A DNA stretch of 64,000 nt from Alphaproteobacteria bacterium. GTDB lineage: Bacteria; Pseudomonadota; Alphaproteobacteria; Rickettsiales; SXRF01. The translations under genes and the position numbers were made by a program. This document shows positions 1 through 64,000 of this stretch, in pieces; within the stretch, counting starts at the first letter, position 1, and each line of letters begins with the position of its first letter. The notes beneath the pieces are model-generated. The model did no database searches, had not been told where the DNA came from, and worked only from the letters and a program-made list of their open reading frames with translations. The stretch spans positions 62,001 through 126,000 of the forward strand of contig JANYES010000018.1 in the NCBI GenBank assembly GCA_025362975.1, read 5' to 3'.

Positions 1-296
1 GAAATTTCATGGGCGATCTGGGCTTGCTGCACGCCACCGCGGATGGATTGAACGATCAATTCTTCGTGGCGTTCGCGGCGGGTGGTGCCGGAATAGGTGT
101 AGGGGATGGCGTTGCCGTTCGCGTCGAACGTGTCGGCGTTGACCCCAGAGAAGGTGCCCACTGCGCCAGCCGCGGCGAATGCGCCTGCCGTGTAACCGTT
201 AGTGACAGCTACACCTTTGCCGCCTTCAACGATCGGGTAGACTTCTTTTCCGGAAATTACGACTTTTTTCAGCTTATCACGAAAGGTAGCGGTCAC
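1..296 (-). CDS. Nitronate monooxygenase-like flavin oxidoreductase (N-terminal part, cut by window edge)
   Basis: The visible N-terminal 98 residues carry an EGGKGVAVTNG segment followed by a GAVGTFSGVNAD segment and a TTRRERHEELI segment. This is how NAD(P)H-dependent FMN enzymes of the nitronate monooxygenase (2-nitropropane dioxygenase) family begin in Alphaproteobacteria. Members oxidise alkyl nitronates or act as related flavin oxidoreductases in the cytoplasm. A stop codon sits directly before GTG at 296, and there is no ATG in the first 98 codons, so GTG is the likely start; an AGGACG ribosome-binding site lies just upstream. The FMN-binding barrel and catalytic His lie outside the window, so substrate cannot be judged. 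Confidence 0.75.
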   Translation of the reverse strand, partial: MTATFRDKLKKVVISGKEVYPIVEGGKGVAVTNGYTAGAFAAAGAVGTFSGVNADTFDANGNAIPYTYSGTTRRERHEELIVQSIRGGVQQAQIAHEI

Positions 297-465
297 TTAC
301 GTCCTGTAGAGTATTTCAGAGTTTAATGGATGGTTTATTTCGAATGGCCGATTATAGGGATAATGATCAGGAACACAATCTGAAAAAAAGGCTCTCGTGG
401 GGTCTGAAATACTTATTTTTGAAGGAGAGAAATCGGCAGGTTAATATGTCCAGAGTTTGAGCGGG

Positions 466-1209
466 TTAGGAGGTCACGAGTCGCTTAGGCCAGAGGGGCC
501 AGCGCTTGACGTGCAGCGCGTGGCGGATGGGGCTTTTGACGACGAGCATCAGGATGCCGATGGACAGCAGGCACCAGATGGCGGGCCATTCGTTGTGGTT
601 GCTGGTCAGATGCGTCGATAGGAACGGGCCGAAGAAATAATGGAACACCACCACGCGCCACGAGCCGTAAAGCAGCGGCAGGAAGAAGGCGGGGATGACA
701 TAGCCGGGGAAGCCGTCGATCAACGGATAGAACCCGGCGTGGACGAAGTAATTGCCGATGCCGTTGGTGGGGACGTCCCAGGCGATGTGCCAGTTGCCGC
801 GCACGGAACAGAGGCGCTCGGCGCAGAGCGGGCGTGAGATGTCGCACATGCCGGCCCATGACATGGGGACGAGCTGGATGAGCGTGAAAATCGCACCGGC
901 GAAGCAGATGACGTAAACAGGAATGTAGATGCGCTTGCGGATTTCAGCGGGGATGAAGTAGAGCGCGACGGCGTTGATGAAGAAAGGCTGGAAGGTGACG
1001 TGCAGGTAACTTAGTAGCGTGGCGATCTGGTTGGTGGGGTTGTCGCAATCGCCGATGACGGAATAGGTGAAGGCTTGCAGCAGTTCCATGAGGGAAAAAT
1101 AGCCGAGCGCAATCCACAGCGCCGGGGGTTCTTTGCGAAGCGCGGCGTAGATCGTGGTGCCGATGCCAGCCGATGCCAATAAGAAAGATGCCTGACCGCT
1201 CCAGCACAT
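466..1209 (-). CDS. Multi-pass membrane protein, DUF5765-like
   Basis: This 247-residue protein starts MCWSGQASF and has about seven hydrophobic segments, so it is an inner-membrane protein. The MCWS start, the ALWIALGYFSLMELLQAFTY segment and scattered Cys, His and Trp residues resemble the uncharacterised DUF5765 family as I remember it. I cannot confirm this without a profile search. No catalytic motif is recognisable. It lies alone between the partial flavin oxidoreductase and a TetR regulator transcribed in the same direction 80 bp upstream, so co-regulation by that TetR is possible but unproven. Confidence 0.6.
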   Translation of the reverse strand: MCWSGQASFLLASAGIGTTIYAALRKEPPALWIALGYFSLMELLQAFTYSVIGDCDNPTNQIATLLSYLHVTFQPFFINAVALYFIPAEIRKRIYIPVYVICFAGAIFTLIQLVPMSWAGMCDISRPLCAERLCSVRGNWHIAWDVPTNGIGNYFVHAGFYPLIDGFPGYVIPAFFLPLLYGSWRVVVFHYFFGPFLSTHLTSNHNEWPAIWCLLSIGILMLVVKSPIRHALHVKRWPLWPKRLVTS

Positions 1210-1289
1210 GAAATGCTACCTTACATTAGAGATGAATTCTTGGCAGGGAGGTAACATGAAATCCTTGCCCGCGTCTAGGGGAATCGCGG

Positions 1290-1937
1290 TTACGTGATGT
1301 TGCAGCCGTGCAGGAACAAGGTGACGGTGTCGTTGATCCAGCGGTTGAGTTCATCCTTGTTCATCGGCGTGCCGAGGCCAAGGGCGCGCTGTTGCGGCGC
1401 GTCGATCACCATGTGGAGGAATTGTTCGGCGGCGAAACGCGTATCGGGAAGGGCGATGTGGCGGGCTTTTTTTTCGTGGTCGAGCAGTAATGAGATGCGG
1501 TGGATGGCTTCGCTGCGCGCGCCTTCTTTGTGCATGACGATGGCGAGTTCGGGGAAACGCGTGGCTTCGGCCATCATGACGCGGTGGAGCGCGAGGGCTT
1601 GCGGGGAGAGGGCGGCGTTTAAGATGATGGTGGCGAGTTGCTGGAGGATGGCCTCTAAGGTTTTTCCCTTGAAGAGGCGGGTTTCGTCACTAGGCCGCAA
1701 GCTCTCGATCAGGCGGTGGACGACGCTCGCGAAGAGTTCGGATTTATCGGCGAAGCGGTGGTAGAACGTGCGCTTGGAAATGCCGCAGGCGCTGGCGATG
1801 GCTTCGATGCTGGTGTTGCCGTAACCATTGGTGAAAATAAGGTCGGTGGCGACGCCGAGGATGTGTTCGGCGATCTGGCTGGCCTCAGCGCGAGAGGGGC
1901 GACCGCCGGAGCGGGGTTTGACGTCTTGCTTCTGCAT
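1290..1937 (-). CDS. TetR/AcrR-family transcriptional regulator
   Basis: The protein has 215 residues, the usual TetR size. After a basic N-terminus (about 1-20) there is a TetR-type helix-turn-helix at about 22-65, with the family features ATDLIFTNGYGNTSIEAIA, then ACGISKRTFYHRFADKSELF. The C-terminal all-helical region (about 80-215) would be the ligand-binding and dimer domain and is too variable to suggest a ligand. The only ATG in a good context is at 1937, but it has no Shine-Dalgarno. A strong promoter ends about 7 nt upstream, so the message may be leaderless. A downstream target could be the membrane gene at 466-1209. Confidence 0.88.
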   Translation of the reverse strand: MQKQDVKPRSGGRPSRAEASQIAEHILGVATDLIFTNGYGNTSIEAIASACGISKRTFYHRFADKSELFASVVHRLIESLRPSDETRLFKGKTLEAILQQLATIILNAALSPQALALHRVMMAEATRFPELAIVMHKEGARSEAIHRISLLLDHEKKARHIALPDTRFAAEQFLHMVIDAPQQRALGLGTPMNKDELNRWINDTVTLFLHGCNIT

Positions 1938-1943
1938 GAGCGT

Positions 1944-1971
1944 TTTATAGCACGATCATGCAGAGGTGCAA
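1944..1971 (-). promoter_or_regulatory. Sigma-70-type promoter of the TetR gene (extended -10)
   Basis: On the minus strand TTGCAC (1966-1971) is separated by 16 nt from TATAAA (1944-1949). A TGC precedes the -10, giving an extended -10. The start codon of the TetR gene begins only 6 nt beyond the -10, so transcription would begin at or within a base or two of the ATG. This predicts a leaderless transcript. Confidence 0.55.
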
Positions 1972-1975
1972 TTCA

Positions 1976-2359
1976 TTACCAGCGGCGATAGTAGACCGGC
2001 GCATTGTAGTAAACCGGGGCGGGTTGGTAATAGACCGGTTGCGGGTCGTAAGCCTGCTGGTAGTAGGCGGGCTGCGGGTCGTAGGCCTGCTCGTAGTAGA
2101 CCGGCTGCGGCGCGTATTGCGGCTGGGGCTGCGCGTAATACGCTTGCGGGGGAGGGGCGTAGTAGGCGGGCTGGGACACTTCGCCCCCCGCGTTGAACGG
2201 AGCGGCAAGGATGGCCGCGGTGACGGCGAGCACGCCCACGCCTAAACCGATAGCGAGGTTGTTGTTATGGTGGTGATGGCCGTAAGCGAGCGCAGGAGTG
2301 ACCGGGGCGGCAGCGAGCGTGGCGGCGAGTATTACGGTGGTGAGGGTTTTAAGTTTCAT
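1976..2359 (-). CDS. Small secreted Tyr/Pro/Gln-rich low-complexity protein
   Basis: This 127-residue protein has a clear Sec signal peptide at about 1-25 (MKLKTLTTVILAATLAAAP..., cleavage after PALA-Y). A His/Asn-rich stretch follows (YGHHHHNNN), then a short hydrophobic glycine/alanine segment, and a C-terminal half made of degenerate repeats of the type QPVYYEQAYDPQPAYY. YY-rich tails like this occur in small alphaproteobacterial periplasmic or envelope proteins of unknown role. The ATG at 2359 has a good site (CAGGAG, 8 nt upstream). Function is not known; the His cluster could bind metal, which is only a guess. Confidence 0.75.
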   Translation of the reverse strand: MKLKTLTTVILAATLAAAPVTPALAYGHHHHNNNLAIGLGVGVLAVTAAILAAPFNAGGEVSQPAYYAPPPQAYYAQPQPQYAPQPVYYEQAYDPQPAYYQQAYDPQPVYYQPAPVYYNAPVYYRRW

Positions 2360-2405
2360 GGTCGTTGCTCCTGAATGATTATCTTGAATATAGTCCTTCG
2401 GTATA

Positions 2406-2431
2406 AAAACGCAACGGGTGCGTTGCGTTTT
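2406..2431 (-). terminator. Rho-independent terminator-like hairpin
   Basis: AAAACGCAAC (2406-2415) pairs perfectly with GTTGCGTTTT (2422-2431) around a 6-nt loop. On the minus strand it is followed by a T run, and the symmetry allows action in both directions. It lies 47-72 bp upstream of the Tyr-rich gene and may insulate its promoter. Confidence 0.5.
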
Positions 2432-2531
2432 AGGTTGTGGGCAAAGGGGAGGGAAGTCAGGGGATTAGGGGAAGATGAATAAGATTTAATGTTGGCGGGA
2501 GGATTAGGCGGCATAACCTCGTACGTGACTC

Positions 2532-2640
2532 CGTCATACCCGCGAAGGTGGGGATCCAATCCACATCGCGGAGCGAAGTAAATACACTTCCCGGCGCAGT
2601 CGCGCCTCCGCATTGGATACCCACCTTTGCGGGTATGACG
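2532..2640. repeat. Palindromic intergenic repeat, copy A
   Basis: A 109-bp element with near-perfect inverted ends (CGTCATACCCGCGAAGGTGG at the left, CCACCTTTGCGGGTATGACG at the right). The inner part holds a CGCGGAGCG-type and a GGCGCAGTCGCGCC-type sub-palindrome. Related copies occur at 17511, 24685, 48730, 52481, 54404 and 59872. The rest of the 2360-2814 gap holds one terminator at each side and nothing else recognised. Confidence 0.85.
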
Positions 2641-2749
2641 GAAGGATGAGTGGTATGTGCGTGCACCCTATGGACTTTCACGCGAACGAAAAAGCCAGGA
2701 AACAGGTGGATATGAATATATTTTAAAGTTTTCAGCAAAGAAAAAGCCC

Positions 2750-2780
2750 AAAAAACCTCGTTGCCTTGTGGGCGACGAGG
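2750..2780 (-). terminator. Rho-independent terminator downstream of the 2815-3276 gene
   Basis: On the minus strand CCTCGT (2775-2780) pairs with ACGAGG (2756-2761) and is followed by six T residues (2750-2755). It lies 35 bp past the stop codon of the gene ending at 2815. Confidence 0.65.
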
Positions 2781-2814
2781 AAAAACCGGATGGTTTTATT
2801 CGGGTTTGAACCCG

Positions 2815-3276
2815 TTACTTCCCTTGGTTGCGCTTACGTTGGGCGCAATCGCTCACGCTCACGTACATCTGGTCGTACCGCTGCGGGTCACAGCCGAACT
2901 TCTTCGAGCTGCGGGGCGCGATATCCTCGAACGCGTGGTTCGAGAGGATCGGGTCCTTGCGGCGGCCGTACGACACCGTCAGACTGCACCACTCATCGGA
3001 GTCGTTGACCACGGTGACGTTGTCGCCGGCCATGATCGCGATGCCGTTGCCCTTGTCCCGAAGGTCCAGGGACGTGAGGCCGAAGGGCACCACCAACTTG
3101 GACCCGTTGTCGAAGCGGTAGGTGGTATCCGACGTCTGGTACATGAAGAACCCGACGGCCAGCGAGATGCAGACCAGGATTCCGACGAGCAAGTCCCAGC
3201 TTTCGCTGAGGATCGCCAGGATGCCGCAGAGCACCCACCGAACCGGTGCAAAAAGCGCGCGGTTGAACCGACGCAT
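2815..3276 (-). CDS. Small membrane-anchored protein with extracytoplasmic domain, unknown function
   Basis: A protein of about 153 residues: a basic N-terminus, one or two hydrophobic segments at about 15-45 (WVLCGILAILSES and LLVGILVCISLAVGFFMY), then a roughly 105-residue soluble domain with three Cys. I do not recognise a family. The start at 3276 has a GGAG site 8 nt upstream; an in-frame ATG at 3300 is an alternative adding 8 residues. Its codon choice leans to GTC, GAC, AAC, CTG and CTC more than its neighbours, and it has its own terminator. That would fit recent acquisition, but is only suggestive. Confidence 0.6.
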   Translation of the reverse strand: MRRFNRALFAPVRWVLCGILAILSESWDLLVGILVCISLAVGFFMYQTSDTTYRFDNGSKLVVPFGLTSLDLRDKGNGIAIMAGDNVTVVNDSDEWCSLTVSYGRRKDPILSNHAFEDIAPRSSKKFGCDPQRYDQMYVSVSDCAQRKRNQGK

Positions 3277-3494
3277 AGGAAATCTCCGAGCAGGCCGCAT
3301 GGCTAAACCTGTTCACAAGAACAGGGGCTATAGGCTGCCTGCAACCCCCATAGACAATTTCATTCCATTGCTGAAACGAAATAAAGCCAAGAACAGGGTA
3401 ATGATACCACAAATTTAGGGGGTTAACCAATAGACGGGTGTTAAGGTTTTATGACAGCTCGGTGATTTTGTCATTTAAATTTAGTGGGTTGGTG

Positions 3495-6329
3495 TTAATG
3501 CGCTTCGCCCCAGTTTTTGCCGATGCCGGTTTCGACGGTGAGCGGCACGGTGAGCGAGGCTGCGGCTTCCATGTGCTGTTTGACGAGGAGCTGGACGGCG
3601 GGGGCGTGGGCGGCTTTGACTTCGAAGATGAGTTCGTCGTGGACTTGCAGGAGCATTTGGGCATCGGTTCTGGGGAGCACTTTGTCGATGGCGATCATGG
3701 CGCGTTTGATGATGTCGGCGGCGGTGCCTTGGAGTGGTGCATTGATGGCGGCGCGTTCGGAGAACTGGCGGCGAGCGCCGTTTTTGTCGTTGATGCCGGG
3801 GACGTGGCAGCGACGGCCGAAGAGGGTGACGACGTAGCCGTGTTCGCGGGCGTAGAGCTTGCTGGCTTCCATGTAGTCGCGGATGCCGGGGTATTGGGTA
3901 AAGTAGCTTTCGATGTAAGTGCCCGCTTCGCCGCGGCCGATGCCTAGATTGGCCGCCAGGCCGTGGGCGGAGATGCCGTATATGATGCCAAAATTGATGC
4001 TTTTGGCTTTGCGGCGGAGGTCGGAATCGACTTGCGCGACGGGAACGCCGAACATCTGGCTTGCGGTAATAGCATGGATGTCGTCGCCGTTGCGGAAGGC
4101 GGTTTTAAGCGTGGGGATGTCGGCCATGTCGGCGAGCAGGCGCAGTTCAATTTGCGAATAGTCGGCGCTAAGCAGCACGTTGCCTTCGGAGGCGATGAAA
4201 GCGTGGCGGATTTTTTTTCCTTCGACGGTGCGGATAGGGATGTTTTGCAGGTTCGGGTCGGAGGAGGAGAGGCGGCCTGTGGAGGTCAACGCCATTGCGT
4301 AGTTGGTGTGGACGCGGTCGTTGTTGTCGATCTGGGTGGTCAGGGCATCGGAATAGGTGCTTTTGAGCTTGGAGAGCTGGCGCCATTCGATGACTTTGGT
4401 GGGGAGGGCATGACCCTGTTCGGCGAGTTCTTCGAGTACGTCGGAATCGGTGGTGTAGGCGCCGGTCTTGGCGGATTTTTTGCCGCCGGGGAGCTGCATT
4501 TTGTCGAAGAGGACTTCGCCAAGTTGTTTGGGGGAGCCGATGTTGAATTCGTGGCCAGCTAGCTGGTAGGCCTCGCGTTCGTATTCCACCATGCGGGCGG
4601 CGAAGTCGGTGCTAAGGCCGGAAAGTTCGCGCACGTCGACTTTAATGCCTTCTGATTCCATGCCTGCGAGGATGTGGATGAGCGGGCGTTCGATGGTTTC
4701 GTAGAGGGTCAAGAGTTTCTGGGCGAAGACCTGCGGCTTGAAATGCTTGTAGAGGCGCATGGTGACGTCGGCGTCTTCGGCGGCGTAGGCGCAGGCTTTG
4801 TCGAGCGGGACCTCGTCGAAGCGGAGGCGACCAGATTTTTTATTATTTTTTGGGCCGGTGCCGGTGACGTCATCATAGGAGATGGGGGAATAGCCGAGGT
4901 AGCGCTCGGCGAGTTCGTCCATGCCCTGGCCGTGTTCGCCAGCGTGGAGCACGTAGGCAAGCAGCATGGAGTCCTCGGGATGGGCGATGCGGATGCCTCT
5001 GCGAAGCATGATGATGAGATCGTATTTGATGTTGTGGCCGATGACGAGCACGCTGTCGTCTTCGAGTAATGGTTTAAGCAGGGCGAGGGCGCGTTCTATC
5101 GGGATCTGGTTTTCGACGGGGATGGAATGGGTGGTGGTGCCATCGGATTCGCCGAAGAGGTTGGATTGTACCGGGGCGCTGACGCGGGTGACATGGGCCA
5201 GCGGGACGTAGCAGGCTTCGCCCGGCTCGATGCAGAGCGAGAAGCCGACCAGCTCGGCTTTGGTAGCGGTGATGGAGGTGGTTTCGGTGTCGAAGGCGAC
5301 TTCGCCTTTGTCGCGGGCTTTTTTAATCCATTCGGAAAGGGTTGCTTCGTCGCGCACTAACACGTAGGGCTTGGCTTCAACGGGGGCGGGGGTGTGGACG
5401 AGGTTGGCGATGGGTGCGCCATAGCTCGGCGACGAGACCGGGGCCCTCATGTCGCGCGGCGGCAGGGGTTTGCCGGAGAGTTTGGCGTAGAGGGTTTTGA
5501 AGCCCATCATTTGGACGAATTCTAGGAGTTTTTCAGGTGCGGGAGGGCGGATGGTGAGTTCGTCGAGCGGCGGCAGGGGAACGTCGTAGCAGAGCTTGAC
5601 CAGCTCGCGCGACAGGCGGGCTTGCTCTGCATATTGAATGACGCTTTCGCGGCGTTTGTTCTGTTTAATTTCGCTCGCGTTGGCAATGAGGCCTTCAACG
5701 TCTCCGAACTGGGTGATGAGTTCCGCGGCGGTTTTGGGGCCGATGCCGGGGATGCCGGGGACGTTGTCGGAACTGTCGCCGATGAGGGCCAGCACTTCGA
5801 GGATTTTTTCCGGTGCGACCCCGAATTTTTCAAACACTTCGTGGGCGCCGATGACTTTATTTTTCATGGAGTCGAACATGCTGACGCCGTCGCGGATGAG
5901 CTGCATCAAATCCTTGTCAGAGGAGACGATGGTGACGTCCATGCCTTGTTCGCGGCCTTGCTTGGCGTAAGTTGCGATGATGTCGTCGGCTTCGTAGTCT
6001 TCGAGTTCGAAACGGGGGAGGTTTAGTGCGTCGGTGGCTTGGCGGATCAGCGCAAACTGGGGGATGAGGTCGTCGGGCGCGGGCGGGCGGTGAGCTTTGT
6101 ATTCGGAGTAAAGGCGGTTGCGGAAGGTGTTGCGCGAGGCGTCGAAGATGACGGCGATGTGGCGGTTTTCGTCCTTCTGCATGCCGTCCATGAGTTTGAT
6201 CACCATGTTGATAAAGCCGTATACGGCGCCGCAGGGGATGCCTTGCGGATTGGTCAGCGGCGGCAGGGCATGGTAGGCGCGGAAGATGAAGCCGGAGCCG
6301 TCGATGAGGGTGAGGGATTTCTGGGTCAT
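3495..6329 (-). CDS. polA: DNA polymerase I
   Basis: The 944-residue product shows the full three-domain layout. A 5'-3' exonuclease/FEN domain spans residues 1-300 (LIDGSGFIFRAYHALP, DYEADD and SSDKDLMQL motifs). An apparently intact 3'-5' proofreading domain begins near 345 (AFDTETTS). A family A polymerase domain follows with motif A (DYSQIELRLLADM), motif B (RRKAKSINFGIIYG) and motif C (QVHDEL). It fills Okazaki gaps, removes primers and acts in excision repair. The ATG at 6329 is 5 nt downstream of the stop codon of the MFS gene and has no strong Shine-Dalgarno, so coupling to that gene is likely. The length is normal for the alphaproteobacterial enzyme. Confidence 0.98.
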   Translation of the reverse strand: MTQKSLTLIDGSGFIFRAYHALPPLTNPQGIPCGAVYGFINMVIKLMDGMQKDENRHIAVIFDASRNTFRNRLYSEYKAHRPPAPDDLIPQFALIRQATDALNLPRFELEDYEADDIIATYAKQGREQGMDVTIVSSDKDLMQLIRDGVSMFDSMKNKVIGAHEVFEKFGVAPEKILEVLALIGDSSDNVPGIPGIGPKTAAELITQFGDVEGLIANASEIKQNKRRESVIQYAEQARLSRELVKLCYDVPLPPLDELTIRPPAPEKLLEFVQMMGFKTLYAKLSGKPLPPRDMRAPVSSPSYGAPIANLVHTPAPVEAKPYVLVRDEATLSEWIKKARDKGEVAFDTETTSITATKAELVGFSLCIEPGEACYVPLAHVTRVSAPVQSNLFGESDGTTTHSIPVENQIPIERALALLKPLLEDDSVLVIGHNIKYDLIIMLRRGIRIAHPEDSMLLAYVLHAGEHGQGMDELAERYLGYSPISYDDVTGTGPKNNKKSGRLRFDEVPLDKACAYAAEDADVTMRLYKHFKPQVFAQKLLTLYETIERPLIHILAGMESEGIKVDVRELSGLSTDFAARMVEYEREAYQLAGHEFNIGSPKQLGEVLFDKMQLPGGKKSAKTGAYTTDSDVLEELAEQGHALPTKVIEWRQLSKLKSTYSDALTTQIDNNDRVHTNYAMALTSTGRLSSSDPNLQNIPIRTVEGKKIRHAFIASEGNVLLSADYSQIELRLLADMADIPTLKTAFRNGDDIHAITASQMFGVPVAQVDSDLRRKAKSINFGIIYGISAHGLAANLGIGRGEAGTYIESYFTQYPGIRDYMEASKLYAREHGYVVTLFGRRCHVPGINDKNGARRQFSERAAINAPLQGTAADIIKRAMIAIDKVLPRTDAQMLLQVHDELIFEVKAAHAPAVQLLVKQHMEAAASLTVPLTVETGIGKNWGEAH

Positions 6330-6334
6330 ATATA

Positions 6335-7528
6335 TTATCTGGGATGTTTCTTCGTGTTCGGTAAGAAGATGGTCAGGATGCCGATAGCGGGCAGGTAGGA
6401 GGCGAGATGGTAGACATACTCGATTCCTTTATGGTCGGCAATGGTGCCGAATATGGCAGCGCCGATGCCGCCCATGCCGAAGGCAAAGCCGAAGAACAAT
6501 CCGGCGACCATGCCGGTGCGGCCGGGGATGAGTTCCTGCGCGTAAACGATGATGGCGGAAAAGGCGGAGGCGAGGATGCAGCCGATGACGACGGAGAGGA
6601 TGCCGGTCCAGAAGAGGTTCGCGTAAGGCAGGGCAAGGGTGAACGGCAGCACGCCGAGGATGGACCCCCAGATCACATATTTGCGGCCGATATTATCGCC
6701 GAGCGGGCCGCCCGCAAAGGTGCCTGCGGCGACCGCGGCTAAAAAGGCGAAGAGGTAGAGCTGCGCCTGATGCGTGTCGAGGTTGAAGCGCTCTATTAAA
6801 TAGAAGGTGTAATAGCTGCCGAGGCTGGCCATGTAGAAATATTTGCTGAAAATCAATAGCAAGAGGATGACGATGGAGCGAATGATGACGCTTTTGGAAT
6901 AGGGCGAAATTTTGGGCGCTTTGCTTGTGCTGCGGGCGGTGGCGAGGTGGTGGTGCGTATACCATCTGCCGATGATGGCAAGCAGGACGATGGCCACCAG
7001 CGAGGCGGAAGCGAACCACGCGATGCTTTGCTGCCCGTGCGGCAGGATAACGTAAGCAGCGAGCAACGGGCCGATGGCGGTGCCGGCATTGCCGCCTATC
7101 TGGAAGCTGGACTGGGCGAAGCCATAGCGTCCGCCGGAGGCGGTGCGGGCCATGCGGGAGGATTCGGGGTGGAAGATGGATGAGCCGGTGCCCAGCAGCA
7201 TGGCGCCGAGGAGCAGGTGGTGGAAGCTGTTGGCGTAGGCGAGGGTGATGAGGCCGGACATGGTAGAGGCCATGCCGAAGCAAAGCGAGTAGGGCAAGGG
7301 CCGCTTGTCGGTGAACAGGCCGACGAAGGGTTGCAAGATGGAGGCGGTCAGTTGGTAGGCCAGCGTGATGATGCCGATCTGGGTGAAGGAGAGGGCGAAG
7401 CTGTCCTTGACGATGGGGTAGATGGCTTGGAGGAGCGACTGGCTCATGTCGTTGATCATGTGGCTGGCCGAAAGGGCCAGCAGGATTCCGATGACAATCT
7501 CTTCGTTTTTCTGGGTTGGGGAGGGCAT
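6335..7528 (-). CDS. MFS transporter, fosmidomycin-resistance (Fsr)-like
   Basis: A 397-residue, 12-segment major facilitator. Features typical of the Fsr group are the N-terminal LLALSASHMINDMSQSLLQAIYPI segment, QPFVGLFTDKRP (loop 2-3 motif), the GTGSSIFHPESSRMAR stretch and GGPLGDNIGRKYVIWGS at the second half's motif A. Family members export fosmidomycin or other small drugs across the inner membrane. The reading frame extends upstream to 7705 over the divergent esterase. The ATG at 7528, preceded by AAGGA, is the sensible start. It is followed 5 nt later by polA. Confidence 0.85.
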   Translation of the reverse strand: MPSPTQKNEEIVIGILLALSASHMINDMSQSLLQAIYPIVKDSFALSFTQIGIITLAYQLTASILQPFVGLFTDKRPLPYSLCFGMASTMSGLITLAYANSFHHLLLGAMLLGTGSSIFHPESSRMARTASGGRYGFAQSSFQIGGNAGTAIGPLLAAYVILPHGQQSIAWFASASLVAIVLLAIIGRWYTHHHLATARSTSKAPKISPYSKSVIIRSIVILLLLIFSKYFYMASLGSYYTFYLIERFNLDTHQAQLYLFAFLAAVAAGTFAGGPLGDNIGRKYVIWGSILGVLPFTLALPYANLFWTGILSVVIGCILASAFSAIIVYAQELIPGRTGMVAGLFFGFAFGMGGIGAAIFGTIADHKGIEYVYHLASYLPAIGILTIFLPNTKKHPR

Positions 7529-7634
7529 GTGGTTCCTTGTGCTGGAGGGTGTTTTAACATGAAAGGTATCAGGTGACAATGTGAGCCAAGCTGGTATAGA
7601 TGGGGCATCCGCAACTCTTAGGGAGAGAATCGCG

Positions 7635-8291
7635 ATGACGATTCCATCGATCAAAGGACCCATCCGCAAACCGCTCTCGGGCAAAGCGCCTAAACAGCTT
7701 GCCATCCTGCTTCATGGCTGGGGTGCCGACGGAGCGAACCTGATCGACCTCGCCGATATGTTCGCGCCGAGCCTGCCCGACGCGCTCTTCGTCGCGCCGA
7801 ACGCTCCCGACCAGTGCGAAGTCAATCCGTTCGGCTACCAATGGTTCTCGCTTATGGACCGTCAGCCGCAGCACATGCTTGAAGGGGTCCGCAAGGCGGC
7901 CGAGGTCGTGAACCAATTTATCGACGAGCAGACCAAGGCGCTGGGTATCGACGGTAGCAACGTCATACTCATTGGCTTCTCGCAAGGGACCATGACGGCG
8001 CTTCAGGTAGCCATGCACCGCAAACCTGCGATTCTGGCCGTGGTGGGCTTCTCTGGCTCGCTTATCGGGCCGGAAATCATTCCGGGGACTATTCAGGCTA
8101 AGCCACCGATTTGCCTCATACATGGGGAAGTGGACGATGTAGTTCCGTATGCGGCTTTGAAGCAGGCGACTGACGCGCTTAAGAACTGCGGCGTGGCCGT
8201 GGAATCGCATCCGAGGCCGTTCCTCGGACACTCGATCGACATGGATGGGATTAAAGCCGGCAGCGAGTTCCTGCGCCGTATTGCAGCTTAA
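7635..8291 (+). CDS. Phospholipase/carboxylesterase (alpha/beta hydrolase)
   Basis: A 218-residue single-domain esterase of the phospholipase/carboxylesterase group (YpfH/acyl-protein thioesterase-like). An oxyanion-hole segment (LLHGWGADGANL) lies at about 25-36. The nucleophile elbow is GFSQG, the acid is in HGEVDDVVP, and the histidine is in LGHSIDMDG, so the triad is complete. It probably hydrolyses short acyl esters in the cytoplasm. An upstream in-frame start exists at 7581, but ATG 7635 has a GGGAGAG site and a normal family N-terminus. zapA begins 19 bp downstream. Confidence 0.9.
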   Translation: MTIPSIKGPIRKPLSGKAPKQLAILLHGWGADGANLIDLADMFAPSLPDALFVAPNAPDQCEVNPFGYQWFSLMDRQPQHMLEGVRKAAEVVNQFIDEQTKALGIDGSNVILIGFSQGTMTALQVAMHRKPAILAVVGFSGSLIGPEIIPGTIQAKPPICLIHGEVDDVVPYAALKQATDALKNCGVAVESHPRPFLGHSIDMDGIKAGSEFLRRIAA

Positions 8292-8310
8292 CAAATAACG
8301 GGGAAATTTT

Positions 8311-8688
8311 ATGGCTACAGTTCAGATCCGTATTAATAGCCGCGATTACGACGTTGCCTGCGACGATGGGCAGGAAGATCACCTGCGCCGCCTCGCCGAT
8401 GAGGTCGATGGGCGGATTAAAGCGCTGATCAAGGCGATGGGGACCAACCCGGGCGAATCCTACGCACTGATGCTCACTGCGCTGACAATGGCGGACGAGG
8501 TGCTTGAAAACAAGAAAGAAACAGCAAAAATTGGAATAGAAGTCAAACGCTTAGGTGCTATGGTCAATGACGATAAAAAGCTCGAACAAGAAGGCCGCAT
8601 GTTAGAGATCGAAAACGCGATGGCCGTGACCTTAGAGGAAATCGCCCTTAGAATCGAAAAGATTGCGCAGCAGATCGAAGTCAGTTAA
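8311..8688 (+). CDS. zapA: Cell division protein ZapA
   Basis: The 125-residue product starts VQIRINSRDYDVACDDGQEDHLRRLADEVD. This is the conserved ZapA globular head, and a helical tail that would form the antiparallel coiled coil follows. ZapA binds FtsZ and bundles filaments at mid-cell. The alphaproteobacterial order zapA, 6S RNA, 5-formyl-THF cyclo-ligase is kept here, which supports the identification. The esterase gene lies 19 bp upstream, so both may be cotranscribed. Confidence 0.92.
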   Translation: MATVQIRINSRDYDVACDDGQEDHLRRLADEVDGRIKALIKAMGTNPGESYALMLTALTMADEVLENKKETAKIGIEVKRLGAMVNDDKKLEQEGRMLEIENAMAVTLEEIALRIEKIAQQIEVS

Positions 8689-8714
8689 CATATTCGCGAA
8701 CGGTTCTGCTCGGT

Positions 8715-8880
8715 TCGTTAGGTACATTGTCCCTTGGACCAATATCTTCCTTAGGGGTGCTGTCCCTGGCAAAAGCCTAGCTTTTGCACATATGGCGCCC
8801 ACCTGTGTAAACGGGTCGAATGAGGCTTGTTTCAACCGACGGCTACGGCGGTTCCGTTCACCTTCACATGGGGCACTTTA
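8715..8880 (+). ncRNA. ssrS: Probable 6S RNA (ssrS)
   Basis: The position is the main evidence: 6S RNA usually sits between zapA and the 5-formyl-THF cyclo-ligase gene, and here that gap is 397 bp with no gene. The segment has short regions like known 6S RNAs: TCCCTTGGACCAATATCTT on the 5' side, GTTCACCTT on the 3' side, and a possible closing pairing TGTCCC (8728-8733) with GGGGCA (8870-8875). 6S RNA binds the sigma-70 holoenzyme by mimicking an open promoter. Ends are approximate; a covariance-model search was not possible. Confidence 0.55.
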
Positions 8881-9044
8881 GAATTTAGGCGGGAAAACGC
8901 TTTGCTTTCTGCGCTTCCGGTGCTCACGTAGGCAAAATCCACAAGTGGGATTTTGCTACACAACAAATCCCACTTGTGGATTTGTTGTGTACGCTGCGCC
9001 CCGGTTCTCGGAAGCTTCTCTTGTTTGCTCGCCTAAATTCTAAA
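8877..9044. repeat. Composite palindromic element with twin hairpins
   Basis: A 168-bp element bounded by perfect 15-bp inverted ends (TTTAGAATTTAGGCG at 8877-8891 and its complement at 9030-9044). Its centre has two adjacent perfect hairpins. The first has a 9-bp stem (8932-8940 with 8948-8956) and loop ACAAGTG. The second has a 13-bp stem (8958-8970 with 8978-8990) and loop CACTTGT. The two loops are exactly complementary. It is unrelated to the other palindromic repeat of the window. It may be a MITE-like insertion or serve as terminator for 6S RNA. Confidence 0.75.
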
Positions 9045-9085
9045 TTGACCCATGTGACCTATCCCATTGTAAAATAATTAAAATA

Positions 9086-9667
9086 ATGTCATCTATTTCC
9101 CTGAATAAAAATCATATTAGAATTGAAGCACTTGCTAAACGCGAGCGTTTAGCGGTGGAGGCGGCGCTTTTGGCGTCTGAGGCGATTTGTGTGAGATTGA
9201 TTCAGATCGTTTCCGGGAGCGCAACGGTTTTGGCGGGGTATCGCTCGATACGTGGCGAGGTGGATGTTAGCGGGGCGCTGGCGGGGTGTGAGGCTATGGG
9301 GTTGCGGTTATGTTTGCCTGTGGTGGAAGCAGTTGATAAGCCGCTTTATTTTCGGAAATGGCGGTTTGGTGAGGTGTTGGAGCGCGGACGGTATGGCGTT
9401 GAAGTGCCGGAGGCTGGCGCGGGGGCATCGAGACCGGATGCGGTATTGGTGCCGCTAGTGGCCTTTGACCGGGGTGGGCAAAGGCTTGGCTATGGGGCGG
9501 GGTATTATGACCGCACGATACGGCATCTGCGGACGCTGGCGAAGCGGCCTTTGATGATCGGGGTGGGCTATTCGATTCAGGAGGTGGAACAAATCCCGGT
9601 GGACAGGTTCGACGAAAAGCTGGATATGATTATCACCGAAAAAGACGTCATTAAGGTTATTCAATGA
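9086..9667 (+). CDS. fau: 5-formyltetrahydrofolate cyclo-ligase
   Basis: A 193-residue protein of the YgfA/MTHFS family, which converts 5-formyl-THF to 5,10-methenyl-THF with ATP. The family hallmarks are the GYRSIRGEVDVS segment near 55-65 and the VPLVAFDRGGQRLGYGAGYYDR block near 132-152 (ATP/substrate loop). An LDMIITEKDVIK tail closes the fold. No good ribosome-binding site is seen before ATG 9086, whose upstream is A/T-rich. Its stop codon overlaps the start of the next gene (ATGA), so the two are translationally coupled. Confidence 0.93.
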   Translation: MSSISLNKNHIRIEALAKRERLAVEAALLASEAICVRLIQIVSGSATVLAGYRSIRGEVDVSGALAGCEAMGLRLCLPVVEAVDKPLYFRKWRFGEVLERGRYGVEVPEAGAGASRPDAVLVPLVAFDRGGQRLGYGAGYYDRTIRHLRTLAKRPLMIGVGYSIQEVEQIPVDRFDEKLDMIITEKDVIKVIQ

Positions 9668-10470
9668 AATTATTATTTTGCGGGGATGTGGTAGGGCGGA
9701 GCGGTCGCGACGTGATTACCAAACAAGTTCCACGACTTAAGGTAGAGCTGGGTCTGGATTTTATCATTGTGAACGGCGATAACGCCGCCTCAGGATTTGG
9801 TATAAGCCCGCAGATTTGCAAGGATTTTTATGCGGCGGGGGTGGATGTTATCACCGGCGGGGACCATATATGGGACCAGAAGGAAATCGTGCCGTATCTG
9901 GCGACTGAAAAACGCCTGCTAAGGCCTGCGAATTTCCCGGAAAAAACGCCCGGGTTGGGGTATGGGATTTATACGTCTACGACGGGTAAAAAGCTGTTAG
10001 TCTTGCATCTTTTAGGGCAGGTATTTCATAAAGAACATACTAACTGCCCGTTTTTGCTTGCAGATCAGGTTGTTTCCGCCGTACGTATGGGCGTACAAGT
10101 GGCAGGAATCCTCATCGATTTCCATGCCGAAGCGACTTCGGAAAAGACTGCAATGGGGCAATACATGGACGGGCGCGTCAGCGCCGTAGTGGGTAGCCAT
10201 ACGCATGTGCCGACGGGCGATGCGCGGGTGCTTAAAAAGGGCACTGCTTACCAGACCGATGCGGGCATGTGCGGCGATTATGATTCGGTGATCGGGTTTA
10301 ACCTGGAATCGCCCATTGAACGGTTCCTTACCAAGATATCGAAGGCTCGGTTGGAGCCTGCCAGTGGCGAGGGGGTGCTTTGCGGATTTTTAGTGGACAT
10401 CAATGAGGCTACGGGGCTGGCAAAATCGTGTGAAGCGGTGCAATACCCTAAACCAATGGGGAAAGTTTAA
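9664..10470 (+). CDS. YmdB-family metallophosphoesterase
   Basis: The 268-residue protein matches the TIGR00282/YmdB family of dinuclear-metal phosphoesterases. Motifs visible are FCGDVVGRSGRD (first metal Asp), NGDNAASGFGI (Asn/Asp), GGDHIWDQKE, DFHAEATSEK and GSHTHVPTGD (metal histidines). Bacillus YmdB hydrolyses 2',3'-cyclic and 3',5'-cyclic nucleotides and affects biofilm and sporulation; the role in Alphaproteobacteria is not settled. It overlaps fau by 4 nt and is followed 3 nt later by yaaA. Confidence 0.9.
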   Translation: MKLLFCGDVVGRSGRDVITKQVPRLKVELGLDFIIVNGDNAASGFGISPQICKDFYAAGVDVITGGDHIWDQKEIVPYLATEKRLLRPANFPEKTPGLGYGIYTSTTGKKLLVLHLLGQVFHKEHTNCPFLLADQVVSAVRMGVQVAGILIDFHAEATSEKTAMGQYMDGRVSAVVGSHTHVPTGDARVLKKGTAYQTDAGMCGDYDSVIGFNLESPIERFLTKISKARLEPASGEGVLCGFLVDINEATGLAKSCEAVQYPKPMGKV

Positions 10471-10473
10471 GCG

Positions 10474-11238
10474 ATGCTAATGGTTTTATCGCCGTCGAAA
10501 ACGCTAAATTTCACCGATAAAGCGCGCTCGCCAGACGAAACGATTCCAGAGATGCTCGATAAATCTGTTCTTTTAATCAAAGAGTTGCGGAAGTACTCAA
10601 CAAAAAAATTATCCAAGTTGATGGATATCAGCGACAAGCTTTCGGAACTGAATGTCCGCCGTTATGAACTTTTCGATCCTAAATTTACAAATAATAATGC
10701 AAAGCAAGCACTTGAAGCGTTTGAGGGAGATGTGTATGAGCCGATGAAAGTGGCTACGTATACGGCGAAGGATTTCGAGTTCGCGCAGAAACATTTGCGA
10801 ATTCTGTCAGGACTTTATGGGGTGTTAAAACCGATGGATTTAATGCAACCTTACCGGTTGGAGATGGGCACAGGCCTTAAAAATCCGAAAGGGAAGGACC
10901 TTTACGCGTTCTGGGGAGACTCGATTACGCAGGCGCTCAATGAAGCGATGAAAAATCATAAAAATATGACGCTTATCAATTTGGCATCTGTGGAATATTT
11001 CCAGTCGGTAATGCCCCACAAGCTTGACGGGAAGCAGCTGAAGGTCAGTTTTAAGGAAAAACAGAAGGGGCAGATTAAAATCGTTGCGCTCTTCGCTAAA
11101 AAGGCCCGAGGGATGATGGCGGATTTTGTCATTCGCAACCGGATAGACCAGCCGGAAGGGCTCAAGGATTTCAATGGGGGCGGGTACCAATTCAAATCGT
11201 CACTTTCAGTTGAGAATGAGTGGCAATTTGTTCGTTAG
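10474..11238 (+). CDS. yaaA: Peroxide stress protein YaaA
   Basis: The product has 254 residues, the usual length. It starts MLMVLSPSKTLNF and contains the family blocks LSGLYGVLKPMDLMQPYRLEMG, LASVEYFQSV and FAKKARGMMADFVIRN. In E. coli YaaA limits free iron and protects DNA from peroxide damage. It is DNA-binding in vitro. It follows the YmdB gene by 3 nt, making a three-gene fau-ymdB-yaaA unit. ATG at 10474 and the in-frame ATG at 10480 are both possible starts. Confidence 0.93.
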   Translation: MLMVLSPSKTLNFTDKARSPDETIPEMLDKSVLLIKELRKYSTKKLSKLMDISDKLSELNVRRYELFDPKFTNNNAKQALEAFEGDVYEPMKVATYTAKDFEFAQKHLRILSGLYGVLKPMDLMQPYRLEMGTGLKNPKGKDLYAFWGDSITQALNEAMKNHKNMTLINLASVEYFQSVMPHKLDGKQLKVSFKEKQKGQIKIVALFAKKARGMMADFVIRNRIDQPEGLKDFNGGGYQFKSSLSVENEWQFVR

Positions 11239-11424
11239 GTAACCGGCTGTTATTTTATACAAAAATTTGCCGCGCACATTAGGGCGGTTTTAGAGCGAAA
11301 AAAACCCGATTTTTTGTGTCGGAATTGGACGCTTTTACTTGCCAAACACTTAACTGCTGTTCATATTTGTGATCAGTAAACACCCGTATCGTAAACGGGG
11401 CCAAATCATATCGCAGGAGAGACC

Positions 11425-14400
11425 ATGAGCCGCACCGCCATCCCCCAGGAACCCTTTTCGCTCGACCAGTACGAGCGCTATGATTTACATGCGCAGCTGA
11501 TCGATTACGCTGCTAAGCTTGCGGTGGAAGAAGGTGTTATCAACCGGAAACTACTTAATAAATTTGGCGTGACGCCGAATAATGGGCTGCATCATTCCGT
11601 CGAGAAGATCACCAAGGAAGAGCTGGAAGCTGAACAAAGGACGTTTGATAATTCGCAGTCCAGTGACGCGGAAAACGATGTGTTTCCAAGCAACCTGCTG
11701 CATTTTGCCCAGCAATTCCGGGCCGCTAAAACTACTGAAGATAAGGATAAAGCCTTTGCCGAGCTGACCCAATTCGCCAAATTGACCCCGGCGGAACAGG
11801 TAGAAATTAGCGATCTGATGACGCTGCTGGTGCCAGTGATTAACGCGGCTAACTCAGTGAAAGAAAAAGAATATCCGAATGCGACGCCGGAAGAGATTTT
11901 TAAGAATTTCATGATGAGCGGGTTGAAGGTCGTGAAGGACGGCAAAAATACTTTCGGCATGCGCCCCGAGGAATGGCTGGAAGAAGTGAAGGCCACTAAA
12001 AGCGAGTTGATTTTGAGCTTCGTCAATACCTCGCACCCGACCAACTTCCATACACCGGTGGGACGAGATTACGAGAAGAGCTTGATTACACTTATGAATA
12101 CGATGAAGTTCGATAAGGACGGCATCATGAATTCGGACGATCTTGAAGGCGCGTTTGCAACGCAGGTGAGCAATGCCTGCCATGACATTAAAGACCGCAA
12201 AAACCCTAAAAGCTTGACTTATGTAAATAAAATTACGGTGGGTGAAGAAACGGATACGGAGAAGGCGGCGCTTAAGGTTCAGAAAAAAGCGGTGAGCGGC
12301 ATGATGCAGGCGTGGAATATCGCTATGACGGATATGGATGTGCTGAAGGAAGCAGCGAAAGTGGCGCCGAAGCTGCGTAGCAAGGTTGGCGAGCTGCAAC
12401 TTTCTGAAACGGAAAAAGAAAAAATGTATGAACAGCGTTCGTGGATTCTGGGTGGCGCCGATAAGGATGGGCGCGACGAATCGACGGATCCGGTGTTTTT
12501 TGCAGGCTATAAGAGCTCGCTGGATAGCAAGGGGCGTTATTCAGGGCCGATTATGGACCTTCGTGAGAACGCGGAAATCAGGAAGAAATTGCTCAATGCG
12601 CTGATGGCGCGTTCGTATGGGCGGAATCAAGATTTCCGTGATATCTGCGAGGAGTTTGATCGGGTATCGGTGAATAAAGACCCGAATTTTGATCATACAA
12701 AAGATGGCTTCCTGAAGATGAGCGAGCCGCGCCAGCAGGAGTTTTTAGAATTCCTGATGTCGTATCAGGGGGAGCAGTTTAAGAGCGCCGATAAGCCGAT
12801 GGTGGTGGGGCTGTACAATGAACGCTCGTCGCGCACCGAGGCGGTTGGGTTTAATGAGGCCTATTATAAGGTGCTGCACGGGGATCCCGCGAAGGAGGGC
12901 GACGTCGGCTTTCTGAAGGAGCATGGGCTGGATAAGCATACGACGTATGCGACGATGAGTAACGATATCCGCGCTGAGTTGCTGAGCAAGATGAGCAAGG
13001 TGAACGGTATTGTAGAAACGGGGCGTGATTTTAATAAGCCGATTTCGAAAACGGCCGGGTATGTGATCGACCGCGTGCATAACGATGACGGGGAAGTGAC
13101 CGGGTTTACGTATTACCACGGGGCGCTGGGACTGCCGCTGACCAACAGCCAGCCGACGCCGGACGGCGAGGGCGGAACGCGTATGCTGAAGCCGGAGGAA
13201 AGTTTGTCGTGCATGTCGTACCTGCGCAGGCTTTATCTGGTGAACCATGTGATCGAGGAACAGAAAAAGCTGGGGACGCCGAACCTTGTGGTCGAGCGTG
13301 AGCAGGCGGCAAATTTCGAGAACGCTTCGGACTTCTTTGCGCAGATGTATCTGTATCAGCAGGCGGGGCTGGTGACGGTTGAACAGGGGAAGGTGACGAA
13401 GGCTAAGATTGGTATCCAGCCATTGTTCGAAACGACGCCGGAGATGCTTCGCGGGCCGGAGATTATTGATAAGATTCTGGCGTCGCCGCTGGCGGAGAGT
13501 TATTACAAGACTCGCGGCAAGGCGGAGTTCATGGTGGGGTATAGCGACGGCGCGAAGAGCGGCGGGAACTTTGCCAGCCACGTTCGTATTCGCGAGTTCG
13601 AGCGGATGCTGACCAAGAAGTTCAAAGATAAGTTCGGGCAGGATTATGAGGTGCGTATTTTACGTGGGCCGGGGCGTGGGGAGAACCGTGGCGGGGTGCG
13701 TAAGTATGACCGCCAGTTCGCGTTGCATGACGATACGGTGAATACGATTCCGGTGAGCGACCAGACGTTGCAGGGCGATTTGATTATCCGCATGCAGATG
13801 GATCCGCAGTTTGCCATCCGCACGTTTGCGGAGATTATGGTGAGCGCGGTAGCGGGTACGGTGAAGGGCCGCAGGGCGGAGGAAGTGGCGAAGCAAGCCG
13901 AGGCGGGCGATAAGGACAGCCAGCTTGAGGTAGCGCGCAAGGCAAGCTTTGAAAAGGCCATTGAGTTTATCGCCAAGCACTCGGAAGAAGAATATCGCAA
14001 AGGGATTTACGAGAAGGAAAATGAGTGCGACGCGTTTATCAAAACCGTTGTGCGCAATCCGGAGGCGACGTCGCGCCGGCAGAAGCGTGCGAATACGGTG
14101 CAGAAGGGCATCGGGCCGCAGCGTGCGATTACGGTTGAATATGCGACGATTATTTCCGGCGTGCCGATGCATGATTACGGGTTCGCACCGGCGATGGATG
14201 AGTTCGCCAAAAGCGGGCTTAGCGTGCTGGACAGGGACGGGCGCGAAGTGAACGGGCAGAAGGCGCTGGAAGTGCTGGCGCAGGACTCGGAATTGTTCCG
14301 GGAAGAGCTGAAGTTGTGCTCGATCCGCCAACAGAGCATGAACCCGACGACGGCGGCGTTCTGGGCGAAGAAGGCCGGGCAGGAGCCGTTTATCAACGAG

Positions 14401-14667
14401 ATCCTCGACAACGTTTCCGGGCTGGGCGACAAGTGCGAACAGTTGCTGACCGGCAACGCGCAGGCCAAGGCGCGTCCGCGTGAGGACTTCTCGGGCGAGC
14501 CGTTCATGAACGGGTTGTCGGATGTGGCGCAGGCGATTCTGGCGGGCAACGACAAGGTGGAAAAGACGACCGAGCAGCGGTTGTATTTTGCATTGCAAGC
14601 AGCCGTTTCGGAACGTCCGGCGGGCAATATGCGTGTCGAAAAGCCGGGGTTCAGTTTATCTAGTTAA
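11425..14667 (+). CDS. Divergent phosphoenolpyruvate carboxylase (PEPC)-like protein
   Basis: At 1080 residues it is longer than typical bacterial PEPC (about 880-930). All PEPC landmarks appear in order but altered. HPTE becomes HPTN (His at about 204). The GGDRDGNP-type loop becomes GGADKDGRDEST. GYSDSAKDAG becomes GYSDGAKSGG (about 705-714). FHGRGGSVGRGG becomes ILRGPGRGENRGG (about 747-757), and TEQGEMIRFKYG becomes TLQGDLIIRMQMD. The C-terminus has AGNMRVEKPG, resembling the usual AGMRNTG, plus a short tail. PEPC makes oxaloacetate from PEP and bicarbonate; with these changes the activity here is uncertain. ATG 11425 has an AGGAG site. A terminator follows. Confidence 0.65.
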   Translation: MSRTAIPQEPFSLDQYERYDLHAQLIDYAAKLAVEEGVINRKLLNKFGVTPNNGLHHSVEKITKEELEAEQRTFDNSQSSDAENDVFPSNLLHFAQQFRAAKTTEDKDKAFAELTQFAKLTPAEQVEISDLMTLLVPVINAANSVKEKEYPNATPEEIFKNFMMSGLKVVKDGKNTFGMRPEEWLEEVKATKSELILSFVNTSHPTNFHTPVGRDYEKSLITLMNTMKFDKDGIMNSDDLEGAFATQVSNACHDIKDRKNPKSLTYVNKITVGEETDTEKAALKVQKKAVSGMMQAWNIAMTDMDVLKEAAKVAPKLRSKVGELQLSETEKEKMYEQRSWILGGADKDGRDESTDPVFFAGYKSSLDSKGRYSGPIMDLRENAEIRKKLLNALMARSYGRNQDFRDICEEFDRVSVNKDPNFDHTKDGFLKMSEPRQQEFLEFLMSYQGEQFKSADKPMVVGLYNERSSRTEAVGFNEAYYKVLHGDPAKEGDVGFLKEHGLDKHTTYATMSNDIRAELLSKMSKVNGIVETGRDFNKPISKTAGYVIDRVHNDDGEVTGFTYYHGALGLPLTNSQPTPDGEGGTRMLKPEESLSCMSYLRRLYLVNHVIEEQKKLGTPNLVVEREQAANFENASDFFAQMYLYQQAGLVTVEQGKVTKAKIGIQPLFETTPEMLRGPEIIDKILASPLAESYYKTRGKAEFMVGYSDGAKSGGNFASHVRIREFERMLTKKFKDKFGQDYEVRILRGPGRGENRGGVRKYDRQFALHDDTVNTIPVSDQTLQGDLIIRMQMDPQFAIRTFAEIMVSAVAGTVKGRRAEEVAKQAEAGDKDSQLEVARKASFEKAIEFIAKHSEEEYRKGIYEKENECDAFIKTVVRNPEATSRRQKRANTVQKGIGPQRAITVEYATIISGVPMHDYGFAPAMDEFAKSGLSVLDRDGREVNGQKALEVLAQDSELFREELKLCSIRQQSMNPTTAAFWAKKAGQEPFINEILDNVSGLGDKCEQLLTGNAQAKARPREDFSGEPFMNGLSDVAQAILAGNDKVEKTTEQRLYFALQAAVSERPAGNMRVEKPGFSLSS

Positions 14668-14693
14668 TTGAGATTTATCAAATTGTTATCATC

Positions 14694-14721
14694 AAAACCC
14701 GCCGCTTTTGTGGTGGGTTTT
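14694..14721 (+). terminator. Rho-independent terminator after the PEPC-like gene
   Basis: AAAACCCGCC (14694-14703) pairs with GGTGGGTTTT (14712-14721, one G-T pair) and is followed by further T-rich sequence. It lies 27 bp past the stop codon. Confidence 0.65.
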
Positions 14722-14751
14722 GGTGTTTTTGGGCGGTTTTCTTCAAAAAAA

Positions 14752-14781
14752 TCACCATTTCTCACCATTTCTCACCATTTA
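14752..14781. repeat. Three tandem 10-bp repeats
   Basis: TCACCATTTC occurs three times head to tail, the third ending in A instead of C. It lies in the non-coding gap between the PEPC-like gene and the tad genes. No function is evident. Confidence 0.7.
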
Positions 14782-14908
14782 TGCGCGCTGGACCAAAGGA
14801 CAGGGTACGGCGGGATAGGCGGGCCGGGAAGGGGCTTTCGTGCGGGACACAACTTTACGCCGGGACGACGGTTGAGAGGGGATAATTAGGCTGGTATGAC
14901 GGGAAGAA

Positions 14909-15499
14909 TTAAGGCCCCAGCGTGGTCAGCATGCCTTGGCGGGGCTTTAAAATAGCAATCTTATAGAGGGTCTGCGGCGTGAACGCGGGCAGGATGTTGA
15001 CAGACGAGGCGAGCAGCGGCTGGTAATGCTGGTACGCTTCGGCGACGATGATGTTTTGTCCGGCGATCACGGGGTAGTTGGCAGGAAGCGTGGGCTGGCC
15101 GCCGGGGGAGCCGATGAGGCTATTATCGGTGCCGAGGACTTTATGCTGCCATGTGATGCAAGGCGTGTTGGTGGCGCTGCAGGGGGCGACGGGCGAAGAG
15201 GCGTAGTTGGCTACCGAGGTGAAGACGACCGTACCGGTGAAGTTGTAGGGCTGCATGATTTTAGGGACGGCGACGGCGAAATTGTTGAGGTCGGTGACGC
15301 CAATGGTGTTGCCTTGGGTGGCGAAGTCGGCCATCGAGTTGGCGACTTTATCAAGCTTCTGGTTGACCAGTATGTAGTAGGTGATTTCGATGAGGCCGGT
15401 CAGCATGATCAGCAGCAGCGGCAGGACAATGGCGAACTCGATGAGCGCTACGCCGCTGGTGTTGGATTTCAGAAGCGTAATGAAGCGGGGGGCACGCAT
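14909..15499 (-). CDS. TadE-like pilus/secretion pseudopilin protein
   Basis: A 196-residue protein with a short basic N-terminus, then the TadE signature (SGVALIEFAIVLPLLLIMLTGLIEI) at about 15-40, with the conserved Glu in IEFA and a following transmembrane helix. The rest is an extracytoplasmic domain with two Cys near 115 and 122. TadE-like minor pseudopilins take part in Flp/Tad pilus assembly. The start is taken at ATG 15499 because it overlaps the stop codon of the upstream TadE-like gene (ATGA). Confidence 0.82.
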   Translation of the reverse strand: MRAPRFITLLKSNTSGVALIEFAIVLPLLLIMLTGLIEITYYILVNQKLDKVANSMADFATQGNTIGVTDLNNFAVAVPKIMQPYNFTGTVVFTSVANYASSPVAPCSATNTPCITWQHKVLGTDNSLIGSPGGQPTLPANYPVIAGQNIIVAEAYQHYQPLLASSVNILPAFTPQTLYKIAILKPRQGMLTTLGP

Positions 15500-16062
15500 C
15501 AGAACTGCTCGTTTCTGACAGCCGCGACGGATGTGATGTTGTAGATGCCACCGTTGCCGATGAGGGTGGACATCATGGGGGTGAAAAGGTGCCACGGGTA
15601 GCTGACGGTATAGAGCACGACGGCACCGGCGCCACCGGCGTTGGTAGCGCCCTGATCCATGTCGAAGACGCCATTGCCGTTGACGTCCACGAAGTTGACG
15701 CCGGGGGTGCCGGAGCAGGGGGCGGTGGGCGGTGAAATGCAGGGCTCGGGCTGGCCGATATTGGCGAAGCTGTTATAGGACAGGATGGAGATGTTGAGGT
15801 TGGCGGGGGTCAGGAAGCCGCCGGAGAGGAAGTTGACCTGATTGCGGATGTATGTTTCGCGGTCGGTGTTGCCGGTAGTGAAGCCGGTTTTGCCGATGCG
15901 CGAGCCGATATTGGTGGCACCCTCAAGGGCGCAATTGATGAAGAAGATGATGCCCAGCTCGATGAAGCCGACGATCAGCAAAAACAAAGCCGGGCCGACG
16001 ATGGCGAACTCGATGATCGCGGCACCTTCGTTGTTGCGTAGTATCGACTTTGGCTTGCGCAT
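15499..16062 (-). CDS. Second TadE-like protein
   Basis: A 187-residue protein with the TadE helix (EGAAIIEFAIVGPALFLLIVG) near 10-35 and a soluble C-terminal domain. That domain contains a PCISPPTAPC segment and a DVNGNGVFD stretch like a Ca-binding loop. The frame runs upstream to 16191, but ATG 16062 has GGAG 5 nt upstream and gives a normal TadE N-terminus. It heads a two-gene unit with the next TadE-like gene and is divergent from the TadG-like gene at 16200. The prepilin peptidase, TadA ATPase and Flp pilin are not in the window. Confidence 0.82.
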   Translation of the reverse strand: MRKPKSILRNNEGAAIIEFAIVGPALFLLIVGFIELGIIFFINCALEGATNIGSRIGKTGFTTGNTDRETYIRNQVNFLSGGFLTPANLNISILSYNSFANIGQPEPCISPPTAPCSGTPGVNFVDVNGNGVFDMDQGATNAGGAGAVVLYTVSYPWHLFTPMMSTLIGNGGIYNITSVAAVRNEQF

Positions 16063-16199
16063 GCGTGCTCCGGGTGGAATTCTTGAGATTAATCGTAGCA
16101 ATAAACCTTTAAGAAAAAGTAATATTCCGGGCTTATTAACGCGAAATTCACCATAATCGCGTAGGATAAAAGGGTAATAATAGGTCTTCATTTTAAGCT

Positions 16200-17501
16200 A
16201 TGGCTTTGAAAAACAAATTTATTGAAGATAAATCCGGCGGTGTGATCATCTTTGTGGCGGTCTCGTTTACCGTGCTGTTGTCGGTGCTTGGGCTGACCCT
16301 CGATCTGGGGCGTATTTATGCTGTGCAATCCAAGGCGCAACAGGCGGCGGATGCGGCACTCATGGGTGGTGTGGCAACGCTTAGTTCGACCAATATGGCC
16401 AATGAGGCGGTGCGGTTGTTTAATGCCAATTACCCGGCGGGCTATATGGGGTCTACTGTGGGTACGCCGGTGGTGACGGTGATTTCGGGCGGGCAGTATA
16501 AGCTGACTATTCCGGTGACGGTGCCGCTGTCGATCATGCAGATTTTCGGGGCGTCGGCGTCGAGTATTAATATTACGTCGCAGGTAAGTAGCGGCTATCA
16601 GCTGGGGGCGCCGCAATCGCTGGAGTTATCGCTGGTGTTCGATAACGCGCAAGTCTCGGATACGGCGTCGATGGCGAGTGCGGGTAATTCGCTGGCGAAT
16701 GTTATTTTCGGCGGCTCGCCGAGTTTGAGCAATGTGCATGTGCATGTGGTGCCGTTCGATGCGGCGGTGAATGTGGGGAATCATGCGTGGGTGCAGACGG
16801 CGTTTACGGCGCGGTATAATCAGTACCGGGCGCTGTCTGGCGGGACGAACGCGTATTTTGCCAATCGGAATAATGATAATCCGCCGAATGCGCTGGTGGA
16901 TGTGAGCGATGTGGCGCCGACGACGAACACGACGCGATTCCGCGTGCCGTTTTTTTACTCAGCAGGGGCGCCCAGAAACCCGACGAATGATCCGGATTAT
17001 GTGAGCACGAATAAGCTTTCGCAGATGGGGTTTGGGCTCAATACCACGGCGGCGATTTCGTCGTCGTTGAACGCGATGCAGGCGACGGGTGGGAACCACC
17101 GTATCAATGTCGGGCTGATGTGGGGATGGTTTGCGCTGTCGCCGAACTGGCAGGGGCTGTTTTCGGCCGGGCTGCCGGGGCTTCCGGCGGCGACGAATCC
17201 GCTGGTGAGTAAGCAGATGGTGCTGGTGGTGACGGGGCAGAATAATGTGTATACCGGGCAGCCACTGAAATCGAATGACGATACGACGACTTCGCAGTTA
17301 TGCTTATCGGTGCGGGCGAAAGGGATTCATATCTACACAGTGGGGTATGGGGCGCCCGGATCGTATAACGCGACGATGTTGCAGAATTGCGCGACGAGTC
17401 CGAATCATTTCTTCGCGGTGAGTAATGGGGCGCAATTGGTGACGGCGTTTAATTCGATTGCGGATGATATTCAGTCGAGCACGCTTAGGGTGAGCCAGTA
17501 G
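16200..17501 (+). CDS. TadG-like protein with a degenerate von Willebrand A domain
   Basis: A 433-residue protein that opens with the Tad/TadG N-terminal helix (GGVIIFVAVSFTVLLSVLGLTLDLGR) and the following KAQQAADAALMGG stretch. A large extracytoplasmic domain follows. The place of the usual vWA metal site (DxSxS) reads LVFDNAQVSDTASM, so the MIDAS is altered. The C-terminal part (GIHIYTVGYGAP) looks like the end of a vWA fold. It likely works with the two divergent TadE-like proteins in envelope pilus or adhesin assembly. The intergenic space is only 137 bp, so promoters for both directions must lie there. Confidence 0.78.
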   Translation: MALKNKFIEDKSGGVIIFVAVSFTVLLSVLGLTLDLGRIYAVQSKAQQAADAALMGGVATLSSTNMANEAVRLFNANYPAGYMGSTVGTPVVTVISGGQYKLTIPVTVPLSIMQIFGASASSINITSQVSSGYQLGAPQSLELSLVFDNAQVSDTASMASAGNSLANVIFGGSPSLSNVHVHVVPFDAAVNVGNHAWVQTAFTARYNQYRALSGGTNAYFANRNNDNPPNALVDVSDVAPTTNTTRFRVPFFYSAGAPRNPTNDPDYVSTNKLSQMGFGLNTTAAISSSLNAMQATGGNHRINVGLMWGWFALSPNWQGLFSAGLPGLPAATNPLVSKQMVLVVTGQNNVYTGQPLKSNDDTTTSQLCLSVRAKGIHIYTVGYGAPGSYNATMLQNCATSPNHFFAVSNGAQLVTAFNSIADDIQSSTLRVSQ

Positions 17502-17510
17502 ATCTCTCCA

Positions 17511-17618
17511 CGTCATTTGCGCGTCGGGGAATCTAATACTACTCGCGGTAGCGAGGAAAAAGCCCTTATCCAGAGCAGACGCGCTTTAGTATTGGATTCC
17601 CGCCTACGCGGGAATGAC
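17511..17618. repeat. Palindromic intergenic repeat, copy B
   Basis: A 108-bp copy between the convergent tadG-like and argB genes. The right end GGATTCCCGCCTACGCGGGAATGAC is well kept; the left end (CGTCATTTGCGCGTCGGGGAAT) has drifted. The inner CTCGCGGTAGCGAG palindrome comes first, so the orientation is opposite to copies D, E and G. It may act as a shared terminator. Confidence 0.8.
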
Positions 17619-17627
17619 AGGAGAAGT

Positions 17628-18542
17628 TTATTCTTCTGCTCGATAGATCATCGTTCCGGCGCCGTATTTTGTGAAGGTTTCCAGCAGCAATACGTGCGGT
17701 AAACGGCCATCCAGGATATGCGCGGCTTCGACATCGTTTTCGATGGCGTGCATGCAGGTTTCGAGCTTGGGGATCATGCCGCCGGTGATGATGCCTTCTT
17801 TCATGAGTTTGTGGCATTCGGCGATGGTGAGTGAGGAGATCAGCTCTTTGTCTTTGTTGAGCACACCTGCGACATCCGTCAGCACGATTAATTTAGACGC
17901 GGCGATGGCGGATGCGATGGCGCCTGCGGCGGTGTCGGCGTTGATGTTGTAGGTTTCGCCGCCTGCGCCGATGCCGATGGGGGCGATGACGGGGATGATG
18001 TCGGATTCGGCGAATTCCTGTAAGAGCGTCGGATCGATGCGCACGGGTTCGCCCACGAAGCCGAGGTCGAGGATTTTTTCGATGTTTGAATCGGGGTCGC
18101 GCACGGTGCGGCGGAGTTTGCGGGCTTCGATAAGGTGGCCGTCTTTGCCGGACAGGCCGATGGCGATGCCGCCAGCGGCGTTAATTTCAGAGACGATCTG
18201 TTTGTTGATGGAGCCGGAAAGGACCATTTCGACGATTTCAACGGTGGCGGCGTCGGTGACGCGCAATCCATCGATGAAAGAGGACTGGATTTTCAGGCGT
18301 TCGAGCATTTTGCCGATCTGCGGGCCGCCGCCGTGGACGACGATGGGGTTGATGCCGACTTGCTTGAGCATGACGATATCTTCGGCGAATTTGCGCGCGA
18401 GGGAGGCGTCGCCCATCGCGTGGCCGCCGTATTTCACGACGAAGGTTTCGCCGGCGAATTTGCGCATGTAGGGGAGCGCTTCGGAAAGCGTCTCGGCGGT
18501 TTTCAGCCAGGAATCTGGGGTTTTTAAGGGTTTGGTTTTCAT
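17628..18542 (-). CDS. argB: Acetylglutamate kinase
   Basis: The 304-residue product (from ATG 18542) is ArgB, the second enzyme of arginine synthesis, which phosphorylates N-acetylglutamate. Visible motifs are [11 protein letters not shown] (ATP), [13 protein letters not shown] (acetylglutamate), [26 protein letters not shown] and LTDVAGVL. The frame continues to an ATG at 18611 inside engB that has a very strong AAGGAGGG site, giving a 327-residue form; the shorter form matches the usual family N-terminus. It is the last gene of the rpmH-rnpA-yidD-yidC-engB-argB run, a typical alphaproteobacterial order. Confidence 0.95.
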
Positions 18543-18570
18543 CTCGTCGTACTCGTATTCGGGTAGGTGA

Positions 18571-19206
18571 TTAGGTGTAAGCGAACGGTAGGAATTGTTC
18601 TTGTAATTCATGAATACCCTCCTTACGCATGGAGCTGGTGGCGATTATCTGCGGATGGGCAGCGACGTGCGAGCCCACTTCCTTGGTCATGGATTCCAGT
18701 AATACGCCTAAATCTTTTGCTGTCAACGCATCGATTTTGGTGAGGACCACGTGGTAAATAACGGCTGTTTCGTCGAGTAACGTCATGAATTCGCGGTCAT
18801 GGGGCATCAGGCCGCGGCGGGCGTCGACCAGCAGGCAGGAGCGTTTCAGGCTGGTACGGCCGCGAAGGTAGGAACGAATGAGCTTGTCCCACTCGCCTTT
18901 GCGTTCTTTTGAGACTTTGGCGTAGCCGTATCCGGGCATGTCGACGAGGATAAGGCGGTCGCCGAGCGAGAAGAAATTGAGCTGTTTGGTCAGGCCCGGG
19001 TTGGGCGAGGTGCGCGCGAGTGCTTTCTGGCCCACGAGGGCGTTGACGAGGCTGGATTTGCCGACGTTGGAACGGCCTATGAAACAAATTTCGGGCGTGC
19101 TGGCGGGCGGCAGGGATTCCACGGAGCTTGAACCGGCGATGAATTCACATTTAGAAGTGAAAAGTGCCGATATTTCCTCGCCGCTTGCGGGAGGATTTTC
19201 GCTCAT
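18571..19206 (-). CDS. engB: Ribosome biogenesis GTP-binding protein EngB/YsxC
   Basis: A 211-residue TRAFAC GTPase with G1 (GRSNVGKSS), G3 ([10 protein letters not shown]), G4 (LTKIDAL) and G5-like (TSS) motifs in order. YsxC/EngB acts in late assembly of the 50S subunit and is essential in most bacteria. It overlaps the yidC stop by 4 nt and is followed by argB, whose possible alternative start lies within its 3' end. Confidence 0.95.
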
Positions 19207-21002
19207 AATCCAAGCTCACGCGCGAGCGGCGGCTCGATATTGGTCATGTTGTGGCGCTTGGTGATGAAGCGCTGCTGCAAGATGGACAGCACGTTCGACC
19301 ACGTCCAGTAGAGCACGAAGCCGGAAGCCATTGTGTCGAAGAAGATGAGCATCATGTAAGGCATCCATGTCATCATTTTCGCCTGTATGGGATCGGCGGG
19401 TTTGGGCTGGAGGCTGGTCTGGATGATCATGGTGAGGCAGTAGAGCATCGGCAGCAGGGCCAAGTGCAGCCATGACGGGTTGTTCCACGGGATGAGGCCG
19501 AAACCGGTGAAGAGGTTCGACGGGTCTGGCGCGGACAAATCCTTAAGCCAGCCGTAGAACGGGGCGTGGCGAAGTTCGATCATGACGTTCAGGCCACGGA
19601 AGAGGGCGAGGAAGACCACGAGCTGGATAAGCACCGGCAGGCAGCCCGCGGCGGGGTTTACTTTTTCGCGCTTGTAGAGTTCGCGGGTGGCTTTGTGCAG
19701 GCCGATCTGGTCGTCGACGTGGCGCTCGCGAATTTTGACCATTTCAGGCTGGAGCTTGCGCATCTGGGCCATGCTCTTGAACGATTTGTTGGCGAGCGGG
19801 AACATCAGGGCTTTGACAAAGATGATGAAGATCAGAATCGCGACGCCGAAATTGCCGGTGGCGTGGAAGAGGTAGTTGACTACGAGGCACATCGGTTTGG
19901 CGAGGAAGTAGAAGCTGCCGAAATCGAGTGCGCGGTCGAACAGCGGCACCGGCGGGGCACTGTCGTGGCCTTTGGTGTAGTAGTCGAGCAGATGCAGCTC
20001 TTTGGCGCCGGCGAAGAGGCGGACGTTGGTGGAATCCGTTGCACCGCTGGCGATGGCGCGAGCTTCGCTTAGATAGTCGACCTGGAAGCGGTCGCGGTTG
20101 CTCTTGGCGTAGTAGCTGAGGGTGACTTTCTGCTTCGGCTCGGAGGGGATAAGGGCGGTGAGCCAGTATTTGTCGGTGATGCCGAACCAGCCGGAGGTGT
20201 TGTCGAAGGTTTTGTTGCCTTTTTCTTTCAGCTCTTTGTAGTTGACTTCGTTGAGGGTGTTGTCCATCACCCCGATGGGGCCTTCATGCAGGAAGCCAGC
20301 AGGTTTTTTCGCAGGTGTGCCAGCAACCGGAACGGCGTTCACGTCTTCGGTGCGGTTGATATAGGCGTAAGGCACGACGGTGATTTCGTGGCCGGAATTG
20401 TTGAGCACTTTCTGGTCGATGGTGAACATATAGTTTTCATCGAGCGAGACGTGGAGTTCGAAGGTGACGTTGTCGTCGTTTTTCCACATGAGGGTCACAG
20501 GCGAGGTGGTGGTGAGCTGTTTTTTATCGGCGGTCCAGAGGGTGTGCTGGTCGGGGACTTTGGTTTTGTTGTCGCCGCTGACCCAGCCGGTCTGAACGAA
20601 ATAGCCTTCGGCGTCGCCGTTGGGGGCGAGAAGCGTCAAGCCGGGGGATTGCGCGTTTAAGCTCGTCAGGTATTTGCTCAGGACGAGGTTGTCGAAGCGC
20701 GCACCTTTGAGCGAAATAGAACCGGCAAGATCGTCAGTGGCGATTTTGACGCGCGAGACGGCGGCGAGGCGCTGGTCGCGCGTTAAATCCGGGTTTTCGT
20801 CAGCGTCGTTAGTTTCTTTGACGGGGACGGCGTCTACATGGCGCACCTGTTCTTCATGGCGCTTGGTGGTGACTTGGGCGGAGAGTTTGGCGAGCGCCTG
20901 TCGGCGGGGCCATTCCACTTTCGTCTGCCAAGTGATGAGCACGAGGGCAGCGAGGAAAATCGCGAGGAAAAGACGGGTGTAGTTGGTTTCTTGGTGTTGC
21001 AT
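19203..21002 (-). CDS. yidC: Membrane protein insertase YidC
   Basis: The 599-residue protein has the Gram-negative YidC layout. There is an N-terminal membrane helix (about 8-25), a large periplasmic beta domain (about 60-370) and the conserved five-helix insertase core. The core includes NFGVAILIFIIFVKALMFPLANKS, a cytoplasmic hairpin (REL/ERHVDDQIGLHKATRELYKREKVNPAAGCLPVLIQ) and a C-terminal NVLSILQQRFI segment. It inserts inner-membrane proteins with or without Sec. It lies between yidD and engB, overlapping engB by 4 nt. Confidence 0.97.
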   Translation of the reverse strand: MQHQETNYTRLFLAIFLAALVLITWQTKVEWPRRQALAKLSAQVTTKRHEEQVRHVDAVPVKETNDADENPDLTRDQRLAAVSRVKIATDDLAGSISLKGARFDNLVLSKYLTSLNAQSPGLTLLAPNGDAEGYFVQTGWVSGDNKTKVPDQHTLWTADKKQLTTTSPVTLMWKNDDNVTFELHVSLDENYMFTIDQKVLNNSGHEITVVPYAYINRTEDVNAVPVAGTPAKKPAGFLHEGPIGVMDNTLNEVNYKELKEKGNKTFDNTSGWFGITDKYWLTALIPSEPKQKVTLSYYAKSNRDRFQVDYLSEARAIASGATDSTNVRLFAGAKELHLLDYYTKGHDSAPPVPLFDRALDFGSFYFLAKPMCLVVNYLFHATGNFGVAILIFIIFVKALMFPLANKSFKSMAQMRKLQPEMVKIRERHVDDQIGLHKATRELYKREKVNPAAGCLPVLIQLVVFLALFRGLNVMIELRHAPFYGWLKDLSAPDPSNLFTGFGLIPWNNPSWLHLALLPMLYCLTMIIQTSLQPKPADPIQAKMMTWMPYMMLIFFDTMASGFVLYWTWSNVLSILQQRFITKRHNMTNIEPPLARELGL

Positions 21003-21011
21003 GATGGCTTC

Positions 21012-21245
21012 TTAGCTGTGTTTATTGGGGGGTGGAACGGGATCGTAACCGCTGGGGCCGAAGGGATTGCAGCGCGCGATGCGCTTGAGTGTCAGGAATG
21101 CGCCATTAAGGGGGCCGTGTTTTTCGAGCGCTTCGGTGGCGTAATGCGAGCAGCTCGGCGAAAATCGGCAGCACGTGCCGAGGAAGGGCGAGACGCACCA
21201 TTGGTAAAGGCGGATGGGAAAAACAATCAGCTTGGCGATGCTCAT
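21012..21245 (-). CDS. yidD: Membrane protein insertion efficiency factor YidD
   Basis: A 77-residue protein with the YidD hallmarks: an amphipathic N-terminus ([13 protein letters not shown]), the [20 protein letters not shown] cysteine block and GYDPVP near the end. YidD helps YidC-dependent insertion at the inner membrane. The reading frame is open further upstream, but ATG 21245 overlaps the rnpA stop (ATGA) and gives the family N-terminus. yidC starts 9 nt after it. Confidence 0.95.
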
Positions 21246-21670
21246 GTCGTAGGTTTTGTCTCGGTTTTCTGGGCTGTTTTTTGGGCTTTGGTTTTCTTGT
21301 ACCGGTCTCGGGTTCCCGGCGCTTCGTCCTTCATAGAGGGAATTCTCGAAAATGCAAATTCCATATCGCGCGTGAGGTGGGCAAAATCGCAAGTCAGCGC
21401 TTTGTGACGAGGGATGACGACGTAGTCGTGGCCGGAGAGGGCGTGGAGCTGGCCGCAGAGGCGCACGCTTTCGCGCAGGCGGCGCTTGATGCGGTTACGG
21501 GTGGGGGCGTTGCCCATTTTTTTGGTGACGGTGAAGCCGAAACGCGGCTCTGGCCCTGCGAAATGCGCGTCGTCGCGTTTGAGCATCTGGAGAATGAAAC
21601 TACCGGTAATGAACCGTTTGCCCTTGGCAGTGACGGATAAGAAATCGGCGCGCTTTTTGATCGTTTGCAT
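21242..21670 (-). CDS. rnpA: Ribonuclease P protein component
   Basis: The 142-residue protein has the RnpA features: an N-terminal [17 protein letters not shown] segment, [24 protein letters not shown] (RNR motif) and a C-terminal DYVVIPR strand. A Lys/Thr-rich extension at the C-terminus (about 20 residues) is longer than usual. With the M1-type RNA it matures tRNA 5' ends. It follows rpmH by 45 bp, a gap that carries a strong GC hairpin. Confidence 0.95.
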
Positions 21671-21690
21671 GCGTCACCTGAGTCGTTAGA

Positions 21691-21708
21691 CCCGGGTTTT
21701 CACCCGGG
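21691..21708 (-). other. GC-rich hairpin between rpmH and rnpA
   Basis: CCCGGGT (21691-21697) and ACCCGGG (21702-21708) form a perfect 7-bp stem with a 4-nt loop. No T run follows on the minus strand, so it looks like a processing or stability element, not a full terminator. It could help keep rpmH expression above that of rnpA. Confidence 0.5.
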
Positions 21709-21715
21709 AATCTAA

Positions 21716-21850
21716 TTAAGCGGAGAGGCGCTTACGGCCTTTAGCGCGGCGGGCATTGATAATGCGTCGGCCACCTACGGTTGCCATGCGAGCACGAAAA
21801 CCATGACGGCGTTTGCGGACAAGGTTGCTGGGCTGGTATGTACGTTTCAT
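21716..21850 (-). CDS. rpmH: 50S ribosomal protein L34
   Basis: A 44-residue highly basic protein with the full bL34 sequence pattern: [40 protein letters not shown]. The reading frame continues upstream, but ATG 21850 with AGGA upstream is the universal start. It is the first gene of the operon and has a near-consensus promoter about 70 bp upstream. Confidence 0.97.
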
Positions 21851-21916
21851 CGAAATATCCTGAAATTCTAATAAGTTGCTTCCAAGCCAGCTAAATGAGC
21901 TTACTCGGGAAGGAGG

Positions 21917-21945
21917 TTTATAGCGATTGGTGGGGGGTGTGTCAA
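21917..21945 (-). promoter_or_regulatory. Near-consensus sigma-70 promoter of the rpmH operon
   Basis: On the minus strand a perfect TTGACA (21940-21945) is followed by a 17-nt spacer and TATAAA (21917-21922). The start site would be about 21910, giving a 5' leader near 60 nt before the rpmH ATG. The rest of the 312-bp gap to the divergent histidine kinase (21851-22162) shows no further gene. Confidence 0.75.
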
Positions 21946-22162
21946 CAGTAATATGTCGCGCAAATGCAAGGGTTAGGCGAGGAAAATGGCGGCTTAGGTA
22001 GGGGGTTGAAATGCTTTGTGTTTTTCGGGGTTTGCGGGTTTGGGGCGATTCCAGCCGCCGAAAGGGGTTCAGGGCGAAAATATGCATTTTATACAGCAAG
22101 ATGTCTAACCATTTGTTAATCTCGCGGGCGTACACTCAAGATGAAATTCCAAGGCTAGGGTA

Positions 22163-23635
22163 ATGTTCGGCACCATTCGGCTATTTTCAATACTGAGTTT
22201 GATCGTGGTGATTATGCTGTCTACCGCAGGCGGCGTATTCGTGCATGACCGTGCCGTCGAGGATGTGACGCAGCTGGTAGAAAAGAGCAACGCCAATTTA
22301 TCGCACGGGTATGTGAATGCCGTGTGGAAACGCTATAACGCGCAGCTGGTGCCGTTGCTTACCAATCCCGGGCAGTTGAAAGATAGCCCGGTGGTGGCGC
22401 AGTTCGCGCAGGACACGGTGATGTACTTCAAGAACATGCCGCTGGTGCGGGTGAATATCTATAGCGCCGACGGGCAATTGCTGATGTCAGATAACGTCAG
22501 CCAGACGAAAAAACTGAGAACGGGCTCGCCGTCGCCGGATCCTAAATTCGTGGCGGAAAATTACAAGCGGCCGTTTCGCGCGAGCCAGGTGCTGAGCGAC
22601 GTGCCGATGCCGCCGGAAGATCACGGCAAGCTGGTGCAGACAATTACGCCGTTTACCGACGCGGTCGAGGGCGTGGGCAATGCGCCTGCCGACGGGGCGA
22701 TTGAGATTTTATTCGACATCACCGACCAGTGGGACGAGCTGCGCATGTTCCAGTATATTTCGAGCGCGGCGTTTGTTGTGTTCTACCTGATGTTTTTATT
22801 CCTGATGATGTTCAGCTCTAAACGGGCGGAAAATATCATCGCCAAGCAGCATGATCTGAACAAGGAACTCACCGAAGCGGTGGCGGCCGCTGAAGCGGAA
22901 AACAGGGAAAAATCGCAGTTTCTGGCTAATATATCGCATGAACTGCGCACGCCGCTGAATGCGATCATCGGGTTTTCCGATATCATCAAAAAGGAAATGA
23001 TGCCGCAGATCGAGGATAAAAAATACCACGATTATATCGGCGATATTCACTCGTCAGGCGTGCATCTGCTCAGCCTTATCAACGATATTCTGGATTATTC
23101 GAAGGCCGAGGCGGGCAAGCTGGTGCTGGAAGTGTCGGAGGTGAATGCGAGCAAGCTGATTCAGAATTCGATGCGCCTTGTGTCCCCACGCGCCGAGGCG
23201 GCGAATGTGAAGCTGCTGGAGCAGTTGCCCAAAGAGCCGATCATCATGATTATCGACAGCAAGAAATTCAAGCAGGTGCTGCTGAACCTGCTGTCCAACG
23301 CGGTGAAGTTTACACCCGCCGGCGGGCAGGTGATGATTACGGCGTGGCAGAATCTGGCGGACGATACGTATTCGTTCGAGGTGGAAGATACCGGCATCGG
23401 CATTGCGCCGAAGGATATTTCGCGCGCGATGTCGCCGTTCGGGCAGGTGGATAATACGCTCAAACGTAAGTATGAGGGTACAGGGCTGGGCTTGCCGCTG
23501 ACGAAGAAATTTGTCGAACTTATGGGCGGGAAATTCAAGATCGAAAGTGAGCTGAACAAGGGAACCAAGATTACGTTTATCATGCCGCGCGAAAGTAAAG
23601 AGCGTGACGGCATTACCGTGAAACAGGCCTCCTGA
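22163..23635 (+). CDS. Membrane sensor histidine kinase
   Basis: A 490-residue sensor. The first membrane helix is at about 5-25, then an extracytoplasmic sensing region of about 170 residues, then a second helix at about 197-217. A short coiled linker leads to HisKA with the H box FLANISHELRTPLNAIIGFSDI (His259) and a HATPase domain with an N box (LLNLLSNAVKFTP), G1 (EDTGIGI) and G2 (EGTGLGLPL). It lacks HAMP and receiver domains and has no adjacent response regulator gene, so its partner is elsewhere. Similar PleC/DivJ-type kinases are common in Alphaproteobacteria. Its stop overlaps the next small gene (TGATG). Confidence 0.9.
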   Translation: MFGTIRLFSILSLIVVIMLSTAGGVFVHDRAVEDVTQLVEKSNANLSHGYVNAVWKRYNAQLVPLLTNPGQLKDSPVVAQFAQDTVMYFKNMPLVRVNIYSADGQLLMSDNVSQTKKLRTGSPSPDPKFVAENYKRPFRASQVLSDVPMPPEDHGKLVQTITPFTDAVEGVGNAPADGAIEILFDITDQWDELRMFQYISSAAFVVFYLMFLFLMMFSSKRAENIIAKQHDLNKELTEAVAAAEAENREKSQFLANISHELRTPLNAIIGFSDIIKKEMMPQIEDKKYHDYIGDIHSSGVHLLSLINDILDYSKAEAGKLVLEVSEVNASKLIQNSMRLVSPRAEAANVKLLEQLPKEPIIMIIDSKKFKQVLLNLLSNAVKFTPAGGQVMITAWQNLADDTYSFEVEDTGIGIAPKDISRAMSPFGQVDNTLKRKYEGTGLGLPLTKKFVELMGGKFKIESELNKGTKITFIMPRESKERDGITVKQAS

Positions 23636-23868
23636 TGCGCGAAACCTCCTATCATGATTTTACGTCAAGGGTGCGGGTGCAGTGGGTGCTGGCCGGTGAA
23701 GGGGTCGATATGGCCATTCTGGAGCGTAATCACGGGGTTTTTGCGCTGAAAAATGAAATTGCGGCGCATGGCGCGAACGCGAAGAAAGAATCTGGAAAAA
23801 CCTTTGTAGAACGGCTAAACAATAGCATCAACAGTATCGATCCCAGCCATTTCTATAAAGGGAAATAA
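23635..23868 (+). CDS. Small hypothetical protein coupled to the histidine kinase gene
   Basis: A 77-residue soluble, slightly basic protein that I do not recognise. Its ATG overlaps the histidine kinase stop by one base (TGATG), and panB starts one base after its stop. These tight junctions argue that it is a real translated gene. It has no signal peptide or membrane helix. Confidence 0.6.
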
Positions 23869-23869
23869 C

Positions 23870-24679
23870 ATGGTCAAACGCATTTCCGCTCCCGATATCG
23901 CTGCTCGCAAAAACGGCGTGCCGATGGTCGTGCTGACGGCTTATACCGCGCCGATGGCGGGGCTGCTGGATAGCCACGTGGATATCCTGCTGGTTGGCGA
24001 TTCGCTGGGCATGGTGATTTACGGGTTTGATTCAACGATTGCCGTGACGCTCGACATGATGATCAATCATGGGGCGGCGGTGGTGCGCGGATCGAGACGC
24101 GCGCTGGTGGTCGTGGATATGCCGTTTGGGGCATATCAGGAGAGTCAAGAACAAGCGTTTCGTTCTTGTGCGCGTGTGATGCAGGAAACGGGGGCGCAAG
24201 CAGTCAAACTCGAAGGCGGCGTGGAGATGGCGCAGACGATTCGTTTCCTCGTGGAGCGTGGGATTCCGGTGATGGGGCATGTGGGGTTGATGCCGCAGCG
24301 GGTGAATACGCTGGGCGGGTATAAGTATCAGGGGCGCAGCGATAGTGACGCGGCGCAGATTCTGGCGGATGCGCAAGCGGTGGACGATGCGGGCGTGTTT
24401 GCGATGGTGATCGAGGGCGTGAAGGAAGAGGTGGCGCGCAGCATTACCGCGCAGCTTCGCGCGCCGACCATCGGCATTGGCGCGTCGCCCGCCTGCGACG
24501 GGCAGGTGCTGGTGATTGACGATATGCTGGGGTTCAATAGCGGTTATGTGCCGGGGTTCGTGAAGCGCTATGCGCACATGGCCGAGGCGGTGGAACAGGC
24601 GGTGAAAACGTATGGGGAAGAGGTGAGGAACCGGACATTCCCAAGCGCGGAATTCTGTTATCCGCTTAAGAAATCGTAA
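23870..24679 (+). CDS. panB: 3-methyl-2-oxobutanoate hydroxymethyltransferase
   Basis: The 269-residue enzyme makes ketopantoate, the first committed step of pantothenate and coenzyme A synthesis. Family motifs are [27 protein letters not shown] (metal Asp), [34 protein letters not shown] and [17 protein letters not shown]. It follows the small gene by one nucleotide. panC is not adjacent in the window. A copy of the palindromic repeat begins 5 bp after the stop and may terminate transcription. Confidence 0.96.
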
Positions 24680-24684
24680 TTTTT

Positions 24685-24769
24685 GTCATACCCGCGCAGG
24701 CGGCGGATAAGGGCTTCTCCCGGCGCGGACGCGCCTTAGGATTCGATCCCCGCCTTCGCGGGGATGACG
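24685..24769. repeat. Palindromic intergenic repeat, copy C (shortened)
   Basis: An 85-bp copy with GTCATACCCGCGCAGGCGG at the left and CCCCGCCTTCGCGGGGATGAC at the right, and the inner GGCGCGGACGCGCC palindrome. The second inner palindrome is missing, so this is a deletion variant. A half-terminus (GCGGGGATGACG) follows at about 24778. Confidence 0.8.
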
Positions 24770-24877
24770 GTTAGAGCGCGGGGATGACGACCAGGGAAAA
24801 TCCCTGTATTTCCTGCTTTACAGGCCCAATCCGGGGCGTATGCTTGCGTTAATTTTTTAGCATTACAGGTAAACCCC

Positions 24878-25903
24878 GTGTCTTCCCTTGCTCTGGTGGC
24901 TGATGAAGCGCCGATTTATACTCTGCTTTCGCCGGATGTCGTGGTTGCTGCGGGCAAGCGCATTGCGCCGTTTATTACGCGCACGCAGCTTGCGACGAGC
25001 GGCTTGCTCAATAGCTGGTTGGGGCATGAGGTGTTTTTCAAGATGGAATGCCAGCAGAAATCCGGGGCATATAAAATTCGCGGGGCGATGAATGCGCTGC
25101 TGAGTTTAAAAGAGCAGGGGCAGTTGCCGGAAAAAATCGTGACGTTCAGCTCGGGTAATCACGCGGCGGCGACGGCTAAGGTGGGCAAAATGCTGGGCGT
25201 GGAAACGGTGGTGATTATGCCCTCATTCGTATCAAAAGTGAAACAACAGGCGACGGCGGGGTATGGCGCGGAGTTGATTCTTACCAAGACGCGGCAGGAA
25301 GCCGAAGCGATGGCGGTGGAACAGCAAAGCAAAGGTGCTTGGCTGTTGCATCCGTATGACAGCGATTTGTCGATTGCGGGGCAGGGGACGGCGTGTCTTG
25401 AGGCGTTGGAAGATGGGGCCAAGCCCGATGCGATATTCGCGGTGTGCGGCGGCGGCGGGTTGCTGTCGGGCACGTGGCTGGCGGCGCAGAAATTGGCGCC
25501 CGAATCGCTGGTGTTCGGTTGTGAACCGGAGCTGGCTAACGATGCGACGCGGTCGTTCCGCTCAGGTGCGATTCAGGCATTCAATGAAACGCCGATGACG
25601 ATTGCCGACGGGGCGCGCACCCTGAAAGTGGGGCAACGCCCGTTTGCGTATTTGCAGAAGCTGGATGATTTTTACGAGGTGTCGGAACGCGACATCATGT
25701 ACTGGACGCAGTGGCTGCAGAACCTGCTGAAAGCATCTATTGAACCTACGGCGGCGGTGGCGATGGGGGCGGCACACCAATGGCTGCGCACGCAGGATAA
25801 AAAACGCCGCGTGCTCGTGATTCTGTCCGGCGGGAATATGGATGCGGCGACGCAGGCGCTGCTGTGGAAACAGGATTTCCTTGGCGAACGGCCTACCCTT
25901 TAA
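24878..25903 (+). CDS. Threonine/serine dehydratase-like PLP enzyme (fold type II)
   Basis: A 341-residue PLP enzyme of the tryptophan synthase beta superfamily. The cofactor lysine is in KSGAYKIRGAMNAL, the substrate loop is FSSGNHAAATAK and the phosphate-binding glycines are CGGGGLLSG. It aligns best with catabolic threonine dehydratases and serine racemases, without an ACT domain. The start is GTG 24878; a weak TTTACA/TATGCT pair about 60 bp upstream may be its promoter. It converges on the pseudogene at 25905 with one base between stop codons. The exact substrate is not certain. Confidence 0.85.
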   Translation: MSSLALVADEAPIYTLLSPDVVVAAGKRIAPFITRTQLATSGLLNSWLGHEVFFKMECQQKSGAYKIRGAMNALLSLKEQGQLPEKIVTFSSGNHAAATAKVGKMLGVETVVIMPSFVSKVKQQATAGYGAELILTKTRQEAEAMAVEQQSKGAWLLHPYDSDLSIAGQGTACLEALEDGAKPDAIFAVCGGGGLLSGTWLAAQKLAPESLVFGCEPELANDATRSFRSGAIQAFNETPMTIADGARTLKVGQRPFAYLQKLDDFYEVSERDIMYWTQWLQNLLKASIEPTAAVAMGAAHQWLRTQDKKRRVLVILSGGNMDAATQALLWKQDFLGERPTL

Positions 25904-25904
25904 A

Positions 25905-26470
25905 TTAAACTGAGAGTGATTTATCGCCGGATTTCTGGTGGGCGCGCACGCGCTGCATGTAGGATTTCTGACCTTTTTCCTGTTCGGATGGGGTGATGTC
26001 CGGTTCTTCGGGTTTGGTGTGGCCGGCGCTGATAAACGCGTCGCGCAGTTGCGGCGAGACGGGTAGTTGTTCGTAGTTGGTGTTTTCGACTAGCCATTTG
26101 CGCTGGTCAATGAGCAGGTTTTCACGCAAATGCAGATCATCCGTACCGGCGGGCGACACGCCTAACACGTCGCGCTGTTCCTGCGAGGTTTGTTTTTCCC
26201 ATTCACGCTTGCAGGATTCCCATGTGTAATCTTTGATGATGAAATCGGCCAGTGTCTGGTTGGTGTAGTCATAGTCTTTTTGCACGACGCGGTAGGTGTC
26301 CCGTCCGGTGTCGTTATTGCGCGAGACTTGCACGAGGGTGCCGGTGTTGTCGGCGTGAACGATGGTGCCCTAGCCGTCGGTGATCATCACGCCTGAAGGG
26401 GTGCGCTGAAATTGAGCTGGCGGGAGAAGAAGCCGGGGTCTTTGACCTGTGGCAACATGATGTCGGACAT
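25905..26470 (-). pseudogene. Decayed member of a tandem three-gene paralogous family
   Basis: ATG 26470 with AAGGA upstream starts a reading frame that ends after 27 codons. The homologous sequence then continues in another frame (…RTPSGVMITDG), meets an in-frame TAG near 26370, and then runs open to 25905 (GTIVHADNTGTLVQV…). The restored sequence parallels the gene at 26483: FTNRL / FSRQL, VTDAGVISHIDHTG / ITDG-GTIVHADNTG, RKGYGYT / QKDYDYT, VTW / YTW. So one frameshift and one nonsense change have inactivated it. The open part alone could still give 142 residues from GTG 26333. Function unknown. Confidence 0.65.
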
Positions 26471-26482
26471 GCGTGATCCTTG

Positions 26483-27232
26483 TTAAAGGGCGAGGCCTTT
26501 GGAAGCGGCGTTTGCTTCTTCAAGCGCGCGGCCAGTGTATTTTCCCATGTTCTGTTTAACGACCGTGGACGCTTCGGCTAGTTCAGTTCCGGCGGCGGCC
26601 AGTGTGGTTTCGGCAGTTTTAACGGCGGGGGCGACATAGCCGAATTCTTCGAGGGTTTTGGCGATGATGGTGGAGATCGCACCTTGGGTTCTGGGCAGGG
26701 CCGCTTTAATCGTGTTGATTTTGGTGTCGAGGATGGCTTGCTGGGTGACGCGGTTGGAAGTCGGGCTTTCGGCGGAGACGAGGCGGCCAAAGAAGCTTTT
26801 GCCCTGATTGATTTCGGCTTGAATAAGCTTGCGCTCGTTAGGCCATGTGACGTGGCGCGTGGCGGCGGTTTCGAGTGCTTCGTGGGTGTAGCCGTAGCCT
26901 TTGCGGATAACTTGGGCGGTTTGGATGCCTTCGGCGTTTTTACTGAATAAAGCAAGGCTGCCCGTGTGGTCGATATGCGAGATGACGCCAGCGTCGGTAA
27001 CCGTGAATTTTTGAGGAGTGCCACTCAGGCGGTTAGTAAATTGCTGCCAGCGGCTGGGCGCGGCAACCTGTTCGAGCATGACGGTAGCTTCGGGGGCGAC
27101 TTTGGCCGCGAGGCCCGCGCCTTTGACGAGGGCGCTGACTTCCGCGCCGATGGCGCCTTCGGCGGCTTTTGTGCCTTTCAGGACGGGTGCGAGACGTTGG
27201 GCGACGCTGCCCAGCATGGTGACGATACCCAT
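26483..27232 (-). CDS. Hypothetical protein, tandem paralogue family member 2
   Basis: A 249-residue protein with no family I recognise. An Ala/Val-rich N-terminus (about 1-60) is followed by a core (about 75-140) with VTDAGVISHIDHTGSLALF, VIRKGYGYTHEAL and RHVTWPNERKL. That core is shared with the genes at 27340 and 25905. A helical region follows, then a C-terminal tail MGKYTGRALEEANAASKGLAL, also matched in the 27340 product. No signal peptide is evident. The pseudogene follows 12 bp downstream, so they form one unit. Confidence 0.7.
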   Translation of the reverse strand: MGIVTMLGSVAQRLAPVLKGTKAAEGAIGAEVSALVKGAGLAAKVAPEATVMLEQVAAPSRWQQFTNRLSGTPQKFTVTDAGVISHIDHTGSLALFSKNAEGIQTAQVIRKGYGYTHEALETAATRHVTWPNERKLIQAEINQGKSFFGRLVSAESPTSNRVTQQAILDTKINTIKAALPRTQGAISTIIAKTLEEFGYVAPAVKTAETTLAAAGTELAEASTVVKQNMGKYTGRALEEANAASKGLAL

Positions 27233-27293
27233 AAACCGCTTTCAATACGAGTTTTCTATGGATTCAGTATAGCGCGTTTTGGCTCTAGAAAAT

Positions 27294-27334
27294 GTTAAGA
27301 TTTAGCGAATATCGTTAAGCGGCTAAATCTTAAC
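27294..27334 (-). terminator. Terminator-like hairpin between two family members
   Basis: GTTAAGATTTAGC (27294-27306) and GCTAAATCTTAAC (27322-27334) form a perfect 13-bp stem with a 15-nt loop, with T-rich sequence after it on both strands. It lies 5 bp after the stop of the 27340 gene. Confidence 0.55.
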
Positions 27335-27339
27335 AATTT

Positions 27340-27960
27340 TTAGACTGCCAGATCGGGGGTGGGGCGGGAAGCCTCGCTGAGCGCGCGTTTAGTGTGTTTG
27401 CCGAGGTCCGGTTTTTCCTTGGTGGACGGTTCGGTGTGCGACTCGCCGCTGGCTTCTTTATCGGCCTTGGCTTTGGCGGCTTCCTCTATCGTTTGCAGCT
27501 CGAAACCGTGGGATTTAAGCAGGCGCATGGTCTGGGCGGAAACCGGGATTTGTTCGTGGTTGAGCTTGCTGAGAATGGCGTCGTGCTTGGGCTTGAGGAC
27601 TTCTCTTTCTTTGACATCCCAGCTGTCGCTTTCGTGCAGCGGCGCCACGGCGGTGGTTTGGCGCTGAATCCAATTCATGCCTTCGGCGGCGTAAAATTCC
27701 TCGCGGTGTCTGGCCCAGGTGACGTTCTCGGTGGCGGTGCTTTCGAGGAAATCCTTGGTGTATTCGTCGCCACCATAACCCTTGCGGATGAGTTCGACAT
27801 CGCCCTCACCCTTAACCCGGATAAGGTCACCTTTGCGGCTCTGGCGAATATAGCCGTCGCCGTCCGGCAGATTAAGGTCGGTGTTGGTTAGCATGGGCCT
27901 TAGGCTTAACCAACCCGGAGCGTCGGCAGCCGCTAACATGACATCGTCTTCTTTGCTCAT
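27340..27960 (-). CDS. Hypothetical protein, tandem paralogue family member 1
   Basis: A 206-residue hydrophilic protein. Its core (LPDGDGYIRQSRKGDLIRV, ELIRKGYGGDEYTKDFL, ENVTWARHREEF) matches the two genes downstream. The segment NHEQIPVSAQTMRLLKSHGF matches NYEQLPVSPQLRDAFISAGH of the pseudogene. The tail LGKHTKRALSEASRPTPDLAV matches that of the 26483 product. A charged, Lys/Glu-rich linker precedes the tail. No enzyme motif or signal peptide is seen. The conserved C-terminal tail with a small hydrophobic end could be a targeting or secretion signal, which is only a hypothesis. Confidence 0.7.
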   Translation of the reverse strand: MSKEDDVMLAAADAPGWLSLRPMLTNTDLNLPDGDGYIRQSRKGDLIRVKGEGDVELIRKGYGGDEYTKDFLESTATENVTWARHREEFYAAEGMNWIQRQTTAVAPLHESDSWDVKEREVLKPKHDAILSKLNHEQIPVSAQTMRLLKSHGFELQTIEEAAKAKADKEASGESHTEPSTKEKPDLGKHTKRALSEASRPTPDLAV

Positions 27961-28068
27961 AGGAATTCCCCCTTAAGTGAATGCGATTATGAGGCCATTG
28001 TAGCGCAGAATTGACTTAAATAATATTAAGGTTTTTGGATTCGAATATGACAACAGGTAAAGTGCTGA

Positions 28069-28539
28069 TTAAACGTAATCAATTGCCATAACTTCGTATT
28101 CTTTGCCGCCTTTGGGGGTTTTGACTTCGACGGTGTCGCCGACTTTTTTATTGATTAAAGCCCGGGCGATAGGGGCGGTGATGGAAATTTTGTTCTGTTT
28201 AATGTCGGCTTCCAATTCGCCGACGATCTGGTAGGTGATGTTGCCGTCGTCTTCATCGACGAGTTTGACAGTGGCGCCGAATTTCACGGTGTCGTTGCTG
28301 AGCAGTTTGATGTCGATCACGTCGGCACGCGAGATGCGGGCTTCCAGCTCGTTGATGCGGCCTTCGATGAAGCTCTGCTTTTCCTTGGCGGCGGAGTATT
28401 CGGCGTTTTCAGATAAATCGCCGTGGGCGCGCGCTTCGGCGATGGCCTGAATGATGGCGGGGCGGTCGACGCTTTTGAGCTGTTTAAGCTCGGCGTTCAT
28501 GAGGTCATAGCCTTTATGTGTGACGGGGTATTTTTCCAT
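28069..28539 (-). CDS. greA: Transcription elongation factor GreA
   Basis: The 156-residue product has the GreA N-terminal coiled coil with the catalytic tip ([20 protein letters not shown], acidic residues DLSENAEY) and the C-terminal FKBP-like domain ending in [13 protein letters not shown]. GreA stimulates cleavage of backtracked RNA in RNA polymerase. In Alphaproteobacteria greA often lies just after carB, as here, with one small gene between. A strong terminator-type hairpin precedes it, so it has its own promoter or is attenuated. Confidence 0.96.
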
Positions 28540-28557
28540 GACTTGGTCCTTAGAAAT

Positions 28558-28590
28558 AAAACATGCAGCAACCGTGGTTGCCGCATGTTT
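28558..28590 (-). terminator. Strong terminator/attenuator hairpin upstream of greA
   Basis: AAACATGC and GCAACC (28559-28573) pair with GGTTGC and GCATGTTT (28576-28590), a 14-bp stem with one internal mismatch and a 2-nt loop. T-rich sequence follows on the minus strand. It ends the 28660 gene and stands only 19 bp before the greA start codon. Confidence 0.65.
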
Positions 28591-28659
28591 GTAAATGATT
28601 CGAAGTGGAGGGTATAAATAGACTAAAACTTAGTCAAGCGAGAGTTAGCTGAATCTGTG

Positions 28660-29277
28660 TTACTCGACGCCACGTTCTTTTTCGTTAAGCTTCTCGGCGA
28701 GGCGTTTAAGGCGCTGGTCGGGAATGCCGGATTCGGTGGCGATGGCCGAGAGGCCTTTGGCCAGATCTTCGATTGGCTGGCGCAGGGCGCCGTCGGACAC
28801 GAAGTTAGCGGCAAGCTTCAGTGTGTCGCCTTTGAAGTTGCTATTGATAAAATCAATGTCTTTGCCTTCATCGTTACGGTTGGCGTGTTCGACCTGATCT
28901 TCGTAATCGGCGTGGATGCTGGCGGCTTGGCTGCGAATGTGTTTGACGCCTTTGCGCAATTTTAAAAAGTCGTCGATCACGTCGTGCATGGCGAAGACCG
29001 CGCCTTGGATGTAGGGTTGCTGGCCGCGTTCGGTGAGCAGGTCGGTGGCGCCTTTGAGCTTTTCAGTGACGGTGGCGACGTGACTGGCGAGGCGGGTGAG
29101 GGCGCCGTCGGTTTCCTGTTCAAGCATGGCCGTGGGGGTTTGGAAGACCATGACGCCTTGTTCGCCTTCGTTTTCATGGCCCGTGTTGATGGATTTCAGG
29201 AGTTCTTTGCCGAGGCGGACGATGTCGTCGGCGTGGCCGATGGCGGTTTCGAAGTGATGATTTTTTAAGACGGCCAT
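28660..29277 (-). CDS. Hypothetical helical protein between carB and greA
   Basis: A 205-residue, mostly helical, charged cytoplasmic protein without a recognised family. It lies 51 bp after carB and has a good AGGAG site 6 nt before ATG 29277. Heptad-like patterns (GALTRLASHVATVTEKLKGATDLL and DVIDDFLKLRKGVKHI) suggest a helical bundle or coiled coil. It ends with a strong terminator before greA. It shows no clear similarity to the tandem family at 25905-27960. Confidence 0.65.
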   Translation of the reverse strand: MAVLKNHHFETAIGHADDIVRLGKELLKSINTGHENEGEQGVMVFQTPTAMLEQETDGALTRLASHVATVTEKLKGATDLLTERGQQPYIQGAVFAMHDVIDDFLKLRKGVKHIRSQAASIHADYEDQVEHANRNDEGKDIDFINSNFKGDTLKLAANFVSDGALRQPIEDLAKGLSAIATESGIPDQRLKRLAEKLNEKERGVE

Positions 29278-29327
29278 AAATGCTCCTGATAATGAAGGCT
29301 AATAGTTAGCGAATTTTAACGATTGAG

Positions 29328-32633
<3,306 letters not shown>

Positions 32634-32673
32634 GGCTATTTTTTATCCTGAAAAATCATGAAGGCGGCGCGTT

Positions 32674-33198
32674 TCATGGCTTGGCTGCTGGTGTGATTTG
32701 TGCGGTGTACACGGTTTTAGGCGTGGTGGGCGTGCATGGGGTTTTGTCGCAGATGGCTTGGGAGACGACGTCGAGAAGTTTGAAGATGTCCACGTCGAGC
32801 TTGTAGTGGAGCTGGTAGCGCGTGTGGGTGTCGAAATCGTCGGTGGTGAGGGTGAGGGTTTCGTAGGCTTTGTCGAAATTGTAGCTAGTTGCCATGAAGG
32901 CGATGCCGTATTCGAGATGGGCGGTGTTGGTTTCGGGGGCATATTCTTCCATGAAGAGCGGGTCGAAATGCGGGATGCCGTTATCGAGTTTGATCAGGTC
33001 GATGGTGTAGCCGTACGCGTTATTGCTGGCAGCCGACCCGGAGATGATGAGGAAGCGGTTGGCGCCGAGGGCGATGGTTTCCTGCTTCGTGAGTTCGCGC
33101 GAGGACGCGGCGTTTTGGGTAGGCGATTTGCGTGGCGCTCCTGCGGCAAACGTTGGGGCAGCAAGGAGCAGGGCCATCAGCAGCGCGATGATTTTCAT
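32674..33198 (-). CDS. Periplasmic protein of unknown function inside the car operon
   Basis: A 174-residue protein with a typical Sec signal peptide ([20 protein letters not shown], about 1-20). The mature part is soluble with one CDKTPC cysteine pair near the C-terminus that could form a disulfide. I do not recognise a family. Its ATG overlaps the carA stop (ATGA) and carB follows 40 bp downstream, so it must be made with the carbamoyl-phosphate synthase subunits. Confidence 0.7.
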
Positions 33199-34373
33199 GC
33201 GGCTTTCTTGTGCTTTTGCATCAGTTCCACGAAATCGTCGAAGAGGTATTGGCTGTCATGCGGGCCGGGGGAGGATTCGGGATGATACTGCACGCAGAAG
33301 ACGGGCTTGTCGGTGACGCGCAGGCCTTCGACGGTGTCGTCGAAAAGCGACATGTGCGAAACTTCGACGTTGGGGGGGAGGCTATCGGCGACAACGGCGA
33401 AGCCGTGGTTCTGACTGGTGATTTCTACTGCGCCCGTCGCCAAGTTTTTGACGGGTTGGTTGGCGCCGCGATGGCCGCGGGCGAGTTTTTCGGTGCGGCC
33501 GCCGAGCGCAAGGCCCAAGAGTTGGTGGCCGAGGCAGATGCCGAAGATGGGAGTGTCGGTGTCGATGAGTTTGCGCAGCATGGGCGTGGAGTAGACGCCG
33601 GTGGCGGCGGGGTCGCCGGGGCCGTTGGAGAGGAACACGCCGTCGGGCTTGTAGGCGAGGATGTCTTCGGCGCTGGTTTTGGCGGGGACGACGGTGACTT
33701 TGCAGCCGCGCTCAGCGAGGCTGCGCAGGATGTTAAGTTTCTGGCCGAAATCAACGGCGACGACGTGGTATTTTTCAACAAACGCGGTGCGCTGTTCGGG
33801 CTGGAGGCGCCACAGGCCTTCGGTCCAGTCATAGGCTTTGGCGGTGGTGACGGTTGCGGCGAGTTCAAGGCCGGACATGTCGGGACTTTGTTGCAGGCGC
33901 GACATGGCGCCGCGCAGGTTTTCCTGCGTCAATTGCTGGCTGGAATGGACGATGGCGCAGTTCTGTGCGCCGTGGTCGCGGATGTGGCGGGTGATGGCGC
34001 GGGTGTCGACGCCGGAAATGCCGGTGATGCGGTTGGCTTGCAGCCATTCGTTCAGCGTGGAGTCGCTGCGGAAGTTGGAATCGCGGGTGATGCGTTCGCG
34101 GATGATGAGGCCAGCGGCGACGGGGCGGATGGTTTCGGCGTCCTCGTCGTTGCAGCCGACATTGCCGATATGGGGGAAGGTGAAAGTGATGACTTGCCCC
34201 GCAAAGGACGGGTCGGTCAGGATTTCCTGATAGCCGGTCATGGCGGTGTTGAAGCAGATTTCACCGGTGGTGATGCCTTCGGCGCCGATGCCTTCACCGA
34301 AAAAGAGCCTTCCGTCCGCTAATAAGAGGCAAGCGTTGGCGTTAGTCGGGATCGTCGGGGCGTTTTCGTGCAT
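33195..34373 (-). CDS. carA: Carbamoyl-phosphate synthase small subunit
   Basis: A 392-residue glutaminase subunit. The N-terminal CPSase domain ([36 protein letters not shown]) is followed by a class I amidotransferase with nucleophile Cys in [16 protein letters not shown] and the HPE pair in [10 protein letters not shown]. It supplies ammonia to CarB. A promoter with palindromes lies upstream at 34414-34457. It overlaps the next periplasmic gene by 4 nt. Confidence 0.97.
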
Positions 34374-34413
34374 GGTTCCTGCTAAAAACTCGTGTGATGG
34401 AGGCTATAAATTC

Positions 34414-34441
34414 GGCCAAATTGGCCGCACCTTAAAGGTGC
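34414..34441. promoter_or_regulatory. Two adjacent perfect palindromes at the carA promoter
   Basis: GGCCAAATTGGCC (34414-34426) and GCACCTTAAAGGTGC (34427-34441) are directly adjacent perfect palindromes with 6-7 bp arms. They cover the -10 element and start point of the predicted carA promoter. Their position suits an operator for end-product control, but the regulator is unknown. Confidence 0.45.
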
Positions 34442-34457
34442 AGCCCGCCTACGTCAA
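34429..34457 (-). promoter_or_regulatory. carA: Probable carA promoter
   Basis: On the minus strand TTGACG (34452-34457), a 17-nt spacer and TAAGGT (34429-34434) form a plausible sigma-70 promoter. The start point would be near 34422, about 50 nt before the carA ATG. Confidence 0.45.
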
Positions 34458-34526
34458 GGGCGCATTTGGCTTACGTTGCGTAGGCAAATAAAAGGCCGGA
34501 ATTATTATGTTTTAAAGGCTGGCGTT

Positions 34527-35828
34527 TTAGAGGCTGTGTTCGCTCAGGCGGTGGCAGGGCACCAGCGGATCGTCAGGGGAGTAGGAAAGAATGCCGCGCA
34601 GCCATTCGGGCTGGTACTCGTGGTAGGCAGGACGGAAATGGGTGGAACGGGTTTCTTCTTCGTAGAGCCTGGAAAGCTTGTTACGGGCTTCTTCGACGCC
34701 GAAGGTTTGGCGGAAGGTTTCAAGCAGGATTTCAAGGGTTTTGGGGTTGGGGGTGCCCCATTCGCGGTTGGAATTGGTGGCACAGTGGATAACGTTGCCG
34801 TTGTCGTCGGAGCGGCGCATCAGCTCGGCTTTGAAGCGTTCGCGGGCGATGTCGGAGGTTTCGGAGTTGGCGGCGATGGCGGTTTCCAGCTCCAGCAGGA
34901 AATGCTCGACGACTTCGGGCTGACCGTGGAACAGGGTTTCATGCAGCAAGGTGAGGCCAGCGCGGCGGGTATTGTTATATTGCCGCTCATAGGCGGCGTC
35001 CGTGATATAGCCTTTGTCGTGCAGGGCGTGCACGCGGGTGGCCACCGCATGGAACATGTCGGGATTGCGCGAATAGACGGCGCGGAAAATCGGCGTATGG
35101 GGGTTGCCGTCGGTGCGGGCGAAGAGTTCGCCGTAGGTGTTGTCGTCAAGTAAATGATTGCGGTGGAGGAGGAAAATCTCGGTGGCGACGTGGTCGAACA
35201 GCTCGCGGTTGCCGGTGTGGATGGAGGCGAGCACGGTGGTGATGTTATGGCTGGTGCGGTCGATGAACTGGTGGGCGAATTCTTCGTGGCTCATGATGCC
35301 GCTGTCGCGCAGCATGGTCAACTCGTTATAGACGAGGTTATAAAGCTCCATCTGGCCGCTGGAAATGGCGTCCAGCAGAGTGTTGTAGCCGTCGCTGTTG
35401 GCGGCGGTCATCATCTGGGCGTAGGCCTGCCATGTAAGCGCGCTGCGCTGGTTTTCGGGCAGGGTTTCGTTGCGGGCTGCTTCGGCGTGGCAGAAATCGC
35501 GCAGGAGCTCGAACATGGCGGCGGCTTTGGCGACTTTCAAATCGGGTTCGCCGGGGGCTTTATTAACGAAAGGCAGGTGCAGGATGTCGTGGAAATGGGT
35601 GAAGCGGTTGATGCTGCGCTCGAGCATGACCGATGGGCGCGCGATGGCTTTTTCATCGAGGAAGTTTTTGATTTGATCGTAATGGTCTTCGGCTTCATCG
35701 GCGTTGGCGGTGTCGAGGCAGTATTCGGTGATGAGCTTATGCAAATCCTTCGCCCATTGCGTACGCTGGGCAAGGGTGTAGCTGGAGCCGATTTTTACGG
35801 CTCTTGGGGTGTGGCGGCTGATGCTCAT
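34527..35828 (-). CDS. Ankyrin-like repeat protein (paralogue 1)
   Basis: A 433-residue soluble protein. Segments such as SDGYNTLLDAISSGQMELYNLVYNELTML, NPHTPIFRAVYSRNPDMFHAV and GLTLLHETLFHGQPEVVEHFL have the spacing and TPL/LHxA-G-xxxxV look of degenerate ankyrin repeats. It shares whole-length similarity with the 37373 product, including GNVIHCATNSNREWGTPN and the tail WLRGILSYSPDDPLVP. Ankyrin proteins mediate protein contacts and in many host-associated Alphaproteobacteria are effectors; that role is not shown here. ATG 35828 is chosen; an in-frame TTG at 35867 exists. Confidence 0.72.
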   Translation of the reverse strand: MSISRHTPRAVKIGSSYTLAQRTQWAKDLHKLITEYCLDTANADEAEDHYDQIKNFLDEKAIARPSVMLERSINRFTHFHDILHLPFVNKAPGEPDLKVAKAAAMFELLRDFCHAEAARNETLPENQRSALTWQAYAQMMTAANSDGYNTLLDAISSGQMELYNLVYNELTMLRDSGIMSHEEFAHQFIDRTSHNITTVLASIHTGNRELFDHVATEIFLLHRNHLLDDNTYGELFARTDGNPHTPIFRAVYSRNPDMFHAVATRVHALHDKGYITDAAYERQYNNTRRAGLTLLHETLFHGQPEVVEHFLLELETAIAANSETSDIARERFKAELMRRSDDNGNVIHCATNSNREWGTPNPKTLEILLETFRQTFGVEEARNKLSRLYEEETRSTHFRPAYHEYQPEWLRGILSYSPDDPLVPCHRLSEHSL

Positions 35829-35906
35829 GGGTAAAGGATTGTTAACTTTTGACGGCGACAAAGTCAAGCCATTCGTTTATTAATAAAAACGAATAACTAG
35901 AGTTGG

Positions 35907-37373
35907 TTATTGGCGGACAAAAATGGTGGCGGTGTTGCCTTGATACATTTGTTTCCAGCCTTTTCGGTGGGTGAACTGGCTGATGAATACGGTTTCGCCG
36001 TTGGGGATGATGGCCGCATTCATTTGATAACTATTGAGAATATTGTCCCAGCCGGGGGCGTTATCATGGAAGATTAAATAATCGCGGGCGACATTGACGG
36101 GGTAGGCGGTGTCGATGCGACCATCCATCCAGATTTTGATGTGTCCATGCGACATGAAGATGAGGGCGCCGCCGAGGTTAAAGGTGTTGAACAGGCGCGC
36201 GTCCGGATAGTGGGATTCAAGGTAGCGCACTTCGGGGGCGAGGTCTGGCAGGGGGTTAAAGCGGTAGGTTTCGTAAAAATGCGCGGCTTGGGGGCTGAGG
36301 GCAGCGAAGGTGGTGGCGATACAGAGCAGCAGGAGTGCCACGGCGACGCGCGTATCATGCAGTAGGCGCGTGCCGAGTGCGCACAGGCGTTCGACGGACA
36401 CGGGGCGTGGGGCGTTGGCGGAAGGGTTGCGGCGCATACAGGCGTGGATGCCTTCGGCGAGAATGGGAGCGGCGATGAGGCCGAAAATATAAAGGTTGCG
36501 CACCGAGCGCACGCCGGGAATCAGCCACAGGGCGACAAGCCAATGCTCGACAGTGGAGGTGGGCGGGTGTTTGACGGTCAGGAAAAGCAAAATCGCGAGG
36601 TAGGAGATGAGCGGGCCGTTATTCCATGTGATGAGCACCGGCTGCCACTCGACGATGAGTTTCTGGCTCAAATCGCTGGCCAGCGTGCCGTAGATACCGG
36701 TGATGATGCCGGTGCCGTAAGGGTTGATGAGGCAGGCGAGCAGGCTGGCAACGCCAGTGGCAAATAAGCGCCGGAAGAGGGTGATGTCACGTTTCAGCAA
36801 CGCGCCCAGCCCGTAAGCGCCGAGAAAAACAAAAGCGGTGATGAACGCGCCGTGGACGTTGGCCCAGAGACACATGAACATGGGGGCGGCGATGAGCCAG
36901 CGATGGCGGATATTGCCGTGGTAGAGCTGGCGCAGGAACAGCAGCGTCATGGCGGTGAACAGCATGCTGGCCTGAAACGGGCGGAGGTTCATGCTGCAGA
37001 CGGTCATGGAAAAAATGACGGTCGCAAAGAAGGCGCTTAAGCCTTCGCGGGTTGCCAGCACGCACAGGGCGAACATGAATGACAGCGTGGCGGCGATGGT
37101 GAATGCGTTGAGCATGACGACGCCGTGCCAGTGGTAATGGTCGTAGAGGGCACTGGCCAGAATGTCCCACAGCCATGAGAGGTTGTACCACGGGTGACTT
37201 CCTGCGGTGAAGGACCATGTGTCGTGCGCGGGCACCCAGCCGAGTTCGCGGATCTGGCTGCCGGCGCTGAGGTGCCACAGCGTATCGGGATCTGAAAACA
37301 TGGAGGAATGCGCCGTCGGTAGCAGCAGCAGGTAGACGAGGTAGACGACGGCGGAAAGGATGAAAATCGGCAT
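35907..37373 (-). CDS. Polytopic GT-C-like membrane protein
   Basis: A 488-residue inner-membrane protein with about ten hydrophobic helices. The first periplasmic loop reads SDPDTLWHLSAGSQIRELG and HDTWSFTA, a pattern of acidic/aromatic residues typical of GT-C glycosyltransferases of the GT39/PMT type; a later LRPFQAS and a C-terminal soluble part (about 400-488) follow. It may transfer a sugar from a lipid carrier, but the substrate is unknown. Its ATG overlaps the stop of the 37373 gene, and the second ankyrin-like gene follows, so the three form one unit. Confidence 0.7.
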   Translation of the reverse strand: MPIFILSAVVYLVYLLLLPTAHSSMFSDPDTLWHLSAGSQIRELGWVPAHDTWSFTAGSHPWYNLSWLWDILASALYDHYHWHGVVMLNAFTIAATLSFMFALCVLATREGLSAFFATVIFSMTVCSMNLRPFQASMLFTAMTLLFLRQLYHGNIRHRWLIAAPMFMCLWANVHGAFITAFVFLGAYGLGALLKRDITLFRRLFATGVASLLACLINPYGTGIITGIYGTLASDLSQKLIVEWQPVLITWNNGPLISYLAILLFLTVKHPPTSTVEHWLVALWLIPGVRSVRNLYIFGLIAAPILAEGIHACMRRNPSANAPRPVSVERLCALGTRLLHDTRVAVALLLLCIATTFAALSPQAAHFYETYRFNPLPDLAPEVRYLESHYPDARLFNTFNLGGALIFMSHGHIKIWMDGRIDTAYPVNVARDYLIFHDNAPGWDNILNSYQMNAAIIPNGETVFISQFTHRKGWKQMYQGNTATIFVRQ

Positions 37374-38500
37374 CAGCGAGGGAAAAGCTGGCGGGGCTGG
37401 AGCGGATTTTTTTCGTTGTAGGACATGATGCGGCGGAACCAGTCGTGCTCGCCGCCTTGGGGTTCGGAACCGGCGGGATTTTGCATGTTGTGGTAGGCGG
37501 GGGTGCCGCGGTCGGTGGTTTCGGCATACATGCGCTTGACGTTTTCACGCGCCATCACGCGGCCGTAGGTGTCGTACATGGCCTTGTGCAGCACGTCGAT
37601 AACGAGCCCGTTGGGCGTGCCTTTTTCGATGTCGCACTGGGTGGCGGTGTGGAAAATATTCCAGCCGGACTGGGTGCGGGAATTAAGTTCGGTGCGCATT
37701 TCGGCCGGGGTGAGGATTTCGCGCAGTTGCTTGATGAAGGCGGCGACGACGGGTGCGTCGCCAGCTTTGATGGCGCTGATCAGCGGTGTGAAATCGTGCG
37801 AGCTTTTGCTGATGAATTGCTGTTTGAAGGTTTCCTCGTCGATCTTTCCCTTGTCGCGCAGGTCTTTCAAATGTTCGAAATGCTTGTCGCAGATTTCGGT
37901 GTTGTGGCTTTTGACGGCGTAATGCATGGGGGTCATGCCGTCAGTGGTGGGGAGGGTGAAGCAGGCGGCGAAAAGATCGTCGTCGAAGGCGTGGACTTTG
38001 CGTAGCAAATCGAGTTCGTTAACGACCATTTCATAGGTGTGCACATCGCCGTTGAGCAGCGACTGGTGGATAAGCGTATGGTCGGAGACGGTGGGGCGGA
38101 TCATCATCTCGCCCATTTCTACCCAGCTGAGGTGATGCTCGTCGCCGTTGCTGCGCGTGACTTTGTGGCAGGAGTCGATGATCAGCTTGAAGAGGCGCTT
38201 GGCTTTTTCGATGCGCAGATCGTTCGGGCAGTTAATGTCGGGGGCGAAGCACAAATGCAGAGCATCAATCAGATGCGTACACTCGTTGGCACTTAAATCC
38301 AAGAAGGCGTGCGGGTTACGCTGGGCGACGTCGTTCACCGTTTTTTCCATGAAGGGGAAAAAACGGTCAATATCGGCGCGGGTGTTGCACTGGAACGCGA
38401 GTTCGCAGATCTGCGTGTGAAGCAGCTGGCCGTCGCGCGAGCGGGTGTGTCCGCCGCAGTGTTCGGTTTTGTTCTGGCCTGTCGTGTCCCTTGTCGACAT
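37373..38500 (-). CDS. Ankyrin-like repeat protein (paralogue 2)
   Basis: A 375-residue soluble protein similar along its length to the 34527 product. Matching pieces include LIHQSLLNGDVHTYEMVVNELDLLRK, TPMHYAVKSHNTEICD, TPLISAIKAGDAPVVAAFI (clear ankyrin style), GWNIFHTATQCDIEKGTPN and the tail WFRRIMSYNEKNPLQP. Several Cys residues are scattered in it. ATG 38500 has GAGG upstream. It overlaps the membrane-protein gene and lies 16 bp after phaZ, which precedes it in the transcription unit. Confidence 0.72.
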   Translation of the reverse strand: MSTRDTTGQNKTEHCGGHTRSRDGQLLHTQICELAFQCNTRADIDRFFPFMEKTVNDVAQRNPHAFLDLSANECTHLIDALHLCFAPDINCPNDLRIEKAKRLFKLIIDSCHKVTRSNGDEHHLSWVEMGEMMIRPTVSDHTLIHQSLLNGDVHTYEMVVNELDLLRKVHAFDDDLFAACFTLPTTDGMTPMHYAVKSHNTEICDKHFEHLKDLRDKGKIDEETFKQQFISKSSHDFTPLISAIKAGDAPVVAAFIKQLREILTPAEMRTELNSRTQSGWNIFHTATQCDIEKGTPNGLVIDVLHKAMYDTYGRVMARENVKRMYAETTDRGTPAYHNMQNPAGSEPQGGEHDWFRRIMSYNEKNPLQPRQLFPR

Positions 38501-38516
38501 AGGCAGCCTCTTGGAA

Positions 38517-39755
38517 TTAGTCGTGCTTGGTCACGAAATCGACGATGATCGGCACGACATGCTCGCGGAACTTGCGGCCGTTGAAGATGCCGTAATGGCC
38601 GACGCCTTTTTGCACGTGGTGCTTGCGCTTGGAAGCCGGAAGCGCGGAGCAGATTTTCTGCGCCGCTTCGGTCTGGCCGACGCCGGAGATATCGTCCAGC
38701 TCGCCTTCGAGCGTGAGCAGTGCGGTTTCGGTGATGGCCGACGGTTTAACTTTCTTGCCATTGTAGATGAATTCGCCGCGCGGCAGCAGGTAACGCTGGA
38801 AGACCTGGTCGATGGATTCGAGGTAGAAATCAGCCGGGAGATCGCACACGGAAAGATATTCGTCGTAGAATTTGTGGTGCGCGGAAGCGGAGTCTCCGTC
38901 GCCGTCGACGAGGTGTTTGAACAGATCGACATGCGCGGTGATGTGGCGGTCGAGGTTGAGCTGCATGAAGCCGGAGAGCTGTAAGAAACCCGGATACACG
39001 CGGCGCATGAAGCCCGGATACATGGCGGGCACACGGGTGATGACGTTGGATTCGAACCACGACAGCGGTTTTTCAGCGGCGAGCTTGTTCACCTTGGTCG
39101 GGTTCACGCGGGTGTCGATCGGGCCGCCGATGATGGTCATCGAGCGCGGGGTGCCTTTGTCGCTGTTTTCGTTCATGACGGCGGCAGCCACCATCACAGG
39201 CACGGAAGGTTGGCAGACGGCCATTAAATGCACATCCGGCCCAAGCTTGCGGGTGAACTCGATGGTGTAGCTGATGTAGTCTTCGAGGTGGAACTCACCG
39301 TGAATCATGCTCACATTGCGGGCGTCCAGCCAGTCGGTGATGTAGACGTCGAGGAAAGGAAGCATGGCTTCGACGGTGCCGCGAAGCAGCGTGGCGTGGT
39401 GGCCGGACATCGGGGCGACCAGCAGGAGTTTTGGCTGGACTTTTTTGGTGTCCTTACGGAAATGCAGCAAACGGCAGAACGGGCGCGACTGCACTACTTC
39501 TTCGATGACGGCGACCTGCTTGCCTTCCATAAGCGTGGAATTGATGCCGAAAGCAGGTTTGCCGTAGCGGTGGGTGACGCGCTCTACCAGTTCGGAAGCG
39601 GCGGCGACATGGCGGCTGACATTGGTGTAGCTGAACGGGCTGAGCGGGTGGCTGTACATCGTTTTACTGGCGTGGGCCAGCATGTTGATGGGGGTGAGGG
39701 CGGCGTATTGCATTTCGTGGAGGTTATACAGCGGCAGGTTTTCGCGGATAATCAT
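38517..39755 (-). CDS. phaZ: Intracellular polyhydroxyalkanoate depolymerase
   Basis: A 412-residue protein of the intracellular PHB depolymerase family (PhaZ of Alphaproteobacteria). It has the MQYAALTPINMLAHASKTMY start, the LLVAPMSGHHATLLRGTVEAMLP segment, DVYITDWLDARNVSM and MAVCQPSVPVMVAAAVMNE. The nucleophile in this family is the Cys of the CQPS box. The C-terminal PHB_depo_C region ends VGHYGIFNGRKFREHVVP (catalytic His). It mobilises stored polyhydroxybutyrate, so the organism probably makes PHB. AGGA lies 4 nt before ATG 39755. Confidence 0.92.
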   Translation of the reverse strand: MIIRENLPLYNLHEMQYAALTPINMLAHASKTMYSHPLSPFSYTNVSRHVAAASELVERVTHRYGKPAFGINSTLMEGKQVAVIEEVVQSRPFCRLLHFRKDTKKVQPKLLLVAPMSGHHATLLRGTVEAMLPFLDVYITDWLDARNVSMIHGEFHLEDYISYTIEFTRKLGPDVHLMAVCQPSVPVMVAAAVMNENSDKGTPRSMTIIGGPIDTRVNPTKVNKLAAEKPLSWFESNVITRVPAMYPGFMRRVYPGFLQLSGFMQLNLDRHITAHVDLFKHLVDGDGDSASAHHKFYDEYLSVCDLPADFYLESIDQVFQRYLLPRGEFIYNGKKVKPSAITETALLTLEGELDDISGVGQTEAAQKICSALPASKRKHHVQKGVGHYGIFNGRKFREHVVPIIVDFVTKHD

Positions 39756-39891
39756 TCATGTTCCTATCTGGCCGTTAAGGGCTCTGGGTGCAATTTATTT
39801 CGAGCATATAGTATACCTTAAATTTGATAAATTATATGTTAATTTGCAATATGGAAGCAGCAAACCCGCCATTTGTGCCGAGTTTGACCAC

Positions 39892-39919
39892 TTGACAGGC
39901 ACCGGGCGAGGACTAGTTT
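39892..39919 (+). promoter_or_regulatory. Possible promoter of cyaY
   Basis: TTGACA (39892-39897) and TAGTTT (39914-39919) are 16 nt apart. The start point would be within a few nt of the cyaY ATG at 39929, and no Shine-Dalgarno is visible, so a leaderless or very short leader transcript is possible. Confidence 0.4.
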
Positions 39920-39928
39920 AGCAAGCCT

Positions 39929-40240
39929 ATGAATGAAACCGACTATCACATGCTGGCCGACCGCCAGCTCGATCGCATCGCCCAAACGCTGGAAGACGCC
40001 GACCAGCAGGGCCTGATCGAACTTGAACAGGATGCGGGGGTGGTGACCATTGCGCTGAACGATAAGCGGCAGTTCATCGTGAGCAAACATTCGCCGACGC
40101 GCCAGATATGGCTGTCGTCGCCGGTGTCGGGCGGGTTGCATTTCGTATATGACGGGCAGGAATGGCGCATTGCTGACAAGCGGACGCTGACGGATGTGCT
40201 GTATAGCGAATTGGGACAGGTGGCGGGGGGGAAGGCATGA
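39929..40240 (+). CDS. cyaY: Iron donor protein CyaY (frataxin)
   Basis: A 103-residue protein with the frataxin fold signature. An acidic first helix (DYHMLADRQLDRIAQTLEDAD) is followed by beta strands with TIALNDKRQFIVSKHSPTRQIWLSSPVSGGLHF and a final helix LTDVLYSEL. CyaY regulates iron supply to IscS/IscU during Fe-S cluster assembly. Its stop overlaps the start of the next gene by 4 nt. Confidence 0.9.
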   Translation: MNETDYHMLADRQLDRIAQTLEDADQQGLIELEQDAGVVTIALNDKRQFIVSKHSPTRQIWLSSPVSGGLHFVYDGQEWRIADKRTLTDVLYSELGQVAGGKA

Positions 40241-40809
40241 GCGATGTAGATGACAGCGATTACCTGGAACCACGCAAGCTGGACAAACTGCCCGACCCGA
40301 TGACGCAGGCGCACAAAGAATTGAAAGCCGCCGCCATGTCATGGCTGGGCGCACTGCAAAATGTGGCGTATGCCGCGCCGACGCGCATTATGCGCATAAA
40401 AACCCAGGGCAGCGAGGCGCAAAGCGAAGTGTCGGTGTCGCCGGTATCGTGGTTTACCGGGGTGAAGGAAAAGGTAGAATCGTCACTCAAGCGCCTTGAA
40501 GCGCAGTTGGCGGAATCATGGAATTTACGCCGCGATAAGCGCCACGACACGGAAGAATTATGGCAGCGCTATGCGCGCAATCTTGAAGCACAGATGCTGC
40601 AACTGACCAAAACGTTGCTCGACGCCGAAGATGCCATCGACCAGCGCGTGGTGCGCAATACGCAGGCCGTGCGTCGCTCGCAGGAGCGGCTGAAAATGGC
40701 GCTTGGCAAGGTGATTCAGGTGTTTCCGGAAAACGGTTATGAACTTGGCGACGGCGAGCTGCTGTCGTTGCAGGGTAAAGTCGTGGACGGCAGGGGGGCT
40801 TCGCGATGA
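40237..40809 (+). CDS. Hypothetical helical protein in the cyaY-ABC operon
   Basis: A 190-residue hydrophilic protein. The second half (about 80-165) is strongly heptad-like (SSLKRLEAQLAESWNLRRDK, LEAQMLQLTKTLLDAEDAID), so a coiled coil is likely. No membrane helix or known family is seen. It overlaps cyaY upstream and the ABC transporter gene downstream (ATGA-type junctions), so it is expressed with both. Confidence 0.65.
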   Translation: MSDVDDSDYLEPRKLDKLPDPMTQAHKELKAAAMSWLGALQNVAYAAPTRIMRIKTQGSEAQSEVSVSPVSWFTGVKEKVESSLKRLEAQLAESWNLRRDKRHDTEELWQRYARNLEAQMLQLTKTLLDAEDAIDQRVVRNTQAVRRSQERLKMALGKVIQVFPENGYELGDGELLSLQGKVVDGRGASR

Positions 40810-42584
40810 GCAGGCATGCCACGCTGGAAACACGCCCCAAGGGCGAAATCAGGCGGCTGGCGCCGTTGTTGCGTTATATCAAACCGTACCGTATGCAGTT
40901 TTTCGGCGCGCTGGTGGCGCTGATCGTTTCGTCGTCGTCGGTGCTGTGTCTGGGCACGGCGATTCGTTATCTCGTCGATCAAGGCTTAGGCAAGGGCGAC
41001 CCGCATTTGCTCGACCACGCGTTTACGATGCTGATCGGGGTGATCGTGGTGCTGGCGGCGTCGACGTTTGCGCGGTTTTTCCTGATATCTTATATCGGTG
41101 AGCGAGTGGTGGCGGATATCCGTAACGACGTGTACCGGCGGTTGATTCACATGCATATCGGCTTCTTCGAGGTCACGCGCATCGGCGAGCTGGTGTCGCG
41201 GTTGATTACGGATACCACGTTGTTGCAAACGGTGATTGGCAGCACGGTGTCGGTGGCGGCGCGGAATTTGCTGCTGCTGATGGGTGGGCTGGGGTTGTTG
41301 TTTTACAGCAACGCGATGCTGGCGAGCTATCTGCTCGGCATCGTGCCGCTGGTGGTGATTCCGATTATTTTGCTGGGGCGGCGCGTGCGCGTCACGGCGC
41401 GGGAAACGCAGAGCCGCGTGGCCGATATCAGCTCACGTGCGGAAGAAAGTTTGAACGCGATCCGCGCGGTGCAATCGCTGGCGCTGGAAGAGTATGAAAA
41501 AAAGCGATTCGGCGAGGATGTGGCGGGAACGCTCGCGACCGCGCTGAACCGGATTAAGCTGCGGGCGTTTTTGACCGCACTGGTGATTTTGCTGGTGTTT
41601 GGCGCGATTGTGACCGTGCTTTGGATTGGTGGCAAGGAAGTTTTGGCCGGGCGCATCAGCAGCGGGGAATTATCGGCGTTTGTGTTTTATTCGGTTGTGG
41701 TGGCAGGCGCGGTGGGCGCGATTTCCGAGGTGTGGGCGGATTTGCAGCGCGCGGCGGGCGCGGCGGAACGTTTGAGCGAATTGCTGGCGGAGGAATCGCT
41801 GGTAGTGTCGCCGCAGAATGCGGTGTCGATTGCCAGCAATACACCGGCGCAGGTGAGTTTCGAGCATGTGTTTTTCACCTATCCGACGCGGCCCGATAAG
41901 CAGGCCATTCATGATTTCTCCTTACGCGTGGAAGCGGGGCAGACGGTGGCGCTGGTCGGCCCGTCGGGCGCGGGGAAAACGACGATTTTCCAATTGCTGA
42001 TGCGATTTTACGACCCGGCGTCCGGTATGGTGAAAATCAACGGCATCAATATTCGCGAGCTGGCGTTGCCGCAGCTTCGCGGTATGATCGGCATCGTGCC
42101 GCAGGACCCGGTTATTTTTTCCGGCACGGCGCGTGAGAACATCCGGCTCGGCAATATCGCCGCTACGGATTTAGAGATCATGGCGGCTGCCAAAGCCGCT
42201 TCGGCGCTGGATTTCCTAGAGAAGCTGCCCCAGGGTTTGGACACGCATCTGGGCGAAAAAGGCATCCAGCTTTCAGGCGGGCAGCGCCAACGCATCGCCA
42301 TCGCGCGCGCGCTCATCCGCAATCCGCAGTTGTTGCTGCTCGATGAAGCCACCAGCGCGCTGGATTCGGAAAACGAACACCTGATCCAGCAAGCGCTCGC
42401 CCGCCTGATGCAGGGGCGCACCACCTTCGTGATCGCGCACCGGTTATCGACGATTACCCGCGCCGACCAGATCGTGCTCGTCAATGACGGGCGGATCGAG
42501 GCGGTGGGCACGCATAGCGAGCTTTTACAGCGTAGCCCGCTTTATGCGAGGCTGGCTGAGTTGCAATTCCGCGCGGCGGCTTAG
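40806..42584 (+). CDS. ABC exporter, fused permease and ATPase (MsbA/LipidA-exporter type)
   Basis: A 592-residue half-transporter. An N-terminal six-helix type IV exporter domain spans about 20-320, and a nucleotide-binding domain covers about 345-590. The latter has Walker A (GPSGAGKTT), a Q loop (IVPQDPVIF), the LSGGQRQRIAIARAL signature, Walker B (LLLLDEATSALD) and the switch His (IAHRL). It dimerises and probably exports a lipid-type or hydrophobic substrate; similarity to the ABCB/MsbA group is clear but the substrate is not. It overlaps the preceding gene by 4 nt. Confidence 0.93.
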   Translation: MSRHATLETRPKGEIRRLAPLLRYIKPYRMQFFGALVALIVSSSSVLCLGTAIRYLVDQGLGKGDPHLLDHAFTMLIGVIVVLAASTFARFFLISYIGERVVADIRNDVYRRLIHMHIGFFEVTRIGELVSRLITDTTLLQTVIGSTVSVAARNLLLLMGGLGLLFYSNAMLASYLLGIVPLVVIPIILLGRRVRVTARETQSRVADISSRAEESLNAIRAVQSLALEEYEKKRFGEDVAGTLATALNRIKLRAFLTALVILLVFGAIVTVLWIGGKEVLAGRISSGELSAFVFYSVVVAGAVGAISEVWADLQRAAGAAERLSELLAEESLVVSPQNAVSIASNTPAQVSFEHVFFTYPTRPDKQAIHDFSLRVEAGQTVALVGPSGAGKTTIFQLLMRFYDPASGMVKINGINIRELALPQLRGMIGIVPQDPVIFSGTARENIRLGNIAATDLEIMAAAKAASALDFLEKLPQGLDTHLGEKGIQLSGGQRQRIAIARALIRNPQLLLLDEATSALDSENEHLIQQALARLMQGRTTFVIAHRLSTITRADQIVLVNDGRIEAVGTHSELLQRSPLYARLAELQFRAAA

Positions 42585-42774
42585 ATACCCCCAAACACTC
42601 TGCATGTTACTGCGTCGCATGAGGGGGCTACAATGGTGCGTGGGGGAGTGTAGTTATGCCCGGGGTTAGGGCTGGTATGATCTCAATGGGTTGATTTAAT
42701 AAGGATATAGGCCGTAACGGAAGATGGCGAACACGCCTGATCCTTAAGGAAAAAGTAACACACTTTTGTTACAC

Positions 42775-42780
42775 TATAAT
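42775..42780 (+). promoter_or_regulatory. Consensus -10 element upstream of the EAL gene
   Basis: A perfect TATAAT lies 36 nt before ATG 42817. The -35 region is weak (AAAGTA, 17 nt upstream). A GTAACA...TGTTAC inverted repeat lies directly before the -10 (about 42755-42772) and could be an operator. Confidence 0.4.
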
Positions 42781-42816
42781 ACTGATATTTCTCATAATTC
42801 ATTTATCTGCGACCGC

Positions 42817-43884
42817 ATGACGAGTCAGAATTCCAAAACTATCCACCTGCCGTGGCACCAGCGCGAAAGCTTCTGGATGAGCATTTATCCGAAGACGGAA
42901 AGCTTTGCACCGGACGTGCGCGCGTGTCTCGAAGCGGCGGGTTTCATTCATGACGAAGGCTTGACGCGCCAGATCAACGGCGACTGGACGAGCGTGTGGG
43001 CGCAGGTCTACGGCGGGTTGCAGGCAATCGGCATGCTCAATGAAGTCGATATTGCGCTCGTGCCTGATGCGACCGAACCGGCGCTGCGCGCCGAGGCGGA
43101 AGTGCGTAGCTGCGAGGAGATTGAAGCGCTGGCACAGAGCATGTGGCTGGGCGACGCGCTGATTGAAAACCGCCTGATGTGCTATCTGCAACCGGTGCTT
43201 GGCGGTAACGACAAGGTGTTCGGCTACGAGTCGTTCGCGCGCGTGAAGGCCAAAGACGGCAGCATCATCGGCGGCAACAAAATCATTGCGGCAAGCAAGG
43301 TGCTGGGCATTGAATTCATGATCGATCGCTGGCTGCACGTGGAAGCGGTGAAAACCTTCGTCGGCAGCGATTTCAACGGGTTTTTGTTTATCAATTTTTT
43401 CCCGGGCTTCATTCACCGCCCGGCAGTGTATATGGAAGGCTTGTCGGAAACCGTGAAAGGGTACGGGATTGTGGCTAAGCACGTGGTGCTGGATTTCACG
43501 AATTCGGAAACGCCACGCGATATCCGCCATCTCAACAGCGTGTGCGATTACGCGCGTTCGCGCGGGTATTCGATTGCGCTGGACGATATCGCGTCGCTGG
43601 CCAATGCGCGGCGCTTAGTACCGGAAATCAAGCCGGACTTTTTAAAAATCGATATGCAGATCGTGCAGCAGGTGCAGCAGAGCGATAAGCGTGAGCTGGT
43701 GCGGGGCCTGGTGGAAGTAGCGCATCAGGTTGGGTGCTCGGTGATCGCCGAGGGCGTGGAAACGAGCGAGATTCACGAGGAGCTGAAATCGCTCGGCGTC
43801 GATTTATTCCAGGGTTATTTATTCTCCCCTCCGGTGCCGGTGGAAACTGCGCTTGCGCGGAGTGCCGCAACGGGCGCGCAATGA
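42817..43884 (+). CDS. EAL-domain protein (possible cyclic-di-GMP phosphodiesterase or sensor)
   Basis: A 355-residue cytoplasmic protein. The N-terminal 110 residues are of unknown fold. An EAL domain at about 115-350 follows with the motif altered to ESF (GYESFARVK). NFFPGF stands for the usual N-x-SP, LDFTNSE for E-I-T-E, ALDDIASL for the DD pair, and FLKIDMQIV and VIAEGVET are well kept. The Mg-ligand set is partly changed (Glu to Asp in the EITE place), so activity may be weak or lost. Start ATG 42817 is preferred over the upstream TTG at 42766. It overlaps the next gene by 4 nt. Confidence 0.82.
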   Translation: MTSQNSKTIHLPWHQRESFWMSIYPKTESFAPDVRACLEAAGFIHDEGLTRQINGDWTSVWAQVYGGLQAIGMLNEVDIALVPDATEPALRAEAEVRSCEEIEALAQSMWLGDALIENRLMCYLQPVLGGNDKVFGYESFARVKAKDGSIIGGNKIIAASKVLGIEFMIDRWLHVEAVKTFVGSDFNGFLFINFFPGFIHRPAVYMEGLSETVKGYGIVAKHVVLDFTNSETPRDIRHLNSVCDYARSRGYSIALDDIASLANARRLVPEIKPDFLKIDMQIVQQVQQSDKRELVRGLVEVAHQVGCSVIAEGVETSEIHEELKSLGVDLFQGYLFSPPVPVETALARSAATGAQ

Positions 43885-44567
43885 AGCTGCATGTGCTTCA
43901 GCACGTGGCGTTCGAGGGCGCTGCGAACATCCTCAAATGGGCGGAGCTTAAGGGCCACAGCGTGACTACCACGCGATTTTTCGAAATGGGCTGGGAAGTG
44001 CCGCCGGTGGCTGAAGTGGACTGCCTGTTCATCATGGGCGGGCCGATGAGCGTGTATGAAGAAAGCGAGCACGCGTTTTTAATTCCTGAGAAGACGTTTA
44101 TCCGCGCGGTGATTGATGCGGGAAAACCGGTGCTCGGGATTTGCCTCGGCGCGCAGCTTTGCGCGGATGTTCTGGGCGCGAAAGTCTATCCGATGGGCCA
44201 AAAAGAAATCGGGTGGTATCCGGTTTCTAAAGTGGCGCCGCACCCGATATTTTTCGATATGAACGAAGGCCAGCATGTGTTCCACTGGCACGGCGATACG
44301 TTCGATCTGCCGATGGGGTCCATCTTGCTCGCCAGTTCAGCGGTGTGCAAACATCAGGCGTTCATGTGGAAAGAGCAGGTGATGGGGTTGCAGTTCCACA
44401 TGGAGATGACGCCCGACGATATCCAGCTATTGATCGAGAATTGCTTCGAGGATTTGAAAATGCCGGGGCCGCACGTGCAGAAGGACGGCGAGATACAGAA
44501 GCATTCGCAGCATGCGGATATTCTGGCCGGGCTGCTCGATAGCGTGCTTACGCGGTTTGTGAGTTAG
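43881..44567 (+). CDS. Class I glutamine amidotransferase-like protein (GMP synthase glutaminase type)
   Basis: A 228-residue single-domain GATase. Nucleophile Cys is in LGICLGAQLCADVLGAK; the HxE dyad is in FHMEMTPDD, where the family has HPE/HFE, so His-Met-Glu keeps the His and Glu. It resembles stand-alone YfeJ/GuaA-like amidotransferases linked to amine or glutamate conjugation. Its ATG overlaps the EAL stop (ATGA), and its 3' end overlaps by 20 bp the convergent gene ending at 44548. Confidence 0.85.
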   Translation: MKLHVLQHVAFEGAANILKWAELKGHSVTTTRFFEMGWEVPPVAEVDCLFIMGGPMSVYEESEHAFLIPEKTFIRAVIDAGKPVLGICLGAQLCADVLGAKVYPMGQKEIGWYPVSKVAPHPIFFDMNEGQHVFHWHGDTFDLPMGSILLASSAVCKHQAFMWKEQVMGLQFHMEMTPDDIQLLIENCFEDLKMPGPHVQKDGEIQKHSQHADILAGLLDSVLTRFVS

Positions 44568-45639
44568 CGGGCACGTCGAACGCCATCAGGGGAGCGGCGA
44601 GTTTCAGCAGGGCGTTGACCAGCGCATTGCGGTGGTGGAAATACATCCAGTTGTTTTCGAGTTGGCTGCCGAGGCGTAGTTTCGTCTCGTAGCCCGCCTG
44701 TCCGCTTTGGTAGGTGGTGTAGGCTTTATCCAAACAATATTGCAGGTTGGCGATCCAGCTTATGAAGTAGAGATTGTGCTCCTGGCCTTCAAGCTCACGC
44801 ATGCAGAAGAATTTGTCTAGCAGGCGGGAGTGGCCTTCGAGCATGACGTTGCAGGCGATGAGCTTTCCGTTGAGGATATACAGCGAGCAGATGCCGTTGC
44901 GCGATTGCGCGACATTGCGGAAATAATCGCGGGTGAGTTCTTCGAATTGTAAATCGCTGCGGGATTTGGTTTCTAAATACATGGAGTAAATGTCATCCAG
45001 ATACGGCTCGATGTCGCGCGTGTGGGTGATTTCGATGCCAGGATTTTTTTTGATCTTGCGGCGGATGTCCTTACGGGCGTTGGCGCTTAAGGTGGCGATG
45101 TAGTCGTCGATGGTTTTAAAGGTGACGGGCGAAACCGCCGTGGGCATGCCGGCAACGCAGGTGAAGCCGTGCGCGGCGAGGATTTCGTGAGCGATTGTCT
45201 TGTTGGCGTCGCTTACGTCTTTAAAGGCGAGCAGGCCGGTGCGGTGGGCGCGGGCGTCGCGTTTGAAAAAGGCGAGAAGGCCAGCGAACCATGCGCGTTT
45301 CTGGTCGGGCGTGGCGTCGGGGTGGAAGGCGATGAGGCAGGTTTCGGTGGCGAAGGAGCCGATGCAGGCGAGGTTGAGTTTAGCGCGTAAAACGGTGAGG
45401 ATTTTTTTTATCGTGCCGTCGGCGGTGGTGGCGAGATCGTATTTCGTGTAAAAGGCGGGAAAGGCGGCAAGCAACGTGTCGCCTTCGGTGAGGGTGTAAT
45501 AGCAGAAGGTGAAGCCGGGGACGACTGCGCGCTCCACGGCGAGGCAATAATCGTAATCCTCAAGACAATGGGGGAAGCAGCTATTCCATTCTTCGCGCGC
45601 GATAGCGGCGATGGTTTCGACGCGTCGGGCTTCAGCCAT
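44548..45639 (-). CDS. FemAB/GNAT-like acyl or aminoacyl transferase
   Basis: A 363-residue protein (from ATG 45639). The centre (about 175-330) has the BioF2/FemAB-like GNAT layout: KTIDDYIATLSANARKDIRRKIKK, YSMYLETKSRSDLQFEEL, LYILNGKLIACNVMLEG and DKAYTTYQSGQAGYETKLRLG. Such proteins transfer an amino acid or acyl group to an amine, often in peptidoglycan or lipid synthesis. The last gene of a tight operon, it overlaps the hydrolase by 8 nt. Substrate is unknown. Confidence 0.7.
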   Translation of the reverse strand: MAEARRVETIAAIAREEWNSCFPHCLEDYDYCLAVERAVVPGFTFCYYTLTEGDTLLAAFPAFYTKYDLATTADGTIKKILTVLRAKLNLACIGSFATETCLIAFHPDATPDQKRAWFAGLLAFFKRDARAHRTGLLAFKDVSDANKTIAHEILAAHGFTCVAGMPTAVSPVTFKTIDDYIATLSANARKDIRRKIKKNPGIEITHTRDIEPYLDDIYSMYLETKSRSDLQFEELTRDYFRNVAQSRNGICSLYILNGKLIACNVMLEGHSRLLDKFFCMRELEGQEHNLYFISWIANLQYCLDKAYTTYQSGQAGYETKLRLGSQLENNWMYFHHRNALVNALLKLAAPLMAFDVPANSQTA

Positions 45640-46432
45640 GTTGTTTTTCGAAGAAATCGGCGGTGAGGCTAGCCACTTTCTTGTGCTCGCGGTCGACATG
45701 GATCATGTGGTAGCTGTCTTCGAACCAGTGAAGTTCGTGCGGGGCGCCGATATGCTTGTCGATATAGAGGGCGTTTTTCGGATGGCTGAGATCATCTTCG
45801 CGCGCGTGCATGATGACGGCGGGGGTTGTCATCGACGGCAGGGCGGTTTTGAACCAGCGGGAAAGGGCGAGCATTTGTTGCAATGCGCGGACGGGGAATT
45901 CGTCCAGCACGCCTTCGGTGGAAAGTTGCTGCATGGCCTTGCGCAGGCGATCATCCTTGATGCCGATACTTTCGGTTTCACCGAAAGAATAATTGCGGAA
46001 AATAGGTATTTCGGCGAGTGAGAGAGGGGCGAAAGAGAGGATTTTATAGTGCAGGGGCACGTTCCACCCGTTGTAGCGGAAGCAGGGGGAATACAAGGCG
46101 TTTGCGGTGAAGAGGCTGGGTTGTTTTAGCGAAGCGGCCATGCCTAGCTTGCCGCCGACGCAAATACCGGCGGAGTACATGCTATCGACTTTGCCCCGTA
46201 AATCATTGCCTGCGGACAGCACGCTGTCCAGCCAATCCTGCCATTTGGTTTTGATGAGTGTCGCTTCGTCGACGCCATGTCCGGCGAGCAGTGGAGCGTA
46301 GACAGTGTAGCCGCGTTTGACGAGGCCCTTGGCGACCCAGCGCATTTCAGCCGGAACGCCGGTGAGGCCGTGGATGAGCAGGATGCCTTTGCCGTTAGTG
46401 CCTTCGTGGAAGAAACTTAAATCGTCAGCCAT
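45632..46432 (-). CDS. Alpha/beta hydrolase with a cysteine nucleophile
   Basis: A 266-residue hydrolase of the monoacylglycerol lipase/Est30 type, with the oxyanion segment LLIHGLTGVPAEMRW. The nucleophile elbow reads GICVGG, with Cys91 in place of the usual Ser (codon TGC). An acid is available in HAREDDLSHP and the His in DSYHMIHVD. Cys nucleophiles occur in dienelactone hydrolases and in some acyltransferase-like relatives. It overlaps the desaturase gene by 8 nt and the transferase by 8 nt, so it probably acts in the same pathway. Confidence 0.82.
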   Translation of the reverse strand: MADDLSFFHEGTNGKGILLIHGLTGVPAEMRWVAKGLVKRGYTVYAPLLAGHGVDEATLIKTKWQDWLDSVLSAGNDLRGKVDSMYSAGICVGGKLGMAASLKQPSLFTANALYSPCFRYNGWNVPLHYKILSFAPLSLAEIPIFRNYSFGETESIGIKDDRLRKAMQQLSTEGVLDEFPVRALQQMLALSRWFKTALPSMTTPAVIMHAREDDLSHPKNALYIDKHIGAPHELHWFEDSYHMIHVDREHKKVASLTADFFEKQHG

Positions 46433-47282
46433 TGGCTTTGCTGAGGAAACCCAGCGCGTGGCAGGTGTCGATTACGTGCACGCCTTCGGCCTTTTGCTGG
46501 TCGCGGATGGATTCGTGGAAGGTTTTCATTTTCTTCCAGTGCATGCGCGGGCGGAAATGATGTTCGGCGTGGTAACCGTTGTTGAACCAGAGCAGGTTGT
46601 AAACGAAGTTATAGGTGCTGACGCCCCATGCGATGGGTTTGTTGGGGTTGCCGTTATAATGCTCGTAATAGCCGTTGAGGGAGGACAGGCAGTTGCCGAG
46701 GAAGTTAAAGATCACCATGATGAACAGGGCTTTGATGTTGATGAAGGTCATGATAAGCAGCATGAGAGCTAAGCAGGCCAGTTCGATGATGCCGAAATGC
46801 GCGTTGGCGGGGGATTGCTTGTGCAGGGCTTTGTAGAGCGCTTTGATGTCGTCGCGGAAAAAGCTTTTGAAGGTGTAGGACCAGACGTCCTCGGGCTTGC
46901 CGTCGTGCCCGTGGCGGTAGATGGAGAGCCAGTCGATAGTTTCGCCTTTGTCGTTGGGCAGGTCGGAGTTGCCGGAATGGTGGCGATTGTGAACCCATGT
47001 GTAGAAGGCTTGGGAGAAGCCGACCGCGAGGGATTCAACGAGGCTGAAGGCGCGGTTTAAATAGTCGTTGTTGAAATACGGATTATGCAGGAAATTGTGC
47101 GACACGCCGTTGATGTTCCATGAGATGGATACAGCATAAAGGCACAGCAGCGGCAGCGATACCAGTACCGGTAGCACCGGCAGGTTGATGAACAGCCACC
47201 ACACGAAAATGAGATGCGCGACGCCTGCGAGGACGGGCACGATATCCCACGTGGAATGGGCGAAGAGTTTCTGGGCGGTCAT
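46425..47282 (-). CDS. Membrane fatty acid desaturase-like di-iron enzyme
   Basis: A 285-residue integral membrane protein with the three histidine boxes of the desaturase/hydroxylase superfamily: HNFLH, HNRHH and HAEHH, set between hydrophobic pairs of helices. It likely introduces a double bond or hydroxyl into an acyl chain using a di-iron centre and O2. It overlaps the ureohydrolase-like gene upstream by 4 nt and the hydrolase downstream by 8 nt. Its acyl substrate is unknown; the operon suggests a special lipid, not bulk membrane desaturation. Confidence 0.85.
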   Translation of the reverse strand: MTAQKLFAHSTWDIVPVLAGVAHLIFVWWLFINLPVLPVLVSLPLLCLYAVSISWNINGVSHNFLHNPYFNNDYLNRAFSLVESLAVGFSQAFYTWVHNRHHSGNSDLPNDKGETIDWLSIYRHGHDGKPEDVWSYTFKSFFRDDIKALYKALHKQSPANAHFGIIELACLALMLLIMTFINIKALFIMVIFNFLGNCLSSLNGYYEHYNGNPNKPIAWGVSTYNFVYNLLWFNNGYHAEHHFRPRMHWKKMKTFHESIRDQQKAEGVHVIDTCHALGFLSKANG

Positions 47283-48193
47283 GCGGCCTCCTTGATGCAG
47301 TTTAGGATGGCGAGGTTGGTTTTCTGGTTGATGTCGGATGCGAGCGCCAGTTTACGGCCCAGGCGCGGCTGGTCAATCATCGATTCTAATTTTTTGAGGG
47401 CGACTTGGTGTTTTAAACCGGAATAGAGTTTGGGGCTGTAGTCGCCGTTGACGTCGATGCCGATGACGTTGTGGCGACTCATGAGGAAGCGCAGGAGGTG
47501 CAGCAAATAGGGCAGGTGCATTTTTCCCTGATCCCAGTTAGTGATGGCGTCGGCGTGGCTGAGGACGTCCTTGTCGATGGTGATGTAGATGTTGCGGGTC
47601 TTGACCAGCGTTCGCAGTTGCTGGCAGAAGGCGTCCTCGCCGAGTTTGCCCATATCGAAGCGCTTGAAGCGGTGGGAGGGGGATTGCCACGGCAGCATGT
47701 GGATGCGGCCGAGCTTGAGGGCGGCGAGGTTGGCGCCTTTGAACTGCGGGCGCACTAAATCGCGGCTGCACACGCCGATGGTGATGACGCGTTCGACCTG
47801 CTGGATGTAAAGCGCGCGGTTGACCCATGAGCCGCAATGCATGCCGCCGGAGAACTTCACCCAGTCGGGGTGGTTGTCGAAATGGATGACGGTGAGCGGC
47901 GAGGGGTCGGATTCGGCGACGAGGTCGATCAGCAGCGCCGTCACGTGGTGGAAATCGCCGGAGCCCATGAAGGTGACGACGGGGGCATGGGTGTTGTCGA
48001 CTGTGGTGTCGCGGGCGAGGTAGGTTTGTAAGTGCTGGCGCAGGAGTTTCAGGTTCTTGTCCTTACCCCAGAGGCGCACGAGCGCACCTTCGCGGCGGGC
48101 GTCGATCTGCGTGGCTTTCAGGTCGTTGCAGACGGCCATGAATTCCGGTTGCGACTTAAACGCTTCATCGAGGTGGAGGACATTCAGCAACAT
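47279..48193 (-). CDS. Ureohydrolase (arginase/agmatinase) fold protein
   Basis: A 304-residue protein with the manganese-site motifs of the arginase family in altered form. GSGDFHHV stands in place of GGDHS, HFDNHPDW supplies the DxHxD set, and ITIDKDVLS supplies the DxD pair. Typical members cleave guanidino groups (arginine, agmatine) or related amides, and some act as formiminoglutamases or deacetylase-like enzymes. Since it sits in a lipid-type operon, an N-substituted amine substrate is possible but unproven. It overlaps the desaturase gene by 4 nt. Confidence 0.8.
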   Translation of the reverse strand: MLLNVLHLDEAFKSQPEFMAVCNDLKATQIDARREGALVRLWGKDKNLKLLRQHLQTYLARDTTVDNTHAPVVTFMGSGDFHHVTALLIDLVAESDPSPLTVIHFDNHPDWVKFSGGMHCGSWVNRALYIQQVERVITIGVCSRDLVRPQFKGANLAALKLGRIHMLPWQSPSHRFKRFDMGKLGEDAFCQQLRTLVKTRNIYITIDKDVLSHADAITNWDQGKMHLPYLLHLLRFLMSRHNVIGIDVNGDYSPKLYSGLKHQVALKKLESMIDQPRLGRKLALASDINQKTNLAILNCIKEAA

Positions 48194-48199
48194 GGTTTT

Positions 48200-48718
48200 T
48201 TATCCGAAGAACGCCTGCGCGCTGAAGATGCAACCGAGCGTCGCCAGGATGAAAGTGAGGATCAGGAAATGCTTGCGGCGCGTAATGGCCGATATGGCGG
48301 TGATGGCGATGGAAACCTGAAACGCGGTGATGGCGCGGGCGAGGACTTCATGCTGGTGCATGAAATAGCGCGAGGCGGTTTCTTCCTGAGTGGCTTCGGT
48401 TTTGATTTCTTCCTGTTCTTTTTTATAGCGGTCTAGCTTGTCCTGAAGGGCGGGGGTTGCGGTGCCTTCTAAGCGCGATTCAATGATGGCGGCTTTGATG
48501 CCTTTGGCCTGGTAATAGCCCCAATGGTCGGAGGCGTGCATCTGTTCGAGCATGGCTTCGTTGGCGTAGTGCGCGGCGTACAAGCCGGTGATGGCGCCGC
48601 CGACCGCGAGGAAGGCGGAGATCAGCGCGCAATACAGCAGCCAACGTTCGCCGCTGTGTTCGGCGTGATGGTGGATTTCTTCCATCTGGGTTTCAGTGGA
48701 GACTTCGATTTCTTCCAT
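48200..48718 (-). CDS. DUF4337-like membrane protein
   Basis: A 172-residue protein with a hydrophilic N-terminus, one membrane segment at about 28-48 (LLYCALISAFLAVGGAITGLYAA), a charged helical loop of about 70 residues and two more hydrophobic segments at the C-terminus. The HYANEAMLEQMHASDHWGYYQAKGIK stretch matches the DUF4337 family pattern as I know it. Function is unknown. It is the first gene after the aminotransferase, with a palindromic repeat between, and ends 6 bp before the ureohydrolase-like gene. Confidence 0.78.
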   Translation of the reverse strand: MEEIEVSTETQMEEIHHHAEHSGERWLLYCALISAFLAVGGAITGLYAAHYANEAMLEQMHASDHWGYYQAKGIKAAIIESRLEGTATPALQDKLDRYKKEQEEIKTEATQEETASRYFMHQHEVLARAITAFQVSIAITAISAITRRKHFLILTFILATLGCIFSAQAFFG

Positions 48719-48729
48719 AACGATTCCTT

Positions 48730-48838
48730 GTCATTCTGGCGTAGGCGGGGATCTAATCCTAGGCGCGTCTGCGCCGGAAAGAATTATTTTCCTCGCATCC
48801 GCGAGTAGTATTGGATCCACGCCTTCGCGGGGATGACG
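48730..48838. repeat. Palindromic intergenic repeat, copy D
   Basis: A 109-bp copy in the operon between the aminotransferase and the DUF4337-like gene. Inverted ends GTCATTCTGGCGTAGGCGGGG / CCACGCCTTCGCGGGGATGAC flank the inner GGCGCGTCTGCGCC and CTCGCATCCGCGAG palindromes. Confidence 0.85.
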
Positions 48839-48846
48839 GTATTAAA

Positions 48847-50289
48847 TTACTGCTTGCAGCGGCGGATAAGCTGGTCGATGAGGTTGAGGCCCATGTCGAT
48901 TTCTTCGTAGGAAATCATCAGGCTCGGGGCGAAGGTAATCACGTTTTTGTAATAGCCGCCGACGTCGAGCACGAGGCCGTATTTCTTGCCTTTGTAGTCG
49001 AGATCGCCCTTCATGGCTTCGTCGCACATGCGGTCCAAGAGGGCCTTGTCCGGGGTGAAGCCGTCTTCGCCGCAGATTTCAGCGCGAAGTGCTAAGCCGA
49101 GGCCGTCGACATCGCCGATGACTTTGTGGCGTTTTTGCAGGTCTTGCAGGCCTTCGAGGAAGTATTTGCCTTTGGCCATGACCATTTCTTCGAAGTTGCC
49201 TTCGTTGAAAATGCGCATGGTTTCCAGCCCCGCAGCGGTGCCGATGGGGTTGGAGGCGAAGGTGGAGTGGGTGCTGCCCGGCGGGAAGATGGTCGGGTTG
49301 ATCATATCTTCTTTAGCCCAGACGCCCGAGAGCGGGTTCATGCCGTTGGTCAGCGCCTTGCCGAAGACGAGAACGTCGGGTTTCACGTTGAAATGTTCGA
49401 TGGAGAACAGCTTGCCGGTGCGGTAGAAGCCCATCTGGATTTCGTCGACGACCATGAGGACGCCGTATTTATCGAGAACTTTTTTGAGTTCCGAGAAATA
49501 GTTCATCGGCGGGATGACGTAGCCGCCGGTGCCTTGGAGGGGTTCGATGTAAAAGGCGGCGTATTCGCATTTGCCGGCTTTGGGATCCCAGACGCCGTAG
49601 TATTCGGTTTCGAACAGGCGGGCGAATTTTTTAACGCATTCATGGCCGTATTCTTCTTTGGTCATACCTTTGGGGCCGCGGAAGAGGTATGGGAATTCGA
49701 TGAACTGCGCGCGGTCGCCGAAATGGCCGTAACGGCGGCGATAGCGATAGGATGAGGTGATGGAGGATGCGCCGAGGGTGCGGCCGTGATAGCCGCCTTC
49801 GAAGGCGAACATCAGCGATTTGCCGTTAGAATAGTTGCGCACGAGTTTGAGCGAATCTTCAACGGCCTGCGCGCCGCCGACGTTGAAATGAATGCGGCCT
49901 TTGGTGCCGAATTTCTTTTCCATGTGCTGGGCCATCATCACCGCGAGTTCGATTTTTTCGCGGTGCAAGTATTGCGAAGCGACCTGCGGAAGCTTGTCCA
50001 TCTGCTTTTTGATGGCGTCGTTGATGCGCTGGTTGGCGTAGCCGAGGTTGACGGCGGAGTACCACATCTGGAGATCAAGGTAAGGCACTTCGTCCTTGTC
50101 GAACATGAAGGATCCTTCGCAGCGCTCGAAAATTTTCGGTTGTTCGAGATAATGCACGGTGTCGCCGAAGGAACAGTATTTCTTTTCGAGTTCGAGCAAC
50201 TCGGTTTCGTCGGCACTCATGACCGGTATGTGGGAGGCGACCGGGGTTTCTTTTTCGATGGTAAGCACGGGCATGGTATTATTACGCAT
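48847..50289 (-). CDS. Class III PLP aminotransferase
   Basis: A 480-residue aminotransferase of the class III (ornithine/aspartate aminotransferase-family) type. It has YHGRTLGASSIT, the PLP contact VVDEIQMGFYRTGKLFSIEH and the Schiff-base lysine in VFGKALTNGMNPLSG. Substrates in this class are omega-amino acids, polyamines or keto acids. Its start ATG 50289 overlaps the HAD phosphatase stop by 8 nt. The repeat copy D separates it from the rest of the operon. The pathway is not known. Confidence 0.88.
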   Translation of the reverse strand: MRNNTMPVLTIEKETPVASHIPVMSADETELLELEKKYCSFGDTVHYLEQPKIFERCEGSFMFDKDEVPYLDLQMWYSAVNLGYANQRINDAIKKQMDKLPQVASQYLHREKIELAVMMAQHMEKKFGTKGRIHFNVGGAQAVEDSLKLVRNYSNGKSLMFAFEGGYHGRTLGASSITSSYRYRRRYGHFGDRAQFIEFPYLFRGPKGMTKEEYGHECVKKFARLFETEYYGVWDPKAGKCEYAAFYIEPLQGTGGYVIPPMNYFSELKKVLDKYGVLMVVDEIQMGFYRTGKLFSIEHFNVKPDVLVFGKALTNGMNPLSGVWAKEDMINPTIFPPGSTHSTFASNPIGTAAGLETMRIFNEGNFEEMVMAKGKYFLEGLQDLQKRHKVIGDVDGLGLALRAEICGEDGFTPDKALLDRMCDEAMKGDLDYKGKKYGLVLDVGGYYKNVITFAPSLMISYEEIDMGLNLIDQLIRRCKQ

Positions 50290-50986
50290 AATGTTGTTCC
50301 TCGGTGAATGTTGGGCCTTCCAGATCGAGCTGGGTAAGCTGCTTTTCGAGCATGGTCGAAGCCTGGGCGAAAGTGGTGAAAGACTGGTGCGGCAGATCCT
50401 GTTGCTGGCAGTAGGTCAGCAAGGAATCTTTGGCGAGAACGTAATCAGCTTCTTCGGCGCTGACGCAGAAATCGGAACGGCCGTCGCCGATGTAGAATAT
50501 TTTGCTGGCGTTCGCCGCTTCGCGCACGGTGCGTGAGATGGCGCATTTGCAGGTCGATTGCTGCGAGCTGCAACCGGCGGAAGCGAAGGGAGAGGTGAGC
50601 TGCCAGCGGTCGTCTTGCGTGTGGGCAAGGTGGCTGGCGATGACGGTGAGGTGCGACAGGCCTTCGCGTTTTAAGATGTGGCGGATGACGTAGTCGAGGC
50701 CGTCGGACAGGATGATCAGCGGCACGTCGTTATGGACGCAGAACTGGGCAAAGGAACGGAAATGCGCGTCGATGGTGATGCTGTCGGCGAGGTCGTCGAC
50801 CTGCGCGGGAGTGGCGCGGATGAGGTCGACCTGTTGTTGCATGCAGGCGCGCGAGCCGATATGGCCGTTTTTCCATTCGTCTTCGATGTCGAGCCATGCC
50901 GGGAGGGCATATTTTTCGAGTAATTTGTCGGTGGCGTCTTCAGTGGTGATGGTGCGGTCAAAGTCACACAAAACAGCCCAGCTCAT
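50282..50986 (-). CDS. HAD-IB phosphatase, MtnX-like
   Basis: A 234-residue phosphatase of the HAD superfamily with motif I (CDFDRTIT), motif II (LIILSDGLD) and motif IV (GDGRSDFCVS). A CSSQQSTCKC cysteine group in the place of the MtnX family CxxCK segment points to that branch (phosphatases of methionine salvage and sugar or amine phosphates). ATG 50986 with GAGG 6 nt upstream is chosen over the GTG at 50998. It starts the operon running to 44548. Confidence 0.82.
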   Translation of the reverse strand: MSWAVLCDFDRTITTEDATDKLLEKYALPAWLDIEDEWKNGHIGSRACMQQQVDLIRATPAQVDDLADSITIDAHFRSFAQFCVHNDVPLIILSDGLDYVIRHILKREGLSHLTVIASHLAHTQDDRWQLTSPFASAGCSSQQSTCKCAISRTVREAANASKIFYIGDGRSDFCVSAEEADYVLAKDSLLTYCQQQDLPHQSFTTFAQASTMLEKQLTQLDLEGPTFTEEQHYA

Positions 50987-51076
50987 TGATTTCCTCACCT
51001 TATTGATTTAGTTGCATCGTTTCTACAGGTTGAAACTGATGCCAATATGATGGCGGGGCAAAAACAGGAGGGTATT

Positions 51077-52471
51077 TCAGTTGTACGATGGGAAACGGAT
51101 AAGTACTCGCAGCCCTTTACCATTTTCCGGCGTTTCGATGTCGATGGTGGCGGCCAGCAGTTCGGCGATCTGGCTCGCAATGGCAAGGCCCAAGCCGCTT
51201 CCGGGCTGTATGGAACCGGAAATCCGGTAAAAGCGGTCGAACACCCGTGTGCGTTCCGCTTCGGGAATGCCTTCGCCGCTGTCTGTGATCGAAATCAGGA
51301 CATGTGACGTTTCCTGCGTCAGTGAGATATCTATGTCACCGCCGCGGGGGGTGTATTTGATGGCGTTGTCGATAATGGTGCCGAAGAAGGTGCGCAGCAA
51401 ATCCGGCTGGGCAAGCACGCTCAGGCCGTCCTCGGACTGGAAATTCAGGCGCAAATCCTTGTCGACGATCCGGGTGGCTACCATGCCTAGCGCCTCCTGC
51501 ATGACGAGGCTCACAACCACGTGGCCCAGCACGATTTTCTGGTTGGAAACGCGCGACATTAACAGCAATTGATCGACCAGTTTGGCGGTGCGGTCCACGC
51601 TTGCGAGCAATTCAGTGAGCAGCGATTCGCAGGACGGTTCGCGCACGGATTTGCTGAGCAGCTGCGCTTGCAGTTTCAGGGCGGATAGCGGGGTGCGCAG
51701 CTCGTGGGCGGCGTGGTCGATGAATTCGCGCTCGTGGCCGAGCGCGCCTTCGAGTTTGGACAGCAAGGTATTGATGGAATCGGCCAGAGGTTTCAACTCT
51801 TTAGGCAAATCGCCGGATTCGAGGTAGGAAAAATCGGCGGCCGAGCGGGTAGCTAGTTTGCCGGCAAGGCGGGTCAGGCCTTTGAGGCCGAAGCCGATGC
51901 CTATGGAAAAAATAATGCCCAGCAACGGCAGCGCCACCAGCAGCGGCACGATGATGTCGAGCATGATGTCGCGCTGCATCAGCTCGCGGTTGCGCAGGTT
52001 TTCGAAGGTGGTGACGATGAGGTCATTGGTATTGTCATGGATGGAAAACGCCCGCCATGTGTCTTTGCCGACAACAAGGTTGTTAAAGCCGTGCGGCATT
52101 ATCTCCATCGGGAAAATATCGGCGTTGTCGGAGTGCATTACCAGCTTACCTTTGTACCAGACGCGGAAAGCCCGCCACTGGGCGTAGTCCAGCATGGAGC
52201 TTTCTTCGAAACGTTCAAGCAGCTGGGAGGTATGCTCGACGTCAAAGGTTTCGATTTCGAAGGCGGACATGCGGGCGTCATTGGAATCCTCCTCGACGAT
52301 TTCCCACAGGATGGTGGCTTCGGTGATGAGCTGGGCGTCGTAATCCTCGGAGATGTTGATGTTGGCGCTGTGCAGGCCGAGGACGCCCACGATAATCATG
52401 GTGATGATGTTGAGGCCCGAGACGCACAGGAACAGGCGCCATGTGAGGGACATGGGTTTGCGCTGTGTCAT
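51077..52471 (-). CDS. OmpR-type sensor histidine kinase (PmrB/QseC-like)
   Basis: A 464-residue kinase: a first membrane helix at about 8-30, a periplasmic domain of about 130 residues, a second helix at about 160-182, a HAMP-like region, then HisKA with the H box HAAHELRTPLSALKLQ and HATPase motifs DNAIKYTPRGG, DSGEGI and GSGLGLAI. Its partner is the response regulator at 52608, which is separated from it by repeat copy E. The nearby arn-like genes make a PmrAB-like envelope-sensing role likely but unproven. Confidence 0.9.
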   Translation of the reverse strand: MTQRKPMSLTWRLFLCVSGLNIITMIIVGVLGLHSANINISEDYDAQLITEATILWEIVEEDSNDARMSAFEIETFDVEHTSQLLERFEESSMLDYAQWRAFRVWYKGKLVMHSDNADIFPMEIMPHGFNNLVVGKDTWRAFSIHDNTNDLIVTTFENLRNRELMQRDIMLDIIVPLLVALPLLGIIFSIGIGFGLKGLTRLAGKLATRSAADFSYLESGDLPKELKPLADSINTLLSKLEGALGHEREFIDHAAHELRTPLSALKLQAQLLSKSVREPSCESLLTELLASVDRTAKLVDQLLLMSRVSNQKIVLGHVVVSLVMQEALGMVATRIVDKDLRLNFQSEDGLSVLAQPDLLRTFFGTIIDNAIKYTPRGGDIDISLTQETSHVLISITDSGEGIPEAERTRVFDRFYRISGSIQPGSGLGLAIASQIAELLAATIDIETPENGKGLRVLIRFPSYN

Positions 52472-52480
52472 GAGCAACTG

Positions 52481-52593
52481 CCGTCATACCCGCGTAGGCG
52501 GGTATCCAATGCGGAGCGCGTCCGCGCGGGAGAGAGCTGCTTACCCACGCTACCGCGAGGTGGATTGGATACCCGCCCACGCGGGTATGACGG
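52481..52593. repeat. Palindromic intergenic repeat, copy E
   Basis: A 113-bp, near-perfect copy between the response regulator and sensor kinase genes. The ends CCGTCATACCCGCGTAGGCG and CGCCCACGCGGGTATGACGG flank the two inner palindromes (GCGGAGCGCGTCCGC and TACCGCGAGGTGG-type). Confidence 0.88.
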
Positions 52594-52607
52594 GGAAAAA
52601 ATGCTAC

Positions 52608-53264
52608 TCATGACCTAACCATATACCCCACCCCGCGCAAAGTGTGGATAAATTCTTTGCCGATTTTTTTACGTAAATTGTAGATGGTGACTTCCACCGT
52701 ATTGCTATCGACTTCTTCGTTCCAGCCATACAGCGAATCTTCGATTTCGGCTTTGCTGACGATCTTGTTCATGCGTTCCATCAGCAGGCTGCACACACGC
52801 AATTCCTTGGCGGTGAGCAGCAGCGTTTCGCCGTTTTTCTGCAGCGTGCGCGAGGTGGTATTGAGTTCGATGTCGCCGGTGCGCAGGGTGGAATCGGCGC
52901 GGTCTTGCGCGCGGCGGGTGAGCGAGCGGATGCGCGCGAGCAGCTCTTCGTAGTCGAAGGGTTTGGTGAGGTAATCGTCAGCGCCCGAGTCGAGGCCTTT
53001 TACTTTGTAATCGAGCGCATCCATCGCGGTGAGCATCAGCACGGGGAGTTTATTGTTGGCGGTGCGCAGTTTTTTGACGACCTCCATGCCCGAAAGCTTC
53101 GGCAGGTTGATGTCGAGCAGCATGAGGTCGAATTTGCTGGTGTCGGTGGCCAGTAGCGCGGCTTCGCCGTCCATCACCCATTCAACCGTATGGCCGGACT
53201 GCTCAAGCCCGAGCTTAAGCGAATTTCCGAGCATGGTGTCATCTTCTACGAGGAGCAGGCGCAT
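52608..53264 (-). CDS. OmpR/PhoB-family response regulator
   Basis: A 218-residue regulator. A receiver (1-115) has the acidic pocket (VEDD), phospho-Asp in LLDINLPKLSG and the Lys in TKPFDYEE. A winged-helix DNA-binding domain (125-218) follows with TAKELRVCSLLMER and VDSNTVEVTIYNLRKKIG. It is paired with the sensor kinase at 51077. The arn-like genes end 51 bp upstream on the same strand, so it may be in one unit with them. Confidence 0.95.
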   Translation of the reverse strand: MRLLLVEDDTMLGNSLKLGLEQSGHTVEWVMDGEAALLATDTSKFDLMLLDINLPKLSGMEVVKKLRTANNKLPVLMLTAMDALDYKVKGLDSGADDYLTKPFDYEELLARIRSLTRRAQDRADSTLRTGDIELNTTSRTLQKNGETLLLTAKELRVCSLLMERMNKIVSKAEIEDSLYGWNEEVDSNTVEVTIYNLRKKIGKEFIHTLRGVGYMVRS

Positions 53265-53315
53265 GGGCGGGACTATAGACCAACGCCTTAAAACCGCAAC
53301 ACCCCTGTTTGCCTT

Positions 53316-54386
53316 TTAAAGGGAGACAGGGGTTGGGTGGTAAAGCGGTTTTTCAAGGAAATCAACGGCAATTTTGCTCTTTTTGAGATAGTAGGAGGTG
53401 GTTTTGTAGATGGCGTCGTGCATGGAGGTGGTGGGTTTCCAGCCTAAGATGCGTTCGGCTTTTTCGACGCTGGGCACGCGGTTTTCGATGTCCTGATAAC
53501 CGGCGCCATAATATTCCTGCCCGCCGATGGCTTGAATTTTCACTTGGCTGCGGATGTCGGAATAGCCTTCGAATTCGGCTACAGCGTCCAGCATCATGTC
53601 GGCGAGCTGGGCGATGGAGGCTTCGTTGCCGGGATGGCCGATGTTAAAAATTTCGCCGTCGGCGCAGCCGTTTTTATTTTCAAGGATGCGCATGAGCGCC
53701 GTGATGGCGTCGTCGATATAAAGGAAGCAGCGTTTCTGCTGGCCGCCGTCGATGAGGGTCAGGTCTTTTTTGTGCAGGATGTTGCTGAGGAACTTGGTGA
53801 CCACGCGGTTTTGCTTGCCGGGAACCCAGACGTTGTCAAGGCCGGGGCCGAACCAGTTGAAGGGGCGGAACAGCGTGAATTGCAGGTTCTCGTGCTTGCC
53901 GTAGGCGTAGATGACGCGATCCATCATCTGCTTGGAGCAGGAGTAAATCCAGCGCTCACGCGAAATCGGGCCGGTGACGAGGTTGGAGGTTTCTTCGTCG
54001 TAAGGCGCGTCGGGGCTCATGCCGTAAACTTCGGAGGTGGACGGGAAGATGAGGCGCTTGTTATGCTTCACGCACATGCGCACGATGTCGAGATTGGCTT
54101 CGAAGTCGAGTTCAAACACGGAAAGCGGGTTCTCCACATAGGTCGCCGGGTTGGCGATGGCGGCAAAGGGGAGCACCACGTCGCAGTCTTTCACGCGTTC
54201 TTCAATCCAGACTTTATTTTCGCGCAAGTCGCCTTCGAAGAAATGGAAGCGCGGATTGCCGAGCAAATCTTCGAGCTTGTCGGAGCCGAGGTCGAGCGCA
54301 TGGATGTGCCAGTCGGTGGTGGCGAGGATGTGGGCCGAGAAGTTGCTGCCGATGAAGCCGTTAGCGCCGATGAGGAGGATGTTCAT
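53316..54386 (-). CDS. ArnA C-terminal-like UDP-glucuronate decarboxylase/NAD-dependent epimerase
   Basis: A 356-residue short-chain dehydrogenase-type enzyme. The Rossmann motif is LIGANGFIGSN. TSEVYG, the YSCSKQMMDRVIYAYG catalytic Tyr-Lys segment and the FRPFNWFGPGLD stretch are those of ArnA's C-terminal domain, which oxidises and decarboxylates UDP-glucuronate to a UDP-4-keto-pentose. The ArnA formyltransferase domain is absent. Next to the ArnB-like gene, it would provide the keto sugar for 4-amino-arabinose or a related sugar. Confidence 0.87.
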   Translation of the reverse strand: MNILLIGANGFIGSNFSAHILATTDWHIHALDLGSDKLEDLLGNPRFHFFEGDLRENKVWIEERVKDCDVVLPFAAIANPATYVENPLSVFELDFEANLDIVRMCVKHNKRLIFPSTSEVYGMSPDAPYDEETSNLVTGPISRERWIYSCSKQMMDRVIYAYGKHENLQFTLFRPFNWFGPGLDNVWVPGKQNRVVTKFLSNILHKKDLTLIDGGQQKRCFLYIDDAITALMRILENKNGCADGEIFNIGHPGNEASIAQLADMMLDAVAEFEGYSDIRSQVKIQAIGGQEYYGAGYQDIENRVPSVEKAERILGWKPTTSMHDAIYKTTSYYLKKSKIAVDFLEKPLYHPTPVSL

Positions 54387-54403
54387 GGTATGTCCTTGAT
54401 TTA

Positions 54404-54435
54404 CCCGTCATTCCCGCGCAGGCGGGAATGACGGG
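54404..54435. repeat. Palindromic repeat, terminal hairpin only (copy F)
   Basis: CCCGTCATTCCCGCG and CGGGAATGACGGG form one perfect hairpin made of the joined ends of the element, with the interior missing. It lies in the 68-bp gap between the ArnB-like and ArnA-like genes. Confidence 0.75.
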
Positions 54436-54454
54436 GTGTATTTGGTGGTTAGTA

Positions 54455-55609
54455 CTAGGCTTTCTTGAATAGTTTTTCCAGCGTTTTGATGACGCGGTTT
54501 TGTTCGGCCTCGGTCATGGTGGGAAATAGCGGGAGGCTCACGATATGGTTGCCTGCGGCCAGAGAATTCATGAAATCAGTGGGTTGCCAGCCGTATTCGT
54601 TGGCATACCACGAGAAGGTGTGGGTGGATTGGTAATGCAGACCGATGCCGATATTTTCCGCCTTCATGGCGTTGATGAAGCCGTCGCGGTCGAAGGGGCA
54701 GTCGGGGGTGAGGCGCGGGGTGAAGAGGTGCCATGCGGGGCGGTGGCTGTAAAGCGGGGCTTGGGGGAGGATGAATTCTTTCCATCCGGCGAAGGCGGCT
54801 AAGTAGTTCTGGACGAGTTCGGCGCGGCGTTTGATGAAACCGTCCAGCTCGGGGAGCTGGTGGATGCCCAGCGCGGCTTGAATGTCCATCATGTTGTATT
54901 TGAAGCCGGGGTAGGCGATGTCGTATTGCTGGCTGCCGCCTTTGGCGAAGCGGTTGAAGGCGTTGCGGTCGATGCCGTGGAAGCGCAGGCGCTCGATTTT
55001 GTTGATGATGTCGGCGTCGTCGGTGATGACGGCGCCGCCTTCGCCGGTGGTCATGTTTTTGTTGGGGTGGAAGGACATGACCTGGATGTCGCCGAAGGAG
55101 CCGAGTTTTTTGCCGTTATATTCGGCGCCGATGGCATGGGCGCAGTCTTCGATAACCCTTAGGCTGTGCTTCTTTGCGATGGCGTAAAGCGGGTCGAGGT
55201 CGACAGGCAGGCCCGCATAGTGGACGGGCATGATGGCGCGGGTGCGCGGGGTGATGGCGGCTTCAAGCTGGGCGATGTCCATGTTTAGCGTTTGCGGGAC
55301 GATGTCAACCAGCACCGGCGTGCCACCGGCGAGTACGATGGTGTTGAGGGTGGCGGCAAAGGTGAGCGGGGTGGTGATGACTTCGTCGCCTTCTTCCAAC
55401 TCAAGCGCGAGCAGCGCTAAGTGTAAACCGGCAGTGGCTGATGTCAGCGCAAGGGCGCGTCGCCCGCCGTGGTATTCGGTGAGCATGTCTTCGAATTTCT
55501 GCACGCGGGGACCGGTGGTAATCCAGCCGGAACGCAAGGTGGCTACGACTTCTTCGATGGCGGCTTCGCTGATGGCGGGGCGGGCGAAGGGGAGGAAGGG
55601 TTCGGTCAT
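54455..55609 (-). CDS. DegT/ArnB-like sugar aminotransferase
   Basis: A 384-residue PLP enzyme of the DegT/DnrJ/EryC1/StrS family. Early LRSGWITTGPRVQKFE, PVHYAGLPVDLDPL, the cofactor lysine in SFHPNKNMTTGEGG and a C-terminal HIVSLPLFPTMTEAEQ match ArnB, which aminates UDP-4-keto-pentose to UDP-4-amino-4-deoxy-L-arabinose. It overlaps the GT39 gene upstream by 4 nt. The ArnA-like gene follows after hairpin repeat F. Confidence 0.88.
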   Translation of the reverse strand: MTEPFLPFARPAISEAAIEEVVATLRSGWITTGPRVQKFEDMLTEYHGGRRALALTSATAGLHLALLALELEEGDEVITTPLTFAATLNTIVLAGGTPVLVDIVPQTLNMDIAQLEAAITPRTRAIMPVHYAGLPVDLDPLYAIAKKHSLRVIEDCAHAIGAEYNGKKLGSFGDIQVMSFHPNKNMTTGEGGAVITDDADIINKIERLRFHGIDRNAFNRFAKGGSQQYDIAYPGFKYNMMDIQAALGIHQLPELDGFIKRRAELVQNYLAAFAGWKEFILPQAPLYSHRPAWHLFTPRLTPDCPFDRDGFINAMKAENIGIGLHYQSTHTFSWYANEYGWQPTDFMNSLAAGNHIVSLPLFPTMTEAEQNRVIKTLEKLFKKA

Positions 55610-57246
55610 GGTTTAATCCTTTGCAGCAGCAGCGTCTTGCCATAGGTGGCGATGGGTTGGAGGTGGCACTCTTCGGGGTCGGGCAGGGTCCGGGCGGTGT
55701 CTTCACGCACGAAGACGTAGACATGGTCGATCTCGTCGGCGCAGCGTTTCCAGAATTCGTCGGTGGTGATCATGCGGTGGTGGGTTTCGGGGTAGTGTTC
55801 GGTGCCGTAGGTTAGTTCGCCGGTCCAGCCTGCGACGGTGATGTTGCGGTCGAGATAGACCGGTAGATCCTGCCAGTAGGAGCCGTAGGCGACGACGAAA
55901 TCGCCGGCTTCGAGCTGCGGGCGCAGCATGTCGGCCAGCGGGCGGATGGTGGCGGTGTCGAGCGCGGCGGTGAGGTAGTTGGCGGTCAGGCCCGTGGTGA
56001 TGCCGAGGCCCATGAGCGAAATGATGAGGCGCTTAGGCGAAGAGCGGACTATGGAAATGGCGACCCACAGCACTGCGAGGATAAGCGGGTAGAGCGCTAC
56101 CATCGGGATGTGCATGGTGACGGCGCTTATTTTCTGGCCGAGTTTTCCGGGCATGCCGGGGAGGCATTCGATGGCGAAGATGGCGGCGCTCCAGAGGATG
56201 ACGGATAAAAGCGCGTCGACGCGCAGCGACTTGACCGGCTTGGTTTTATCCCAGAACAGGGCCAGCTTGTCGCCGAGCAGCATGGCCAGCGGCGGGAAGA
56301 TGGGGAAAATGTAGGGGACAAGTTTGGAATGCGAGCTGGAGAAGAAAATCAGCGGCAGGGCAATCCATAACAGCAAGAAAAGCTGTGTGGGATTTTTGCG
56401 CGACATGCGGCGCAGCGCGCCGGGGAGTAAACCGACCCACGGTAGTAATCCCGCGAGCGTTACGGCGATGAAGAACCACCACGGCGCGGAGCGCTTGTGC
56501 TCGTCGGTCATGTAGCGGTTGAAATGCTCGTGGATGAAGTAGAAGTTGAGGAAATCCGGGTGGGCACGGGCCATCAGGAGGTGCCACGGGGCGGCGATGA
56601 GCAGGAAGATGAGCGTGCCTTTGGCCAGCTCGACATTTTTAAGGAGACGCCAGTTGTGCGTGAGCGCCATCCAGATGCCGATCACCATGCCGGGGACGAC
56701 GATGCCGATCAGACCCTTGGTCATCATGGCGAGCGCGGACGCGGCGTACATCAGCAGGTAGAATTTGCGGTTGCCGGTGTGCATTCCGGCGAGGAAACAT
56801 GACAGCGTCAGGGTGATGAACAGGCTCACGGGGACGTCGAGCGTGGCGACGCGGCTTAAGCCGTAGCCCAAGAGCGATGTGGCGAGGACGGCGCTCGCGA
56901 GCAAGCCGCTGGTGCGGGAAAACAATAGCCGAGCGGTGGCGTAGGTGGTGAGGCACACGAGGGTGGAGCACAAGGCAGTGGCGAACCGCCCGGCAAATTC
57001 GCCCATGCCGAAGAGGCCCATGACGGACGCCTGCATCCAGTAAAACAGCGGCGGTTTTTCGAAATAGGGGACGGAGTTGATGCGCGGAGTGAGCCAGTCA
57101 TGGGTGTCGAGCATCTGGCGGGGGAGTTCGATGTAGCGGGCTTCGCTGGGGGTTAGATACGGGCGCGCGCCAAGGCCGACGCAGAAGAAAATGCCGATGG
57201 CGAGGAACAGGAGCAGCAGGTCGCTGCGATAGGATTTACTGGTCAT
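55606..57246 (-). CDS. ArnT-like GT39 membrane glycosyltransferase (1)
   Basis: A 546-residue polytopic membrane protein of the dolichyl-phosphate-mannose/ArnT class. The first periplasmic loop holds the catalytic acidic pattern (LTPSEARYIELPRQM), then TPRINSVPYFEKPPLFYW; about twelve helices and a C-terminal periplasmic domain follow. ArnT moves 4-amino-4-deoxy-arabinose from undecaprenyl phosphate to lipid A. It overlaps the second GT39 gene by 11 nt and arnB-like by 4 nt. Confidence 0.87.
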   Translation of the reverse strand: MTSKSYRSDLLLLFLAIGIFFCVGLGARPYLTPSEARYIELPRQMLDTHDWLTPRINSVPYFEKPPLFYWMQASVMGLFGMGEFAGRFATALCSTLVCLTTYATARLLFSRTSGLLASAVLATSLLGYGLSRVATLDVPVSLFITLTLSCFLAGMHTGNRKFYLLMYAASALAMMTKGLIGIVVPGMVIGIWMALTHNWRLLKNVELAKGTLIFLLIAAPWHLLMARAHPDFLNFYFIHEHFNRYMTDEHKRSAPWWFFIAVTLAGLLPWVGLLPGALRRMSRKNPTQLFLLLWIALPLIFFSSSHSKLVPYIFPIFPPLAMLLGDKLALFWDKTKPVKSLRVDALLSVILWSAAIFAIECLPGMPGKLGQKISAVTMHIPMVALYPLILAVLWVAISIVRSSPKRLIISLMGLGITTGLTANYLTAALDTATIRPLADMLRPQLEAGDFVVAYGSYWQDLPVYLDRNITVAGWTGELTYGTEHYPETHHRMITTDEFWKRCADEIDHVYVFVREDTARTLPDPEECHLQPIATYGKTLLLQRIKP

Positions 57247-58864
57247 GGTTGCATGCGCCTATGATGGCTACCCGGTTGAAACGTTTTAGAATGCATAGAT
57301 GTAAAATGTCGATGTGGTCCGCGTGGAGGCGGTCGAGCACAGCATAGACGCGGCTTTTGAGTAATACCAGCGGTACAGACGGGTTCTTTGCCCAGTCTTC
57401 AAGGCTTACGAACATGCCGGGTTTGCGCTGGATATCCTTGCCGTAGAGCAGGTCGGCGGAGCGGCTGTCGACGAAAACTAGGGGTTTTTCGAGATAGAAG
57501 CCGAGGGCGGAGAGTTCTTCGAATTCCTGATAGAGGGCGACGTGGTCGGCGGGGACATCGGATAGGAAACCGGCGACGCGTTTTTGGGATAGTAAATCCC
57601 CGGCGGTATTGACGCTGGAGATGAGTATGGGCAGGGTGAGCAGGATGTGCGCGCCGAGCAGAACCGGCAGGAAACGCTGCGGCAGGCGCCAGATTAGGAT
57701 AGTGGCGACGGCGGCGTAGGCGGTGATGTACGCCATGTAGTGCCATGAGAGGTCCTGGCAGGTGCCGTAGAGGTCGCCGCTGTTTTCGTTGCAGAAGCGG
57801 GCGACTAAGCCGAGGGTGGCGAGCAATAGCGCGAGGCCGCCGGTGGTGAGCGAGCGGGCGACGCGGTCGCCGCTTTCGATGTAGGGTTTTAGGTGCAGGG
57901 CGGTGAGGAGGAAGAGCGGGGGCATGCCGAGCACCATGTAGTAATTGGCTTTGGCACCGGCGAGTGAAAAGAAAATGAGGCAGGTGAGGAACCATGACCA
58001 GAGGAAGCGCTGTGCGCGGGTGAGCGGTTGTTTGCGGGTGAAAATGAGCAGGAAGAAAGTCCACGGGACGAGGTAGGTAAGCATGCGCGGCAGGTAATAC
58101 CAGACGGGGCCGGTGCGGTAGTCGTGCGGCACGCGCTTGTTGATAAAGCGCATGAAATGTTCGTTGACGAAGTAGAACCATGCGAAACCCTGTTCCTGCA
58201 TGGTGGCCAGGATGTGCCACGGAGCGGCGACGAGCAGCAGCGTAGCGAGGCCTTTGGGGGAGAGTGTTCTGACGTAATGAGCGAAGGGTTTGCGCTCCCA
58301 AGCGTAGTAGGCGCAGGCAATGAGCGCGGCGAGGATGAGGGCGAGGAGGCCTTTGGTGAGGACGGCGAGTGCGATCAGCGCGTAGAAGCGGAACAGGCCG
58401 CGTTTTTCACGCTCGTCCCAGCGATAAAGCTCGAACATGGCGGCGGCGAAGAAATTGGTCATGATCATATCGCAGAGCAGTTCGCGGCTGAAGACGAGCA
58501 GGGGCAGGGAGGTGGAGAGCATTAATGCACTGGCCAAGCCAGTGGCTTCGCTGCCGGAGACGAATTTACCGAAGCGGTATGTGGTGAGCGCGGTCAGGAA
58601 CATGGCCAGTGCGGGCACGAGGTGCACGGCCCATTCGTTGATGCCGAAGACGGACATGGAGGCGCTCGTCAGCCAGTAAAGCATCGGCGGTTTTTCCATG
58701 TAGGGCAGGCCGAAGAGTTCGGGAATGACGAGCTTGTCGGACAGTAGCATGGAGCGCGAGATGGTGGCGTACATGCCTTCGTTGTTGTCTAGCAGGGGGT
58801 ATAGGCTGATGCCGTAGAAACAGGCGAAAAGGATGAGTAGCCAGGATGCGAGTCTAAGGGCCAT
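57236..58864 (-). CDS. ArnT-like GT39 membrane glycosyltransferase (2)
   Basis: A 542-residue paralogue of the preceding GT39 protein with the same start pattern (YPLLDNNEGMYATISRSML, then FGLPYMEKPPMLYWLTSASM). Like it, it has about twelve membrane segments and a C-terminal soluble domain. Two paralogous ArnT-like enzymes in one operon suggest two acceptor sites or sugars. Its ATG overlaps the CDF stop (ATGA). Confidence 0.87.
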   Translation of the reverse strand: MALRLASWLLILFACFYGISLYPLLDNNEGMYATISRSMLLSDKLVIPELFGLPYMEKPPMLYWLTSASMSVFGINEWAVHLVPALAMFLTALTTYRFGKFVSGSEATGLASALMLSTSLPLLVFSRELLCDMIMTNFFAAAMFELYRWDEREKRGLFRFYALIALAVLTKGLLALILAALIACAYYAWERKPFAHYVRTLSPKGLATLLLVAAPWHILATMQEQGFAWFYFVNEHFMRFINKRVPHDYRTGPVWYYLPRMLTYLVPWTFFLLIFTRKQPLTRAQRFLWSWFLTCLIFFSLAGAKANYYMVLGMPPLFLLTALHLKPYIESGDRVARSLTTGGLALLLATLGLVARFCNENSGDLYGTCQDLSWHYMAYITAYAAVATILIWRLPQRFLPVLLGAHILLTLPILISSVNTAGDLLSQKRVAGFLSDVPADHVALYQEFEELSALGFYLEKPLVFVDSRSADLLYGKDIQRKPGMFVSLEDWAKNPSVPLVLLKSRVYAVLDRLHADHIDILHLCILKRFNRVAIIGACNHDQ

Positions 58865-59799
58865 CAGTGGTGATGCTCGTGGTGATCATGGTCATGTTCA
58901 GGCGGCTCTTCAACGCAGCCGGTGTGGCAGTGGCCGTCGCCGAGTTCGATCTGGATGGTGGCGTGGTTGATGGAAAAATCATGTTCGAGGGTGTGGCCGA
59001 TTTTGACGAGGAAGGCGTCGCCGGGATGGCCTGTGGGCATGACGAGATGGGCGGACATGGCGATGCCGGTGGTGCTCATGGCCCAGACGTGCAGATCGTG
59101 GATTTCGGTGACGCCGGGGAGGCTGGCGAGGTAGCCTTTAACCCTGGGCAGCTCGACGTTTTCGGGCACGGCGTGCAGGGCGAGGTTGGTGGAGGAGGTG
59201 AGCAGTTTCCATGTGCTGGCGACGATGAAGACGATAATCAGCAGGCTCATCAGCGGGTCGAGCCAGAGCCAGCCGGTTTCCATGATGGCAAAGCCGGCAA
59301 GCACGACACCGGCGGAAATGGCGGCGTCGCCTGCCATATGGACGAAGGCGGCGTGGATGTTCATATCGTGGTCGTTGCCGTGGAATAGCCATGCGGTGAT
59401 GCCGTTGACGGCGACACCGATGGCGGCGACGATCATGACGATGGTGGTGGCGGGCGGTTCGGGGTTGTTGAAGTGCACAAATGCCTCCCAGCCGATGCCG
59501 CCGACGGCCACGAGTAGCAACAAGGAATTCGCGAGGCTTGCGAAGATGGAAGCGCTTTGCAACCCGTAGGTGTAGCGGTCGCTGGCGCGGAAACGGGCGA
59601 GGCAGGTGGCGGCCCATGCCATGACGAGGCCGAGCACGTCGCTGACATTATGGCCCGCATCGGCCAGCAGGCTTAAGGAATGGGCGCGCAGGCCGTAGAC
59701 GATTTCGGCGATGACGAAGGCGAGGTTCAGCCCGATGCCGATGGCAAAGGAGCGTCCGAAATTTTTTGGCGTAGGGTGGTGGTGGGCATGGTCGTTCAT
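58864..59799 (-). CDS. Cation diffusion facilitator (Zn/Co-type) metal exporter
   Basis: A 311-residue CDF protein with six predicted helices. Helix 2 carries the metal site ADAGHNVSD and helix 5 the second one HMAGDAAIS, followed by the C-terminal cytoplasmic metal-binding domain (EIHDLHVWAMSTTG). His-rich ends (DHAHHH at the start, DHDHHEHHH at the end) are typical of zinc sensing. It exports divalent metal using the proton gradient. It is the first gene of the overlapping CDF-GT39-GT39-ArnB run. Confidence 0.95.
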   Translation of the reverse strand: MNDHAHHHPTPKNFGRSFAIGIGLNLAFVIAEIVYGLRAHSLSLLADAGHNVSDVLGLVMAWAATCLARFRASDRYTYGLQSASIFASLANSLLLLVAVGGIGWEAFVHFNNPEPPATTIVMIVAAIGVAVNGITAWLFHGNDHDMNIHAAFVHMAGDAAISAGVVLAGFAIMETGWLWLDPLMSLLIIVFIVASTWKLLTSSTNLALHAVPENVELPRVKGYLASLPGVTEIHDLHVWAMSTTGIAMSAHLVMPTGHPGDAFLVKIGHTLEHDFSINHATIQIELGDGHCHTGCVEEPPEHDHDHHEHHH

Positions 59800-59871
59800 A
59801 GACCTTTGTAGTAGCAGATGATTCGGTGATTGACAAACCGTCTGTCATTCCGGCAAGTAAGGGACGATAAA

Positions 59872-60005
59872 CCGTCATTCCCGCGAAGGTGGACGATTCT
59901 ATATCGAGGCGAAGCCAAATCCAATGCGAAGGCGCATCTGCGCGGGAAGAGTTCTTGCCCTCGCCACCGCGAGGTGGATTGAGTCCCCGCCTTCGCGGGA
60001 ATGAC
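59872..60005. repeat. Palindromic intergenic repeat, copy G
   Basis: A 134-bp copy with a longer left arm than the others. Ends CCGTCATTCCCGCGAAGGTGG and CCGCCTTCGCGGGAATGAC, inner GGCGCATCTGCGC and CTCGCCACCGCGAGG palindromes. A separate half-terminus (GTCATTCCGGC) lies 30 bp upstream at about 59843. The rest of the 59800-60027 gap shows nothing else. Confidence 0.85.
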
Positions 60006-60027
60006 GAAAAAGTAGGCAGGGGTTCGC

Positions 60028-61791
60028 ATGCAATTTTCCGGCTTATCGCAGCGGCTAGTTCCACGCATTGTCACCAGCGGGTCAGTGGGTGCGGGGGCGT
60101 TGCCGCGACAGGTGTGGTTCGAGGCGATTGCGTTTGCGATTGTTATCAGCTTTTTCGTGTTCATCTCGTGGGGCATGAGCGAAATGTCGGCGCCGATTTC
60201 GGCGTTGAAGCAGACGCCGATCAGCCTGGGTATCAATAACCTGCCGGAATACGCCATGCGCACGACGCTGCGCATGCTGCTGGCGGTGGTGTTTTCGCTG
60301 CTGTTTACGCTGGCTTATGCCACGCTTGCGGCCAAGAGCGCGAAGGCGGGGCAAATTTTGATTCCGATTCTCGATATCCTGCAATCCGTGCCGGTGCTGG
60401 GGTATATTTCGTTTACAGTGACGGGGTTTATCGCGCTGTTTCCGGGAAGCATGCTGGGGGTCGAATGCGCGGCGGTGTTTGCGATTTTCACGTCACAGGC
60501 GTGGAACATGACGTTCAGCCTGTATCAGTCGTTGCAGACGACGCCCAAAGATATGATCGAGGCGTCGTTCGTGTTCAAACTGTCGGGGTGGCAGAAATTC
60601 TGGAAGATGGAATTGCCGTACGCCATGCCCGGGTTGATCTGGAATACGATGATGTCGATGTCGGGCGGGTGGTTTTTCGTCGTGGCGTCGGAAGCGATTA
60701 CGGTGGGCAACCAGCAGATCACGCTGCCGGGGATCGGCTCGTATATTGCGCTGGCGATTGAATACAAGGATATGCACGCTATCGGATGGGCGATTTGCAC
60801 GATGACGGTGGTGATTCTGCTCTACGACCAATTTCTTTTCAGGCCGTTGGTGGCGTGGTCGGACAAGTTCCGCTATGAGCTGACGGCGAGCCAGGATATC
60901 CCGCGCTCATGGGTACTGGCGCTGTTTGTCAAAAGCCGCCTGCGCAAGGTGTTGTTCCGGCCTATCGGCTGGGTCACGCATTTCATGCTGCGCGTGCGGC
61001 TATTCAAGCAAACGGGCAAATCGTTCCATCTGAGCGACCGCGAGGCGAAGCTGTTCGATTATTTGTGGTACGCGCTGATCGGGCTAGTGGGGGTTACGGC
61101 GCTACGGCACGTGATCGTATTCCTGATGACGAGCGTGGAGTGGCGCGATATCGTCGAGGTGACGTTCCTTGCGTCGCTGACGTTGCTGCGAGTGGTTGTG
61201 CTGATTATCGTGGCGTCGTGTATCTGGGTGCCGATCGGGGTGTATATCGGGCTGCGCCCGAAAGCGGCGGAGTTGATTCAGCCCTTAGCGCAGTTTTTAG
61301 CGGCGTTTCCGGCGAATTTATTATTCCCGGTGGCGGTGTTTGCGATCAGCCGGTATCATTTGAACCCCAATATCTGGCTTAGCCCGCTGATGATTCTGGG
61401 CACGCAGTGGTATATTTTATTCAACGTGATTGCGGGGGCTTCGGCGTTTCCCAACGACCTTCGCGAAGTGTCGCGCAATTTTCGCGTGCGCGAGTGGCTG
61501 TGGTGGCGCAAGGTGATGTTGCCGGGGGTGTTTCCGTATTATTTGACCGGGGCGATTACGGCTTCGGGTGGAGCGTGGAACGCGTCGATTGTGGCCGAAG
61601 TCGTGAACTGGGGCGACCAGAGTTATCAGGCGATGGGGCTGGGCTCGTATATCGCGCAGCAGACGCGCGAGGGGGATTTCCCGCATATTGCGCTGGGGGT
61701 CGGTATGATGGCGCTGGTGGTGGTTTTGTTTAATAAATTCTTCTGGCGCAGGCTGTATACACTGACCTCGCGCAAGCTGAGGTTCGATTGA
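60028..61791 (+). CDS. ABC transporter permease with two fused permease domains (NitT/TauT type)
   Basis: A 587-residue inner-membrane protein made of two binding-protein-dependent permease domains in tandem. EAA-like loops are EASFVFKLSGWQKFWKMELPYAMPGLIW in the first half and EVSRNFRVREWLWWRKVMLPGVFPYYL in the second. Such fusions belong to the nitrate/sulfonate/taurine group (a ThiX/SsuC-like form). No ATPase or binding-protein gene accompanies it in the window. ATG 60028 has AGGGG upstream; the next gene overlaps by one base (TGATG). Confidence 0.85.
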   Translation: MQFSGLSQRLVPRIVTSGSVGAGALPRQVWFEAIAFAIVISFFVFISWGMSEMSAPISALKQTPISLGINNLPEYAMRTTLRMLLAVVFSLLFTLAYATLAAKSAKAGQILIPILDILQSVPVLGYISFTVTGFIALFPGSMLGVECAAVFAIFTSQAWNMTFSLYQSLQTTPKDMIEASFVFKLSGWQKFWKMELPYAMPGLIWNTMMSMSGGWFFVVASEAITVGNQQITLPGIGSYIALAIEYKDMHAIGWAICTMTVVILLYDQFLFRPLVAWSDKFRYELTASQDIPRSWVLALFVKSRLRKVLFRPIGWVTHFMLRVRLFKQTGKSFHLSDREAKLFDYLWYALIGLVGVTALRHVIVFLMTSVEWRDIVEVTFLASLTLLRVVVLIIVASCIWVPIGVYIGLRPKAAELIQPLAQFLAAFPANLLFPVAVFAISRYHLNPNIWLSPLMILGTQWYILFNVIAGASAFPNDLREVSRNFRVREWLWWRKVMLPGVFPYYLTGAITASGGAWNASIVAEVVNWGDQSYQAMGLGSYIAQQTREGDFPHIALGVGMMALVVVLFNKFFWRRLYTLTSRKLRFD

Positions 61792-63152
61792 TGGTGCGGC
61801 TGAAAGACTGGCGCGCGATGACTCAGCAGAACCGGTTTTTGCTGTTGATGTTTTTATTTTCAGGTGTGCTGGCTGCACCTATGTGGTTTTCGCTGGCGCT
61901 GCGCTGGCCGGTCCACCCGGATTATCATGTCCATGCGCTAGTGCTTCGGCTTTTTTCCGGGGAATGGTGGAGCGGCGAAGGTTATGCGCGCTGGCTGACG
62001 TCGGCTAATAACGGGATGGGCGGCATGGATTTCATGTTCCAGCCGCCGGTGCATAATTTCATCGGGGCGTTGTTCCAGCCGATTGCGGCTTTTGACCCGT
62101 GGGGGTTTGGGCGGCTGATAATGGTGGCGCAGGTGCTGGCGTTTTCAGCGGGGGTGAGCGCGTATTATTGGCTAAAGGAATATTTCCCGCACGAGCAGGC
62201 GCAGTACGGCGCTTTTATCTACGTGGCGCTGCCGTACTGGATCGGCTCGTTCTACGATAGTTTTGCGGTGTCGCAGATGGCGGGCGTGATGGCGATGCCG
62301 GTGTTGCTGATGATGGCCAAACGCATGGCGGTTGCGCCACTTAAAAACGTGCCATTTTATGCGATGGCGCAGGCGCTGCTGATATGTTCGCATATGCCGA
62401 CCGCCATGATGTTTAGCGGCGTGGCGCTGGCTAATGCAGTGGTGGTGGCGACGCGCGGCAGGCGCGTCTTGGTCGGGGGCATGACGGTGCTAGCGGCGGG
62501 TCTGGGGATTGGGCTTTCGGCGCGATACTGGATGGTGGCGTATGAGTGCAAGCAGTATATCAATTACGTGACGTTCGTGACCGGGTTTTTTGATTATAAC
62601 CGAAACTTCATGCGATTCTTCCACGGCTCAGGCGGTTGGTGGATGGCAACGCTGCTGATGGCGTTGGCGCCCTGTGCGTATGCGGTATATGAGGTGTGGA
62701 ATCGCAAGCCGTTGGAGCATAACCGGCTTTTGGTGTATTTCTGGGCCCTGATACTCACTGGCTCAGTGTTTATGATGTTTCCGGTTTCGGAATTTATCTG
62801 GACGGCGGTGCCGACGCTTAAAAACCTGCAATTCCCGATACGCTTTTTGATAGCGACGATGCCGCCGGTGGCGTTTTTGCTGGCTAACTGGTGGCCGAAG
62901 CTGCGAAATCCTAACATGTATTTCGTGATCGCGTTGATTTACGGCACGACGCATTTCCAAATGTCGTTCAATGCCAATTTCGCCACTCAAATAAGCCAGC
63001 ATTACGGAGATATACTGCGCTACACGCTGCTGGATGAACATGCCGCGATGGATACGCAGTGGATGATTAAGGCTGGTATTCGGGACACGCGTCAGATGGG
63101 GCCCGACATTCGCGATTTGCCGCCGTATCGGGTGCTCGACGGTGAGGCGTAG
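61791..63152 (+). CDS. PTPS-related/YfhO-like membrane protein, ended by in-frame TAG
   Basis: A 453-residue protein with about ten membrane helices. The first periplasmic loop has HPDYHVHALVLRLFSGEWW and the ARWLTSANNGMGGMDFMFQPPVHN stretch, the mark of the PTPS-related (PF10131-like) GT-C-type family. The C-terminal beta domain expected there is encoded directly after the TAG stop in the same frame (next entry). So this is either a nonsense-split gene or two coupled ones. Function is unknown; a glycosyl transfer role is only inferred. Confidence 0.75.
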   Translation: MVRLKDWRAMTQQNRFLLLMFLFSGVLAAPMWFSLALRWPVHPDYHVHALVLRLFSGEWWSGEGYARWLTSANNGMGGMDFMFQPPVHNFIGALFQPIAAFDPWGFGRLIMVAQVLAFSAGVSAYYWLKEYFPHEQAQYGAFIYVALPYWIGSFYDSFAVSQMAGVMAMPVLLMMAKRMAVAPLKNVPFYAMAQALLICSHMPTAMMFSGVALANAVVVATRGRRVLVGGMTVLAAGLGIGLSARYWMVAYECKQYINYVTFVTGFFDYNRNFMRFFHGSGGWWMATLLMALAPCAYAVYEVWNRKPLEHNRLLVYFWALILTGSVFMMFPVSEFIWTAVPTLKNLQFPIRFLIATMPPVAFLLANWWPKLRNPNMYFVIALIYGTTHFQMSFNANFATQISQHYGDILRYTLLDEHAAMDTQWMIKAGIRDTRQMGPDIRDLPPYRVLDGEA

Positions 63153-63461
63153 GTGTCGAATTTGCAACAACAGGCGCGCTCGGTTGAGTTCGATATCGAT
63201 GCGAAGGGTGCCACGACGCTGGCGATCAAACGCTTCTTTTTCCCGTCATGGAAATTCGCTGCCGTAATACCCGGCCCCGCGAAACTTGGGGTTTATCATG
63301 GGCTGATGGCCATGAGGCTGCCGGCGGGGCAGTATCATGTGGCGCTTGCGCAGCCGTGGCTGCCGGGAGAAAAAGATGGCGCGACCATCAGCGGCGCGGT
63401 GCTGGCTGTGTTGCTGGCGTGGTTCGGCGTGGCGCGGTGGCAGCGGCGGAGGCAGGCGTGA
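63153..63461 (+). CDS. C-terminal domain of the preceding membrane protein, separated by TAG
   Basis: The frame opens right after the TAG at 63150-63152 with GTG. The 102-residue product (KRFFFPSWKFAAVIPG, then MRLPAGQYHVALAQP and a closing membrane helix TISGAVLAVLLAWFG) looks like the tail found fused in YfhO/PTPS-related proteins, which reads PGW...G...LPAG...ISG. It is in the same frame as the gene before it. A suitable ribosome-binding site is not visible. I take it as the severed 3' part of that gene. Confidence 0.6.
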   Translation: MSNLQQQARSVEFDIDAKGATTLAIKRFFFPSWKFAAVIPGPAKLGVYHGLMAMRLPAGQYHVALAQPWLPGEKDGATISGAVLAVLLAWFGVARWQRRRQA

Positions 63462-64000
63462 GCACGCTGACGCTAAAACAATTCATGCTCGTGTTGCTGG
63501 CGGCGGCGGTGGCGATTGTGGGGCCGCTATGGCAACTGCTGCATGATAAATGGCCGAAATACGGCGATTATGTGATTCATGCCACAGTCATGCGCAACGT
63601 GTCGCAACAGCTGTGGGCGGGGGAGTTTTATCCACGCTGGCTGACAGCAGCCAACAGCGGACTCGGGGCGATGGATTTTATTTTCCAACCGCCGCTGCAT
63701 AATCTCGCCGGGGCGTTGTTCGGGTTTTTGTCGGGCGTGGACCGGTTCGGGTTTGCTCGGGTGCTGGTGGTGGCGACGCTGTTCGTGTTTCTGGGCGGGG
63801 TGGGGTGTTATTTGTGGTTGCGCGAAGAACTGGAGGAGCGGCAGGCACGGGTCGGGGCGCTGGTGTATATGGGCTGCCCGTTTTTGGTGAACATGCTTTA
63901 CCTTGGGCAGAACGTGCCGTCGGTTTCGGGGTGGATGGTGCTGCCGTTCATGTTGTTTGCGGCGGTGCGGCTGGCGCGTGTGGGCGCGGCAGGCATGCCG
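63458..64000 (+). CDS. PTPS-related/YfhO-like membrane protein, tandem paralogue (cut by window edge)
   Basis: A frame open from GTG 63458 to the end (181 residues). The first loop (YGDYVIHATVMRNVSQQLWAG, then YPRWLTAANSGLGAMDFIF and QPPLHNLAGALF) is similar to the first gene of this pair, so they are tandem duplicates. The start overlaps the preceding stop (GTGA), so the genes are coupled. The C-terminal part is outside the window. Confidence 0.78.
   Translation, partial: MSTLTLKQFMLVLLAAAVAIVGPLWQLLHDKWPKYGDYVIHATVMRNVSQQLWAGEFYPRWLTAANSGLGAMDFIFQPPLHNLAGALFGFLSGVDRFGFARVLVVATLFVFLGGVGCYLWLREELEERQARVGALVYMGCPFLVNMLYLGQNVPSVSGWMVLPFMLFAAVRLARVGAAGMP

Follow-up and report, generated by a model that had tools for sequence, protein, structure and literature searches.

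Genetic organization of the locus

The window analyzed in this work is a 64,000-nt (64-kb) stretch of DNA from an alphaproteobacterial genome of 3.26 Mb in 28 contigs, and no long repeats (60 nt or more) were found within it. Seven genes on its minus strand, together with the features directly upstream, are listed in Table 1. They lie where a sequence-only reading of this DNA had placed seven open reading frames, and Pfam matched all seven domain calls made there. Overlaps of 4 to 8 nt, which had been ascribed to most of the genes, were present at four of the six junctions: HAD/class III, desaturase/hydrolase, and hydrolase/FemAB (each 8 nt, the last with the FemAB start set at ATG 45639) and arginase-like/desaturase (4 nt). 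The two other junctions are gaps, of 128 nt between the class III and DUF4337 genes and of 6 nt between the DUF4337 and arginase-like genes. The set of seven is therefore real, but the earlier description did not include the response regulator-histidine kinase (RR-HK) pair that lies immediately upstream and is part of the unit. We take the response regulator, assigned by eye, to be of the OmpR family. Farther upstream, beyond the RR-HK pair, lie arn-type genes, including an ArnA-like dehydrogenase that scores above the cut-off of NF008872; the ArnB and ArnT labels among these genes are our own presumptive assignments. No sugar-nucleotide enzyme was found by Pfam among the seven genes.

Table 1. 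Features of the locus (positions are those of the window)
Feature	Position	Strand	Evidence or remark
FemAB-like/tandem-GNAT-fold transferase	44548..45639	(-)	363 aa from ATG 45639; PF04339 FemAB_like 1.9e-9
Alpha/beta-hydrolase, monoacylglycerol-lipase-like, Cys nucleophile	45632..46432	(-)	PF12146 Hydrolase_4 2e-16
Membrane fatty-acid-desaturase-family protein (accessory)	46425..47282	(-)	PF00487 FA_desaturase 7.6e-24
Arginase-superfamily hydrolase (arginase-like)	47279..48193	(-)	PF00491 Arginase 4e-10; predicted arginase fold
DUF4337 protein (accessory)	48200..48718	(-)	PF14235 2.4e-28
Class III fold PLP enzyme, most conserved member	48847..50289	(-)	PF00202 Aminotran_3 4.3e-75
MtnX-like HAD-IB phosphatase	50282..50986	(-)	ATG 50986; Pfam HAD 3.1e-13; TIGR01489 103.1 bits (cut-off 81.55)
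11-nt-period direct repeat TCATATTGGCATCAGTTT, operator-like	51033..51050	(-)	Between HK and HAD
Sensor histidine kinase (HK), QseC/PmrB-like	51077..52477	(-)	NCBIfam QseC 205.6 bits, PmrB 145.5 bits, both below cut-off
OmpR-family response regulator (RR)	52608..53264	(-)	Open reading frame list; 52-86% identity to relatives' RR

Conservation and co-occurrence of the cassette

When 90 genomes of relatives were searched with the arginase-like protein as the query, 9 matched, the source genome included. The order HAD, class III, arginase-like, desaturase, hydrolase, and FemAB was kept in all eight other relatives, as far as their contigs reach; the shortest view came from locus L017, a 3,980-bp contig that starts inside the HAD gene and ends in the desaturase gene, which lies there on the opposite strand. 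The class III enzyme is 71-85% identical to its counterparts in these relatives. The two-component pair adjoins the HAD gene in L011, L012, L013, L015 (divergent), L016, and L018, and the end of a kinase gene is found at the contig edge in L014. These data indicated that the seven genes are part of a larger conserved system that includes the two-component pair. The DUF4337 gene occurs in only three of the nine loci (the window, L011, and L014), and an open reading frame for a small membrane protein lies in the gap of 322-358 nt between the arginase-like and desaturase genes of L012, L013, L014, L016, and L018.

A scan with the class III alignment yielded at least 585 relatives, of which the best 80 were kept, so that the loci lean toward close relatives. 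The best 80 of at least 585 are 70-77% identical to the class III enzyme and come from Pseudomonas, Rhizobium, Agrobacterium, Phyllobacterium, Caulobacter, Nevskia, Luteibacter, and other genera. Around them, BLAST labels assigned at 30% identity with a length limit, under which some hydrolases, kinases, and ABC proteins may be paralogues, gave HAD for 76, hydrolase for 72, EamA for 56, FemAB for 52, and desaturase for 23. The loci are partly redundant: L012 and L019 represent a single contig, and there are overlaps between L110 and L137 and between L105 and the window. Locus L159 (55% identity) has none of the HAD, hydrolase, FemAB, and EamA genes beside it. Class III matches were also present in 34 plasmid records, 6 of which were viewed: Rhizobium and Sinorhizobium plasmids carry the whole set plus a desaturase and MipA, two Agrobacterium plasmids carry the set without a desaturase, a Xanthomonas sacchari plasmid has a variant set that includes KAS, ACP, and a DegT aminotransferase, and a Bartonella plasmid record has only the class III gene, a GNAT, and a protein aligning with the arginase-like family.

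In 397 evenly drawn Pseudomonadota genomes (E up to 1e-150 for class III and up to 1e-20 for arginase-like), the class III family was present in 28. All 20 genomes with the arginase-like family, a count taken from this family search only, fell within those 28, as did 25 of the 27 with the FemAB family, G228 and G479 lying outside. The hypergeometric chance of finding them within class III-bearing genomes was 1.3e-27 (arginase-like) and 4.1e-34 (FemAB) with the genomes treated as independent, which they are not, and 3.7e-18 for the arginase-like/class III association at the genus level; all three values ignore relatedness. Alignments A9 and A10 are biased in favor of cassette members, since these were used to construct them. 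Around the 27 class III loci besides the source, we counted HAD in 24, hydrolase in 23, EamA in 17, FemAB in 16, DegT in 10, KAS and HlyD in 7 each, ACP and MipA in 6 each, TolC in 3, CMAS in 2, and desaturase in 1. The acyl genes (desaturase, KAS, ACP, and CMAS) interchange between cassettes. In 13 of the 20 genomes, the FemAB and arginase-like genes are neighbors on the same strand, with 16-98 nt between them. In G470 some 150 kb separate this pair from the class III gene, in G286 the pair is on another contig, and the best FemAB match is on another contig than the class III gene in G150, G153, G173, G193, and G240; such unlinked copies indicate that the association is not only positional.

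Taken together, the common gene order in eight of eight other relatives and the co-occurrence across 397 genomes bear out the proposal that the genes form one functional unit, and we regard the conserved unit as well supported, with high confidence. Independent occurrence with different partners, which would have spoken against such a unit, was not observed for its core, as the arginase-like (20 of 20) and FemAB (25 of 27) families accompany the class III family. The desaturase and the DUF4337 protein, which the earlier account had among the core parts, must be set apart: DUF4337 was present in three of nine loci, and 3 of 397 genomes carried the desaturase family (the source genome, G465, and G143), so that both are accessories. 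The desaturase was rejected as the core of the system, one of those three genomes (G143) being without the class III family.

Catalytic features of the cassette enzymes

Conserved residues were examined in alignments of 118 (class III), 104 (hydrolase), 110 (HAD), and 33 (desaturase) rows, which include redundant rows and from which rows under length or identity limits were removed. In the class III enzyme, K311, D282, R182, R184, R186, T254, and T452 are kept in 118 of 118 homologues. The PLP lysine (K311) and the fold (PF00202) place it among the class III transaminases; the conserved Arg in the C-terminal region of that class is replaced by Thr452 in 118 of 118, while all five of the closest solved relatives have Arg. 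The position of T254 is Asp, Glu, Glu, Asp, and Ala in the same five chains, that is, acidic in four. We assume that the T452 and T254 positions bind carboxylates in class III transaminases; a literature search on the class III Arg/Glu pair found no paper. The enzyme may therefore not be an ordinary transaminase, and the amination step read from the sequence is doubtful: its fold and PLP lysine are kept, but Thr stands in place of the Arg (5/5) and of the Asp or Glu (4/5) of solved relatives. A racemase reading was considered as well, the nearest solved relative being an alanine/serine racemase, and was rejected because both racemases among the five chains have Asp at T254, where the family has Thr in 118 of 118. 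In the HAD phosphatase, DxDxT was found in 109 of 110 homologues (one gap), and GDGxSD and the other phosphatase motifs are kept.

The model of the arginase-like protein (pLDDT 89.8) has an arginase fold (best Z 24.2, rmsd 2.7, 243 aligned). H82, H83, D106, H108, D110, D207, and D209 are invariant in two overlapping sets (19 and 18 sequences), and H119 is kept in 19 of 19 and 16 of 18. A PF00491 match above the cut-off, the fold, and the binuclear metal ligands together place the protein in the arginase (ureohydrolase) superfamily; agmatinases and guanidinases also match the model. Position 251 is Asp or Glu throughout both sets (19 of 19 in the larger one) and aligns, weakly, with a Glu of plant arginase, so that it may be read as the Glu277 position. 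Pfam gave PF00491 only (E up to 0.01), with no match to the peptide-arginase family PF12640. The peptide arginases are one of the known systems to which we compared it: OspR has an arginase fold and acts on bound arginine, converting it to ornithine (excerpts of PMC10028609). The cassette protein differs from them in its Pfam family and in its acidic position 251, since OspR has Ser264 in place of Glu277.

For the FemAB-like protein, PF04339 and PF13480 were the only Pfam matches, and neither its sequence profile nor that of the desaturase matched any PDB entry at E up to 1. Its model (pLDDT 91.6) was closest to Sbb17 (Z 22.3), Sba18 (22.0), FemX (21.5), FemA (20.9), and MprF (7f47, 20.0), and a FemX-type tandem GNAT fold was recovered (6snr, rmsd 4.8, 301 aligned). 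The aminoacyl-tRNA-dependent transferases FemX and Sbb17/Sba18 are thus among its best fold matches, although FemX, FemA, and Sbb17/Sba18 are only 10-16% identical to it in sequence. Scores for tRNA-dependent enzymes were 18.3-22.3, versus 16.6-18.4 for CoA-dependent tandem GNATs and N-myristoyltransferases; by this measure the predicted fold appears narrowly closer to the aminoacyl-tRNA-dependent enzymes, the lead being consistent but small. The amino-acyl transfer suggested in the sequence-only reading gains strength from these predicted matches to Sbb17, FemX, FemA, and MprF. LPG_synthase_C (PF09924) was found neither in the FemAB protein nor in the source genome, while 7 of 14 control genomes were positive.

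The profile of the hydrolase matches thermostable monoacylglycerol lipases. Its description as a Cys-hydrolase was correct, as Cys91 lies within the nucleophile elbow GICVGG and all eight members of the closest set have Cys at this position. Across the 104 wider homologues, the nucleophile is Cys in 32 and Ser in 72; 26 of the 32 Cys forms lie near a desaturase, and 66 of the 72 Ser forms lie away from one. All eight His residues of the desaturase boxes (HX3H, HX2HH, and HX2HH) are kept in 33 of 33 homologues.

Operator-like repeat and candidate export genes

Measured against base shuffles, 5 of 11 regions gave values of 0.018 or less for the 11-nt period, which is thus rare in them, and the repeat of the window does not beat base shuffles (0.082). 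The derived pattern has one exact match in the window and one in the 3.26-Mb genome, at the same place between HK and HAD, and one-mismatch sites elsewhere in the genome number 13, versus 3 for the reversed control. Of the 26 loci that have a related RR (L012 and L019 being one contig), 15 carry the exact pattern near the HAD start.

Five cassette EamA proteins (one from L012 and two each from L057 and L099) were scanned, and two exceeded the Pfam EamA cut-off. The best NCBIfam match was ArnE for the L012 and first L099 proteins and ArnF for the second L099 and both Pseudomonas L057 proteins; all five fell below the ArnE and ArnF cut-offs (best 57.6 versus 92 and 46.9 versus 99, respectively). 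The source genome carries an ArnE/F-like pair on contig C24, away from the cassette, with a score of 43.7 with the ArnE model (below the cut-off). The best matches of this pair to cassette EamA proteins were 42-44% identical for the ArnE-like member and 37-41% for the ArnF-like member. MipA proteins are encoded near other cassettes, and no MipA match was found in the source genome. MipA and MipB are described as polymyxin sensors in Pseudomonas aeruginosa (PMC10936184).

A proposed route to a positively charged envelope lipid

Starting from what was computed (the conserved unit, the co-occurrence, the predicted folds, the kept catalytic residues, the flippase-like pair, and the operator-like repeat), we tentatively propose, at somewhat less than an even chance, that a positively charged envelope lipid is made, aminoacylated, and exported by a cassette under two-component control; the substrates, the amino acid, the order of steps, the product, and the signal are supplied by the proposal itself. 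The RR-HK pair would sense envelope stress and turn on the operon via the repeat ahead of the HAD gene. The class III enzyme and the HAD phosphatase would make an amine-bearing acceptor, most simply from a phosphorylated carbonyl compound that is then dephosphorylated by HAD. Exchangeable acyl modules, the desaturase in this locus and KAS plus acyl carrier protein in others, would synthesize or modify the acyl chain, and the alpha/beta-hydrolase might shift or trim an ester or acyl group. FemAB would use aminoacyl-tRNA to attach an amino acid to the amine, the arginase-like enzyme would modify the attached residue, most simply from arginyl to ornithyl, and the ArnE/ArnF-like pair encoded elsewhere in the source genome would flip the lipid outward. 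Ornithine is not a tRNA-charged amino acid; in this scheme it would be installed after transfer. In its specific form, a tRNA-dependent route to ornithine envelope lipids in which FemAB adds arginine from Arg-tRNA to a lipid amine and the arginase-like enzyme converts it to ornithyl, the scheme is possible but doubtful.

An amine-containing, lipid-like product, as the sequence-only reading suggested, remains the best reading, and the product itself is our proposal. We hold a lipid product with moderate confidence and the tRNA and ornithine steps with low to moderate confidence. In favor of the lipid we counted the kept order, the co-occurrence, the adjacency of the FemAB and arginase-like genes, the FemAB fold, the metal ligands of the arginase-like protein, the interchanging acyl genes, the ArnE/F-like proteins, the lack of PF09924 in the source genome, and MipA near other cassettes. 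Against it we counted the small lead in fold scores, the missing class III Arg, the EamA scores below the ArnE and ArnF cut-offs, the lack of MipA in the source genome, the 11 of 27 sampled loci without FemAB and 10 of 27 without EamA nearby, the shuffle value of 0.082 in the window, and the 13 one-mismatch repeat sites elsewhere. The statement that no described pathway has this gene set was borne out in PubMed Central, where the papers listed in our searches included no matching pathway and no account of the cassette or of the class III family. If true, the ornithine route would be the equivalent, for lipids, of what the peptide arginases do, and its product would be a novel type of cationic lipid that is widespread in Pseudomonadota. 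The broader proposal, if it holds, would add a way to place positive charge on bacterial membranes outside MprF and arn. It would also make two families that lack assigned roles, one FemAB and one arginase-like, directly testable by biochemistry. The class III family at the centre of the cassette occurs, besides the 28 of 397 sampled genomes, in named Pseudomonas, Rhizobium, Agrobacterium, and Caulobacter strains, and the gene block recurs in numerous bacteria of soils and plants.

Alternative explanations and known systems

The same genes could instead make a secreted small molecule, an antimetabolite or signal of the serinol or vinylglycine type, although we consider this unlikely. The class III enzyme and HAD would form a small amine, the desaturase would have a small molecule as its substrate, like RtxC for rhizobitoxine, and EamA, ABC, and TolC proteins would export it. 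TolC, ABC, and HlyD genes do adjoin some cassettes, and the rhizobitoxine pathway has a desaturase, RtxC, and an enzyme, RtxA, that aminates dihydroxyacetone phosphate (excerpts of PMC3222319); however, the KAS and ACP modules and the ArnE/F-like proteins point to a lipid, the desaturase is rare (3/397 genomes), and the annotated neighbors in the six viewed plasmid records include no sulfhydrylase-like partner corresponding to the second half of RtxA. Rhizobitoxine or serinol as the pathway itself was rejected and kept as an analogy only: an aminotransferase, a dephosphorylation, and a desaturase are shared, but RtxA is bifunctional with a sulfhydrylase-like half, and those excerpts mention no FemAB or arginase-like enzyme. 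Equally improbable is a tRNA-independent scheme in which FemAB works as an N-acyltransferase with acyl-CoA or acyl-ACP as donor, the arginase-like protein hydrolyzes a free guanidino or acyl-polyamine compound, and an N-acyl polyamine or amino-acid lipid results. Such a scheme draws on the matches of tandem GNATs and N-myristoyltransferases to the FemAB model (Z 16.6-18.4), on those of agmatinases and guanidinases to the arginase-like model, and on KAS plus ACP near some FemAB genes, but the top rows of both fold comparisons are tRNA-dependent enzymes; the FemAB-arginase-like pairs far from the class III gene (G470 and G286) also count against it, though they are compatible with both readings. 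That unrelated genes merely sit together is highly improbable. The DUF4337 and desaturase genes do come and go, and in some genomes the class III gene lies apart from the FemAB and arginase-like genes, yet such a coincidence is already contradicted by the conserved order and by a genome-wide co-occurrence that persists even when the genes are unlinked.

The aminoacylated envelope lipid that we favor invites comparison with two known systems. MprF makes and translocates aminoacyl lipids (PMC8131360), and lpiA and acvB form an operon of an aminoacyl-lipid synthase and a hydrolase (PMC13197417). The cassette resembles MprF/LpiA with its partner hydrolase AcvB/VirJ in this pairing of synthase and hydrolase and in the match of the FemAB model to the MprF catalytic domain. 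In contrast to MprF/LpiA, it has separate flippase-like proteins and extra class III, HAD, and arginase-like enzymes, its hydrolase is of the lipase-like S33 type (Pfam), and PF09924 was not found in the source genome. Compared with the arn (L-Ara4N) system of lipid A modification, no sugar-nucleotide enzyme lies inside the cassette, the ArnA-like dehydrogenase being located beyond RR-HK, and the EamA proteins fall below the ArnE/F cut-offs; the two systems are alike in their ArnE/F-like proteins and two-component control, and arn-type genes lie beside the cassette.

Conserved cysteines and neighbors of the cassette

Three cysteines are preserved in the HAD family of the cassette, namely C133 in 108 of the 110 aligned sequences and C140 and C142 in all 110. 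Such conservation is unusual for a phosphatase, and these residues possibly bind a metal.

The cassette is adjoined by a group of arn-type genes, in which the ArnA-like dehydrogenase lacks the formyltransferase domain. By eye, the group also includes a DegT-type aminotransferase and two successive ORFs resembling ArnT-type glycosyltransferases. The ArnE/F-like pair, the proposed flippase of the putative lipid product, is located far from the cassette, and a putative NAD-dependent epimerase, labeled by eye, adjoins it. At its 3′ end, FemAB overlaps the glutamine-amidotransferase gene by 20 nt.

Coordinates of the features
Feature	Position	Location
HAD gene	50282-50986	Window
arn-type gene group	53316-58864	Window; adjoins cassette
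Glutamine-amidotransferase gene	43881-44567	Window; convergent with FemAB
ArnE/F-like pair	L163:4921-5764	Contig C24, same genome as window
Further desaturase-family gene	L016:5093-5974	Relative
Cyanophycin-synthetase-like gene	L027:13371-15992	Burkholderiales genome

The 128-nt gap between the class III PLP enzyme and DUF4337 genes (48719-48846) looks like a small dispersed repeat, and similar R-x-R-G-D/AGTQ letters occur in ORF remnants near 52500-52620 and 59900-60060 of the window. A search of the window for repeats of at least 60 nt found none.

Additional genes in related loci

In a relative carrying the cassette, the further desaturase-family gene immediately follows FemAB. In the Burkholderiales genome, the adjacent FemAB and arginase-like genes are adjoined by the cyanophycin-synthetase-like gene, which has Mur ligase and ATP-grasp domains.
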